A stretch of 64,000 nucleotides of DNA. Source: Lyophyllum atratum. Lineage: Eukaryota; Basidiomycota; Agaricomycetes; Agaricales; Lyophyllaceae. Under the pieces are notes generated by a model. The model saw only the letters and a program-made list of their open reading frames with translations. It had not been told where the DNA came from and did no database searches. Where the stretch lies: assembly GCA_014905825.1 (NCBI GenBank), contig JACGCN010000043.1:1-64000 (forward strand), read 5' to 3'. Position numbers and translations under genes: made by a program. Shown here one piece after another: positions 1-64,000 of this stretch (position 1 is the stretch's first letter; every line of letters begins with the position of its first letter).

Positions 1-3000
1 AACCGTAACATCAGGTTTGGAATATATGACGAGATTGCATATTCTGCAAGAATCTCTGCAGGGGCATTTGATGAAGTTGGGTATATGCCTGCTGCATGTA
101 AAGGCAAAAATGCCAAGTCCCCAGTTGGACACCAGTAGATGTGTGGTAGCTTTGATGTATCACTCTATTCCAAGGGAATCAAAATCAAGTTAAAAAGGGT
201 ACCGACTTAGTCACAGAGTAGGCTTACCTGAATGGATAGCTGCAGCAGATTTATGATAGGCTTCACGACCTTCAGCCAAAGCTCTTTCAAGATGTACCTG
301 AAAGTATTGTCTGCTGTCTTCCAGGGTTGGTTTACAGGACGTCCATATCTACTGGTGCCGTCACGAAGACCAAGCTGAGATGCAAGGAGGTCTGCTAGTT
401 GACTTTGCAGCTGTTTAGCATCTTTCTGAGAGAAGTGGTCCAGAGGAAGATGCAGGATTGGAAGAGTAGGTGACTGAATGATAAGTGCATCACATCGTAG
501 TTGACTTATATTGAGAATGATGACACGGCCAAAGAATGAAGCTCTTTGCAAGTCTGAGGATTTGGGTCCCCTGGGTGTCGCATTTACTTCAGGTTTCTCC
601 TGAATTTGCTTCATGAGTGTGTCCAGTTGAGTAGCCAGTTGATGTTGACGGTTGAATTGATTGTCAATTGCAAGTGAATCGGGGAGCTTTTGTACAGATG
701 TATACAAGAAACTACCCAGTCCACGTTGGTTATCAAGTTTAGCAGATATTTTCTCTATCCCTGAAAGCATTGGATCTACCTCTGCTGATTTGGCAAAAGG
801 CAATCGCAGTTGTAAAATATGACTCCAGAGGATAGAACGACCCCTCTAACCATTCAATTGCCAGGTCAAGTGATTTTGCTTTCTCCATGGGGTTTCCAAA
901 ATGGATAGCAGCCGCAACGGCATCAGAGCCAAGGGTTCTTGCACCAATAAGTCTTGGAGCTGGGCTTCATGACTTAGTCCATGCCAAGCAAGGAATGGCA
1001 GAATTTCAAATGCTCTTGAGTATGCATCCCACAGTGAAGGATGTGGCTCTGAGTAGAGGGTTGCGCAGTTGATCCATGCAAGAGTGGATTTGAACTGGGC
1101 TGTATATGATCCCGTCTTATGCTTAGAGGCCTGAATATATGCTTCAATGGCATGTGTCAGAACTTCTTCCTTATGTTCTAGTTTAAACTTGGCTTCAAGT
1201 ATTTGACCTATGAGGAGGTACTGCTTCGCTCTGGCGGATGGAATTCTGGAGTGGCTTTGAGGGCTGTTTCAAAGCACGACATGGCTTTGTCCAAGTCCGA
1301 GATTTGACTAGTATGTTGGGCTCGCTTCTCCAATGCATTTCCCAGTTCCATCAACATCGTTGTTTTATGTTGGTGGCTATCACCTAACATTTTTAGACCC
1401 ATTTCATGATACATGATGCAATTATCAAGATGAGCCAGATCTCCATCCCTATTATAGAACATGGCATAAGTGCTTCCTAGATTAGACAAATACATAGGCT
1501 TGTATCTGCTTGTATCTGGACTGATATCAACAGCTCTTTGTTGCTGTGCAAGAGCTTTTGCCAAGTGGTCGAGAGTCCCCCCTGCAGAAAAGTGCTCTCG
1601 CAAGGAATTTCCCAGATTATTCAAGAACAACGGCAATCTTGTATGGCCATCAGATGTGGCAGAACAGCTTTCCAGTGATTTTCTGTAGCTCTGTTTAGAT
1701 CATGGAGCTCTCCGTACTCTTCATAGCGAGTCTGCAGTGTGTTACCCAGATTACTATACAACCCAGTCTTTTCAGGGTCAGTTTCTGCAATCGTGTCAAG
1801 TGCAGCCTGTTGATAAGCAACAGCGGTATCAAGATCATGAAGATCTCCAGTTTGTTGAAAGCGTGACATTAATGAATTTGCAAGATTCATTTCATCACTT
1901 CCTTCGGATTATTGCCTTGCGACAATGCGTGCATGTTCTACTTCAATTGCCTTGTTGAGATTTTCGATCTCACTTCCATGATCAAATAGTCTCTGTAAAC
2001 AGGTACCAAAATTGCTAAGACGCATGGTTGTCGAGGGTGACCATCTGGAGTCAGAGCTACTATTGCTTTATAGTTTTGCACAGCATCTTCCAGAAACAAT
2101 GTCTCCTAATGCATCGAACTGTGAAAGTAAAGATATTGCAAGGTTGTTGATGTAGCTACTTTTGTCTTCATCATTCGAGGCTAACTTGATTGCCTCTGAA
2201 GATGTTGAACAGACATGGTAAGCTGAGATATGTCATGAGAGCGTACAAATTGGGAGTGGAGTGCACTGCCAAGATAGTTAAGATACATTGGCTAGCTTGC
2301 TCATTGCAGATTTCTGAACAGCCACTCAAACAGTGAAATAGCTCTGTTGATGTCCTCGACTTGACCCAGTTTTTCAAACAACTCCAGATACAAGCTCCTA
2401 AGCTGTGCAGATGAGAGTGTGCATTAGAATCATCGTCATCAAGAAGGTCAAAGGCGCTCCGTTGAATAGTCATTGCTTCTTTCAGATATGCCAATTCTCC
2501 ATCATGAGTATAGTGTTTATGAAGAGATTGAGCTAGGTCAGAAAGCAAGCCAGGTTTGTTGGGCATGAAGTCAGGAGTCATGTTTGCAGCTTTCTCTGTA
2601 TTCAATGACTTCATCAAGTCAGATACATTTCCAGTCACAGTATATCTGGTGAGGATCGAAGTGGCCAATGCCGTCAAGTGAATAACTTTGGCAGGAGATA
2701 CAAAAGTGCTTTTTTTCTTCCTGAAATTGCCTTATCAATGTCCTGAATATCAGAGCTGTCTGAATAGCGACTCTCTAGCAGCATTGCAAGATTCCTAAGA
2801 TACAACCCCTTGTTAGGATGGTTATCCGGTGTTAAATCAACAGCTCTCTGCTGAGCAATGATGGCTTTGTCCAGATGTGAAGAACTGTTTTGAGGTGTGA
2901 AGTACATTCAAGTGATTTCCCAACATTGTTCGAATAGACTGCTTTGCTCTGATTGCTGTCACTGATGAGGTCCGCTGCAGTTTGATGGCAATCCACAGCC

Positions 3001-3955
3001 ATGTTGAGATCATCCAAATTCCAGTGCTGCAGAAAGCACATCTGTAGAGACTCTCCCAAGTGGTTGAGATACATTGGTTTCTGCAGATCACTGTCAGATG
3101 CAAGGCTAGCTGTAGTCTTCTGGTGGATAATAGACTTGTCAAGAATTTCTACATCTCCATCGCGGTCGTATAACTTCTGCAGTAAGACTCCTGCATTGAA
3201 ATGACATGCGGTTTTCACAGTATCATCAAGAGGTGACATCAATACCTGTTCAAGAGCTGTAATAGCAGTATCAAGATCCGAGATATTTCTTAGTCTGTCA
3301 TAGCGGGTTTTCAAGGAGGATGCCATATATATTAAAATGTGGTCCACGCTTGGGGTCGCCGTCTACCAGAAGATCCATAGCAGATTTTCGATTATTGATA
3401 GATTTGTCCAAATCTGAAACATTATTTGTTCTGTCATATTTCGTGAAGAACAGACCGCTCAGATTGCTCAAGTACTTCATCCTGTTTGGGCTATCATCCT
3501 TGGCTAGCTTCCTGAGCCATCTCTAGACAGGCCATGCCATTATCTATCACCTTTACATCATTTTGAAGGCGATATAGCTTTCGCAGAAGAAGGGCAAGAC
3601 TATCCAAGTATCTAGCTCTATCTGCGGGGATTGCGGATAGACTTGGAGTTCACTGCATTAGTCTGTGCTGCAACAGCTTGCAAGAGAACTCCAATATCCT
3701 TAGATTTATCAAATTGCTTATCCGCAAGTGTGCAAGCTTGTTGAGATGAAGTGCTAGGTCTGGATGACCTTCAAGATTTCTAGTCATCTCGACAAGCCTC
3801 ATTTGAGATTTTAGAGGATCATCCAGAGTAACCTCAGCAGAGGCTATGCTAAGTTCATTCAAAACTTTGTTGACGTCCAAGACGAGATTATAAGGCGGCA
3901 CTGCCTTCTCGTAGTGAAGGTGTGGCAGCGACATAGTAGATGTCCTAAGAGGCAC
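1..3955 (-). pseudogene. TPR-CHAT protein, decayed, runs off the left edge
   Basis: Minus-strand pieces between 3955 and 1 carry the basidiomycete tetratricopeptide pattern: L-DLDKAI, then AVDLTPD, then a YLNNLG-like helix and a (S/T)RY-like helix, repeated many times from about 3480 to 1208. From 800 leftwards comes a linker and then CHAT-type sequence (GRVIILNISQLRCDALI near 540-500; PHIYWCPTG near 160-135; YAISSY near 40-20). In intact homologues such proteins are scaffold/peptidase-like regulators; the role here is unknown. The reading frame changes inside recognisable repeats near 3340, 2895, 2690, 1640, 945 and 845, where no splice signals explain the shift, so I read it as a pseudogene. 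One probable real intron donor lies near 230. The N-terminus chosen is the ATG at 3955. The rest of the CHAT domain is outside the window. Sequencing error could explain single shifts but hardly all of them. Confidence 0.75.
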
Positions 3956-4018
3956 ACTTCATCTTTAAGCCAGACTAGAGAAGTTTCTCCAGTAAACATG
4001 CAGTGTAATGCATCATTG

Positions 4019-5311
4019 TCAAAGACAAAAATGGCCAGACTGAACTAATGCAGAAGATGCATAGAGAGCACCCCTCGCAATCGCCATCTGTGAACCAAAT
4101 TGTAAGACACCAAGAGGGAAGAGGCTCATTATGCAATCTCTGACTTGAAGCAGATGCATAGAACCGCCAGCCAGAATTACTTTATCTACTTGATCCATCG
4201 TAAGTTCAGCCTTGCTCATGGCTTCCTTCACGAGATCTGGAATGCGGTGCAAAGCCGCTACTAGTTTGTACATTGCCTGACCACTCAGAGAAGCCTCAGA
4301 TGAGGTGAGTGTCAGATTATCGGTCAGGTCTTCAAAGAGGTGAAGGACCTCTTTGACCTTCTTACACTCTGCCAAAGCTTGCTGACGATCCGCTAAGATC
4401 TCGGGAGCAGTAATGCCCAGATGACCGAGAATAGCGACGTCAACGTGGCGACCACCAAAGTTGGCGTCAGAGACCACGCTCTTAATGACAGGTTTCCCTT
4501 CGAGGAGGGAGAGAACAGACAACGAGGTCGCGGTATGACCGATGTCAATGAAGACGACATTGTGCTGAGTGTCAGCAGCAACTGTCTTCAAATGGGCAGC
4601 AGCGTAGTCCATCTGCGCTGCAGCCGTCTCAGTGATGATTCCAACAAGTTCCAAGCCGGCCATCTTGCAGGCTTCAGCCATGGACCTCTGCTGAATCTTA
4701 CTAAACCAGCCCGGCACGGTGGATCACAGCTTTCGCGACCGTGCCTTGGGCGAGACTAGAAGTCAAAGCAACAATCCTGCGAAGGAAGAGAGAGATCAGT
4801 TCTATCGCAGAAATTACTTGCTTTCCGTCCGCGACATGGACCTGGGAAAAGGTGAGCATGGGGTGCCAGTAGAGGATGAACTTGGCGCACCTCGACTCCG
4901 AGATCGCCTGTCTCCATTTCCTTGACTACAAATGGAGTGAGGGCGTCGCTGGTGTCCGAGACGTCGCTTCCGATGAGGGACAAAAGGCGCTTGAGTGAAC
5001 CGACGACCTTAGCGGCGGGGACGTCAGCTGCGTGGGCGTCGATTCCGAACATGATGCTCTGCTCGTTCTCCACAAGGAGAAGAGACCTAATCAGAATGCA
5101 GTTGTTTATTAGCCGTATTTAAAGAGATGATGCCACTCACGGAACCAAAGGGCTAAGATATGAGACGTTCATCTCATCGAATCGCTTCCCGGTCGTTGCA
5201 TTTGCCATCGCCACCTAAGGCTTATCAGCAGAGTGCTCTGGCGGGTGAGAAAGATCGGACCTTGCAAAGTTGATCCCCAAAGTCGATTCCTAACATAATA
5301 ACGGCAGACAT
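4019..5311 (-). pseudogene. Hsp110/Hsp70-like ATPase-domain remnant
   Basis: Exon 1 (5311-5261) begins MSAVIMLGIDFGDQLCK, the phosphate-1 loop of Hsp70/Hsp110 ATPases. Exon 2 starts at 5214 and exon 3 near 5086 (KVVGSLKRLLSLI). The body at 4717-4019 has VPGWFSKIQQRSM, an IDIGHTATSLSVLS phosphate-2 strand, FGGRHVDVAI and an adenosine motif VILAGGSMHL. The PGWF and GHT wording favours the Hsp110/Sse nucleotide-exchange branch over canonical Hsp70. Two defects are visible: one extra base near 4721 shifts the frame just before VPGWF (the frame without it reads AVI-TVPGWF), and the protein stops at 4019 straight after the ATPase domain, so the substrate-binding half of an 800-residue-class protein is missing. 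It lies head to tail with the decayed TPR-CHAT gene. It could be an ATPase-only paralogue if the frameshift is an assembly error. Confidence 0.6.
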
Positions 5312-5476
5312 TCTTGATTTCAAACTATTTCTTGGGATTGTGAGGAGGGTTGTGAAGACTGAAGAGTGTTCGTCGAAGGGTTGAGGGTGCGGACTCTGAT
5401 GGCATCTCATCCACGTGACCAACCGAAGAAAGCCGACGTCGGAAACAACCTGTTTCGTTGCACTTGTTCAAGTTGG

Positions 5477-7415
5477 ATGCTCCTTGCCGCCGCCCGTCGA
5501 ATCTTGTCGTCCCAGGCGCGTAACGCGCGTATCTCTAGGCGCTGTATACGATGTCATTCAAACTTGGGAATCGATTCATCTGTGCGCGACGTCACATCAA
5601 GTCTCGCACAAAATCACCCAGCGTTTACGGTGTCTTCTAGCAAGATATCAATCCTAAGTGAACCTCCTGAGTTCTACGCTCTACTGTTGGTAAGTTCAAT
5701 GAATTCTGATAGTATCAATCTGATATCTGAACAAGGATATGATTCGCCGTGCAGAGCATCGTATATTCATATCGTCACTCTACATTGGTTCTGCTGAAAC
5801 TGAACTGGTACGTGTCTTTGAATATCCAATTATAACCGAACCTTATGGCATCCTCAGATTGATAATTTGCGCCAAGCTCTTTTGGAGAAGCCATCCTTAC
5901 AACTATTTTTCCAACTGGACTTGAATCGCTCAACTCGGCCTGGCGCCTCCTCGACAGCCAAGATACTCCTGCCGCTCCTGGAGAAATTCCCAGAACGCGT
6001 GCACATATCATTGTTCAGGAGTCCTAGTTTACGTGGACTCCTCGCGAGAATAGTGCCACCGCGCTTCAATGAAGGATGGGGGACTTGGCACGCTAAAATA
6101 TACGGTGTCGATGACGAAGTCATGATCAGCGGGTGAGTCCTCACTGTAATAGATCTTTGCCATCCGTAGCTTAATCCGAGCCTTTTGAAGGGCGAATCTC
6201 AACCAGTCCTATTTCACGAACCGTCAAGACCGTTATATTCACTTCAAGGCGCAACCACACATTGCGCAGTATTGTTTCGACTTCCTCCGGACCGTATCCA
6301 CCTTTTCATACCAGCTTTCCCTCCTATCCGCCGACCTGGGGCCTCATTCCTACGAACGTGAAGGATATACGCTCCATTGGCCGGATCCACACACGCACCC
6401 GCATCATATACAGCAAAAGGCAGAGGCAGCACTCACCACCTTCCAAACCTCACAACGTTCCGTGCACAAACTGCAGGTCTCATCCGACAAGGAGATGGCA
6501 TTGCCAAATAACAGGATCGCTCCCGACAACGTGCTCCTTTTCCCTGTCATCCAAGCAGGGCAATTCAATATCCGTGAAGAAGAGTCCGTTCTCGCTCTTC
6601 TCTTTCGCCATCTCTCGGCGCAGCCAGCGCGTACCCAGGACTCAAAATTGGCACGGGCCTCCCGGCCTATGGTCGACCTTACCAGTGGCTATTTCGGCCT
6701 CTATAAACCCTATCAAGACCTCATCCTTACCAGTGACGTCGATACTCGCATCGTCGCCGCAAGCCCGAAGGTATGCCCTCTCTCTCTGGATCCGGAACAT
6801 TTGCTTTCCTTCAGTTCTAACCTTCTGAGCAGGCCAACGGATTCTTCGGATCGAAAGGCGTTTCAGGCCGAATACCAGAAGGATATACTCTACTAGAGCA
6901 GCGTTTTATGAGGGCCGTGACGAAAGTCGGTCGGCTGTGGAATCCTTCTGCCGAGGGCGGCCAGGGTCGAGGTGTACAATTGAGTGAATGGGAAAGGAAG
7001 GGCTGGACATATCATGCGAAAGGTTCGTACTCCGTTTCTCTCCTTCCTCGTCTCTTGGTACTTAACCCTCATCATAGGAATATGGGTTTCGCCAAGCCAC
7101 TCTTCCCCGCCAGTTCTAACCCTGTTTGGTTCGACAAACCTCAATTCGCGTTCGGCCCACATCGACACCGAACTATCCTTCATCATGGTCGTCCCTTCTA
7201 CGCAGGACAATGCAGAACCGGAAAACACGGCTGCCGAGTCATTGGAACTACCCGACGACAGTCTGTCTCGCACGTCATCCACCATGGCCATTAGACACCA
7301 ACTGCAAGATGAGGTCACCCGATTGCGGTCTTATGCCACTGAGTGGAAAGGTGCGCGGAGGCGGATCCGATTATGGACGAGAGTACTCGTAAAACTCGTC
7401 AAGGGAATGCTGTAG
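5477..7415 (+). CDS. PGS1: CDP-diacylglycerol-glycerol-3-phosphate phosphatidyltransferase (mitochondrial PGP synthase)
   Basis: Makes phosphatidylglycerophosphate, the committed step toward cardiolipin at the mitochondrial inner membrane. Exons by splice signals and phase: 5477-5689, 5736-5807, 5858-6132, 6191-6770, 6833-7022, 7078-7415, giving 555 aa. The family is phospholipase-D-like with two HKD motifs. The first is H173-x-K175-x4-D180 (GTWHAKIYGVDDEVMISG, followed by ANLNQSYFTNRQDRY). The second is H441-x-K443 (GWTYHAKG) followed by FGSTNLNSRSAHIDTELSF. The start at 5477 gives an Arg/Ala/Ser-rich, acid-poor presequence (MLLAAARRILSSQARNARIS), as expected for mitochondrial import. An upstream in-frame ATG at 5366 also exists. 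The C-terminus is basic (RRRIRLWTRVLVKLVK), plausible for membrane contact. All introns are GT-AG and 46-62 nt long. The assignment is firm. Confidence 0.93.
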
Positions 7416-7574
7416 TGGGATGATCCCTAGCTGTGCTATCGTCCCTCTAGTTAGATATCCTTATTTAGATTCCAATCAATCGTAATCCTTCGTGAAAGAC
7501 AGGCAGTCGCGAACGTTTTGGGTGCGAGGTAGACTCGACGTGCTGTTGATACAGCGTACCTTCGAACCTGCAAG

Positions 7575-7674
7575 TCCCTCTTAGCTCAGTGGTAGAGCGC
7601 GTCACTAGTACTCAGTATACATCATTTGTCTGACTTACATGACGAGGTCAGTCGTTCAAGTCGGCTAGAGGGAA
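7575..7674 (+). tRNA. tRNA-Thr (anticodon AGT) with intron
   Basis: A cloverleaf can be folded by eye. The acceptor stem is TCCCTCT with AGAGGGA and discriminator A. The D arm is GCTC-AGTGGTA-GAGC. The anticodon stem is CGTCA with TGACG, loop CT-AGT-A. The T arm is AGTCG-TTCAAGT-CGGCT with one G-T pair. About 28 nt separate position 37 from position 38, the canonical site of nuclear tRNA introns. Confidence 0.9.
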
Positions 7675-7861
7675 TGTTTTTGCTTTTGTGGCATAATTTT
7701 AAATGTTTTCGGTCTGTGTCAGGGCGAGACCAATCGAGATTCGATCCTCAAGGCCTCACACATGACTCTGCTTGTACAAAAAGACTAATAAATTACAACA
7801 TCGTCAGTGATATCAATTTAGGTATGAGAATGAATCGGTTGGCCACACGAGGAGCTAGTAG

Positions 7862-10543
7862 CTACGCAGACACCTCCTCTGGCCGCGCTTGGTCGAACAC
7901 CTCAAGGGTCGCCTGCTGCTGCCACATGCTGTGATATAAACCACCCTTCCGCAGCAGCTCATCATGTGTGCCTTGCTCCACCACTTCGCCGTTCTTCATT
8001 ACGATGATAAGGTCTTCAAGGGATACTGTATTAGCACGGAAAGAGGCATAAGGACAGGCAGACGTACCGGATTCGACGACTGTCCTTAAACGGTGAGCAA
8101 TAAAGATACTGGTCCGTGCTTTATCCAGCAAAGTACTGTTGATATTCTTCATCAACTCCGACTCCGTGTGGGCATCCAGGGCAGACGTCTGATATCTATG
8201 GTAAGATATCCAAAAATGCATCAGGAGAACCTCGAGAACTCACAGCTTCGTCAAAGAACAGGATCGGGGGATCCTTAAGCAGCACGCGCGCAACCGCCAA
8301 CCGCTGCTTCTCCCCTCCGCTAATCATAAGCCCCCGCTCCCCAACCTGCGTATGGTATCCCTGCGGTAGAGACATAATCGTATGATGCACATTCGCCTTC
8401 ATCGCAGCCTCCTTCACCTCCTCATCCGTCGCATTTAACCGCCCATACCGAATATTATGCATGATATCAGAATGGAACAGCGGCGTGTCCTGGGGGACGA
8501 CGCCAATGCTCCGACGCAGGCTGTCCAACGTGACGTCGTATATGTTTTGGTCATCGATGAATATGCGGCCGGAGGCGGGGTCGTAGAACCTGTAGAGGAG
8601 GCGGAAGACAGTGGATTTGCCGCACCCAGAAGGGCCGACGATAGCAACCTTCTTTCCGGCTGGGACTGTGAAGGAGAGGTTGCGGAAGATGGGGCGGTCG
8701 GGGTGGTAGCCGAAGGTGACGTTCTCGAAGCGAATCGAACCGCCTTTCAATTGGAGCGGGCGTGCATCAGGTTTATCCTAGTGAGCTCTACTTCAGGAAA
8801 CCGATGAAAGTCAATGGGAATGGGAGACAGCAGACCTTTGGGGGAGGGTTTTCTTCGACAAGCTTGAATAACACCTCCATGTCTAGCAGGTTCTGCCGCA
8901 TCTCACGATATATCGTTCCCAGGAAATTAAGAGGCAACGATAACTGGAAGATCAGCTGGTTTACCATAACTAGGTCACCAACCGACATCGTCCCTATAAA
9001 GGAGCAGGTGAAAAGGGAGATTTAAAAAGCGTTGGGTGTCCACGAACCATTCAAAACACCTTGAGCAGACAGTAACATGGCTGTCGTCAAAGCACTTGAG
9101 AAAATGATATTTTGGCCAGAGTTTAGATATGCCAATGACGTCGTGATCTTCACCGAAGCCTTCTCGTATTGAGCAAGATACTTGTCATACTGCTTAACTT
9201 CGTATTTCTCATTGTTGAAGTGCTACTAGGGCCGGGTCAGATCCTTGGTTATTTCCAGCAGTGGCATTTAGTGCACCTTGACAGCTTCAAAGTTTATCAA
9301 AGAATCCACAGCCACAGTAGCAGCCTTATTGTCTGCTTTGTTGGCTTCACGTCGGAAACGGGTCCTGAAGAATGAATGAGATCATCACTTAGAATAAATA
9401 TGACTGGAAACTCACCGCCATGACGTTGTGCGAACGGTAAACCAAGTGTAAGCTGCCATAGTGATCGCAGTAATTGCTGCAAAGTCCCAGCCAAATTTGT
9501 ATGTCTTGAAACGGCGGGTTCATATCGTCGAGTTTCAAATGGGAAGCAAGAGACTAACCAGGATACCGCAAACCATCGTGATTTCCAACGCCGTAGGCAC
9601 GATACGGAATATTATGGCCTGGAGGAGAAATGTAATTCCTCTGCACCCTTTAGAATCTTCAGATGAACAAGATAACAAAAGATGGCGTACTTTGTACCGC
9701 GGTCGATCGCGCGTGTCAAGCCTCCCGTCTGCCGAGAGAGGTGGAAGCGGAGATCGAGGTTGAGCAGATGCTCAAACGTTTCCCTTGCGACCTTGCGTAT
9801 CGCCCGTTGGCCGATACCCGCAAACACCGCGTTCAACAATTCGCCGAAGACCGTAGCGCCAATCCTAGCTGCTCCATCTATGATTCAAGACAATCTCAGA
9901 CCTAAATCAGCACTCAGAAGATGGACTAGTTACATCCAAGAATCAAGCTTCCTGCGACCACCCAGACTGTGGAAGGCTCGGCAATGTCGAGGTTAAGCGT
10001 GTCGATCACATTTTTGAAAATTAAGGGAACTTGGACGTTGAGGACCTATCGGATGGCGACACGGTTGAGGTTCCATCATTCGAGTAACAAATTTGTGTTA
10101 CGCACCTTGCCACCAACGAGTAGGGCGAACCCTAGTATCACCGTCCCCCGCGTCTTCCAGTCATCTTTTGGCCACACATTCACCAAGAGCCGTTTAATGA
10201 TACCCCAATCGCTCTTCCTCTGTTCGGTCGCAGTCGGATCATCCGACTTGTCTGGAACCTTTTTCCCTGCCGTATCCAGTGAAGAAGATCTGGAATCGGA
10301 CTGAGTTGGTTCCGGCTTCGGTGCCAGGTGTTGGAATGCCCGACGCGACGAAGTGAAAAAATTATCGGGCTCCGACTTTCGGCGGACATAAGAAGCTACG
10401 TTCAGGTCTTGCCTTGACGCCGATCTCAGTATGTGTATGCCACGAATGCCCTGCCGCGAACACAATGCAACTGGGGTCCCAAGGCCACGAAGTAGGCGAG
10501 TTCCACATGAGGCTCGGCTGGCACCACCTGCAAGGCCGAGCAT
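7862..10543 (-). CDS. ATM1: Mitochondrial ABC exporter ATM1 (iron-sulfur assembly)
   Basis: Inner-membrane half-transporter that exports a sulfur/glutathione-linked compound needed for cytosolic and nuclear Fe-S protein assembly. Eleven exons (minus strand): 10543-10106, 10045-9934, 9877-9691, 9640-9559, 9504-9416, 9364-9277, 9222-9048, 8993-8836, 8777-8244, 8188-8068, 8025-7862; all phases close, giving 715 aa. The N-terminus is Arg-rich and acid-poor, fitting a matrix-targeting signal. The transmembrane half contains [33 protein letters not shown] and the [11 protein letters not shown] stretch typical of Atm1. The nucleotide-binding half has Walker [10 protein letters not shown] (about residues 491-499), the signature ISGGEKQR, Walker B ILFFDEA with the next exon opening TSALDAHTE, and the switch histidine in IFIAHRLRT. 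It converges with the tRNA-Thr/PGS1 side. Identification is firm; exact splice sites were not verified with transcripts. Confidence 0.93.
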
Positions 10544-11336
10544 TTACTGGTTCACGAAGCCAGCGCAGCTGGTATTCTGGTCCTAATCCGCGGTTGTGAA
10601 GAGACGCTGAGCACACTGGAAGGTTCAACTTGCACTGTGGAAGAAATATGGGTTCGTGGAGGCAAATATTTCGGATATATGAGGGCACATGACGTGCTTT
10701 TTAGTAAATCTTATCTGATTATCATCAACTTCAAGGCGGGCCCCAACAAAGGGCCAACGCGTTCGAGAATCAACACCAATTCTGCTCCATCAACCACAGC
10801 AAGCCTCACCCGATACATATGCCTCTCGGCTCATACAGACGGTCTCTTACTACCTGTGCCCACAGGATATACTTATAAGATATATTTACCAAAGCCATAA
10901 AGAGCGCATCATGAACATGTTCAAGTATTCGCGTTTGGTGTTCACACTTCAGTCTGCGTTACAATTCGGTTAAGCCCACATTTATCCGCTAGCTTCTAGG
11001 ATTCTGCCGCTTATCAGGGTGTAAGCATCCCTGTCGTCTTTGCTACCTACGTTGAGGTGAGCCTTTCGAGTTCTATCGACTCCTGATGATCGAGTAACAT
11101 CGAGTCAAATCTGAACGTCTGATATACCGATTTAGATCCCACCTCCCAAGATCGCGATATTCGCGACCCCCTGTTAGTGCCAGCCATTCCAGCGATTTAC
11201 AGCAGCATTCTGCTGTCAAACTTTACGTCGAGTTCCTAGCCCCTCTTTTTCATCATGCCGCGCACGCCATCCTTGAAGTCCGTATTCCCTTCTAGTCCGG
11301 TGGTAGTCAGACCTTAAACGAGCACCATACGACGAA
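10544..11336. other. Intergenic, shared upstream region of ATM1 and the M36 protease
   Basis: No ORF here has family-like content or supportable splice structure. It is the divergent upstream region of ATM1 (left) and the fungalysin gene (right). I see no repeat or RNA gene in it. Confidence 0.5.
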
Positions 11337-11343
11337 TATAAAG
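11337..11343 (+). promoter_or_regulatory. TATA box of the M36 protease gene
   Basis: TATAAAG lies 74 nt before the ATG at 11417 but only 8 nt before the upstream in-frame ATG at 11351. Transcription started from this box would begin after 11351, so the box argues for translation from 11417, which also opens directly into a signal peptide. Confidence 0.45.
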
Positions 11344-11416
11344 ACCTACAATGGCCTTGAATCGATTCCAAGGTCTCCCTTCTCAGAATCGCTCGTCTAC
11401 CATCTCTGTGTCGCCA

Positions 11417-14138
11417 ATGCTTGCATTGAAGAAGTTTTTCACTTCCATTTTCCTTGCTGCTGCGTATGTATCGACTACTTCAGCTTTCACGGTCCCCTCA
11501 GAGTCGAAACATGCTACTCATCGCACAAGACATGTTGGTCGCGGATTGAAGATGGAAACCTTCCACCCAGGCTCTTCGTACCAGGTGAATCCTTAATTTT
11601 ACGCACACTGGCAGTATCGTGTACTAATTCTTTTTAGACCTTCGGCGAAGGGATGGATCATCCCTTATCGAAGCATGCCGACACCGATCTCGAAGGCGCC
11701 ACTGTGTCCTTCGTAGCATCGCACCTCAAGATTGACTTTGGAACCATCAAATTCCGCACTGGGTACTCAGGGGAGACCTCGAAGCACGCCTACGTCAGCC
11801 AAGTTCATGTGTGTGGATCTACTTATCACAATGATCAATTCGAGCTAATATGTGTGACGAGACAGGATGGCATTCCGTTTGCTAACGCAGTTGCCAATAT
11901 CGCCTACAACCACGACAACAAGGTACAAATTTTCTCGCCGAACGAAGTCTATCTAATTATCCGAATGTACCCAGATCGTCGCGTTCGGGTCCTCGTTTGT
12001 CAAACCAAGTTGACCTTTTCAACATTCAGTTCCTATCACGTTTCTGACCATTCCTATATTAAGAGAGCATTGCTCCCTCAAAGCCCTCCGTGTCACTGAA
12101 GGCAGCTATTGCAACGGCTGAGGGACTTCTCGATGGCAAGTTTAATAACCAGCCCGCGACACTCGAGTATCTTGTCAAGGAGGATGGTTCTGTCGCTCTG
12201 ACCCATGTCGCCCAGATCCAGAATGAAAACGCTGGAAGTTGGTATCAGGCATTCGTCGATGCCCAGTCTGGAGAGCTCATTTCAATCATCGACTTTGTCA
12301 CTGAGGTCCAAGTAAGCTGCTTGGAGCATCAGAACCCTCCTGACCCCGGGCTGATAATGTGCATTTGTAGTACCTCGTTCTGCCTATTACCAAAGAAAAC
12401 CCGACGCAAGGCTTCGAGATTCGTAATAACCCCCAGGACGACCTCGCGTCCCCCGGGGGCTGGCATAACTATCCGCCTCTCGGGAACAAACTGTGATCAA
12501 GCATGCATTTCCTCTCTATAACATCCACTTGACGATACGATGTCTGGTCATCTTAGATACACAGAGTAAGTATACTAAAGATCTTCCGAAACGCGGCCTT
12601 ACTAAGTTTGCACCGTTAGGGGAAACAATGCCAACGCTTATTACTCTTTGCCAATAACTCCAATCTTTGGCTTCGAGTACATTGGGACTACCTCCCAGTC
12701 CTCTATGGGAGCCTTTATCTATCCTCAATCGGCATTGAATTCCCCCAGCACTCTTGCTAATCTTCATGCAGCCCGCGTCAACGCGTTCTATATCGCCAAC
12801 GTTATACATGACATTTCTTACCGGTCAGTCATTATTTTTTGAGGCCGATGTTGAATGGCGCCTCACACTCATACATTCTAGCTATGGCTTCACCGAGGAT
12901 GCCTACAATTTCCAGAGTGACAACTTTGGCAAGGGTGGCAAGCAAAATGACCGTGTCCTTGTCTCGGTCCAGGACTCGACTGGCACCAACAATGCAAACT
13001 TTGCGACCCCATCTGAGTAAGCGTTCAACCTCAATGGCCGATCCCCTTCAGTGTTATTTAAGATATTGGCACCCTTGCTAGCGGTCAGTCAGGCCAAATG
13101 AGTATGTGGATGTTTGCGATTGTAATCCTAAACGGCAGACTTACCATTGTATAGGGATGTTCTTGTGGACTTATACTTCGGTTTGTATCTAAAGTCAGGA
13201 AATTGCCTCATAACTGACTTACACCTATGTAGCCCAACCGTGACGGTGCACTTGAGAACAGCATCATCGTGCATGAGTATACCCATGGCATCACTAACCG
13301 GATGACTGGCGGTGGGACTGGCAAATGTTTACAGACGACCGAGGCTGGAGGCATGGGAGAGGGTATGATCTGCTATTTCGACGTTTTTCCTTTCCCGAAT
13401 CCTCATCATTTTCACATCGCGAAGGATGGTCTGATGCCATGGCTGAGTAAATCCACTTCGTTCCAACGCTTGAATTGTACCCTGACATGTGTCGTAGGTG
13501 GACCGAGCAAACCTCAGATGCGGTAGCCGATTACGTCCTGGGCCAATACGTGTTAAACGACCCTAAAGGGATACGCAGTCATCCGTATTCGACCTCCAAG
13601 TAGATCTGCTGTACTCCTATCACAGCATTAAACTCATTAGCTTCTGGCCCACAGATTGACCAACCCCCTTCGTTACTCAGGCCTCAAAACTCTCAAGGAA
13701 GTCCATGGTGAGCAACGCACAAATCACCTCACTCAGACCTAAATAAATTTGTTCTGTAATAGACATCGGTGAAGTCTGGGCCAACATGTTGCACAACGTC
13801 TACGCTGCCCTCGTTTTGAGTCACGGGTGGTCTGGCACCGCACCCACAAATCCCGACGGCACCGAAGGCAATATCGTGTTCCTGCATCTATTTATTGATG
13901 CCCTCCCACTGCAGCCGTGCAATCCCACATGTATGAATCTCTTGGGATTCATCCTAGTAGTACCCACCTTACCGAAATATCCTTAGTCGTGCAGGCTCGT
14001 GACGCCATAATTCAAGCTGACGCCGTCCGATACAGAGGCGCCAACAGATGCCTTCTTTGGGCAGCTTTTGCCAGTCGTGGACTTGGTGTCAACGCCAGAG
14101 ACTACAACGACGACGAAGCAAGTCCTAGTGACTGTTGA
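11417..14138 (+). CDS. Secreted M36 metalloprotease (fungalysin)
   Basis: Secreted zinc endopeptidase made as a preproprotein. Exons: 11417-11584, 11638-11808, 11866-11922, 11975-12008, 12064-12311, 12371-12492, 12557-12565 (optional 9-nt exon), 12620-12823, 12882-13016, 13082-13101, 13155-13180, 13233-13362, 13425-13446, 13498-13599, 13655-13707, 13763-13930, 13987-14138, giving 606 aa. Residues 1-24 form a signal peptide ([20 protein letters not shown]). The propeptide (FTP-like region, about 25-230) contains [21 protein letters not shown]. The catalytic part has [23 protein letters not shown], the zinc motif HEYTH (H412, E413, H416) and [11 protein letters not shown], whose Glu is the expected third ligand. 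It ends in a short Asp-rich tail and Cys. The exon around 12493-12619 is the least certain: the two introns could be one, still in frame (LGNNA instead of LYTEGNNA). The family feeds on extracellular protein; the substrate here is unknown. Confidence 0.88.
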
Positions 14139-15492
14139 ATGCACAAATTCGCGTGCAAGGACACTATTTCTTCTAAAGCGCTCTGGGTCTCGTATTCTTC
14201 ACCACTTGTTTAGTACTTTGCAATGCGAAAAGATGGGTTCATCAACAAGAAAAGACCACAAGGAAAAAAGGTAGCAGGACGTTGATTAGTATGCGGAATA
14301 CTGAGATTCTAGGTGCAGGCGAGTCAGGATGCGGATCCAGAACGACGCAGCGTTGAAGTACTGACGACGTCAAAGCGCTGAAACTGGTTGCGTTACTGGC
14401 TCGCGTGTTTGACCGGGAAAATTCCCCGTTAGCCGGCAGCGGTGGGTAGTTAAACTGAGAAGTCAAAACCATGTGCCATACATAGCGGCCGCCTGAGCCT
14501 GTTTGGCGATCATTCTGAATGGGCAACTTGTTAACTTGTTTTTGGCCCACCCTAAACAAATGGCAAATTCCTCCGAGCGACCGGCTGGGCAAACTTGCCA
14601 ACTACAGTCCACTCCCGCCAACCTGGGAGTGGTTCAAATGGACATGGTCAATTGGCTCATCCTGTCATTGGTAAGATAAAATCACCTGCACAGATAATGT
14701 GACGAATGGAATTACAGACTCGCATATGCTTGCAGCCATCGACCTCGAATATAGGTTGACAGTTCACTGTTCGCCATGATGTTGGTCTGGCTCCGGTCCG
14801 TTTTCGACAAGTGATATCTTCTTGGGTCCACCGACTTTCACTCCATGCCTCGGACTACAATCGGAATAGCTGGCGCTGGCATCTGTTTTATCAGAGGTTT
14901 GACATCCTCGCGCGCCAGGTGACTACATACCTAGGTACGGAATACGGAATTCCCATTGTCTATCCTTCCGGGTGAAGGATTCCTTCTGATGTATTGTCTC
15001 GGGACATTCTCTTTCTGATAGATACGCCCTATCGGAGTGTCAAGTCATAACTCAGGCTGGTCATCAACTTGGGGCTAGACAGGTCGAGGAGATGCGAAGA
15101 GCCATCTGTTTGCAGCTGATAGAGACGTGATGCTTCAGTCCACACATCTCTGAAAACATGTACTTGTTGGAAGAAGCCGCCTATGCAAATTTGACCGCTT
15201 TTCAAGGCGCTGGGTCATCGGTCCCTGGTACGTTACAATACCTATGATCGTACCTTGCCTTACGAGACGAGCGTTAAGCGCTACCACTATCACGCCCTAT
15301 TCAAGGACATCACGAGTGATACTTTCGCATGTCTGAATACGGCCTGACATCCCCTAGGCGCCAGACTTCACCCCCCTGACATACCAGACCATTGTCTGCG
15401 GTGCCTCACGAAAGCTTTGACATATCCACTGCCCGTACCGCTCCAAGATCCAAGAATGCATCCATTTTAGGACCTCATCCCCTTCTCAGACC
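14139..15492. other. Intergenic region, no gene seen
   Basis: ORFs on both strands are short, lack codon bias or recognisable motifs, and do not connect through plausible introns. No tRNA, inverted repeat or transposon end was found. Confidence 0.45.
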
Positions 15493-15498
15493 TATAAG
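15493..15498 (+). promoter_or_regulatory. TATA-like element of the small secreted protein gene
   Basis: TATAAG sits 53 nt before the ATG at 15546, a plausible spacing for a short 5' leader. Positional evidence only. Confidence 0.35.
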
Positions 15499-15545
15499 AA
15501 GGCGCAGGCAAGCACTCTACTCCCTCATCCCAGCTACTCATCCCA

Positions 15546-16143
15546 ATGTTCAAATTAACCCTCGTCTCTACTTTCTTCGCCTCTCTCGCGCTCCAGGCTT
15601 CCGCTGCCGACATCTGCGCATACACCTCGCGCTCCTGCGTGGGCTCCTACGGCTGTTGCACCGGCATAGCCGAAGGGACGTGCTGCTATTGGCCTTACAA
15701 TTCAGGCTATGGCTGGTCAGTGCGCTTCCAGAACATGCCCCTTACGGGGTGGTGGCTCGGGAGGACCTACGGCGACACCTGCACTACGTCGACTGGTGGA
15801 GGTGGCTCGTCAGATGGAGCAACCTGTAAGTCGAAGATCTGAAAAGCTGTCCATTCTTTGACAATGTATCTTCCTCGGTTTCTTAGGCGTGAGCGTCTGG
15901 GACGGCCCGTCGTATCTCAATTGGTTGTCGGCCAACTGGGATTCCGATTACAGGACCAGGCGCCGTTCGATCGAAGGGAACGATACCAGCTGCGTCTTGC
16001 CCAATGTCGTTGGGTTCACCGCTGATGACGGAGAGGAACACCTCGTCAAGGTTCCTGAGGGGAAGTTTGGCGAAGTCAATGAGCTGGTCAAGGCCGAGAA
16101 ATATGCCGAGCTGCTGAAACTTGAAAGTGCTCATGCTGAGTGA
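15546..16143 (+). CDS. Small secreted cysteine-rich protein
   Basis: Two exons, 15546-15825 and 15887-16143, joined by a 61-nt GT-AG intron, encode 178 aa. Residues 1-20 (MFKLTLVSTFFASLALQASA) are a clear signal peptide, with cleavage probable before ADICAYTSRSC. The mature N-terminal half is rich in Cys, Gly, Tyr and Trp (CAY, SC, GCC, GTCCYW), then a Gly/Ser linker. The second exon encodes a Cys-poor, charged tail (SYLNWLSANWDSDY; KVPEGKFGEVNELVKAEKY). This organisation fits an extracellular effector-like or cell-wall protein, but I recognise no family. The intron falls inside a Thr-Cys junction and splicing keeps the frame. Confidence 0.65.
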
Positions 16144-16581
16144 TCCAAGTTTCCGAACACACTGTTAGTGTCTCCAGCTTCGTTGCACTGTATGTTTGCT
16201 AATGCTCCGGCGTTTAGATAATTGCACAAGGACAAAGCCTTCTGCACACCTGTATATAGCCAGAAACTACAGCTTCTGGTCGTGAATTTGTTAGCACTGG
16301 GAAATGTATATGTTGTATAAAGAGCATCAGGCTCCTAGGAAGTGCATCCCCGAAAGAGTTCAATGAATGATCGCAGCGCTGACATCCGATGATGCCTGCA
16401 CAGTCTCCTCCCATCCTTCGCGTCTCCCTGGCTTGACCACATCCCTGGTCCCACACCCAGAACAACTCGTCGTGAAACGGTCGACACCGTCCTTACTATA
16501 GCCTTCCCTTCGGTCGCACCTTCGCGCTCAACCCCATCAACCTCCAACACCTGGGGATCGGCTGGTTCCATAATAGGCACC
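16144..16581. other. Intergenic, downstream of the secreted protein and upstream of tRNA-Met
   Basis: Contains the 3' flank of the secreted-protein gene. ORFs on the minus strand have no recognisable content. Confidence 0.4.
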
Positions 16582-16681
16582 GCCTCCTTGGCTCAGTTGG
16601 CTAGAGCGCAGGTCTCATAGAAATATGACGTGATTGGATCACGCAATCCTGAGGTCGCAAGTTCGAGCCTTGCAGGGGGCA
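16582..16681 (+). tRNA. tRNA-Met (elongator, anticodon CAT) with intron
   Basis: Acceptor GCCTCCT pairs with AGGGGGC, discriminator A. The D arm is GCTC-AGTTGGCTA-GAGC, anticodon arm CAGGT-CTCATA and TCCTG, T arm GCAAG-TTCGAGC-CTTGC. The T-T mismatch closing the anticodon stem (31-39) is also known in yeast elongator tRNA-Met. About 26 nt of intron follow position 37. An initiator tRNA would lack this D-arm and T-loop pattern. Confidence 0.9.
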
Positions 16682-18369
16682 TATATCCACATGGTGAATG
16701 TTTTTGGTAACATACTTTGGTAGAGGGAAGGTTGTGGACGAGCGTTCAAAAGCGGCACTCCGAACGAGTCCCAGGTATGTACGCAGAGTCCTCAGGCCTT
16801 CAGGGCTTCACCACTGTCACGGCTGGGTGTCCATACCGTTTTGGTTGCTGCCTCGCCCATAGATCTACGCTCCATATCAACCCCGAAGGATGTCATTGTC
16901 GCAGGCTCACCACTATCTCTGGTCTTAGCTGCGCGCGAATGTCGGTCTCCAGCCTGTATTCCTCGCCTCTTGGACCACCACGCACGCCCACTCTGATTCG
17001 TCTCGTCGACTGGGGTCTACCCGAACCACACATCCAAGAGTCGCAGATGTTTCGCTCTGTCCCAATACTATATCGGGCATCGTACCAATCTCCTTCCCTA
17101 ATACGCTCCCCCGATCGCGTCTCGATATTTACGCGCCCAGCTCCAGCTTGATATCACGGGAATGTGTTAGTGGATCTCCTTCCGTTGCGTCTGATAAAAT
17201 CCTCCCAGAGTCTTTCCGATCGCGACATTCACGATGCATGTCGCCGTCTATACTCCCCAATCGCGCTTAACTCGCCTCTACCCTACGCGCCCTGAATAGA
17301 CACTCGCACGGACTGCAGTGCTCCACGATCCTGACTTAGCCTGCTCTGTACACGGCTCGTCCAGATTCCACCATGTGAAGCCCAAATAACTAGCGTCGTA
17401 GATGATAGCCTCCCTCCCCGCGCAGTTCAACTTCGAAGACACCATGTCAATTTCAGGTCCATGTCTGATTTCTTCAAATTCAGTGCTGTATTATACATCC
17501 ACTGATCGATCGGGGATCTTGCCTAGGCTCGTCATTCGGGACAAGGTGTTCCCGCCGGTACTTGGGGCCACGATATGCATGGGTTCTGTCTGGTTGGCGG
17601 CGACGATTCTCGAAGCTGGGCCATCTCTTTGATGATTCTGTGTACTCACGGTGCGTTTGAGGTGCACCCTATCTTATCTTATCTGATCCACTCGTAAAGT
17701 GCCTTTTAACTGCGGAGAAGATCGTTGCTCCAATAACTCTCCAATGTTGCATGGGTATACCACAGGGTCGGACCTCTTGACATTTCCTGATCTAGGGAGA
17801 CGTGGAAGTCCTATTAGTGCGAGATGGGCCATGGGATCATTGGGTGGGTGTAAGTATAGCAGATAGTCCCAGCCTCCTCACGATGAGCCCTAGTCAATGT
17901 CATGGGAGGGTAATACGGCAGGTCGTTCGACACAGGAAAGACGTATGACACTGATCCTGCAGGCACAAGATAGAAATTTTTGGGGCGAGGCGAATCTTAT
18001 GACCATAACGCCGCTGTCATGCGCGTCCGGGGAGTTGCGGGGAAGTCGAGAAGGAGATGGGTGTGTCATCGTCGTTGGTATTCATAATGGAAGAGCATCG
18101 TTGGTTGTGAGCGTGTGCATGGGGATGGGGGTGGAGTATAGGGATGTGTGGAGAGCGGGGGTAGTAGAAGATAGACAGATTTGATGGTCGAGGTCACCGC
18201 TGGGTGGAAGGAAATGAATTGGAGTATGAAACTGATCGCGTGACGGGGGGATCTGGGGGAGATCTTATCTAAGACGGACGCGATCACAAGGCGGCATTAG
18301 AAGAGTCTCGGCTACGCAACGAGGCTTTGTTCTCATCACACAAGCCCTTCCCTAATAACCCAACGTCGT
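16682..18369. other. Long intergenic stretch, no supportable gene
   Basis: Several open frames (16717-17151, 17402-17632 and 17897-18184, plus strand) show no motifs, signal peptide or partner exons. The last 300 bases are the upstream region of the PPS1-like gene. I see no repeats or RNA gene. Confidence 0.4.
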
Positions 18370-21300
18370 ATGAACGACGCCCACGACGACCACCACCACG
18401 ATATGCACGACCCCCAGCCATCTTATGGCCTCCCCGATACCACTCCTGACGACGCAGGCACAGACACCGTGCCACTCCTGTCTTTGCCGCGCTTCGCGCA
18501 CCTTCATTTACAGCATATACTCGCGCACCCGCCAGACAGCGTGCTCTTCCCCTTCCTCCATGGCCTCGAAGGCGAGAACCACGCACAGAACACCTTCTTC
18601 TCCTCTTCCGTCCCGCGCGATGCCCCCTCTCCGTCCCCGGGTCTCTCCCCGTCCCCAGCATCTTCACCGGCGAGGACTGGGACGGGCAAGGGCGCTCGTG
18701 TGCCACGATACCGTGGGCTTGTATGGATCGTGTGCGAGGACGACTTGGACGCGGAGCCGAAGAAGTATGCGCGCGAGCTGGGAGTGCTGCGGCGGAAGCG
18801 GGATGGGGGGTTCGGCGATATGGGAAATGGGCTGGGAACACCAGGCCTCGAATGTGGGAGCGAGAGTGGCGCAAGCAGTGATTTTGACGAGGATGATGAG
18901 GATGAGGATGTTGCTGTTGATGTGGGTATGGGGGTGGAGGTGGAGGTGGGAGTAGACGACGAGGGTGGACAGGGGATGAGGGTGGACGTTGTACCGGGGG
19001 ATGCAATGGACGTGGACGCACCGGGGCAGAAGGATACGATACGAATAGAGGTTGGGTCGGTGGAGGCGGACGAGAAACATATGCACCCAGTCGTTGCCCG
19101 CCCCGCGCCCATACAAACGGCGAATCTGCCCCCGTCGTTTCCGGACTCCAACGGGCTGAGCACGAGGTATGTCCACCCTTCTCTGTCCCTTCTAATCTCT
19201 GACAAGGTGCATTGTTCTATAGCTTCACGACGACGGGGAGCAGTGACTGCGACAGCTTCTCCTTTTCTCCATTCACAAGGTACGCCCTCATTCACTACTC
19301 CCACTGCTAACTAACTAACTATATGCGCCCTTCCCTAGCAGCGAAACGCAACCTACTACGCCAGCTACGAATACCGACCCCAAACTGGTGCTCACCACCG
19401 CCCCCGAACCGAACCCAACCAGTATCGAACCCACCAGCGCCCCCAAGCCCGCCGCCACTCCCACGCCCAGTCCCAACGGGAACGGCATCCCGCAGACCCA
19501 AGCCCACGAGCCCAAACCCCCGTCTCAAACTCACTCACGTACACATACCGAAACGGAAGTAGAGCCCGAGACGCCCCCAAGCCCCGACCTTGCGCTCCTA
19601 ACGTGCACCTTCCGACCCTCCGAGATTCTGCGCCGCACGAAGCAGCGGCCGAAGCTTCAACTTAGTGTCGGCGTTGAAGGTGTGGGGCGTGAGGATGGTA
19701 ATGGGGGAGGAACGGGGAAGAATGAGGGGGAGGGGGAGGGGGAAGATCAGGGATGGGAGTTCGTACCTGCGCGTGTGCCGGACGGGATTTCGTTGAGGAA
19801 TTTCGGGATTCAGGTGGTATGTCCTTTCTTCTTTCCTTTCTCTTTCTTTCTTTTGTTTCCTTCCGGTCGTATGGTATTGGTTGGGGGTGGCGGGTGTCTA
19901 CGCGCATATATTCAGCGCTTACGCCTCGTGAGCCTAAGTCGCGGGGTTCTAGTCTCATAGGCATACTCGCGTCTGGCGTGCTTTACAACCCCAACATATC
20001 CACCTCTCATATCCCTCCATCATCGTCCTTACCCCCGCTGACATGCACTTCTACCCCTTAGCCAATATACGCCACACTCTCCGACATCGTAGTCTACTCA
20101 CCCAAAGGCCCAACACCCAACGCACTCGCGCTCGCCCGCCGCCTCCGCGAGGCCGTTCGCAGGAAGTGGGAGGAGCGCGTAGCGCGTCTCGGGGGGCTTC
20201 CCGAGTCGAATGGCGGTACGTCCCACATGCATCCCACGAGGTAAAGCACTGACAACACTTCGTTCGTAGATGCCCAAGGACAGGGACAGGGCAAGACGCA
20301 GCACCCGGACTTGCTGCAGTACAACGTCTTCGTACTCGGCGCGACGGCACCTGAGATGCGCGCTGATCCTGCCGTGGCGCACCTTGTGATGCGGCTTTGC
20401 GGGGGCGGGGTGCCTGGGGCTGCTGCCTCGTTTGGGCAGGCTGTGGCGAACGAGAAGAGCCATGTGAATGGTAAGGGGAGTGGGAAGGAGGGTGGCAAGG
20501 ATGGGCATGTTGTTGATGTAGAAGCCACTGAACGGGACCGGGATGGGGAGGGCATGTCGGTGGATGCGAAGCTCGACACGGATATGGACGTGGACCCCAC
20601 CACTGCCACTGCCACCACCCTCGGGATCTCTTCTCAAGCGCCTGCAGCTGCACAACCCCGGAAGCGGGACCCGAACACGGTAGACTTTGCACAGCGGGAG
20701 AAGGAGGAGATGCGGGATTTGACGAAGGCATCGGAGATCATTCGTGTCTGGCCTTCTTCCACAGGCACGGGCAGCACCACCACCACCACCAGCTCCATCT
20801 CCAGTGGCACCGGCACCCCCAATAACAATACCCTCACCGAGAACGCGAAGGAGGACGGCGCTCCGCGCTGGATACCCCACATGGGACAGGTCTTCCTCGG
20901 CAACTCCGACGACGTGCCGTTGGCCCCGGAGGTCCCCAGCCAGTTTAGACATGCGGGTTCGGGCGCGGTCGGGGTCGGTGGGGAGGGGAAAGCGAGCGGT
21001 GAGGAGGACCCGGATGACCCGTTCAACTATCGGGCGACGAATGATCCGGAGAAGGGATATGGGTATGATATATGCATCGAGTGCCATGATCTGGCGCCGT
21101 TCCCTACGGGGGCGCATTTGAGGGCGGCGGAGGAGCATTTGACGATGTTGGATGTGCTTTGGGGGAATAGGGTTTTGGAGGGGAAGGAAAAGCAGGGGGA
21201 GGGGGAGGGGGAGAAGGAGAAGGAGAAGGAGGAGGGCAAAGTAGAGCAGAAGGAGAAGGGGAAGGAGAAAGAGGCGGAGACGAGGGGTATACAGCCTCGC

Positions 21301-23232
21301 CCGCCGCCCAACGCGAATGCCGTGATCCACTTGCCATTCCCGAGTTCGCCGACCAATACGCAGGCGGCGATGAACGCGCTCATGCCCGTCATACGGTTCT
21401 TAGAGAAGTGGCTCAACCCCATCGCCCCACCACCCCCGTCCCCTCCACCGCCTCCACCAGCTTCCGCACCGCCCAGCACCAATACGGGATCTGCGGCCGC
21501 ACGCCGGTGGAGCTCCGTCACTGCCCTAATGCCGAGTTTCCCCTCCTTCCCCGGCACGTCCACGTCCCCCGTCCCACCCCCCCTACCCACCACACCCTCA
21601 CCTGCCGCAACAGCGCGCACGCGCTCCTTCACCTCCCCCGCCGTGCACACGCCCGTCCCGCCCCCAGCCCCGACGACGCGCACTCGGCCCATCAAGGTGC
21701 TGCTGTACTCTGCGGACGGGTACACCGAGTCCTCCGTCCCGGCGCTGTGCCTTCTGATGGCGGTGAAGCACCTTTCGTTGCCGGAGGCGTACCTGGAGCT
21801 GCAGGTTGCAAGGCGCCGCAGTTTCTTTGTGTATCATGCGGATTTGGGGGTGTTAAGGAGGGTGGAGTCGAGGTTGAGGGAGGACGCGGAGAGGGCTCGG
21901 GTGGAGAGGGAGAGGGAGCGTATTGAGAGGGAGAAGGAGCGGGAGAGGGAAAGGGAAAGGGAGAGGGAGAGAGAAAGGGAGAGGGAGAGGGAGAGGGCTG
22001 GCGCGGGGGAGCAGCAGCAGCATCAGGAGGCGGAGGCGGTTAATGGGAATGGGAAGCGTGTGGCTGGGGGCCACGGGAGTTGGGGAAGTGTCATGGGGAA
22101 CGGGTGGAGGAGTGCGCCGAGGCCACCGCAGGGTCCTCCACCGATACCCACCTCGAACTCGAACTCGAACTCCAACCCAGCGCCTATGATGGGACGGCCG
22201 GCGGCGAAGTCCGTCTCGTTTGCACAAGCGCCTGGGCAGCCGGGGAGGTCCCCGCCTATGGTGGTGCCGTCGCAGAGTCACGGCCAGGGGAGATTTGTTT
22301 CGGGGACGCCGCCGGCGCAGCAGACGCAGCCGATGGTCGCTGTGACGGGACGCCCGAGGGCGAATACGAGCCCGTGGTTGCCTAGTGTGATTGGGGACCA
22401 CCAGTCGTGGTTCAATGACCCGAGGTTTGATGGGAGTTTTCCCAGTCGGGTGCTGCCGTTTTTGTATCTTGGGAATTTGTGAGTGGTCGACTTCTCTGTT
22501 TATAGGCCTTTCCCTGACTAAGGTGTCGCTTGGTAGGAATCATGCTGCGAATGCGTATATGCTGCACGCGCTGGGTATCACGCATGTCGTCTCGGTTGGC
22601 GAGTGCGCGCTTGTTCCGCCGACACACCACCAGCATGGGCATGGGCAAGGGCCGTACCACTCCTCCTTGCCTTCGCCGTTCCATCACCCTGGGCCGCCGG
22701 GTGCGCACTATGTGCAAGGCAAGAGTCCCGGACAGGGGTCGCTGTGGTTCGAGGAGCGCGAGGGCCGCATCAAGGTTTTGGACATCAAGGGCGTGTGCGA
22801 TGATGGGATCGACACGCTGGAGCCGCAGCTTGAGCCGATTTGCGATTGGATTGACCAGGCAAGGGTGGAAGGCGGGCAGGTGCTTGTACATTGTCGTGTC
22901 GGGGTGTCTAGAAGTGCGACTGTCGTTGTGAGTTTCGTCTCTTTCATCGTGTCTCTTTCCCATGCTGATTGGGATCGTAGATTGCATATGTTATGAAACA
23001 CCTCGGACTCCCGCTCGTCGATGCGTACCTCATCGTCCGCTCGCGCAGGCTGTCGGTGCTGATTCAGCCCAACATGCGGCTGCTGTATAATCTCTGTGGG
23101 TGGGAGATCAAGCTCGCCAAGGCGCGCGCTGGGGAGGAAGAAGAGAATCTGCGGAGGGAACTCGCGCGGACGTTGAGCTGGCCTTACCTCGCAAAGGAAG
23201 TGCACGCGCTCAACGAGAAGTACCTCCATTGA
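18370..23232 (+). CDS. PPS1: PPS1-like dual-specificity protein phosphatase
   Basis: Cys-based phosphatase acting on phospho-Tyr/Ser/Thr; yeast Pps1 is linked to S-phase control. Exons: 18370-19166, 19223-19279, 19339-19816, 20062-20215, 20270-22478, 22537-22927, 22981-23232, giving 1445 aa, far longer than the roughly 800-aa yeast protein. N-terminal family blocks are visible: SVLFPFLHGLEGENHAQNTFF, PRYRGLVWIVCEDDL, NFGIQVPIYATLSDIVVYS, LLQYNVFVLGATAPEMRADP and GYGYDICIECHDLAPFPTGAH. The catalytic domain at the C-terminus has SRVLPFLYLGNLNHAANAYML and the active site HCRVGVSRSA (Cys about 1351, Arg about 1357), preceded by the Asp of KGVCDDGIDTLEP. Low-complexity inserts (Glu/Asp/Val near 175-205, Glu/Lys near 750, Pro/Ser near 830, a (RE)n helix near 1000) account for the extra length. 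A 410-codon antisense frame is only its GC-rich shadow. Confidence 0.88.
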
Positions 23233-24069
23233 GTCATCCTTCCCCGTCCATTCCATTCCCTTTCATGATGTCTTGTGGCTACCTACATCTTTTTTCTGTG
23301 TTCATGTGTTTTATCTGCGTATATCCTTTGTGTTTCTTCCTCTAGCTCCTCTCTCCGCTGCAACTCAACCAACGTCTGTACCATCACCCATCATCTGTCG
23401 TTTCTCGCAACCCAGTCCTGTCCTGTACGCTCCCCACTACAACAACAACTTCACAATCTGCTACCGATCCATACTTCATTTGTCCACCATCGCTACTGCT
23501 GTCTCTGTCTCTGTCTCCCTGTTTGTCTCGTCTCGTCTGTCTTGTCCCGTGTGTAGTCTAGTCGTGTGTGCTATTATCATCGCAGTTCTGTTGTACATCA
23601 CCTGTCGAAACGTTGCAATATGTACAGTATACACTCAACTGCTTCCACATCCATCGCACTCTCGATGAACCCAATTGAATTACGCATGAAAGTAAGACCC
23701 AACCACACATGCACGGGAGACTGTACAAGTACAACAACATTGATACTGATACTACATCTGGTACTGTTACAAGTGCTTTTAAATAGACGAGAAATAAACG
23801 ATGGGGAGGGGAGCTAGCTAGGGGAGGTGTCCGTGGATCGTGAATCGTGAATGCTGGGAGAACGTAGGTAGGTAGTAGGTGTACATTGTTTTACATGGAA
23901 TAACACACGAGGCGATAGCGAGAGGCACGAGGCAGAGGGAGAAGAGGTGCGTTCACAGACGCACAGCGAATGTGGAGTGACAGAGAATGCGAGAACGACG
24001 ACGATGGTGAACAACAGCTCACGGAAAAGCCCAAACAACCCAAAACCCCAAGCCCCCCCCCCCCCATAC
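23233..24069. other. Convergent 3' region between PPS1-like and WD40 genes
   Basis: Pyrimidine-rich, CT-repeat sequence follows the phosphatase stop codon, and C-rich runs (24051-24115) precede the WD40 gene stop. Probably the two 3' UTRs. Small frames here are low-complexity products. Confidence 0.5.
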
Positions 24070-26288
24070 TCACACCCACTCCCCCCCCGCCCACCACCTC
24101 TTCTCCCCCCCCCTCACCCTCCACTCCCCCACACTCTCCGCCGTCGCCACATACACACACCTCCCGCTCGGGTCAAAGCACACACCCGCCACATCCAAGT
24201 CCTCCACATACACCACCCCCTGCTCCCCGGCCCTGGCAGGGGAGGGGGCGGGGGAGGACGTGCGGGAGGGCGTGCGGGAGGAGAGACAGTCTGAGGAGTC
24301 GAGCTCGTCCACCTCGATATCGTCGTCGTGCGGCCGCCTGCGGGTGTTCACCTCGATGTCGTCCTGCCTCCGAGTGTACGTCGGGCGGGGCGTGTACTCA
24401 TAATCCGCATGCACACTCCCCGTATTCCTATCCCCATCCCCCTCTTCCTCGTCTTCCTCCATACGCGTCGATCCGGTGCCCTGCCCCTGCCCCCGCGTCC
24501 GAATCCCATGCTCCCCAAGCAGCGCCTGCACATCCTCCTCAATACTCGGATCCCCAAACGGCGGAATCACAAGTATATCATTATTGGGGTCGCTCATCCG
24601 TAGCGCGCGCCACGTCGAGTCGGAGATCGAGCTGGGGGGTGAGTAAGGTGAGGGGATGCGGAAGGTGTCGCCTAGGGCGCGGAGGATGTGGGCCTGGGAC
24701 TGGGACTGGGACTGGGATCCATGGCCGCTTTGGGATTGTCGGGTATTACTATCAGGTGGGGGCGGGGAGAGGGTGGGAGGGGGGATGTAGCGGGTATGGG
24801 AGGTTGTGGAGGGCCGGGCGAGTCTGTAGTAATGTGAATAGGGACGTTGGGGCTGGGGATGGGGATGGGGATGGGGGGGAGTTGGGGTTGGGGCTGGTCG
24901 TTCGCGGACGGCGGGGACTTTGATGATCTGTTCCGTTTCGAATGTGCGCGCGTCTACGACGTGCAGGAGGGAGGTGTGCTACTGGTACGTCAGCACGGTA
25001 CGCAGCGAGTTAAGATAGAAGATTGGCTTACCTCGGTAAAAACCATCAATTCCTTATCACCCGCCCCCCCAAACTTCACATTCCGCACACTCCACCCGGG
25101 CGCTCTAAAGCTCCCCCCCGCCCAATCAAATATCTCATCCACCAACCACCCACTCGCCCCCCCATTCCCACCCCCACCCCCATTCCCACCCCCATTCCCA
25201 TTCCCTCCCCCTCCCCCTCCCCCGGGCATCCTTGTCTTCTCAGTCTGGAACACCTTCATCGGCTTCGAGCTCCGCACGTCCCACACCGCCACCAACCCCT
25301 CTTGGGACGCGACGGCGAACTTTGACCCGTCAGAGGAGAAGGACGTGGAGAATGAGGCGGTGAGGGAGGAGGGGGTGTATGAGATGGAGGAGGAGGAGGA
25401 GGAGGAGGGGGAGGGGGGTGGGAGTTTGAGTGTGGCGATTGGGGAGAAGGTTATGCGGGCGCCGCCTGTCATCCGATGGAGGTACACCTTGGCGGAATCG
25501 CCGACCGATAGGAGTGTCCGTCCGTCTGGTGAAATGGATGCTGTGGTCGGGTAGGGAGGGGGTAGGGGTGGTAAGGACAACCGAGATCAAGGTGAAAGAT
25601 AGACGCACAATGGTTCACCGGTACACTAAGCCTAAGACTCCCCACCTCATCGATGCTCCTCTTCATCTGCCCCCTAATAGGCACGTCGTAGAACTTGACC
25701 GTACAATCATTATTGCTGATCCCAATGCGGGGCTCCACGCTGCTCTCGTTGGACCTTGTAAGGCTCATGGACGTGAGCAGCACCGAGTTATTGATCGACC
25801 CCGTCATCGGGAACTCGGTCTGCCACACTGCCCCCGTATGTCGGTGGTGCCGCGCGGAAAGGGGCGAGTGGTAAGACAGGTGAATTTCGGCCTCCTGACC
25901 GCCCGCTGCGAGGAGGGTGTCCTGCGTGCCCTCGATAGGGAGGGAACATAGTGTGTTCGGGACGAAGGAGAGCTTGGCGAGGGGGCGGGGCGTCTAGGGG
26001 AAAAGGGTGGGTGAGGTCATGGGTACGGTGAGAAGGAGGGTCTCGTACGGAGTTGGGGGTGTTGAGGTTGTGTTCGACGATGGAATGGTGTTGCACGTAG
26101 TTTACGACGCCGCTTTCGCGGGGGCATATTATGAGATCTCGGAGCTGGCTAAAGAAAGGACCTCTGGTGAGCAGAGGAGATCTACGATCAAAGGAGTGGG
26201 CGGGGACTTACACATGGCCGATGAGGACGTTGGCGGGAGCAATGGCGGTGGGCGTCGTGGAGGTCAGCAGTGAGGCATCTCTTGCCAT
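24070..26288 (-). CDS. WD40-type protein with DUF2415-like segment
   Basis: Five exons: 26288-26212, 26148-26049, 25993-25609, 25540-25032, 24978-24070, all phases closing, giving 659 aa. Repeat-like blades are visible: HHRHTGAVWQTEFPMTGSIN, then GISNNDCTVKFYDVPIRG, then ISPDGRTLLSVGDSAKVYLH, then DGSKFAVASQEGLVAVWDV, and at the end FDPSGRCVYVATAESVGEW. The segment APGWSVRNVKFG followed by ELMVFTEHTSLLHVVDARTF (about 330-370) is what I remember of the fungal DUF2415 family, whose function is unknown. An Asn/Gly-rich loop and an acidic run are inserted. The start at 26288 gives MARDASLLTSTTPTAIAPAN; the protein has no signal peptide or membrane segment. Exon 1 uses a GT donor inside a GHV codon run. 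Likely an intracellular beta-propeller scaffold. Confidence 0.75.
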
Positions 26289-27996
26289 CGCGAGGATGAA
26301 AGAGGGCGTGCGTGGTGGTGGTAGATGTCAAGTGGAGGAGGAGGAGAAGAAGCTCCGCTGAGTGGCAAACTAAAGCGGGTAGAAGTGCAGTGATCACGTG
26401 TTGCGGTTACCACCGATCACTGTTGTCCGGGTTCCTGATCACTGCAGACCCTGTGGAAGTTCTTTTCTGCTCTTCGTTGAATAGAAAATGCCACAGAACT
26501 CGACGTGTGCGCTTGTAAACCTCTGATATCTTTACCTCGATCCCCTTGTCGCGTCGGTGTCCCCGAATTGCCGGATGAGTCGGACGAGATGATGGACTGC
26601 CTCTGAATCCTGGTGAGCGAATGCTGTTGTTCAGTTCAAAGGGAGCTATTCTGCACAGGCTTTTTGTTATACCTCATGAACCGAACGGAACAATGAGACC
26701 GACGGCCTTATCCTGGACTTACTGCGGAAAACGCCTCGAGGCTGGACGTCAAAGAACCTGTCCACATGCTCCTCAGCATGCACGACTTGAGCGTGGGGAT
26801 CGCACGGCATGTGACATCGGTCGAGCCAAATGCCACTGGTGCACACTCGTATCCTGTGTAGCGTCGGCTCGCGTCCATCGTACACTTAATCGCTCTCACA
26901 ACGAGCATCGCCAATGGGGAACTGAGATTTTTCTTTTACGTGCTCCTTCCAACTATCCACGCGTGGGTGGTGCCTTTCGTTATATGAACGGGCTCCATTG
27001 GCCTTGAACCCGGTCCCATGCTGCCTCTCCGCAGCGCAGATCTTCACTTCCCAGCCGTACTCCCCCAGGCTCTTTCGCCCCGGCCCCCAACTACTCCCCC
27101 TAGCCTTCGGCATCCAAGTCGCCTATGTAGCCGGCAATTTTCTTTCACTGCCGTCGATCGACAGTGACGTCCACGAGTAGCGGTGTCAAACGTCAAACTG
27201 CGCGTATCGGTTCACAGGAGATTGCCGTCGCTACTCTGAGTAGCGAGCTTCATGCAAATCAGTGATCACCATCCGTAGCTGTTTATCTATTTTAAACTCT
27301 CCCTTGGCCCCATGACCTCGTCGTTTTCCATTGCTCTTCGACCGTCAGCTTGACGCCATCCTCGGGGCCCGTGTCATGTTGTTGTTCTCTCCGTCAGGTG
27401 ACTCCATAATGGCATCGTTCGCCAAGGAATTACGCCGGGCCAGGCGCCCACCGCAGAGATCTTCGGGCATCGCGTATTCTCAGGCGACACATGACGTCAT
27501 CAAGGGATCGATACTGCGAGGCGACACACCGCTGTGGCGTCGTCGTCCCGTAGCCATCTCGTTATATATACCATCGCTCCCTACGAATACATCGTCGACT
27601 ACTTCCACCAGGACTTCAAAAGGTCCACCAACTAAGCATATGAACGAATTCGCTCAGTCTGCAGCCAGCGATTCTCCGCTCTAAGCACGAAGTCTCGAGA
27701 TTGAATGGTTAGTCTATCAATTTCCTATACAAACGGACGTGGACGTCAGATTCTCATTCGTTATTCAGCCACAGCGTAATTTCGTCCTTCTTTCTGAATG
27801 CGGTCAGTCCTTTACTCCATGATCAGCGTTACGTACACTAAACTCGACGTCGACAGCTGCCACTTCGGGCGCTGATACCACGGGCATCCCAATAAAGTTT
27901 GCCAACTGAGTAAGCCCCCATCCCCAGTCTTACAAACCCACCCCAAGCTCTTACTTAAACTCACCTTCAACACCCACCAACCCCATCCTCGTCTAA
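26289..27996. other. Divergent intergenic region, possible small ORF
   Basis: Separates the WD40 gene from the MDR dehydrogenase. The plus-strand frame 27331-27684 (117 codons; its inner ATG at 27409 opens MASFAKELRRARRPPQ) is Ser/Thr/Arg-rich but shows no family or splice partner, so I do not call it a gene. Frames near 26621-27007 on both strands mirror each other and look like chance. Confidence 0.4.
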
Positions 27997-29299
27997 ATGC
28001 CAGGAACCCACAAAGCCCTCTTCCTCACCGAGAAATCCGGCCCCTTCGCGGTGCAAGACACCCCAACGCCCACCCCCGGCCCCGGCGAAGTCCTCGTCCG
28101 CATCGAAGCGACAGGGCTCAACGTCATCGAGTGGAAAATCCAGCTCTACGGCGGCATCGGCACCGTGCCCCCCAGCTACCCCGCGATCTTGGGACACGAC
28201 ATCGCTGGCGTCGTGGTGGAACTCGGGGAGGGCGTGTCTGCTTTATCCAAGGGCGATAGGGTGTACGTCGTCTATTTGGGTGCGGTGTCTTTGGTGTTGG
28301 GAAACTGATGGGGAGGGATCGTAATTTGTAGATTTTATCAGGGGTCGTGGTCGAATGAGAAGACGGGGTTCCAGCAGTATAACCTCGTCAATGCTGAGTT
28401 CACTTCAAAGGTACATACATCCAGCCATCCTTCCTTACGCGTGTTACGCGAATTTTGACGCCCGGAAATGGAAGATCCCAGCAGGTGTATCCTTCGAAGA
28501 CGCAGCGACCCTGCCATGTGCCGTCGCAGCAGCCGTCGTCGGGCTCTACTCCGAGAAGGGTAAGGGCGACGGCCTTGGCCTCACTATCCCCCTGGACGAG
28601 GGAGCAAGGGGCAAATACGCTGGACAACCCATGTTAGTCCTCGGCGGTGCTTCCTCCGTAGGACAAAGTGGTGCGTCCCCCCCACCCCTTTTCTTTCGTC
28701 CTTCTTTTGTAATGCCTTTACGGCGCAGTCATCCAATTCGCCCGCCTATCCGGGTTCTCCCCCATCCTCACCACCGCCTCCCCGCATAACGCCGCCCTCC
28801 TCAAATCCCTCGGCGCAACCCACGTCCTCGACCGGCACCTCCCCACCCCCGCACTCGCCGCCTCGATCGCTCAAATCACGGACGCGCCCCTCAAAATCGC
28901 TTTCGACGGTGTGTCTCTGCCGGAGACGCAGCAAGCGGGGTACGAGCTGCTCGCGGAGGGCGGGCACCTGGTGCTCGTCTTACCAGACGAAATCAAGAAG
29001 ACGGAGGGGAGGAACGTCACGGCGGGTTTCATCTACGGAGTCTGGGAGCTCCCCAACGTGCGCGAGCTCGGTCTGGCGCTGCACCCGAAACTGGGTTCCC
29101 TACTGGAGAAGGGGCTGATCAAGGTACGTGTCCCCCCTCTTGGCTTGAGCGAGCGTGACGCAAATGTTTGTGGGTATAGCCGAATAGAGTGGAGGTGCTG
29201 CCGGGGGGGTTGGGGGGCATTGTGGGGGGGTTGGAGAGGTTGAAGGCGGGGGAGGTGAGTGCGATGAAGTTGGTTGTGCGTCCTTGGGAGACTGTGTAG
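27997..29299 (+). CDS. Zinc-type alcohol dehydrogenase/enoyl-reductase-like (MDR) oxidoreductase
   Basis: NAD(P)H-dependent oxidoreductase of the medium-chain superfamily, enoyl-reductase branch (like trans-acting ER or toxD-type proteins). Exons: 27997-28262, 28332-28410, 28475-28670, 28729-29123, 29180-29299; 351 aa. The N-terminal GroES-like fold has GPGEVLVRIEATGLNVIEWK and PAILGHDIAGVVVELGEGV. The Rossmann part starts with VLGGASSVGQSVIQFARLSG, followed by LKSLGATHVLDR. The catalytic-zinc ligands of classical alcohol dehydrogenases are absent (no Cys-His pair after the GroES start), so it is probably zinc-independent despite the family name. The end (LKAGEVSAMKLVVRP) matches the usual MDR C-terminus. 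No biosynthetic cluster surrounds it, so the substrate is open. Exon 3's acceptor is the least secure. Confidence 0.85.
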
Positions 29300-29648
29300 G
29301 CTGTGGGAAGGGATGCTGTGATGGGTTTTGTTGGGTTTTGTGTCTTTGTAGCTTCAGGCCAGGTTGTGTGTATATCAGGTGTACAAAGATTGGGGACGGA
29401 AGAGTCTTGAACGCTGAGCGATGACCTTTTTCGAAGAACGTGCTTCGGTTACTGTTCCCCTTAAATTTGTGAATCCTTCATATGATATTGATAACCGTCT
29501 CAAGCAAATATCTGTAAGCAAACACGAAAACTACAACTCTCCAGCCTCAGCCAAAGGACAACTAATCCGTCACCTACTCATGTAGATCATCGAAACGTCG
29601 GCCTAGGAGCCTCTCCTTCATTTCCTGATTTTACAACATGAAAAACAT
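29300..29648. other. Intergenic, MDR gene 3' flank
   Basis: AT-richer sequence after the MDR stop; no gene seen. Confidence 0.45.
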
Positions 29649-29729
29649 TGTCCCTGGCAGGATTCGAGCCTGCGGCTTCTCGGAGCAGCACGCCACAACG
29701 AGATGATTTGACCACTAATCGACAGAGAC
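29649..29729 (-). tRNA. tRNA-His (anticodon GTG) with short intron
   Basis: Read on the minus strand: acceptor GTCTCTG with CAGGGAC (one G-T pair), discriminator A, D arm GATT-AGTGGTCA-AATC, anticodon stem TCTCG with CGAGA, loop TT-GTG-G, T arm GCAGG-CTCGAAT-CCTGC. About 9 extra nt follow position 37, making a short intron. The acceptor opens with G1, to which the histidine G-1 would be added after transcription. Confidence 0.87.
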
Positions 29730-30107
29730 TTGGCGGCGAAGTCCAGGCTTGACTCTTGAGCTAATCCCCTCCTACCGCCAGATACTGACTTACGGTGAAC
29801 ATCAAGAAAGAGTCGATTACACCAAAATCTCCACAAGACGGTCGAAGGCGGTTACCAGGGCATCGGTTTCCCCGAGAGACAGTGATAGAGCTCGATGTCG
29901 GAAGCCGCGACTTACGAGCACGGGTGACGGATTTCTCGTAGATATCACACAATCTTCCTATTCAAGCCAGTCGTCCAACTTCAAATGGAACGGGAACATG
30001 CATCTAAACGCGCCTCCTTCGCCTTCTGCATTGTATCCATGAACAGAACAACAATCCATCCATTCCACAATAACATCCAATAACAATACACCCACCCTCA
30101 CTCAAAT
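29730..30107. other. Intergenic between tRNA-His and galactokinase 3' end
   Basis: Short frames on both strands without recognisable content; the right end is the galactokinase 3' flank. Confidence 0.4.
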
Positions 30108-32289
30108 TTATACACTAGAAAAATCCATCAGTACAACTCCCTCTTCCAAGCAGGCTAAAAAAAAAAAGTACACACCACAAGCCCCACTACTAGGCCTCGT
30201 CGCAAAAACAACCTCACTCAACGCTTCACCCCGTAACCCCTTATACGGCTTGTACGTATCCCTAATCTGCTCAATAAACGACTGGACTTTATCCTCCGCC
30301 ACGATCGACACCGTGCACCCGCCCCATCCCGCGCCTGTCTCGATGCCGTCAATGGCATGCACACAAGAGAGAGAGAGAGAGGGAACCACGCACCAGTGAG
30401 TCTGCTACCGTAAGCACCAGCATCAAGCGCCAACTGCGTGAGCTCGTTCAGCTCGGGACAAGAACACTCGAAAAGGTCTGCGCAGCTCGTCTGCGATTCG
30501 TTCATCAGGCGGCCGAGGCTTTCAAGTGGTGTGGTGCTCTCGCCCGCTGAGGCTGCCGCGACGTCCAGACATGTCTGTCGGAACTGGAGGACGCGGAGTG
30601 CTTCGGCATAGACGTGCTTGGCACGTTTGTATAGCTGGAAACGAGTCGCTTCGACTGCGGTCGCGTTACATCAGACGAGCAGCACGGGAACCACTGTAAT
30701 TCACTCACCTTCGACCCAAGACAAGTACACCTCATGGAAGGTACCCTCCTCCAACCCACTCATCTCAACCATCTCCCGCATCGTCACCCCCATCTCCCCC
30801 CCATCCACCGCACCCTCCGGTCTCAGACCCTCCACCTCCCTCCCCATCCTCTCCAGCCCCTCCCGCAGCTCCCCAACACCAAGCTCCCGGCCCTCCCCCT
30901 CGCCCAAAAGCCGCCCCACCACCTCCCTCAAGGTAATCCGCTCCTTCTGGCCTACAGGCACGCCGAGCGCCCGGGCGAGGACTCGGGCACCGACGAGCGT
31001 CTCGACGACGCGGAGGTTGTACCCGCGTTTCGCACCGACTGCTTTGTCTGCTACGACGAGGGAGTTGGCGCAGACGAAGACGGAGCCGGCGGGGAGAGGC
31101 ACGGGTGTGGCGTTGAGAGTGGGGAAGAAGGAGATGTAGAGCGCGGAGGAGGCGTCGGAGATGACGGAGGCCGCTTGGTCCATTCTGTCGAGGTGTGAGA
31201 TGAAAACTTTAGAAGAGGGGACGCGTTTGGACATACCCTCCACTGTTCACGCCTAAGGCGAGATCATAAGTCGGTCAGCGGGTGCTTCGGGCACAGTATG
31301 ATAAACCTTACCAACGCGTTTCTCGTTCTCCATAGACATCTTTACTAACTCGCCTTTCGTGAGATGGTGAACATCTTCGGAATTGACGCTGTTGGGCTGA
31401 TCATCGAGCTAGATGCCATTGCTTTGAGAAGGATATCGACAGAAGTAAACACACCACACCAAACCTTTCCATTCACGGCTAAAAATGCAAGAGTGCTCGC
31501 AACGACCATCGCCGCACTCGACGACAGCCCAGAGCCCGCTGGGACTGACCCCGTAACCAACAGATCCACCGGGATCGGGTGCTTCGCCGTCTCTGCCGTG
31601 GATATATCAGACTTGAAGTAGTGTTCCAAAACTCCCTGTAATCCCATAAGATATTAAGCGATTGCATGAACTGTGAAAGCGGAATCATCGTACATAGTAA
31701 CCCGCTTTGACATAGCTCTCCCATCTCAGTTCCTTGGTATTGATATCGAGGTGCCAGCCCTCGACGTGCACCTTATCCTCACCCACCTCGTCCGATAGAG
31801 ACGCCTTCCTAGCGGGCGCAAAGATCTGCCGGGTATACTTTGCATGCAGATTCTCCGCGATCACACTCCCGGGTGAGTGGTGTGTTTCTTGTACGGGTGA
31901 TGAAGCCGGAACGGGTCGAGGGCCGCACGCGATTAAGATGTCGCGCTCTATTGCTGCTGGCAGCACACCGAATAGTGCGTAGTCGATGTGTTCGCCTGCG
32001 ATGGGCGATGCAAGTCAACATAGCGCATCGATATTATCTTAAGTACCAAGTAACCAACCTATCAGGCTTGAAGTCAAACCATCAGTAGTGCACAAGATAT
32101 GACTTATCTCTCTATGGCTTACTTTACACGTCCCGGTGCTCTTGCGATATACGCAGGCTTCCGTCCAAACCTCTTCTGAAATTCTTCCGCGAGGTTGTTC
32201 CATCGTACCGCGTGGTTCAGCGATGTACCAAGGTTATCGTACAGAGCCGTGAGGTCCTTGTACACCGGTATGGGTCTTTCAGCAGCCAT
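30108..32289 (-). CDS. GAL1: Galactokinase (GHMP kinase)
   Basis: Phosphorylates galactose to galactose-1-phosphate in the Leloir pathway, cytosolic. Exons (minus strand): 32289-32123, 32066-32059, 31995-31694, 31635-31465, 31408-31312, 31252-31237, 31184-30709, 30654-30394, 30334-30108, giving about 574 aa. The galactokinase signature GRVNLIGEHIDY spans three exons around residues 53-64; the middle one is 8 nt. The GHMP ATP-binding loop is GSVPAGSGLSSSAAM (about 188-202). GVNSGGMDQAAS is built across another tiny exon (16 nt). The third motif, LTGAGWGGCTVSIV, lies near residue 284. KRGYNLRVVE and the Leu/Arg-rich helices fit the family. Exon 5's acceptor was chosen because it gives VNSEDVHHLTKGELVKMSMENEKRVG. 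The tail after FATRPSSGA reads through a T-tract (VYFFFLACL) and may be mis-modelled. It shares a divergent promoter with the UPF0014 gene. Confidence 0.9.
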
Positions 32290-32715
32290 AGATGATAGTT
32301 CTTGCTGAGAACAAGACCTCAAAAACAGAAGTGCTCAGATCGATGGTGAAGGCGGCGCGGAGGCTCCGCCAACCGTTCATGTGACTGATGTCATCGGGCG
32401 CGAAACACAAGGTCCGCTGGAAAAATACACGTAGTACTCCCAGCTGTAGGGTGGCGCAGTATATGGCGTAGAACAACGAACTTGGCGTCAATATAATAAA
32501 TTTGAACGTTGGACGGGTCCAAGGTTGAAAACGTGTCGCAATCGGAGCGCGGTCCGGCGTTTATTGACAATTGGGTGGGTGTGATTGGCTAGCTAAATTA
32601 GTTACCGGGTCCGGCATCGTCATCCTCGGAGTAGTTTCTTGGTACCCGAACAGCTGTCACTGCTGTCAATTTGTTTCTCTTGTCATTCCAGATTCTCTCG
32701 AACTGCCTAGCATCT
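32290..32715. promoter_or_regulatory. Shared divergent upstream region of galactokinase and UPF0014 gene 1
   Basis: 426 nt between two start codons facing away from each other, so it must hold both promoters. An AT-rich stretch (TATAATAAATTT) occurs near 32490-32502. No other gene is seen. Confidence 0.45.
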
Positions 32716-34014
32716 ATGTCTGATGGGAATTCCCCAACAACTGATCTAGGTTGGGCAAATGTTGGCCTGGGCTTCTCCTTCATTCTATTCGATGTGGTTG
32801 TCTCGACTTCGCTTGGTTTAGGGATCGAGCGGTCTTTGTTCACCGCGGCGGTGAGATGCGTTCTCCAACTAGCGGTCGTCGGCGTACTTTTACAGCAAGT
32901 TTTCGCGGCAAGGAACCCATGGGCCGTCGGAAGCATCGCGTGTAAGTTATCTTCAACAAGATTGGAGCCCATGAAGTTCATAGACGTGGCGTTTCAAAGT
33001 GTTGCTGAATCTCCTGGGAACTCTCGAAATTGGTAAGTCTATCGTCTAAACTGCCTATGGTACAGAATTCCGCTGAACACTCGACGACGAGTAGTTGCGA
33101 ACAAGTCCAAACGACGGTATCAACATATGGTTCATGCCTCTTGTTTTCTAGCGGCGTTACGGAGGGACTTGACCTTTGTCCATCTAGTTCCCTTCTGTGC
33201 TCGTCGGCATGTTGGGATCCACTATACCCATCTCTATTATTGGCACTAGATTCGCGATGTCCGTCGAGCCATTCTGGGAACCCATTCAGTATAGTGCGGC
33301 CACATTACCAGCTATTGCCTTCGCGGCGTTACTGAACAGACCTTGCAGTTCCCATCGTTGGTATGCTTTGCGGTAGCACCATTTCTGGGATTGTAGTCTG
33401 TGTAAGCTATGTACTCAAGGAACTACAGTAAGTCCACCCGATTCACGGCCCTTGGCCTCATCGCATGCTAACTGTTGTCAGAGAGAATAGAGATAAGGTA
33501 GAAATGTACCTCGCGTTCGGAGCCTCCAGAATGGAGGCGTGTAAACCAATAGCCCGTGAAGCACTCAAATTAGCGCTCACACCCGTAATCAACCAGATGA
33601 GGTTCGCTTTTTTCCTCCAACGCCTCCTACGTCACACTAATCCGGCACACCAGCGTCCTCGGCATCATCGCCATTCCGGGCATGATGACGGGTGCCATCC
33701 TTGGAGGCACATCTGTCCAGCAAGCTGCGCGGCTGCAAATGATCATCATGTTCATGATCTCCTCGTCGACCACCCTTGCGTCCATCTTCACCACCATCGG
33801 CGTGATCACCGTCGCTGTCGACCTAGAGCATCGGGTGAGGAACGACCGGATCGATGAGCGGGCGTTTGGGATGTGGAGAGCGAAGGAATGGGCGCAGGAT
33901 AGGATCGTTTCTTCATATAAGGGCCTTTCTTTGTGGCTGACGAGTTGGGGTCGAAGCGGTTCGGAGACGTCTGAAGGCGAGCGGACGCCTTTGCTTCTAA
34001 GTGGGAACACTTGA
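32716..34014 (+). CDS. UPF0014 (FetB/ALS3-like) membrane permease, copy 1
   Basis: Multi-pass membrane protein of UPF0014. Bacterial FetB is the permease of an iron exporter and plant ALS3/STAR2 affects aluminium tolerance, so metal or UDP-sugar export is possible; the fungal substrate is unknown. Exons: 32716-32941, 33000-33032, 33092-33129, 33188-33293, 33349-33427, 33482-33601, 33654-34014; 320 aa. Family blocks: WANVGLGFSFILFDVVVS, GIERSLFTAAVRCVLQLAVV, LLNLLGTLEI, FPSVLVGMLGSTIPISIIGT, PIVGMLCGSTISGIVV, ENRDKVEMYLAFGASRMEAC and IPGMMTGAILGGTSVQQAAR. About seven hydrophobic segments. No separate ATPase gene is next to it. The tandem copy at 34567 has the same exon lengths, apart from one codon in exon 3 and the tail. 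Confidence 0.87.
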
Positions 34015-34566
34015 GGATATATTAAAGTCTGTCTACCACCGCCTTTCATTTTCTTGTTATCACGGACATTCATAGAAGACAAACATAGCGTCTTTTCAAT
34101 AGCTTTTCCGATCTGCAAAGGCTATAACTAAGTCGGTGCTGTTGAATTTTCGAAACCCTCAGCATATCGCTTATAATGTGCCCACTACAGGACCTTCTTC
34201 GTCCCCCGATATTGATTATTCGCGCATAGGTAGGAGCAATACCACAGATCTAAATTCACACATGGTATAATTAACGAGGCATTTAATTGTACCAGGTGGG
34301 AAGGTAACCTGCTCAGGTGATCTTGTTCCCGGGAAAGGTTCCAAACATAGAGTGGGAAGCGCGATCATCATACAGCTTCTTCCGCGAAGAATAGAAAAGT
34401 AATCCAGAACGAACAACTTCTTCCCAAAGCACGGACGTTGCAATCCCACCAATTATGAGAGTGATTGATCACGAGCCTCACTGTGCACGTTCCTCTCTGT
34501 ATCGCAAATACAAGTGTTTCGAATCATGACCAACGAGCTTGTCAGGTATCTCCTGCCTACGCGTCG
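34015..34566. other. Intergenic between tandem UPF0014 genes
   Basis: Holds the 3' flank of copy 1 and the promoter of copy 2. An upstream in-frame ATG exists at 34465, but the start at 34567 aligns with copy 1. Confidence 0.45.
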
Positions 34567-35858
34567 ATGTCGAGCAGCAAAGCCTTAACGACTGATCTAG
34601 GGTGGACGAATGTTGGCTTAGGCTTCGCCTTCGTGCTCTTAGATGTCCTCGTCTCCGCTTGTTTTGGTTTAGGCGTTGAGCGCTCGCTCTTCACCGCCGC
34701 CGTGAGATGTGTTGTACAGTTATCCCTCGCAGCCGCCCTTCTCCAGAAGGTATTTGGAACACAGAACCAGTGGGCCGTCGCTGGAATCGCATGTGCGTAA
34801 TGTTTTTCCGTCTTTGAGTTCCAAGTAATGGATATCTCATTTGTCAGTCCTATTGAACCTCCTAGGGACCCTTGAAATCGGTCAGTGCCCATCGAATTGT
34901 CTGCTCCAGACTCTGTGCTGAATCACCCACTTCGACGATTAGTGGCGAACAAGTCAAGACGCCGATATAAATACATGGTTCGTTCGCACTGCTCAAGTTC
35001 TCCGCTGCATGTGAAGTAGAATCTGACCCTTATCACAGTTTCCTTCCGTGCTCATTGCCATGCTGGGATCCACCATACCCATCTCGATCATCGGGTGAAA
35101 ATTCGCAATGTCCGTGCAACCATTCTGGGAACCGATCCAGTACAGTACGTCTACAATCCTACCGACGTCCTGGGAGGAACACTGAAGAAGACTTCGAGTC
35201 CCCATTCTTGGTATGCTATGCGGTAATACCATCTCAAGCATCGTCGTTTGCGTAAGCTTCGTGCTCAGGGAGCTACAGTAAGCCTCGTCGGTCGCGGTCC
35301 TTGGTTTCGCCTCCTTCTGATTCATTCCAGGGAAAACAGAGATAAGGTGGAAATGCGTCTGGCGTTCGGAGCTTCACGTATGGAGGCATGCAAACCGATA
35401 GCACGCGAGGCCCTACGGCTGGCACTCACACCCGTGATCAATCAAATGAGGTCGGTCCTCCTACCCATCTCTCGCCTTCTCCAGCCAAGCCAAACGCCTC
35501 CAGTGTCCTCGGTATCATCTCCATCCCCGGAATGATGACAGGTGCCATCCTCGGAGGCTCGTCGGTCGAAGAAGCCGCGCGCCTGCAAATGATCATCATG
35601 TTCATGATCTCCTCCTCGACCGCCCTCGCCTCCATGTTCTGCATCGTCACTGCCATTGTCGTCGCCGTCGACAGTGATGACCGCATTAGGAGCGACCGTA
35701 TCGACGAGCGGAAGTTCGGGCTGTGGAGAGCGAAGGACTGGCTCCAGAAGGAGATTGTCGTTTTGTGCAAAAGGGCTGTGAAGAGGTTGAGGGACACTCA
35801 GCCGGGAAAGGGTGGTTCTGAAGTCGAGCTGGCATCGCTGCTTCCGGCGGACTCGTGA
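34567..35858 (+). pseudogene. UPF0014 (FetB/ALS3-like) permease, copy 2, with in-frame TGA
   Basis: Tandem paralogue of the preceding gene, sharing all intron positions. Exons: 34567-34792, 34848-34880, 34943-34977, 35039-35144, 35199-35277, 35331-35450, 35504-35858, 318 codons with stop. It keeps LGWTNVGLGFAFVLLDVLVS, GVERSLFTAAVRCVVQLSLA, FPSVLIAMLGSTIPISIIG, PILGMLCGNTISSIVV and IPGMMTGAILGGSSVEEAAR. In exon 4 the codon after SIIG is TGA (35096-35098), where copy 1 reads ACT (Thr); the frame on both sides remains good. Treating this GTGAAA as a splice donor to the next acceptor puts exon 5 out of frame. So either the copy is recently inactivated, there is readthrough, or the base is wrong. 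Selection on the rest appears recent, because no other defect is visible. Confidence 0.7.
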
Positions 35859-36256
35859 GATGCGACCTCAACATGCTCCTTTCTGATCTCTTGATACTTC
35901 CTCGAATATTTGAGTCGAAGGGCGGAGTTGGTTGGTGTCGGAGACCTGGGTGGTGTCGCTGGAACGTGAACAGGCGCTAGCGTGGGGAATGCGCAGTGTG
36001 AGCGCGTATGTTGTTGTGAATTATGAGAGCTTGGAATTCCTGATTCCTCGCATGATCAGCTTTTGAGTTTTGACGCCTTGGTCAGGATTGAATGACCATT
36101 TCCCACTTACACAGGCATTTACGAAGACACAACTTGATTCGCACATATAAAAGCTGTGGCACAAGAGAAATATATATAGGTATACATCCACATCCACAAA
36201 TCAAACACGATGAAATACGTACCACTAGGACTATGTAGCAGTTTACTCACTGCAGA
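35859..36256. other. Intergenic, 3' flanks of UPF0014 copy 2 and FunK1 copy 1
   Basis: The right 130 bases (from about 36120) resemble the flank at 61715-61882 beside FunK1 copy 2 (shared pieces such as ACACAACTTGA and AGGTATACAT), so the FunK1 duplication extends beyond the coding region. Confidence 0.5.
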
Positions 36257-38590
36257 CTATTGCAGCAACGCGATCGCAGCGTGAACCGGTGCAAGAAGGT
36301 CATCGTGGGTCAAAAAGGTTGGGCGGAAGGGGTCGGAAGCCTTGTACACGAGGTATTGGAGAGTTGAGAAAAGATTGATGAGCGGGGGGCTCATGAAATT
36401 CTTGATTATGGCTTCGAGGTCTCCATATTTGGGAAATTTCAGACCATCTGAGTTACTCTGCCTCTGTCCAGCGATCTTCCTGGCAGTCGTTTGGCTAAAG
36501 CTCGAGCCAAATATCTCTTTAAGATCGGCAAATTGGGCCCGGGCCTCTGGCGGCGCGGATTTATCGGAAGCCCGACGGTGGAGACTGCGCAATACACAGT
36601 ATGACAGTACCCAGATAAAAGATTCGATGTCGTGTCGCGCTTGATGTACGGTATCACCGGAAGCGTCCAGAATCTGCACGGCCATGAACTGAGCAGTTCC
36701 CTATTTGATGCCTTGAGCTCAATAAGGGAAAATCCCGTATCTAAGATGACCTACCGTCATATTCGCGCCCCGTTGAACCGTAACCGTTGATGCAAACTTC
36801 GTGTGTGTACTGGTTGTCTCCTGTCTTTTGTAAAGGAAGCGCCCCTGATCATCGTACTTGTCCTTCGGACTGATAGTCCTCTTGACGGTCCTTTCGGGTT
36901 TGGTGAGGGACGAGCTTCCAACGCGGGCAAACTCCAGGTCGGTAATGAAGCCTCGGAATGAAGCGTTCGGATTTGCGGTGAGCAGGACGTTACCCGCGCT
37001 GATATCGCGGTGAAGGATGCCTTGATCGCACAGATCCTTGTGGGCTGAGGGGCGGTAAGAGAGCGTTGTGAGTGATGACTAACGAGCACCCACCTTTGAG
37101 GGCATCGCGGAAGCCCGTAAGCAGCTCACGGTCTGTCGTATACTCCCAGAGCGGTCTTCCGACAGTGCTAAGTACGAGACGGTGGAGAACGGGCGTCGGG
37201 GGATCAATCTCACCGACAGGGTGTCCGCGCAGATTCTGGACCGTGATGGGGTATCCGTCAATACAAACGTCACCACCGCATTCAAACTTGGCCAGTCCTT
37301 CAGGAGGCTGAGCGATCGACATGTAGATATCAGACTCAGGCGTCATGGCACTGCTGCGCCACGCCGTCTTCAAGACCATCTCATTCCCTCCAATACATGG
37401 CTGCTTGCCAACCTCCTCCACATACTCACAAACACGCCAGACGTTAGTGCCACGGCCCAACAAAGACAGAGATGTCCAAATCGGGGGCCCGATAGTGCAC
37501 CATCTGCGGGGATCTTTGCCAACAGATCTCACCACCGCGGAAGGGTACACTGGCACCTGGCGAGCATCAGTTATGCCAATGAGCCTCCGGGTCTCGTCAT
37601 CATCCAAAACGGTAACTGTAGGGTCGGATCCTAACTCTTGGATTGATAGATTGCACGCCATACTGCGCACCACGCGAATGAACACCTCAGTATCTTCAAA
37701 CATGTCATAGGCGGGGGAAAACGTGATACCCTCGCGATCGAAAATCCCAACACAGAATTCAGTTCCGGAGATGAGTATTCCGACACAGAAAAGCATGAAA
37801 GGCCGGCAGGACATGAAGAGACGCGCGTATTCGGCAGATTGAGTCACGATGCTGGGCACGGTGCCCGCCGTCGCAGGTTTGGGTCTTTGCTGGTTCGAAG
37901 GCTTTACTTCGCCAAACGCGTCCCGATCGCGCCATTTCTTCGATGTGGACGCGTTCACCCCATACGGGCTGATAATGATGTCGGGACTGCAGCTCTGGAA
38001 GCCAAATGTATGGGACTCCTGCGGTTTGAGCATTGTATCTGTCCTCTGGAAGCTACGAGGTGTGATAGCCTGGCCGAAGTTGGCTATGTAGTTGAACAAG
38101 CGCATCTGTGATGGGGAAGAGTCAGAGAACAGGAGTAGTAAGTCTCAAAAAATTGTACCAGAGGCTCATACATTTCCTGCTCTTCCTCTGATCCATGATT
38201 GCCGCTTGAATCCTCCCTCTCCGTGTCCTCGGCCTTCTCAAAGGCCTCCTCCGCCTTGTGAAGGGCCTCCCACTGCTCTAACTCCTCGACTTCCCGATCC
38301 GAAGCCCTTGCCGCCAGGACCTTCAGAGTTCCTATGTACTCTGCGTTAGCGGCCTTGAAGGATGCCACGCAGCTAGCGACGAAATCATCGTCGACTTTGT
38401 GAGTGCGCAAACGTTTAAACACGGCAGGATTGTCGTAAATCATTCTACTGGCGAGTTCTTTTTTGAGGGCATAATTATCATGAAGTAAATCGGATTCAAA
38501 GAGATACCTCGACGTGTCAGAAGAGGATGAGGAGTTGGAGCTCAGAATGTCACTGTCAGGGGAGATGTCGGACATGTTCAATATGTCCAT
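36257..38590 (-). CDS. FunK1-type protein kinase, copy 1 (5' end abuts a LINE)
   Basis: Member of the fungal-specific FunK1 kinase expansion of Agaricomycetes; substrates unknown. Exons: 38590-38159, 38105-37094, 37044-36755, 36700-36257, giving 725 aa from the last plausible ATG. The catalytic loop is ILHRDISAGNVLL (HRD about 493-495), followed by FITDLEFARV (a DLE in place of DFG) and, after an intron, TAQFMAVQILDASG with RHDIESFIWVLSYCVL, all typical of FunK1. The N-terminal acidic/Ser segment and EEEQEMYEPL precede a 53-nt intron whose counterpart in copy 2 is 54 nt. Beyond 38590 the sequence becomes LINE, so the native N-terminus and promoter may have been cut off. The antisense LINE ORF1 overlaps the first few codons. 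Without a transcript, expression is doubtful. Confidence 0.75.
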
Positions 38591-39830
38591 TGGCAATGGT
38601 GGCAATGCCGCCAGTGTCCCGTCCGCCCCGGCTCCTCTCGCGCCCACGGCCTCTTCTGATCGACGACTGACTCGACAGACTGAGCGCGTTGCGCGAGCCG
38701 CCATCTCCCGTACGAACTCGATGGAGTCCCTTATCGCGGCCCTCGACGATACACGCGACTCCTCTCTCACCGAGATCGGGGATGCTCCCCCCTCTGCCTC
38801 TGCGCCGCCCTCCAAAGGGAAAAGCAAGGCCACCACTTCTAGCCCCGATAAGCCTTCCCCCGTCGGCGGCTCCAGTGCTCGTGCTGCGCCAAAGACTGAA
38901 TCGGCCGCTGCTGGCATCCGCCGTCTTGATGGCAGCTACAACGTCCTAGCCGCTCGTGTCGACACCAACAGTGCGGAGCTGCTGGAGGAGCTTCAGACCC
39001 TCCGAGCCCACATTATCAGCCTTGCTGCCGACGTCGCCAACAACAGTCAACCCCCTGCTCCCTCGCCTCCCTCCTCAGAGCTCACCGTCGCGGTCAGCGA
39101 ACTCATTCGCTCCAACAACGACGCCGTTGCCGCTATCGGGGCCCTGCGAGCCGAAAACCAACAAATGCGCGACACCGTCCTTGCGTTCGACGCTCGGCTT
39201 GGACAGTTCGGGTACGGCCTCGACGACGCCAATCACCGCCTTGACCGCATCTCTGATGCCTTTGACCCCACTGTACCCGACTCCCCGCCTCTCCCCTCCA
39301 ATAAACGTCAGCGTACGTCGACGGGGACCATGGCCCGTGTACACGGTCAGCCATCCCTCCCTCCAATCGCCTTCACCCCTCAACCCGCTGCTGCCCCCTT
39401 CTACCCGGTCACTGGGCCTGTCCACCCTCCTCCGGCTGCAGCGGCCCCGTCGTGGGGTCATACCCACCAGCGTGGCGCCCCTGCTCCAGCACCGCCTGCC
39501 CCGGCCGTGTCTGTTGCACCTCCCACCTCGTCCCTTGGTCCTCCTGCTCCTGCTGTGCCGGGGCCTCCTCACAGCTCGAGCACCAACTTATTTGTCGAGG
39601 TTGGGTCTGTCAGTTGGGGAAAGAACATCACGGGCGAGTTCAAGGCCCTACTGCAACTCGTGCCCAAGCTTGGCCACATCTCGCGTCAGATACGTGCCCA
39701 TCGTGCTCGTCCAGGCTACCTCAAGGTTCAGTTCAACTCTAATATTGACGCTGCCTCGTTTATCGCCATTTGGAGTGCAGGGCCTCGCCCCGCTGGGTAT
39801 GAGAATGTCACGGCGCAGGCTTTAAATTAG
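38583..39830 (+). CDS. LINE ORF1, coiled-coil/RRM-like RNA-binding protein
   Basis: About 415 aa if started at the ATG at 38583; the frame is open back to 38514, but those codons are antisense to FunK1. Ala/Pro/Ser/Thr-rich throughout. A helical region (LEELQTLRAHIISLAADVAN; then VAAIGALRAENQQMRDTVLA) looks like a coiled coil. After a Pro/Ala linker, the last 80 residues (NLFVEVGSVSWGKNITGEFK; YLKVQFNSNIDAASFIAIW) read like an RRM-type fold. Coiled coil plus RRM is the plan of L1-type ORF1 proteins, which bind the element's RNA. There is no CCHC knuckle. Stop at 39830, 29 nt before ORF2. Confidence 0.6.
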   Translation: MSIGNGGNAASVPSAPAPLAPTASSDRRLTRQTERVARAAISRTNSMESLIAALDDTRDSSLTEIGDAPPSASAPPSKGKSKATTSSPDKPSPVGGSSARAAPKTESAAAGIRRLDGSYNVLAARVDTNSAELLEELQTLRAHIISLAADVANNSQPPAPSPPSSELTVAVSELIRSNNDAVAAIGALRAENQQMRDTVLAFDARLGQFGYGLDDANHRLDRISDAFDPTVPDSPPLPSNKRQRTSTGTMARVHGQPSLPPIAFTPQPAAAPFYPVTGPVHPPPAAAAPSWGHTHQRGAPAPAPPAPAVSVAPPTSSLGPPAPAVPGPPHSSSTNLFVEVGSVSWGKNITGEFKALLQLVPKLGHISRQIRAHRARPGYLKVQFNSNIDAASFIAIWSAGPRPAGYENVTAQALN

Positions 39831-39859
39831 AAGGGGTAGATGAGTTAGTAATACATAAC

Positions 39860-42396
39860 ATGTTATGTCCGCGACCACCTAGCATGCGTGTTACTCAAGT
39901 AACCAGTCCCTCCACGTCGTCATCGTCGACTCTATTGTTTAAGTCCTGGAACATTGGAGGCCGGCTAGCGATTGAACTCACCTGCCCTCACTTTCGTCGC
40001 TCTATACAAAAATATCATATCAACTTATTTCAAGAGACACATCTATCTGAGCTACAGCACGAATCCCTCTACATTCCTGAGGGCTACCGTGTTGTCTCTC
40101 TCGCCCGACCGTACAAACAATTATTTGCTCGCCCATGGGGAGGGGTCCTAGCCCTCATTAGGGACAAACTTTGCCTCAACTTCAGGAGCGACCTCTCAAG
40201 CCCAGATATTATGGTCCTTGAGTGCAATGAGTTCGTCTTAATTAATGCCTACATTCTCCCAGAGGATGCTCGCTGGGAACAGTTTACAGACATTGACCCC
40301 TTTGTAAAATTCTGTGAAACCCTGAACCTCGCTTCACACTTGGACAAACCACTGTTCATATTAGGTGATCTGAACGCACGTACAGGCGCATTATCACCCT
40401 CTCACCACATCAGAATCTCAGCTGATGCTGTTGTAAATACACGTGGCCGTGCACTCTTGGAGATCTGCCACGACATGAACCTCGAGATCATGAATGGTAA
40501 TACAACATATGGTGGAAGTGGGGACTATACCTCTATTCAGCCAATGGGAAGCTCAGTCATCGACTACCTCATTACAAACAACATCGGGACTGATCTCGTC
40601 TCCCGTTTTCAAGTCATGTCGTTGGCTGATGGTGAGAGAGACCATACGCCACTTGAACTGGATGTTGTAATACCTGAGCTTGAAGTGCCGCGTCGCAGAA
40701 AGCTTCCCAAGCCTTCTGCGTCAACCACCTCCGACTCTCCTCTGGTCACCCTCACTGATAGCCCCATTGACACGCTACTACAACAAGTGCTTGACTCTAA
40801 GGCAGACCTTCCCTCACGGACCCGACGGCTGTACGGTGAGGTAACAAAAACCTCACAACCAACGGATGTATATGTCGATGGCTCGTGTCATAACAATGGT
40901 CTGCCCCAGGCTCGTGCCGGGAGTGGCCTCTACTGGGGTGAGGCCAACCTGAGAAATGCAGCATACAGAGTCCCTGACGCTCAGACCAATAATCGAGGAG
41001 AGGTTTTTGCTATACTTAAGGCACTACAACTGTCGCACAGTGATGAGACCTTGCATATATTCTCAGACTCTGAGTACGCGATGGAAACAATTGCTCTTCG
41101 TGGAGCTGCAAAAGCAGCTCATGGCTGGAAAATAGTCAATGGTGACCTGTTTAAGGACATTGCTACCCTCCTCCACTCCAGAGAAGCAGCTGTTGTCTTC
41201 AGTCAAGTAAAAGGGCATAGTGACAATGCGAGACATGATGAAGCAGACAGATTGGCAAATGCTGGTGCATTGCTTGAACCTGTCCCACCTTATTGCCCTC
41301 TTATACAAGTCATTCCCCGGACTAGGCCAATTATAGTGTCCTCTGATAAGGTCACATATATTCCATTAAAACCAAAAGGTCTCCCTCCCCCTCCGGAACC
41401 TCAACGTCTGGGTAGTCACAGAAATCGTACCTCAACACATGAAAGGCAAATAGAGCAGAGAGCGCTCATACTAGATGCCAAGACTGAAAAAGATTTCTGG
41501 ATCACGTCCAAGAAGATTATGGGTTCCAAGCAAATGCACGCAGATATCTCGGCTAGTACTCTTAAAGAAGTCTTTGAACTGCGCATGAACCCAATCATTC
41601 CGATACCACTGTCTTTCAACAAAGAGAGGCGTGAGCTAAATCAAGCTATGGCGAACGCTATGCCAAAACGAACAGTTGATACCACCCCAGAACAATTCTT
41701 CTCTGCACCAATAACAGAGGACGAAATTGAGGCCGCTAAGGAGCACTTCCATGACCACTCTGCTGCTAAAAGTGCTTTTGGGTTAGATAAAGTTGGCTTT
41801 GCTGAGCTTGAAGAAATTGACAATGACCAGCTATGTTTGCTGCTCAATGAATGTCTACACAGTCTCGATGCCCCCTCTACTTGGTTAACAGCAGCTCTGG
41901 TTGCAATCATAAAAAGAGGGAAGGACAAAAATGATCCAAGGGAATATCGTGCTATTGGCCTCGAAAGTGTACTACTTAAGCTTATGACACTAATTATTCA
42001 CAAAAGGATAACAGCATGGTGCCTAGCGCGTGACCTCCTCCCCCCATCTCAAAATGGGTTCAGGGAGGGTTTCCGAACTAATGACAACGTCTTCATCTTG
42101 AGGTGCGCCATTGAGCGAGCTCGTGAACAAGGTGTTTCCCTGTATGTTGTCTTTGCGGATATCAGCAATGCTTTCCCATCTACTGAGCAAGCCACACTAT
42201 GGCTGAAAATGCGCAAAATGGGTGCAAATGGACACATATTTGACTGGTTGCGTATGTTGTACCAAAAAATGTCGTATGTTGTCAAACACCGGTCAGAACT
42301 GTCTCCCGCATTTCTTGCGACAATTGGCATTCTGATTGGCGACAACTCCTCTCCTATACTATGGACCCTATACATGGCTGATTTTCATCTGGACCC
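39860..42396 (+). pseudogene. LINE ORF2, N-terminal part: endonuclease, RNase H, RT motifs up to B
   Basis: The first 845 codons and two bases of a 1293-aa ORF2. About residues 30-265 form an APE-type endonuclease: FKSWNIGG, LFQETHLSE, FILGDLNARTG, IDYLITNNIG, DHTPLELDV. Residues about 335-465 form an RNase H: DVYVDGSCHNNG, NNRGEVFAILKAL, IFSDSEYAMETI and HDEADRLANAG. The reverse transcriptase starts near 560, with YRAIGLESVLLKL, QNGFREGFRTNDNVF, motif A FADISNAFPS and motif B-like ILIGDNSSPILWTLYMADF. The RNase H sits before the RT rather than after it, which is unusual. The frame is intact until the LTR element inserted in the codon after HLD; the chance stop 42410-42412 lies in the LTR. 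Confidence 0.85.
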
Positions 42397-42863
42397 TGTG
42401 ATACGGCCGTAATATATATCTTCTCGCGTGAGGAAGTCTTACGTCGGGGAGCGCTTGGAGCGCTCCTAGACCTCGAGCCACCTGCCCTGTCGTGGGCGCA
42501 GCATCGAGGTCGCTCTCGAGCCACATGCCCGATTAAGGGCGCAGCGTCGAGAGGGTGCCATGTAACCCATGGCTTGGGGCGGTATGACCCGACGCCGGGG
42601 CTCTGTGGACCTGGGCCAGGTGAGTTGTCACCCTACCCAGGGTCCACGAAGCCGTCCTGGAGTCGGGGGGGTCGCACCGTTCACCGTTCACGCTGGTCGA
42701 GTAGTCGATGGTGAAAGGGGTGATAGTATTAGTGCGTGTCTATCACAGACACGCGTACAGCAGTTTTGAGTATGTAATGTAAATATGTACAAACAAAGGG
42801 CCCCGGCCCGATCGAACACGCGAATGAGTGGGCGCGGGTATATCTGAATACACCGCCGTCACA
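42397..42863 (-). repeat. LTR (downstream, 3' relative to element)
   Basis: 467 bp, identical by eye to 55029-55495. On the minus strand it starts TGTGACGG and ends ATCACA. It contains two diverged tandem copies of a unit beginning CTCGAGCCAC and ending TCGAG, each with dyad ends. Confidence 0.95.
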
Positions 42864-42875
42864 GTGCCCCCCCGC
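42864..42875 (-). other. Putative polypurine tract
   Basis: On the minus strand GCGGGGGGGCAC lies immediately before the downstream LTR, the position where plus-strand DNA synthesis is primed. Purine-rich but with a terminal CAC, so only probable. Confidence 0.4.
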
Positions 42876-42951
42876 GTGCAAGATCGAGGCAAGGATCAGA
42901 CCCCAATGAGCAGAAAAGAAAACATGCGCAGCGCCAAAAAAAACGAACGAC

Positions 42952-45717
42952 TCAACCCGCGTGCCCCGCACCGCCGTCATCGCCCCCCTGATCGCCAGAA
43001 TCGGCCGCCCTCGAATAATCCCAAAGACCCTCGCGCTTCAATCTAGCAATGCGCCGACGCTGGTTGGCACGTTGCCGCCGGGGAGGGTTGACTGGCGGTG
43101 CTGGGGGACCCCCAAATGTCGTGCCCACAGCCGATGGACCCGCAACGGTGTCTCCTACGCGCTCGCCCAGAGTCACCTGCATGCGCCTAATAAGGGGGGG
43201 CGGCGCGGGTGCAGGGACCGAAAAGGGGGCGGCAAGAAGACGTTCCGCCAAAGGCAGCGGATGGGAGAGGCGCGCGTCCAACGGCGGAGGCGGGTGAGTG
43301 AGGCGATCCACCAGCGCAGATCCGGAGGCAGGTTCCACGGAGCCGGTTGGAACGGACTGACCATACTGTGCCAAAAGGGCGGTGGTCAGCCGAGCGAGGT
43401 CCGCCAGCGTCTCCGCCGAGAAGGATGGTACCGGTACAGGGGCAGGCAGCGACACAGGAGCTCCTGACGTCGAGGGTGCCCGATGCGGACCGCTAGAGTA
43501 GGACCGAGCGGAACGAGAACGGGAGAGGCGAACCCTCGGCTCGCGGCGACTATAACCAGAATCGTAGGAGGCGGGGGAGCGGCTTGGGTACCGGCGAGGA
43601 CTGCGGGACCGTCCACGACCCCAGCGAGGAGGAGTAGGGGACCTACGACGAGGGGACAAGCGAAACGTCCGACGTGGCGATCGCTCACGGGAAGAAGGCC
43701 CCCGTCGAGAACGTGCTTCCCAACCCGGCAGGCTCGACATGCGCTCAGCCGGAGGGGAGTAACCCCGACGACGGGGCCGATACGCAGGGGTAACGCGACG
43801 ATCAGGCGAGCGACGGCGCCGGGGAGGAGATGGGGATGGGCGGGCAGGGCGAGGAGGGGAGCCGCGCCGAACCGACGATAGCGAGCGACGACGAACCGAC
43901 GACAAGGAACGACGACGAACAGACGACAGGGAGCGACGACGCACAGACGACGCCGGGGAGGGGCGAGAAGGCGTAGCCGCAGCAGCAACTGGGGTGGGGG
44001 ACCGGGAGGCTGTTGTCGTCGTCGTTGAAGTCCCCGCAGCCAACTGTGCCTGGATGAACTCCTCAGCCTCGACGGAGACCAACTCGGTAGCCCCTCTAGG
44101 GGGGGCGGACAGTCGCTGGAAGGTGGTGCGAAGGAGGTCTGCACCCTCCTGATTGGTGAGCGACACCCACACCGTCTGGCGGTACATCGTACTTGACTGG
44201 ACGCAGTCGACGATGTGGATCTCCGGGTGGCCTTTTGCGATGTCGAACAGCGCGTCACGCATCTCCGTCCAGGGAACGTTGGGGGCAAAATCTCCTGAGC
44301 GGAGATATGCCTTCGCCAACGGCAGGGACGCAGCTGTTGGAGCTCCTGCTACCCAGGGTTCATCGTAGTCGTCGTCCGAACCCCATGAGAGCTTCACCGA
44401 CTCCGATGAGTACCTTCGGGGCGGGGGGCGCAGTGGTTTGGGAGGGCTTGCCATGACGGCATCCTGATCCGTGGTTACACGAGGCGGGCTCTGCATCTCA
44501 GTGTCTAACAGCGGGGAAGAGCCCTGCAGCATCGCGGTCTCTGTTAGGGCAACGGGCGTGACGGCACCCAGGAGAGGGAGCTTGTCGGCGGGCGGTGGAG
44601 TTGGTTCGCGCAGAGGCACAATGCCCTTCCCCGGGAAGGCTGAGCCGTATACCCAAGAGGAGGAGGCAACTTGTTTCACCTTCCCTTGGGATCCCACCTT
44701 CTCCCAGTAAGAACCCCGAGGCGCTGGCCACCCATATACTCCGGTATTGGATACGAGGCCCGGAAGCGCAGGAATCTTCTGCTCAGAGTACAGCTCACGA
44801 CGGAGATGTCGGTCATACACTGCGTGCCCTTCGTCGTCGGAGTCGAGGTCCTTTGCGCTGGAGATTTTGACGAAATGACCGTCGCCATCGTCGAGGAATT
44901 TGGTCCAATTACCCGTTTGGTTGCGCGTGCTGTAAACGGGAGGCGGCTTGATCCAGGCGACGCGTCCTTCGTACAAACGCTCGACTCGAGGTTCCGGGGC
45001 TAGGAGGGTAGGTTGCACAGGAGGCCACTCATCAGGGTCGGCAACGGGGGTGGCCTCACGGATGGGCTCCTGTCTGGCAGCAGACGGTACACGACGAACG
45101 GTGAACCCTGTCTGATCTGCTACCCAACCGAACGCTAACGGGGCAGCGACGAACTCCTTGCCACCTAGAGATGGGACAGCAGGATGAGGGCGAGGTGCCA
45201 CAAATGGGGCGATTGCCGAGCCATTGCTCAAGGCGATCTCGTCATATTCCGTCGTTCGAAGCAGCTCAGCTTCAGTGCCAGCTACCCACGACTCGCGGGT
45301 GTCGCGAGAGGTGGTCCACACCCATTCATCTAGCGGTTCGAGTTCGCGCACCATGAAGCAAGGGACCCCCTGGCTCATCAGCCATAAAGCATCGTCCCCT
45401 CGGTTTCCGTTGATCCATGCGCCTATAAATCCCTCGTTAGCGGGGAGCACGCCTTCGACCTTCAGGCGCGCCTTCGCCGTCGCCCAATTCTCGTGCAGTC
45501 GCTCAACGAACTCCAGCCAGGCGGACTGTTCCTTCATTCCTCGCTGCACCTCAGTGCAGAGGTCGACAGCTTCCTCGTAAGTGGGGCATTCACCCAGCGA
45601 TCGAACTTGATCAAGAGAGGGCAGGGTCGGTCGCGTATCCCAGTAGTTGGTGTAGGAATTTTGCAGGCGGGCCCGCGCATCGATAGCAGCGGCCAACAGC
45701 TCCGCGCGTTTCACCAT
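42952..45717 (-). CDS. Chromovirus extra ORF3, 921-aa protein with Arg/Ser repeat
   Basis: Lies in the envelope position downstream of pol, but has no signal peptide or membrane segment. I recognise no family. Residues 1-130 are helical and Trp-containing (SYTNYWDTRPTLPSLDQVRS; AWLEFVERLHENW). The middle is Pro-rich with an acidic block (DLDSDDEGHAVYDRHLRREL) and a further globular-looking part (IHIVDCVQSSTMYRQTVWVS; GADLLRTTFQRLSAPPRGA). Residues about 586-740 form an Arg/Ser domain, starting with four near-identical copies of an eight-residue unit (SSVRRRSL) and continuing with SP and RS dipeptides. The C-terminus is basic (RRQRANQRRRIARLKREGLW). This suggests a nuclear, RNA- or splicing-linked protein. 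The frame is open for 2.8 kb, so it is under selection or very young. It starts 5 nt after the stop of the preceding ORF. Confidence 0.8.
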   Translation of the reverse strand: MVKRAELLAAAIDARARLQNSYTNYWDTRPTLPSLDQVRSLGECPTYEEAVDLCTEVQRGMKEQSAWLEFVERLHENWATAKARLKVEGVLPANEGFIGAWINGNRGDDALWLMSQGVPCFMVRELEPLDEWVWTTSRDTRESWVAGTEAELLRTTEYDEIALSNGSAIAPFVAPRPHPAVPSLGGKEFVAAPLAFGWVADQTGFTVRRVPSAARQEPIREATPVADPDEWPPVQPTLLAPEPRVERLYEGRVAWIKPPPVYSTRNQTGNWTKFLDDGDGHFVKISSAKDLDSDDEGHAVYDRHLRRELYSEQKIPALPGLVSNTGVYGWPAPRGSYWEKVGSQGKVKQVASSSWVYGSAFPGKGIVPLREPTPPPADKLPLLGAVTPVALTETAMLQGSSPLLDTEMQSPPRVTTDQDAVMASPPKPLRPPPRRYSSESVKLSWGSDDDYDEPWVAGAPTAASLPLAKAYLRSGDFAPNVPWTEMRDALFDIAKGHPEIHIVDCVQSSTMYRQTVWVSLTNQEGADLLRTTFQRLSAPPRGATELVSVEAEEFIQAQLAAGTSTTTTTASRSPTPVAAAATPSRPSPASSVRRRSLSSVRRRSLSSVRRRSLSSVRRGSPPRPARPSPSPPRRRRSPDRRVTPAYRPRRRGYSPPAERMSSLPGWEARSRRGPSSRERSPRRTFRLSPRRRSPTPPRWGRGRSRSPRRYPSRSPASYDSGYSRREPRVRLSRSRSARSYSSGPHRAPSTSGAPVSLPAPVPVPSFSAETLADLARLTTALLAQYGQSVPTGSVEPASGSALVDRLTHPPPPLDARLSHPLPLAERLLAAPFSVPAPAPPPLIRRMQVTLGERVGDTVAGPSAVGTTFGGPPAPPVNPPRRQRANQRRRIARLKREGLWDYSRAADSGDQGGDDGGAGHAG

Positions 45718-45722
45718 TGCAG

Positions 45723-46157
45723 CTACGTACTTAGGCTTGAGACGACTGGTTGAGGAGTCCCAGACCTTGTAGACTCCTCACGTTTCGCAAAGCCAATCGT
45801 CGGTCGTAGGATGAAGCCTCTCCAGACCTTCTCGCTGAGGTACTGCGGCGAGACAGTAGGGTCGAACCGCCCGAGATGCCCATCGAGGCGCCGATGAGAC
45901 ATTATACTGTCTGGACGAAGGTTAACTACCTCAGGGGGAGTTCCTGGGAAAAACGGAGTCTGCTTGGAGTTGCAGGACCATAGTAGAAAACGAGGACCAG
46001 AGCGTCGGACGCGAACTATCCGACCGCAGAGTTGACTCAAGGAGGGAGTCTCCACTCGGTGGATGGGAAAACGGTGGTCGATGACCGGCGCGTCCTCATA
46101 ACCCGCATAGCTACGGAGGCGAGCAGTCGAAAAATGGCGAGAGTCTGGCGTGCTCAT
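45723..46157 (-). CDS. Chromovirus extra ORF2, 144-aa protein
   Basis: Starts MSTPDSRHFSTARLRSYAGY and ends SSLST at TAG (45725-45723). Rich in Arg, Ser and Pro; pieces such as HRVETPSLSQLCGRIVRVRR and FFPGTPPEVVNLRPDSI suggest a short beta-rich fold. I recognise no family, and there is no membrane segment. It lies 338 nt after the Gag-Pol stop and only 5 nt before the ORF3 ATG in a different frame. Its length alone is not proof, but its placement makes a real gene likely. An alternative is that it is an upstream exon or leader peptide of ORF3. Confidence 0.55.
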   Translation of the reverse strand: MSTPDSRHFSTARLRSYAGYEDAPVIDHRFPIHRVETPSLSQLCGRIVRVRRSGPRFLLWSCNSKQTPFFPGTPPEVVNLRPDSIMSHRRLDGHLGRFDPTVSPQYLSEKVWRGFILRPTIGFAKREESTRSGTPQPVVSSLST

Positions 46158-46495
46158 GAAGGCAGGAACGATATACGGTAGATTTTAGGTGTTTAAGTCG
46201 GATAGTAACGTCAACGCGCTAGCGTGGTCACTAGATCCGAGAAGCTAGCTGGCTACTCCGCAACGTCGACACCAGTGGAGTGGTCGCGGGTAACAGTCTG
46301 TCGCAACGTCGATCGCAGTAGCGAGGTCGCGAGGTAAGACCAGTCGTTCCGCAACTTCAACGCGGAAGCGTGGTCGCGAGAACGGGCGGATGGTATAAGG
46401 TAAGGAGAGGGGAGATGGAGAGAGATAAGAAGAAGAAAGAAATCAACACCGGAGATAGGTTCTCGGGGAACTCCGAAATTCCCATCACGTGATCG
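46158..46495 (-). other. Spacer between Gag-Pol and extra ORF2 with repeated motifs
   Basis: Non-coding 338 nt. On the plus strand, degenerate repeats of a CAACGTCGA or CAACTTCAACGCGG half with a GTGGTCGCGRG or GAGGTCGCGAG half occur near 46225-46390. Similar halves occur in the element leader. Confidence 0.5.
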
Positions 46496-49400
46496 TTAAA
46501 CGAGACCGTGCACGCCGAGGTATTCCCGTCTAAGGCGAGGGGCATTCCTGAGGTCGTACTCGGTGACCCAACTATCGTCGGCTGGGTCATAATCCTTCCA
46601 TCGAACTAGATATTCTCTCCGATTGCTAGACTTACGTCCCGTGAGTCGGTGTCCTAAGATAGCTTCCACCTCGTATTCCTCAGAAGCAATAAAATCGCGA
46701 GTCGGGGGCAAGGTGGTTCGTTCCCCAAACTTGGGGTCAGACGGGGTATATTTTCTGAGATGCTCTAAGTTGAACACCGGGTGCATGGGGTAAGTATCCG
46801 GTAGACGGAGGCGATAGACCATAGGATTTATCTTTTCCATGACTTCGAAAGGACCGATTGTACGTTGTACTAATTTCTTCCCGGTTCCCTTGACGTCCAC
46901 CAATTCGAGGGAATGGGGGTTGACTAGAGCCCAATCACCTTCTTTGAATTCCGCAACGGGTCGACGGTTCTTATTGTAAGCCTTAGCTTGTCGTTCTTGA
47001 GCTAGAACGACAGCGTCCCGTGCATTCTTGCGGTGCAGGTCCATGGCTACGATAAAATCCTCGGCCTTCTGGCTAGCCACAAACGGACGCGCAACCGGGT
47101 CCAATTGAGGAGCAACAACGGAAGCGGAAGTATGAGGCTTGTATCCCATAAGTAGAAAGTCTGGGGAGTACGACGTGGAAGAATGTACAGAGGAATTATA
47201 TGCGTGGGCAAGGGCAGACAGCCAACGCGCCCAAGAAGCTCTATCAGTAGCTACGTAGGCGCGAAGCATTTGCTCGATGGTTGCATTGAGTACTTCGGTT
47301 TGCCCGTCCGTCTGTGGGTGGTGGGCCGACGAAAGGGCCATCACACTCCCATAGTTTTCGACTACGGATCTCCAGAAAGCTGTAGACCAGCGTTTATCAC
47401 GATCAGCTATTATGCGTTCGGGTAATCCGTACACATTGGCGACTCGTTCGACAAAGAATTTAGCGAATCCTTCTTGGCTTAGCGTCTCGTGTGTAGCAAT
47501 GAACAGCGCGTACTTGGTCAGTTTGTCCACAATGACCAGTATGGCTGTATATAATTCATCGCCCGAAGGAGGTAGCCCCGTAATCAAGTCGAGGGATACT
47601 GTCGCAAATGGTCTAGCAGGTATGTGAGCGGGTCGCAGACCTCCCATTTTCCGAAGATGATCCACTTTGATTTTCTGGCAAACATCACACGATACAGTGA
47701 ATTCGTAAACATCTTTGCTCATGGAGGCCCAAAAGAAAAGGTCCTTGAGTCGGGCTAGGAATCTTCGGGGTCCAGCATGTGCGCTCTCGAATGGGGACTC
47801 GTGTATCCACCGTAGGACATAGTTTACCATGGCTTTCGGTACGCACAGTCGGGCATTCCAGTCCGCGTCGATGAAATAGAGTAATCCGTTCCTTCCCATC
47901 TGAAAGTGGGAAGGAGTGAGGAGTTTGTCCGCATTGGGTATTTCTTCTAGGTATCGCGTTTTGAAATTACTATCCAGCGGGTATGCTTGGACGAACTTAT
48001 CCACCAGTTCTTGACTCATAGACACTAGTAGATGGGACCTGTTCGACCAATCCTCTTCAGGAGCGATTTCCGGGGCCTTGACACCCGCAGGGTAAGTCCA
48101 AGGATCATTATTTGGGAATGGTAGTTCATCCTTCTCCGTTTCCGCAACATCCGGTTCCGCCGACGGGGAATCTTCCTTGTTAATAAGGGAGTCCGCATCC
48201 ATATCGGCTGAAGGGTCGTCGGAAAGAAGGGGAAGGGTCTGTTCAGTAACATCTTCCTCTGCTGCTGGGGGATCGCTCTTTGTAGTAAGAGCGTCCGCGT
48301 CCGAGACAGCAGAAGGGTCACTTGACCGAGTCGGGTTGAGAGTAGCATCCAGCCTTTTCTTGGCTTTACGAGTAAGGACAGGGTAGGATTCCTTGTCGAT
48401 CACGTCTTCCCACCACCATACAGCAAAGACAGCTTTCTTTGTGGGAGCATGAGAAGTAGCGTCCTCGAGTGTTTGGGCACGATCCTGGGAAGCTTGGTCG
48501 GGTACGATGGGAGGTATATCATCTCTCATAGGAGAGTTGTGCTGCGGTATTCGAGGTAGTCTGGACAATGGGTCGACGTTCGAATGTATCCGTCCGGGTC
48601 TGTGGACGATTTTCAACCCGGGGTAAGCAGCATACACGGCCCCCCACGCAGCCAACCTTCGATTAGCGTTCTCGTATACGCGTGCCCATTGTAGTGCCGC
48701 GTGGTCGGTAACGAGAATGACAACCTCCCCTTCAATGAAGGGCTGGAATTTAACTAAGGCTTCCTTAGCACCTAAGGCTTCACGCTCGGTCGCGCTATAG
48801 TTGCGTTCAGCCTGGGCTAAGGTCCTACTCCAGTAACAGATCACACGTTCGACACGAACAATGGTTTCGTCCAGAGTCGCCCCCCACGCAGTGTCATCCG
48901 CCAACCCCTCGTCCACATCTTTGGATAAGACGGGAACCAGGGAGGGGACACTAGCGCCGGCGCTCCATGCCTTAGACAGACGCTCGTACATCGGGGTGCC
49001 TTTCAAGTCGCCCACAGCTAAGGCTTGCACTTGCTGCAGGCTCGCGCCCAGAGCGAAGTCCGAGGCATCGGTATACAGGCGGTAAGGCCGACCTCGCTCA
49101 GGATGTCCTAATACTGGCGCGCTGGCTAAGGCCTCCTTGATCTGGCGGAAGGCGATTTCGTGTTCGGCCACCCACTGGAAACGAACTCCCTTCTTGAGAA
49201 GACCGAAAAGCGGAGCCGCGAGAAAGGAATAATAAGGTATATAAGCGGAGAAGTAGATGACCATGCCCAGGAACTTCTGCAGGTCTGCTATGGAACGCGG
49301 ACGGACCAAGTCCATGATAGCGCTCACTTTCTCCTGGTGGGTGGAGAGACCTAGTCGTGACACCTTCTGGCCCAGAAGGAGGATGGAGGCGTAGCCGACA

Positions 49401-52400
49401 AAGCACTTCGGGGGGGACAAGGTAATGCCCGCATCCGCGATGGCTCCGAGAACTTGGTCCAGATGGAGTATGTGGTCATCCCAGGATTTAGAGTACACCA
49501 CTATGTCGTCTATATAAACGAGAGAGAAAATCCATAGGAAGGGCGACAACACTCCCGGCATTATACGCTGAAAGATTGAAGGACCATTGCGCAGACCGAA
49601 CGGCATGCGTTTGAACTGGAACAACCCCAGATGGCAACGGAAGGCCGTACGAGGCTTCGCCTCGTCGGCCATATCCAGCTGCGTGAAACCCGCTAGAGCG
49701 TCGAAGACAGACAACACTTGCGCTCCTGATAAAGCCTGGACGATTTCGGACTGGCGAGGAATAGGGAACTCGTCAGGAATGGTCTTCGCATTTAGTTTAC
49801 GGTAGTCGACCACCAAACGCGGTTTCCCGTTGCGGTAGACTACCACAACCGGAAATCCCCAAGGGCTACGCGAAGGTTCAATGACGTCGGCTTCAAACCA
49901 AGCTTTAATCTGTTTATCGATTACTTCACGCTTAGCCGGCGACGCGCCGTACATTGGTACCGAGATAGGGTTCGTCCCAGGTTGCAGAGGAACGTCTACC
50001 TGGGCGTTAACCTTCCCTAGCCTTCCGTCAACTCCAAACGCCAATTTGTTTTTTCGCAGGACTTCCAGAAGTCTGGGCCTTACATCGTCAGGGATATCGG
50101 GACCAAGATTAACCAAATCCGCGATGTCGCCGTCCACGGGTTCATCCGGAAGCGCCGTAGTCTTGGGGCCCCAGTTGTCGTCAGCATTAAGCTTATCTTC
50201 CGTCGCAGGCGGCTCGGACGTCTTCGCGTTAGCGAGGTCCTGAGCGCGCAGCGTGCCCTCAATGACGGTACGGAGGGTCTCCGCGGAAGCAGCCAGCTTG
50301 TTCCATTCGTCTTCCGATTTGGGCTGATCAGCGTATGTCGAAGGGTCCTTGAGGTATCCTACAATTTCGCCCTTGCGAATATACCATGGATTCGTACCCG
50401 GATTGGCTACAGGCAGGTAGGGGACGGTCTTACTTATCCAGGTAGTAGGGGCAGACATAACTGAAGCATCTGGATTACCGATGAGGATTTTTTCGACGAT
50501 CCAGTCCTCTCTATCTCCGAAGGGAGCCTCTACGTGAACATTATGAACAGATCCAGCAGCGATCAAAACATCCTTGGTTGCGACAACGGGGGGGTCGGTG
50601 TTTCCAAAATCTTTGGCTAACGCACGACCTCTTCTCACCGCTTTAGCACGCACGAAAGATTGAACTCTGAACGCTTTGCGAATCTCGAATCCGAGATCAA
50701 CTTCTAGCGCAGTTGACGCTGGGATGACAAGGTCCGAGTTCCCAACTAACACTTCGCAGTGTCCGGTGGCATGGCGTGTGAGTCCAAGCTCGTAGGTGGT
50801 TTGAAAGTCTTCCCCGAGGAGCAAGGGAACCTTCATATCCCGCACCACATAAGCTTCGAGATCGAAGCTCACGATGCGGTGGTCGGCAGATTCAGCGTAG
50901 AGGGTAGTTTTAACATATCCTAGGACTTTAGCGTTACCAGTAAGATGATACAGTTTGATGCGTAGTCCGTCCTTAGGAGTTGGCAGCCCCAGCGTCTCCC
51001 AATACTCTTCCGACATCAATGTTATGTCGGCGCCAGAATCCAACCGTCCTTGGATCGGCTCGCGATCGATGGCTCCTACCCGAGCTTTGATATGCAAAGC
51101 TCTAGTCCCTAAAGAGCCGTAACCATCCGGAAAGGACCTCGCCTTCCGAGCCGTAACGATTTCCACGTATGGCGGGGGAGGTCCATAGTCAGGTGGCGGA
51201 GGGCTCGTCGGGCGAACCGTCTTCGACGCTTCCTTTCGAGCAGTAAACATCACTCGTCTGCGGTAGTTGCGATTGTCTCCGTAGTATGCACTGGGAAAAG
51301 CATCCGCGAGGTACACGTAAGCCGTTTTCTCTTCAGATTCTGATAGTGGTTCACTCGTAGAATAAGCGGAAGAAGAGATCTTAGATTCAACTATCATCGC
51401 TAAGTACTCCCGATCATGTTGAGCTACTACATCGGGATCCAAGTCAACAGTAATGAGGTGCGCCGCGCGCAGGGAATCCCATTTACCGTAGTGGACGCAT
51501 TCACGAGCGAAATGATAAGGGCTAGTGCAAATATAGCAGGATCCATTAGGGGTCCTAGCGCTTTTAACGGAGTCGTCTCGCGCAAAGGAATAACCATTGA
51601 CGGTCTTTCCTTCAGGCCAAGGGCGCTTCTCGCCGGAAGCTTTAGAAGTGGGCCTTTGCCGCCGCGAATTGACAGCTAAAGCTTCCTTGTCCTCATCGGA
51701 AGAGGTTTCCTCAGTAGCTTGAGCTACCTCTTTGGGTTCGGTATCAACAGTGTGTACGTTGCGACGTCCGCCGTTCCTGTAGGAGGTATTGCGATGGGAA
51801 TCGGTTTTCCTCGCCTCCATAAGCAACCATGCTCCCACAAGGGTATCACCCATGCGGTTAGCGGTCGCTTGGAGTACGAAAATCGAAGGGCATAGCGTTT
51901 CGTTGAGTATATTGTCCCACTCGACAGGTTTGGTACGCAGTATCCGCGCTACGGCTCGTATGCCGTCTATTTCGTGTTCCTGAGGATAGAGGAAAGAGTG
52001 GTACTTGATGCGCCGCTGGATAAAGTCCACCGGGAACTCCTTCTCCTCTCCCTTCTGTCGGAATCGCATTTCCTCGAATTCGAAGGTGCGCTCCCGAACC
52101 CAATTATCGTCTAGGAAATAAGCGCGAATGCCCAACAGCATAATGTTCCAGTCTTGACTGAAGTATCTGCGATCGGCAGGCGGTAAAGTGTCCCACCAAG
52201 CCAAGGCGCGAGAGGACCACTTCGAGGGAGCCATCTGGGCTAAGTTCTCCCGCATCCGTTGTCCTAGATCGGCAAGCTTGCCCATAGCACTAAGGTAATC
52301 TATTGTGGTGCTCCCGAATCCGTTCCATACAGGTATGGCGGAGAGATTCAATTTATGGTTTAGCTGCCATTCGTCAACGTGATTCGCAGCGTTAGGGTTG

Positions 52401-54601
52401 GGAGCCCCGCCGCCTCCGCCTCCAGGATTTCCGCCGGGGGCGCCCCCTCCAGGAGCGCCTCCTCCGGGCGGTCCGCCGGCACCACCTCCTCCGTTACCTT
52501 CACCGCCCGGTCCTTGACCTCCGGGGGGACCTCCACCAGGGGGACCTCCGCCGGGGGGACCTCCACCAGGGGGACCTCCACCAGGGGGACCTCCACCGGG
52601 GGGACCTCCGCCAGGGTGACCACCGCCAGGGGGACCTCCACCGGGGGGACCACCGCCAGGGGGACCTCCACCGGGGGGACCTCCGCCAGGGGGACCTCCA
52701 TCTGAGGAACCTCCGCTAGGGGGTCCGCCTCCTCCGGAGTTGTTCAGATGCGGAGCGGCCTGATACGCATGGCTGGTCCACGAACTAGGAGGGGGAATCC
52801 GGTTGGGATCTACCATTCCTGGTTGGAAGCGCATAGTCGCGAGAGAAGCGGGAGGCTGTATCTTCAATGGCCCCCCAGATCTAGTTTCCTCCTCTGGAGT
52901 AGAGAAGACCGAGTCTTGTCGCTCATACGGAAGGATGGAGCCTACACCCGGCAAGTTGGTGATGGCGTGGTTCTTAGTTATAGTTGATACCGATTCCGGT
53001 ATTTGGAATCGTAAGTTTCGCTCCTTGAGTACCGTCGAAATGGAAGGAGGGTCGGTTCGGGCGAAGTTAACAGAAGTGTTCGAATCATAACGACCTCCTT
53101 CTCCTGTAGGGGTACGAGTTCCTTCCGACGATGATGTCGGGGGCATCGTTTTCGATTGACGAGCACGATGATGGTATATGGCTCCAGCATCGTATTCGAA
53201 TTCCCCAGCAAGGAGTTTTCGTTGGGCAGCCGCCAGAGGGTGATCGTCAGAAAGTCGATAGTTCGGTCGAGCGAGAAGTTGCTTCAACTCTTCTCTAGGG
53301 GAACGAGTCCCGAAGGCGGACCTAATGGACGTCCTGGTAGAATCATGGGAACTGATAGAGTCCAGATCATCAGGACGATTGAAGATTCGATCCAGACTCT
53401 TGAAGAAGTCCTGGATGTGCTTGACGGCGACCATCGTTCTCTCCTGGAACGTAGTAACTGTAAGGAGGATATCGGTTCGGTGGTCGTTCCATCCCAGTGA
53501 ACGTAAGGCTTGGAACCCAACGTCCAGCCTGAATCTTCTTTTGGGTCCTAGATTGAGGAACTCCGCATAGCCGTCGAGGATCTGATGGACAGCGAGGAGA
53601 ATATGGGCGATCTCCTCCAGTCGAGGCAGATTCAGGGAATATTTAGAAGAAGATCCTTCGTAGTGAACTAGGTCCTTGCCCGAGAGCGAAGTTCGGCCTA
53701 ACTTTCTGACCGCGGCCTCCAAGTTCTCCCACCTCAAGTCATAGTGAGGGGTTTCCCATCGTATAAGCAGATTGCGGACGATATCTGATTCCCTCTTGCT
53801 GTGACCTGGGAGTATCCCTTCCACGCCCCCATAGCGCATGAGCGGGTCGTAGTCTTTGGAGGAGTCATAGGTCTTATGGAACCTATAGACCGAGCATTCG
53901 AGCGGCTCGTTCCTAAGAGTTATCGTGCCGAGGTTCGCTAACCCCTCGAAGATGAAAGGATGCGAGTTGTACAACGCAGGCTCAGACTCCGAGCGAGCGT
54001 CCGAGTCTTGGCGCATACGACGGTTCTCGGGAGGGGGAGTCGGCGTCGGATCGAGAAGGTGACCTAACGACGGGGCTGAGGAGACCGATCGTTCATCGGT
54101 AGTCATGTAATCCGAGATCCTCGAAGCCGCACTAGCGACCATGGAAGAGAGGGCAGGGAACGTTTGATCGTTCATCACTGAACCCTCGAAGGCCTTGTTG
54201 GAATGAACTCGACCACCGAAATCGAAATGAGGGGGAGATTCCTTGGGCGCTGGAATGAAGTTCGATTCCTCCTCCAAGATTGGTCCTTGGAGGGGTAGGG
54301 TAGGCATAGTCGGAGCATCCTCACGATCCGGGACGGTCTCCACCGAGGGAGACCTGTTCCCGGCAGGGACGGCTCTGGCTTTACCCTTGGTATCCAGCTC
54401 GACGAGAGCGGGAGTAGACTTGATGGACGCAACAGATCCTCCGGCAGAAAGAGCCGGGGTAGCGTTGAGACGCGACGACACTCTCTTCTGAGGGCCTGGA
54501 GCGGCGGCTGCAGAAGGAGAAGAGGTTCCCGAAGCTGCCGGCTTCGGGCCAGGAGGGGGTCGTCCTTTACCGAACATGTCGTTTTCTTCAGAGCGTTGCA
54601 A
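46496..54601 (-). CDS. Chromovirus Gag-Pol polyprotein, single 2701-aa ORF
   Basis: Gag occupies about residues 1-1050. It contains a long Gly/Pro repeat (GGGPPGGGPPGG type, about 620-740), a capsid-like part (LADLGQRMRENLAQMAPSKW; FEEMRFRQKGEEKEFPVDFI) and the zinc knuckle CYICTSPYHFAREC near 1020. The aspartic protease motif is RLDSGADITLM near 1190. RT (about 1545-1710) has RLVVDYRKLNAKTIPDEFPI, FDALAGFTQLDMA and the YIDD box near 1695. RNase H has LYTDASDFALGASL and ATEREALGAKEAL. An acidic linker with an internal duplication (about 2085-2170) precedes the integrase, which has an H-x7-H then C-x2-C finger (CDVCQKIK), a SLDLITGLPPS strand, IIADRDKRW and HHPQTDGQTE. The end is a chromodomain (YEVEAILGHRL; YLVRWKDYDPADDSWV). 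No frameshift separates Gag and Pol. Start ATG chosen as the first in frame after the leader. Confidence 0.93.
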   Translation of the reverse strand: MQRSEENDMFGKGRPPPGPKPAASGTSSPSAAAAPGPQKRVSSRLNATPALSAGGSVASIKSTPALVELDTKGKARAVPAGNRSPSVETVPDREDAPTMPTLPLQGPILEEESNFIPAPKESPPHFDFGGRVHSNKAFEGSVMNDQTFPALSSMVASAASRISDYMTTDERSVSSAPSLGHLLDPTPTPPPENRRMRQDSDARSESEPALYNSHPFIFEGLANLGTITLRNEPLECSVYRFHKTYDSSKDYDPLMRYGGVEGILPGHSKRESDIVRNLLIRWETPHYDLRWENLEAAVRKLGRTSLSGKDLVHYEGSSSKYSLNLPRLEEIAHILLAVHQILDGYAEFLNLGPKRRFRLDVGFQALRSLGWNDHRTDILLTVTTFQERTMVAVKHIQDFFKSLDRIFNRPDDLDSISSHDSTRTSIRSAFGTRSPREELKQLLARPNYRLSDDHPLAAAQRKLLAGEFEYDAGAIYHHRARQSKTMPPTSSSEGTRTPTGEGGRYDSNTSVNFARTDPPSISTVLKERNLRFQIPESVSTITKNHAITNLPGVGSILPYERQDSVFSTPEEETRSGGPLKIQPPASLATMRFQPGMVDPNRIPPPSSWTSHAYQAAPHLNNSGGGGPPSGGSSDGGPPGGGPPGGGPPGGGPPGGGPPGGGHPGGGPPGGGPPGGGPPGGGPPGGGPPGGGPPGGQGPGGEGNGGGGAGGPPGGGAPGGGAPGGNPGGGGGGAPNPNAANHVDEWQLNHKLNLSAIPVWNGFGSTTIDYLSAMGKLADLGQRMRENLAQMAPSKWSSRALAWWDTLPPADRRYFSQDWNIMLLGIRAYFLDDNWVRERTFEFEEMRFRQKGEEKEFPVDFIQRRIKYHSFLYPQEHEIDGIRAVARILRTKPVEWDNILNETLCPSIFVLQATANRMGDTLVGAWLLMEARKTDSHRNTSYRNGGRRNVHTVDTEPKEVAQATEETSSDEDKEALAVNSRRQRPTSKASGEKRPWPEGKTVNGYSFARDDSVKSARTPNGSCYICTSPYHFARECVHYGKWDSLRAAHLITVDLDPDVVAQHDREYLAMIVESKISSSAYSTSEPLSESEEKTAYVYLADAFPSAYYGDNRNYRRRVMFTARKEASKTVRPTSPPPPDYGPPPPYVEIVTARKARSFPDGYGSLGTRALHIKARVGAIDREPIQGRLDSGADITLMSEEYWETLGLPTPKDGLRIKLYHLTGNAKVLGYVKTTLYAESADHRIVSFDLEAYVVRDMKVPLLLGEDFQTTYELGLTRHATGHCEVLVGNSDLVIPASTALEVDLGFEIRKAFRVQSFVRAKAVRRGRALAKDFGNTDPPVVATKDVLIAAGSVHNVHVEAPFGDREDWIVEKILIGNPDASVMSAPTTWISKTVPYLPVANPGTNPWYIRKGEIVGYLKDPSTYADQPKSEDEWNKLAASAETLRTVIEGTLRAQDLANAKTSEPPATEDKLNADDNWGPKTTALPDEPVDGDIADLVNLGPDIPDDVRPRLLEVLRKNKLAFGVDGRLGKVNAQVDVPLQPGTNPISVPMYGASPAKREVIDKQIKAWFEADVIEPSRSPWGFPVVVVYRNGKPRLVVDYRKLNAKTIPDEFPIPRQSEIVQALSGAQVLSVFDALAGFTQLDMADEAKPRTAFRCHLGLFQFKRMPFGLRNGPSIFQRIMPGVLSPFLWIFSLVYIDDIVVYSKSWDDHILHLDQVLGAIADAGITLSPPKCFVGYASILLLGQKVSRLGLSTHQEKVSAIMDLVRPRSIADLQKFLGMVIYFSAYIPYYSFLAAPLFGLLKKGVRFQWVAEHEIAFRQIKEALASAPVLGHPERGRPYRLYTDASDFALGASLQQVQALAVGDLKGTPMYERLSKAWSAGASVPSLVPVLSKDVDEGLADDTAWGATLDETIVRVERVICYWSRTLAQAERNYSATEREALGAKEALVKFQPFIEGEVVILVTDHAALQWARVYENANRRLAAWGAVYAAYPGLKIVHRPGRIHSNVDPLSRLPRIPQHNSPMRDDIPPIVPDQASQDRAQTLEDATSHAPTKKAVFAVWWWEDVIDKESYPVLTRKAKKRLDATLNPTRSSDPSAVSDADALTTKSDPPAAEEDVTEQTLPLLSDDPSADMDADSLINKEDSPSAEPDVAETEKDELPFPNNDPWTYPAGVKAPEIAPEEDWSNRSHLLVSMSQELVDKFVQAYPLDSNFKTRYLEEIPNADKLLTPSHFQMGRNGLLYFIDADWNARLCVPKAMVNYVLRWIHESPFESAHAGPRRFLARLKDLFFWASMSKDVYEFTVSCDVCQKIKVDHLRKMGGLRPAHIPARPFATVSLDLITGLPPSGDELYTAILVIVDKLTKYALFIATHETLSQEGFAKFFVERVANVYGLPERIIADRDKRWSTAFWRSVVENYGSVMALSSAHHPQTDGQTEVLNATIEQMLRAYVATDRASWARWLSALAHAYNSSVHSSTSYSPDFLLMGYKPHTSASVVAPQLDPVARPFVASQKAEDFIVAMDLHRKNARDAVVLAQERQAKAYNKNRRPVAEFKEGDWALVNPHSLELVDVKGTGKKLVQRTIGPFEVMEKINPMVYRLRLPDTYPMHPVFNLEHLRKYTPSDPKFGERTTLPPTRDFIASEEYEVEAILGHRLTGRKSSNRREYLVRWKDYDPADDSWVTEYDLRNAPRLRREYLGVHGLV

Positions 54602-55028
54602 GACGGATGATTGAACGGATGAATTATGATAGGAAATACGAAAGATTTAAAGGAGGACCTTTAGGGCAGGATTGGGCGAGGGACGAGCGGGTCGATGTTT
54701 TCCCTGAGATAGGGGTAGCACCACGTTGGTAGTTACGAATAATTTGAAATCAACGCGGCTTCGCGTTTGAAACCAACGTGGTCTCGCGATCTCAGCAGTG
54801 AAACCAACGTGGTCTTTCGATGCCAGCGGTCCGAGGCCCGGATGAAGCAAGGTAGCAGCAGACTGAATGTAGATAGGTAAGATCGACGGTCGAGGAGTTC
54901 GAGCGTCGAATCTCGTAGTAAAACAGGTGTCGACGGTTGGAGGGTTCGAACGTCGAGGGTTATAATGATAATAGAGGCTAGTAGACGGACTTCAACACGT
55001 TTGGTGAAGTCCGCGGTGCCCCCACCAT
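54602..55028 (-). other. Chromovirus leader with primer-binding-like site and short repeats
   Basis: On the minus strand the LTR end is followed by A and then TGGTGGGGGCACCG (55027 downward), a TGG-initiated candidate primer-binding site; no tRNA in this window matches it. On the plus strand, near 54745-54825, three copies of a unit resembling AACCAACGTGGTCT or ATCAACGCGGCTTCGCG occur, related to the repeats before extra ORF2. Confidence 0.5.
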
Positions 55029-55495
55029 TGTGATACGGCCGTAATATATATCTTCTCGCGTGAGGAAGTCTTACGTCGGGGAGCGCTTGGAGCGCTCCTA
55101 GACCTCGAGCCACCTGCCCTGTCGTGGGCGCAGCATCGAGGTCGCTCTCGAGCCACATGCCCGATTAAGGGCGCAGCGTCGAGAGGGTGCCATGTAACCC
55201 ATGGCTTGGGGCGGTATGACCCGACGCCGGGGCTCTGTGGACCTGGGCCAGGTGAGTTGTCACCCTACCCAGGGTCCACGAAGCCGTCCTGGAGTCGGGG
55301 GGGTCGCACCGTTCACCGTTCACGCTGGTCGAGTAGTCGATGGTGAAAGGGGTGATAGTATTAGTGCGTGTCTATCACAGACACGCGTACAGCAGTTTTG
55401 AGTATGTAATGTAAATATGTACAAACAAAGGGCCCCGGCCCGATCGAACACGCGAATGAGTGGGCGCGGGTATATCTGAATACACCGCCGTCACA
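55029..55495 (-). repeat. LTR (upstream, 5' relative to element)
   Basis: 467 bp and identical by eye to 42397-42863. Followed by the second copy of the GACCC target duplication (55496-55500). Confidence 0.95.
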
Positions 55496-55500
55496 GACCC

Positions 55501-56845
55501 TGACTCAGATGACATACTGCTAGCAGGAACATTCATAACAAACCTGGAGCAGGCCGATGACATTATCCTCATATCGACAAGTCCTGAGGGTGCACAGAAA
55601 AAGATGAATGCGCTTTGGCTATGGTGTAGCCTGAACTTCATGCTACTTAGTGCAATTAAATCCTTCTTCATGATCTTTGGTCCTATCCCCCGAATCCTGC
55701 CTACTCTCATGTTTGGTGACAATCCCATTAAACTGAAAACGGAGGAAACCTATGTGGGTATAACGTTACAATCTACCCAGCGTAATATTTTTGCAAAACA
55801 TTACAAGAATAAGGCAAGCAAAGCTCGAACAGTTGGTAACACTGTCCTTGGTATGGAGTCCATAATAGGTACTCTTCCCCCTTGGGAGGCTAAAAAGCTC
55901 TATATGGCCCAAATTGACCCACACTTGATTCATGCATATGAGATTGCTCTCGATGTGGATCCCCCCCTTCTTGAGAAGCTTGCTGATGTCCAAATCTCAT
56001 TTCTACGACGAATTCTGGGTCTACACAAAAGGTCGATGCTTATACCACTGTTCACGGAGACATCTCTCGTACCACTGCGGTTTCGGAGGATTATCCTAGC
56101 TCTTGGGTATCTACGCTATCTGTCAAGTTTATCCATGGAACGATTGGCCAAAAAGGCCTTCCTCGATTCTGTGGCTCTTGCTAAAGACAATAAGGCGTCA
56201 TGGGCAATGGATTTGCAATATGTTTTGCATAACCTACCATTCCGTGTCCCACTCCCTGACTTGGAAACTATCACTCCTCTACAAGTCAATGAGGTGATAA
56301 AAGTATTCCAAAGTAATATGGAGGGCTACCTACAAAATGAGCTTGAATCCTCTCCAAAATTGTATCTTCTGCACAACAGACTGGAACCACAGAAAGATAG
56401 TCACCCCGTGCAAAAAACACTTCATTTCAGACATTATCTGAGTATACCAATCAATGAGCACAGAAAAGCACTGACAAGGCTACTGCTTTCCTCTCATGCC
56501 TTAGCTATTGAGCGGCTGAGATGGTCTGAGCACCGCCGACCTCGAGTTATGCGAAGCTGGAGACTTTGCCGTTTTTGTAAAGTTGCCATTGAAAGCCCTG
56601 AACATGCTCTATTGGAATGCACTGGCTCTAACGAGCTATCTGCCCTCCGTGACGAATTCTTGGCGAAAATTTACACAGATGCCCCGCATATGCCACGCCG
56701 TCCCATGATCTCCTCAATTGATCTGCTTAAAAGAATCCTACATGAGAGATCAACTGTCAGGCTGCTCGCGAAATTCACACATGAAGTGTTGGCACTCTAT
56801 GAGTCTATCCCAATATATATTTCAGATCTTGCTGTCTATGAGTGA
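55501..56845 (+). pseudogene. LINE ORF2, C-terminal part: RT motif C onward
   Basis: Continuation of ORF2; 2537 bases of the first part plus 1345 here make 1294 codons without a frame change. It opens with RT motif C (LEQADDIILIS, the ADD box), then the thumb region (YVGITLQSTQRNIFAKHYKN; IDPHLIHAYEIALDVDPPLL; FLRRILGLHKRSML), and near the C-terminus a CCHC-type finger (CRFCKVAIESPEHALLEC) of the kind found at the end of many LINE ORF2 proteins. Before the LTR insertion the gene was apparently intact; neither half is functional now. Confidence 0.85.
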
Positions 56846-57062
56846 TATTCCCGCTCAAAAAGGATGTGTCTCTCTAGGGATTTTTCCCTTACCCATGTCT
56901 GTGGCTACTTGGTGATCAACCTGAACTGCGGCCTAGCTCACTCGGAGTTGTGGATATGGGTCCGAGACGATGATGTAGATTACTTAGTTATTTGCCTGTA
57001 CTTAGTAGCATCGGGAAACTCTCGGAACCCCGGCGTTCAGGAATTGGACCATGCCGGTAATA

Positions 57063-57083
57063 TACTACTACTACTACTACTAC
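57063..57083. repeat. (TAC)7 tail of the LINE
   Basis: Seven perfect TAC units replace a poly-A tail. Immediately downstream lies AAGGTTAGGGTTAACT, which contains one and a half telomere-type repeats. Confidence 0.7.
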
Positions 57084-58677
57084 CAGGAAATAAGGTTAGG
57101 GTTAACTCTCCGCGACCGCTTACGACGACGAGCACTCCTCTGTGACAGCCATGGCCACTGGCACCCCTCGACGTCACACCCCTGGACTCCACCTCACTTG
57201 CTATCTAATTCCTGATGATCTTCCTGAGCTCTCTGTGCACGCACATCCCTAGTTACAGCTTTTAGTTCCATTCACGCTCGGACTGGTACAGTAATACAGC
57301 ACCCAAACAGCACCGTTCCTCGTACGCAGCATCTGTTCTCCCTCATTTTTCTATGTAATGGCTCTCTCCCAAACTACAGCTGAGCTTCTTAAACTGTCTC
57401 AACCTGAGGGTTTGCCCTGCGACGCGTCCACTACGAACAGTCCTGGCTATGAGGCTGCGCAGTGCGGGCCAATATTTACCAACGTGCGGGAACATTATTT
57501 GAAGTCAGAAGACTCTGCATAACCGGTACGCCGTATCATAATTACCTCTCACTCACTGTCTAACAACCTGCTCGCGCTTAGCAATTGGTTTCTCGCGCCG
57601 CCTGACGAATACTTTCATCTCACGAAGATATCTCAGGCTTTCTCCCTCTAGTCGTCCAATGTCAATATTATTTGAGGCTCTTCACGCTCAGGCTTCTGAC
57701 CTCCTCTTTCACCGCTACTGCCCGATGACAAACATTTCCCTGCCGATCACCATATTTTTTTTGTCGCCCTCGCTGGTGTTCTGATCCAGTCACATCAATT
57801 TGCACTCCTCGAGGCTTTCAGTCTGAAAAGTGAAAGACGGCGTTGCATGGGTCAGAAATTCGGCGACGTGCTGAATGAGAGGAGATGAATCTGGAGCGCA
57901 TCTGGGCTGGGCTGGGGGTTCCGCCACAGGTTTAGGATTTCTTCTCTTGGACGTTCCATTACTAATACGTCAATCACTTTAGTTGAAATCGTGCATCCTC
58001 GCCATGAGAAGGCCCGGTCAGCTCCTTGAAGGACATGCTCAAGTAGGAGAGTTGAAATTATTACGCCAACGCTAATTTAAAAAGAAGACGAAAGAATAAC
58101 GTACCGTACGTGTAGTTTTTTCGATTGTCGCTGAGCCACGTCACAGGGGTTTCTAGCCCACCTTAATCCACCGCCATTCCTGACCGAGACTACAAGCCGT
58201 TTGATGAAGGATATGGTAGTTAGGTTCCCTCGTGGTTCCGGCGTGACAGACGAAGACACGCTCAAATTCATTCTATCGAAGGCAGAGTGTCGTACGTTCA
58301 ATTCGTCATTTCATCTTTTGGCGGGATAGGCATCGAGGCCTTGTGCCAGTTATTCAGACGGGTTGTAAGCTCCGCCCCCAATACAACCTGCACACTCTTA
58401 ATCTGGTCCCGCGTTCTCGGCATTTTGAGGTATTGAAAATGCCACACTTGCAGGTCCTTGCCCCCTACTTCGAGCGGATGGATTGGAACAAAGGAAAGGC
58501 ATTATAATCAAAGCAAGAAACAAAAAGGTAATACAACGGCGTTCACAACCGTAGAGCTAATTTATAGGTGGTTTCCGATGTCGGCACGGTCTTGGGAATA
58601 TGAAATTAAGAAGATGTATAGACATGGAAGATGAAGGAGCGGATGGTTAGAGTAAGAAAATCACACGTCTGAGCGCG
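57084..58677. other. Intergenic between LINE and F-box gene
   Basis: No gene supported. A 54-codon frame at about 57357-57521 (starting MALSQTTAELLKLSQPEG) is open but too short to judge. Microsatellite-poor, with no transposon ends found. Confidence 0.4.
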
Positions 58678-61015
58678 TCACCAGGATATGTCAAAAAACC
58701 GAGGGCTGAAGCTTTCATCGGGTGGGAACGCCGAAATCTCGATATTTCTGAGCGGCGAGAATGTAGGGTATATGTTAGGTGCATGATCCGCAGGGTTGTC
58801 ATATCCAACATGGAGGTCAAGACCCATCTGAATAGCTGGCGCTAGATCGGCATGGATATCTCGCTGCATGTCACGCTGGAAGGTGATATGTGCTCGCGCT
58901 AAGCGCGTGATACCCTGAGGGGCGAGGATTGTCCTAGATAGAATGAATCGGAGTATGCAGTCGTCCGTAACATCGGAGTTTTCTGGGAACCGAAATTCTA
59001 TGTCCTCTAACAGAGGACATACGATTATCTCTGTCATCGAAGGAGTTGGGATAAGACGGGTGAGGAAGGTCGTGGAAAGGCTAGGCACTGGGTTCTCTGG
59101 AAGACCCTCCTCCAAGCCATCCTCATCTGATACCGGTGGCATGTCACTATAAACGCCCCAAGGGTCTGGGCGATTGGTAAACGAGGAATTGACGTATAGT
59201 CGCTTGAGGGATGGCGTCATGTGGAGACATTCCACCAAATCTTGTACGGTGCTCGCCTCGACATCAAACGCCATGGTGTCGATTTTGTGTTGGCGGCTGA
59301 GTAGAGGTACAAATGGTAACTGGTGGATCTTCTGAGCTCCTGTCAATTCCAAGAGGCGCAGCTCAGGAAGGTCGAGGATCTGGAAAAAGGTTTTTATCTG
59401 CTCGCCGCCTACAAGATGCATAGGGACTTGAAGCTTGATTCCCAGCTCCCGTAGATGACGAAGCCTAACCAGAGCCCTATTTGGTTGCATCAAACTGTCT
59501 ATGGGATTGAGTTGAATATGCAGGATGCATGTGACGCAAGGGGGTCTCGGAGTTTAAATATCGCACCAAGGGTTGGTCGGTCGGTTCAAGGATTGGGTCA
59601 CTAAATATTTTTTGGACCTACTATATTTATGCATGGAAACTGAGTATTTGGCTGATTTACCACCTCAAGATCAATTTAAAATGGCCAGAGGAATGATGTA
59701 GCTGTCTGAGGGGCAAATTTTGTCCAAGGGTGACAAAAATCACCCTAGATGCCGCATGCGTGACCCAATGGGTAAGTTTGTTATCTATTCACTTGATCAA
59801 ATAATTGTAATATGCTATCCAATGTATCTAGTGGCATCCAACCTGTGTGAAACTTGAGCTTGAGTTTGCACCCAAGAAGTGGTTGTGCAAGACCTGCAAA
59901 GCGCCAGGACGAGGGAAAGGTGCCAAAATCGGCGCGTAAATGTCATCATTATTTTTATAAATAGAATGATGGCGTCCCGATTTGGTAATTATATCACGTG
60001 TTTGCTTACGTTGGCCGGTCGGTCCAAGAAATCTGCCACTAAAAATAAATTCGACCCCAGGTCATTTTTTTAAATTCCGAGACCCCCTTGATGTGACGAG
60101 GCTCAAACATTCATTTAGAGTAGTCAGCGCCTCATCCACGCTCAGACAAGCGGCTCTGTACCGACCCCTTGATGTCAGAACAAAGGTCGTAAGTGCTTTC
60201 CACTGTAGGGGAAGGACAAGCGGCGAATCGCGTGATGTATAGTTCCAAAGGAAGACGTTGCGGAGGGATGGTGAGCGAAGGAAGGTGAAAGGTGAAAGAT
60301 CCGCTACGCTGTCATGGGGAGGATTTATGATCTCAATTTGAGCAGTTTTGAGAAACGGGACGTCATGCTCCTTCAGACGAGCGAAAGGACCTATGGAACT
60401 GTAAAAGACCTTGAAGTTGAGATGGTTCCAGCGGTCTGAGAACCCAAGCAAGATCTCAAGGAGGTAGAAGCCTGGCGTCGACGTCGAGCTGGCCGGAAGG
60501 AAAGGAAACTCCTCCTCTACGAATGAGAGGGAAATGGGAAGACTAGCAGAGCGCTTCAACCACGCAGTAACCGCCTCACCATAACGCACCAGCAAGTCAC
60601 GCTCTCCCTTTTTACGGATGACTGGAACCTGAATATGAAGTGATGTCCAGAGTTGCGGGGTAGAGAGACTGATCTGCCTCCATGTGCTGCATACACGACT
60701 CAATACCAATGGAGCATCTTTTGAACTCATTGCAGAGTTCCTGGGAGGAAGACACCAGCAGAAAATTGTGCGTATCAGTTCCACAGGCAGCTGATGGATT
60801 CCACCAATGAGTGCGCGATGGTCTTCAATGTGTTCGTCGATTTTATCCCACTGGGGATAGAGATCCTTGATAAGGACTTCGAAGAGTTCTATCCTGTCCT
60901 CGATACGCTTGCGTTCTTTCAGCAAGTCGGCAATGATCTGGCGGATCTTGGGAACCTCGGCATCTGTGGCGTGATAACAGGTGTTGAGTCGGTCTGTGAA
61001 CGGAGACTCCATCAT
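58678..61015 (-). pseudogene. F-box/leucine-rich-type protein gene interrupted by a hAT-like element
   Basis: The N-terminal part (61015-60091) begins with a helix (KIRQIIADLLKERKRIEDRI), then an F-box-like motif IHQLPVELIRTIFCWCLPP with VLSRVCSTWRQISLSTPQLW, the usual plan of Agaricomycete F-box proteins that recruit substrates to SCF ubiquitin ligases. The C-terminal part (59528-58678) holds leucine-rich strands (LRHLRELGIKLQVPMHLV; LPELRLLELTGAQKI; TPSLKRLYVNSS; LLEDIEFRFPENSD). Between them sits a 554-bp element with an 8-bp target duplication. Without the element and one duplication copy the two parts join in frame as 592 codons (925 plus 851 bases). With it, the N-terminal frame stops after about 8 extra residues, so the protein would be truncated to 317 aa. 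No introns are needed. Confidence 0.8.
59537..60090. mobile_element. Non-autonomous hAT-like element (MITE), 554 bp
   Basis: Terminal inverted repeats start CAAGGGGGTCTCGGA at both ends and extend about 22 bp with one mismatch. The flanking 8-bp duplication is ATGTGACG (59529-59536 and 60091-60098). Eight-base duplications and CA-started inverted repeats fit the hAT superfamily. Subterminal GGTCGGTC motifs occur near both ends in opposite orientation. There is no transposase frame, so it must be moved by a relative elsewhere. Confidence 0.82.
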
Positions 61016-61882
61016 CTATATGCATTTTGTTTCTAAGTTAACTAAGTTAAAATGTTCAGGCTGTTTAAACCCGTACCTATAGAATTCGGTCTGTTCAGAT
61101 TACAGCAATCTGAATTTTGCCTGAGGGAGCGTTGAAGCCTGCCTAGTAAAAGCAAAATACAAGGGATTTATTCGGATCCGGGGCTTTCGTAGACGTCTGA
61201 CAGAAATACGGTCTGCTTAGTGCACCTCTATATCCCAAGAGTCAAGATGCGTGGGCTGGGCGAATCTTGCTTACCAGTGATGTTGGACGAAGAATACCCG
61301 CTACTTTACGTAGTGGGTTTCTGTCCGGCATGCCCCGTTTTTGCAACTAATCGTGGTTTCAGATTGCTCCCCGTGACTTTTAGCTTCTCTAGACTCTGCG
61401 CGCTCAACATTTGATGATAGGTTATAACATCGATGTCACACTGAAATTCTCCAACAGCGAGCTGGCTCGAGGTCTTTAGTACGGGGCCTGGATACGAGCC
61501 CTTGTGTGATTGGATCTACGGACTTCAGGAGGGGACTCAGCAGTCGCCTTGGAAAGGATATGCTAGCACCTCAAAATACAACTGAGTTATTCATGAAGCT
61601 TTCAGGTTGAATAGCAACTGAGCATATTATTATGGACACATTCATGGGATTGAGATACATGTCTCGTTTCAACTAGCGAAACTCAAGGGCGGACTCGGAA
61701 TGGTCGCCCAGCACTTACACAAGCACTCCGAAAGAAACACAACTTGAGTTGCGCATAAAAAGACTTGCGACATAAAAGAATTCCATAGGTATACATGAAC
61801 GCATTGACAAATCAAACAGAGGAAACATGTACTACTACGACTACGTAGGTTTACTGAACAAGGAACTGTCGAGGACTGCTGA
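61016..61882. other. Intergenic, F-box gene upstream region and FunK1 copy 2 downstream flank
   Basis: No gene seen. The right 150 bases are related to the flank of FunK1 copy 1. Confidence 0.45.
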
Positions 61883-64000
61883 CTACTGCAGCAACGCGAT
61901 CGCATCGTTAACCGGTGCAAGGAGGTCATCATGCGTCAAAGAGGTTGGATGGAAGGGGTCGGTAGCCTTGTGCACAAGGCCCTGGAGAGCTGCGAAAAGA
62001 TTGACTAGCGGGGCGCTCATAAAATTCTTGACTATGGCTTCGACCGCTCTATTTTTCGGAAATTTCAGACCACGTGAGCCACTCTGCCTCTGTTGAGCGA
62101 TGTCCTCGGCAGTCGTTTGGCTGAAGGTTTTGCTAAAAATGACTTTAAGAGCGACAAATTGGGCCCGGGCGTCTTGCGGCGCGGATTGATCGGAAGCCCG
62201 ACGGTGGAGACTGCGCAACACGCAGTATGACAGTACCCAGATAAAAGATTCGATGTCGTGTCGCGCTTGATGTAGGGTATCACCGGAAGCGTCCAGAATC
62301 TGCACGGCCATGAACTGAGCTGTTCCCTATTGACGCCTTGAGCTCAATGAAGGAAAATCCCGTATCTAAGAGGACCTACCGTCATATTCGCGCCCCGTTG
62401 AACCGTAACCGTTGATGCGAACTTCGTGTGTGTACTGGTTGTCTCCTGTGTTTTGTAAAGGAAGCGCCCCTGATCGTCGTACTTGTTCTTCGGACTGATA
62501 GTCCTCTTGACGGTCCTTTCGGGTTTGGTGAGGGACGAGTTTTCAATGCGGGCAAACTCCAGGTCGGTAATGAAGCCTCGGAATGAAGCGTTCGGATTTG
62601 CGGTGAGCAGGACGTTACCCGCGCTGATATCGCGGTGAAGGATGCCTTGATCGCATAGATCCTTGTGGGCTGAGCGGCGGTAAGTGACCGTCGCGATTCA
62701 TCAATAATGAGTACTCACCTTTGAGGGCGTCGCGGAAGCCAGTTAATAGTTCCAGGTCCGTTGTATACTCCCAGAGCGGACGTCCGACAGTACTAAGGAT
62801 GAGACGGTGGAGAACGGGCGTCGGGGGATCAATCTCGGGGACAGGGCGGCCGCGCAGATTCTGAACCGTGATGCGGTATCCGTCAATACAAACATCGCCA
62901 CCACATTCAAACTTGGCAAGTCCTTCGGGAGGCTGGGTGATCGACATGTATATATCAGACTCGGGTGTCATGACACTGCTGCGCCACGCCGTTTTCAAGA
63001 CCATCTCATTCCCTCGAATACATGATGGCTGCTTGTCAACCTCCTCCACATACTCGCGAACACGCCAGACGTTAGTACCACGGCCCAACAACGATAGAGA
63101 TGTCCAAATCGGGGGCCCAATAGTGCACCATTTGCGGGGGTCGTTGCCGATGGATGTGACCACCGCGGAAGGGTACACTGGCACCCGGTGGGCATCGCTT
63201 ATGCCGCTGAGCCTCCGGGTCTCATCATCATCCAAAACGGTAACTGTAGGGTCAGATCCTAGCTCTTGGATGGACAGATTGCACGCCATACTACGCACAA
63301 CGCGAATGAACATCTCAGTATCTTCAAACATGTCGTAGGCGGGGGAAAACGTGATACCATCGCGATCGAAAATCCCAACGGTGAATTCTGTTCCGGAGAT
63401 GAGGATCCCGACGCAGAAAAGCATGAAAGGCCGGCAGGACATGAAGAGACGCGCGTATTCGGCAGATTGAGTCACGATGCTGGGTATGGTGCCCGCCGTC
63501 GCAGGTTTGGGCCGTTGCTGGTTCGAAGGCTTTACTTCGCCAAACGCGTCCCGATCGCGCCATTTCTTCGACGTGGACGCGTTCACCCCATACGGGCTGA
63601 TAATGATGTCGGGACTGCAGCTCTGGTAGCCAAATGTGTGAGACTCCTGCGGTTTGAGCATTGTATCTGTCCTTTGGAAGTTACGAGGTGTGACAGCCTG
63701 GCCGAAGTTGGCTATGTAGTTGAACAAGCGCACCTGTGATGCAGAAGAGTCAGAGGACAGGAGTAGGAAGTCTCGAAAAAATCGTACCAGAGGCTCATAC
63801 ATTTCTTGCTCTTCCTCTGATCCATGATTACCGCTTATATCCTCCCTCTCCGTGTCCTCGGCCTTCTCGAAGGCCTCCTCCGCCTTGTGAAGGGACTCCC
63901 ACTGCTCTAACTCCTCGACTTCTCTGTTTGAAGCCCTTGCCACCACGACCTTCAGAGTCTCTATGTCGTCTGCGTTAGCGGCCTGAAAGGATGCTGCGCA
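61883..64000 (-). CDS. FunK1-type protein kinase, copy 2, cut by the right edge
   Basis: Close paralogue of the copy at 36257 with the same exon plan: 61883-62326, 62380-62669, 62719-63733 and 63788 to beyond 64000; exon lengths 444, 290 and 1015 match 444, 290 and 1012. Catalytic loop ILHRDISAGNVLL, DLEFAR in place of DFG, and TAQFMAVQILDASGDTLHQA. The intron at 63734-63787 (54 nt) is open in frame, so a naive translation reads through it; the 53-nt counterpart in copy 1 shows it is an intron. The N-terminus is outside the window. No defect is visible, so this may be the functional copy. Confidence 0.82.

What the first reader, a model, noticed from the sequence alone, without database searches (positions are those of the whole stretch)
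42952..46157. Two extra ORFs after pol in a chromovirus, envelope position without envelope features
A 144-aa and a 921-aa ORF occupy 3.2 kb downstream of Gag-Pol. Neither has signal peptide or membrane segments, and I recognise no family. Intact frames in a young element argue that they serve the element, for instance in nuclear targeting, silencing escape or RNA handling. This may be an undescribed accessory module.
Basis: partly seen in the sequence, partly recalled or inferred. Interest (0 to 1): 0.82.

Follow-up and report, generated by a model that had tools for sequence, protein, structure and literature searches.

The report
Extra RNA-protein-like gene in mushroom retrotransposon
A jumping element in a mushroom carries, after its usual genes, one extra protein gene (broken in two in this copy) that selection has preserved in sister copies and that looks more like a nuclear RNA-binding helper than a virus envelope.

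Summary
The element is a young Ty3/gypsy chromovirus of Lyophyllum atratum: LTRs 467/467 identical, 5-bp target-site duplication. In 20 of 23 copies both lie in one frame across the junction; 16 of 23 keep that frame open throughout. The window copy has a short frame-breaking deletion there.

The 23 copies matching the gene are the same 23 whose RT is at least 84% like the window's (capped searches). Whole-gene dN/dS between lineages is 0.12-0.24 at unsaturated dS. Protein relatives occur in Tricholomella, Hypsizygus, Gymnopilus, Flammula and Agrocybe.

It has a conserved N-terminal domain, an RRM-like domain (AlphaFold topology; U1A best profile match E 0.0013; but no Pfam RRM) and, in 6 of 9 tested, an Arg/Ser-rich stretch. 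N-terminal and RRM-like parts are most constrained. Best explanation: an SR-protein-like accessory handling the element's RNA; role inferred. Two of two examined copies of a neighbouring clade carry an unrelated long ORF (PF28437) in the same slot. New variant of a known kind.

The parts
55029..55495 (-). 5' LTR (467 bp, TG..CA)
   Evidence: identical to the 3' LTR over 467 of 467 bases
42397..42863 (-). 3' LTR (467 bp)
55496..55500 (.). target-site duplication, copy next to the 5' LTR (GACCC on +)
42392..42396 (.). target-site duplication, copy next to the 3' LTR
46496..54601 (-). Gag-Pol, one 2701-aa frame (protease about 50804-51073, RT 49367-49828, RNase H 48629-49174, integrase zinc domain 47666-47842, chromodomain 46520-46675); the listed start is TTG, the first ATG is 24 nt further in
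46158..46495 (-). spacer between Pol and the accessory gene; in the window's lineage four hairpin-like repeats by eye
   Evidence: alignment of 9 copies; window spacer, z -2.47, 0 of 100 shuffles as stable
45723..46157 (-). '144-aa ORF': N-terminal fragment of the accessory gene; residues 1-129 homologous, the remainder out of frame
42952..45717 (-). '921-aa ORF': the rest of the same accessory gene
44641..45717 (-). part of the conserved N-terminal region that lies in the 921-aa ORF
   Evidence: dN/dS 0.07-0.14
44044..44310 (-). RRM-like domain
   Evidence: dN/dS 0.05-0.20
43480..44007 (-). Arg/Ser-rich stretch
   Evidence: (R+S 0.56 over the best 150 aa)

Best explanation
One accessory gene downstream of Pol, vertically kept by a clade of Agaricales chromoviruses, encodes a protein of about 1050-1110 aa: a conserved N-terminal domain found only in this family, a degenerate RRM-like domain, and in many members an Arg/Ser-rich stretch and a basic tail. 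Most likely it works as an SR-protein-like nuclear RNA-binding factor of the element: it coats the long unspliced element RNA and helps its export, stability or hand-over to Gag. Shown: one gene, its clade-wide presence, purifying selection, relatives in other genera, lack of envelope features. Fairly supported: the RRM-like fold. Inferred: RNA binding, nuclear site, role in RNA handling, and how the gene is expressed. The window copy is broken in this gene.
Confidence: 0.4

Rival explanations
1. The RRM-like domain is a protein-binding variant (qRRM or UHM-like) and the accessory protein is a nuclear adaptor: it targets the integration complex or counters silencing, rather than binding RNA.
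Against: No direct evidence for a partner protein; the Pol chromodomain already offers a chromatin-targeting part.
Confidence: 0.3
2. The protein is a structural or chaperone helper of the particle, a second nucleocapsid-like RNA condenser.
For: Basic C-terminal tail and Arg-rich stretch; Gag is already in the Gag-Pol frame with one CCHC-type motif, which a second RNA binder could assist.
Against: No Gag, capsid or zinc-knuckle match in the accessory protein; an Arg/Ser stretch is not typical of nucleocapsids (general knowledge).
Confidence: 0.15
3. A degenerate envelope gene.
For: Position between Pol and the 3' LTR.
Against: Hydropathy maxima of 1.05-1.69 in the 9 family members tested give no membrane segment; the protein is Arg/Ser-rich and conserved as such.
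Confidence: 0.02
4. A passenger: a captured host gene or chance ORF with no function for the element.
For: 7 of 23 copies are broken in it, including the young window copy; no host homologue search outside predicted proteins was possible.
Against: dN/dS 0.12-0.24 across lineages, presence in 23 of 23 copies of the clade, relatives in five other named genera.
Confidence: 0.04

Closest known systems
Fungal chromoviruses and other Gypsy elements with an 'additional ORF with unknown function' (PMC2864245; passages seen)
   Same: Ty3/gypsy elements of fungi with Gag-Pol in one frame and an extra ORF drawn in the element map.
   Different: The passages seen give no sequence family, domain or selection test for those ORFs; whether any is the same gene could not be checked (figure and supplement not held).
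ORF3 of bdelloid rotifer LTR retrotransposons (PMC5408684; passages seen)
   Same: Lineage-specific non-envelope ORF after pol, with different ORF types in related lineages.
   Different: Those are GDSL esterases, DEDDy exonucleases, envelope or transmembrane proteins; none is RRM-like or Arg/Ser-rich in the passages seen.
Plant additional ORFs between pol and the 3' LTR, incl. Retand (PMC7264820, PMC11963269; passages seen) and the orchid m6A demethylase ORF (PMC9289625; passages seen)
   Same: Extra genes kept over many copies, some thought to be nuclear or to act on RNA.
   Different: Retand-type ORFs are antisense with a TRP28 domain; the orchid ORF is a 2-ODD enzyme; here the gene is in sense and RRM-like.
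Cellular SR proteins (SRSF family; NXF1 adaptors, PMC4782049, start of abstract seen in a search listing)
   Same: RRM plus Arg/Ser-rich stretch, proposed link to RNA export.
   Different: No Pfam-level RRM, a long N-terminal domain without known relatives, no canonical RS dipeptide enrichment.
brtn ORF of Botrytis BcGypsy1/Boty (PMC8365987, passages seen; noted as antisense in PMC7264820)
   Same: Extra ORF in a fungal Gypsy element.
   Different: Antisense according to PMC7264820; no sequence comparison was made here.

Membership tests
Ty3/gypsy chromovirus | Gypsy-type Pol with a chromodomain after integrase | tested here: met
   PF00078, PF17917/PF17919, PF17921, PF24626 and PF00385 (E 3.7e-10) in order
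Ty3/gypsy chromovirus | LTRs with TG..CA ends and 5-bp TSD | tested here: met
   6 of 6 copies
Retrovirus-like envelope | transmembrane segment | tested here: not met
   hydropathy only: maximum 1.16 in the window's 921-aa ORF
Retrovirus-like envelope | signal peptide and fusion glycoprotein fold | not tested
   no predictor was run; no Pfam match
SR protein | RRM recognised by sequence | tested here: inconclusive
   PDB profile favours RRMs, Pfam does not match
SR protein | RRM fold | tested here: inconclusive
   topology predicted; matches tied with other ferredoxin-like folds
SR protein | RS domain with repeated RS/SR dipeptides | tested here: inconclusive
   R+S 0.41-0.56 in 6 of 9, 0.27-0.31 in 3 of 9; dipeptides above all shuffles in 1 of 9
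SR protein | RNA binding and nuclear shuttling | not testable with these tools
   needs experiment
PF28437 ORF family of the neighbouring clade | profile similarity to that family | tested here: not met
   hhalign probability 0.4% both times; weak test, few sequences
RRM of the host LINE's ORF1 | profile similarity | tested here: not met
   probability 0.2%, single sequence on one side

The most novel reading that the evidence does not exclude
A clade of mushroom chromoviruses encodes its own SR-type RNA factor, working like a retroviral Rev or an NXF1 adaptor: it recognises structured repeats in the element RNA (spacer between Pol and the accessory gene, and leader) and exports the unspliced genome, and a neighbouring clade solved the same need with an unrelated gene in the same slot.
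Probability: 0.15. Interest if true: 0.78.

Novelty: new variant of a known kind. Interest (0 to 1): 0.5.

Why it matters
Extra genes after pol are known in many LTR elements but mostly lack any assigned function. Here one is shown to be a single, selected gene, with a testable domain prediction (RRM-like), in a saprotrophic mushroom with many near-identical copies. If it is an RNA factor, it would give a fungal case of an element that carries its own RNA-handling protein, and would make the question of how fungal chromoviruses move 12-13 kb unspliced RNA out of the nucleus directly testable.

Tried and rejected
Envelope: rejected on hydropathy. Two separate genes: rejected. An intron joining the two parts, as the NCBI model P0001 (963 aa) implies: not favoured, because 20 of 23 copies are open without one. 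Homology with the PF28437 ORF of the neighbouring clade: none detectable by hhalign; its AlphaFold model was too poor to use (mean pLDDT 40.4). Homology with the ORF1 of the LINE: none. Search of viral contigs: no relative. A shared motif between 5' leader and spacer, lineage by lineage: looked at by eye in 6 leaders and not convincing. CACGTG box upstream of the accessory gene as its promoter: present in 14 of 21 copies, partly overlapping the Pol stop, absent in 3 of 3 neighbouring-clade spacers read; only a lead, and a shuffled spacer has it 9% of the time. Pyrimidine-rich tract: also in elements without the gene. First dN/dS domain borders were misplaced for the RRM-like part (0.04-0.32); borders were corrected from motif positions printed in the same call and rerun. 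The fold of the N-terminal domain was not searched by itself, so nothing is claimed about it. Literature: searches; among the titles and abstract starts listed I saw no RRM-like or SR-like accessory ORF of a chromovirus, but bodies were mostly unread.

Full report
What is there. The window lies in the genome of Lyophyllum atratum: the 921-aa ORF is 100% identical to a protein of that name (P0001), on a contig of the same length, 397604 bases. On the minus strand lies an LTR element from 42397 to 55495: two identical LTRs of 467 bp, TSD GACCC, a 2701-aa Gag-Pol with RT, RNase H, integrase, an SH3-like domain and a chromodomain, and after it the two ORFs of the finding. The element sits inside a LINE (ORFs at 38514-42412).

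One gene, not two. A six-frame search of the genome with the 921-aa ORF gave 27 matches at 23 elements; the 144-aa ORF gave 23 matches, at the same 23 elements. In 20 of 23 the two stretches lie in one frame across the junction; in 16 of 23 the frame is uninterrupted throughout. Of these 16, 15 were measured from ATG: 1052-1114 aa. The 7 broken copies are the window, C75:2156244 (interrupted, with a second part at C75:2168656), C122, C82, C2, C65 and C75:991199. In the window the break is a short deletion, not a multiple of three, relative to the nearest copy. Copies are not all independent: several are near-identical.

It belongs to a clade. An RT search scored 95 of 293 candidates. The 23 elements with RT at least 84% identical are exactly the 23 with the gene. 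The next group, about 67% identical, has no match to the gene; in 2 of 2 loci read (L038, L039) another sense ORF of 930 or 948 aa from its ATG stands in the same slot. The protein database labels its relatives PF28437, an entry our Pfam copy does not match. In 2 of 2 loci read of the 57-61% group no sense frame over 400 aa stands there (L040, L041). In an RT tree of 17 rows the four gene-bearing rows group (99/99) and the six 57-61% rows group (100/100); the five 67% rows were not resolved as a clade and the root is unsure because of two very long outgroup branches.

Age and selection. Six of six elements tested have LTRs without a mismatch and 5-bp TSDs, although they differ widely: among four of them RT identity is 86-95% and accessory-protein identity 35-55%, with dN 0.04-0.10 against 0.40-0.80 (dS saturated). 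So the gene evolves fast relative to RT. Yet in nine pairs with dS between 0.1 and 1.25 whole-gene dN/dS is 0.124-0.239. Higher values come from small samples: 0.65 for the N-terminal fragment of the window against the nearest copy (12 changes), while the same fragment gives 0.10 against L004; and 0.35-0.78 for near-identical pairs. By part, in six pairs: N-terminal 0.07-0.14, linker 0.08-0.42, RRM-like 0.05-0.20, Arg/Ser stretch 0.16-0.36, tail 0.13-0.29.

Relatives elsewhere. Searches with the ORF and with a family alignment found proteins of Tricholomella constricta (P0003, 1027 aa, one frame containing both stretches), Hypsizygus marmoreus, Gymnopilus dilepis, Flammula alnicola, Agrocybe pediades and three unnamed sources. 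Only the 8000 or so candidates sharing most words were scored, so the spread is a lower bound. Whether they lie in elements could not be read. Conserved motifs include RRFDGHLG.FD.T..PQ, GAWING and PCF.VH.

Expression. The spacer before the gene is about 330-390 nt in the copies read in full and contains short repeats that differ by lineage. The window's spacer folds better than all 100 shuffles (z -2.47); other spacers were not folded. No conserved splice site was apparent by eye. A CACGTG box is present upstream in 14 of 21 copies but is not decisive. How the gene is expressed is open.

Mechanism. The most economical reading is a nuclear RNA-binding accessory that escorts the unspliced element RNA. 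Position, selection and domain are shown or fairly supported; binding, location and role are inferred. The main rival is a protein-binding nuclear adaptor.

Comparison. Extra ORFs after pol are a known kind: rotifer ORF3s, plant aORFs, and fungal Gypsy elements with an 'additional ORF with unknown function'. What is added here is that it is a defined, selected gene family with an RRM-like domain, replaced by an unrelated ORF in a neighbouring clade.

Noticed in passing
38514-42412 and from 55496: The element is inserted in a LINE whose ORF2 has endonuclease, then RNase H, then RT (PF00075 at residues 336-470, RT at 690-842), an unusual order since RNase H commonly follows RT (general knowledge).
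   Followed up: no
L038:1044-3833 (+) and L039:709-3552 (-): Chromoviruses of the 67% RT group carry a 930-948-aa ORF of family PF28437 in the same slot, with no detectable similarity to the gene of this finding.
   Followed up: partly
46158-46495: Spacer between Pol and the accessory gene with four hairpin-like repeats; other lineages have different repeats there.
   Followed up: partly
54979-55028 and loci L042-L046: Directly after the 5' LTR all six leaders read share ATGGTGGGGGCACCGCGGACTTCA followed by an inverted TGAAGTC: a likely primer-binding site with a hairpin.
   Followed up: no
52401-52757: Gag holds a tandem 15-bp repeat coding for a Gly/Pro-rich tract.
   Followed up: no
36249-38371 and 61875-64000: A direct repeat about 25.6 kb apart, 83-96% identical in pieces, flanks the region; the ORF at 36990-38105 resembles fungal FunK1-type kinases from memory only.
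   Followed up: no
33650-33908 and 35500-35758: Two copies (77%) of a short coding stretch of a membrane protein.
   Followed up: no
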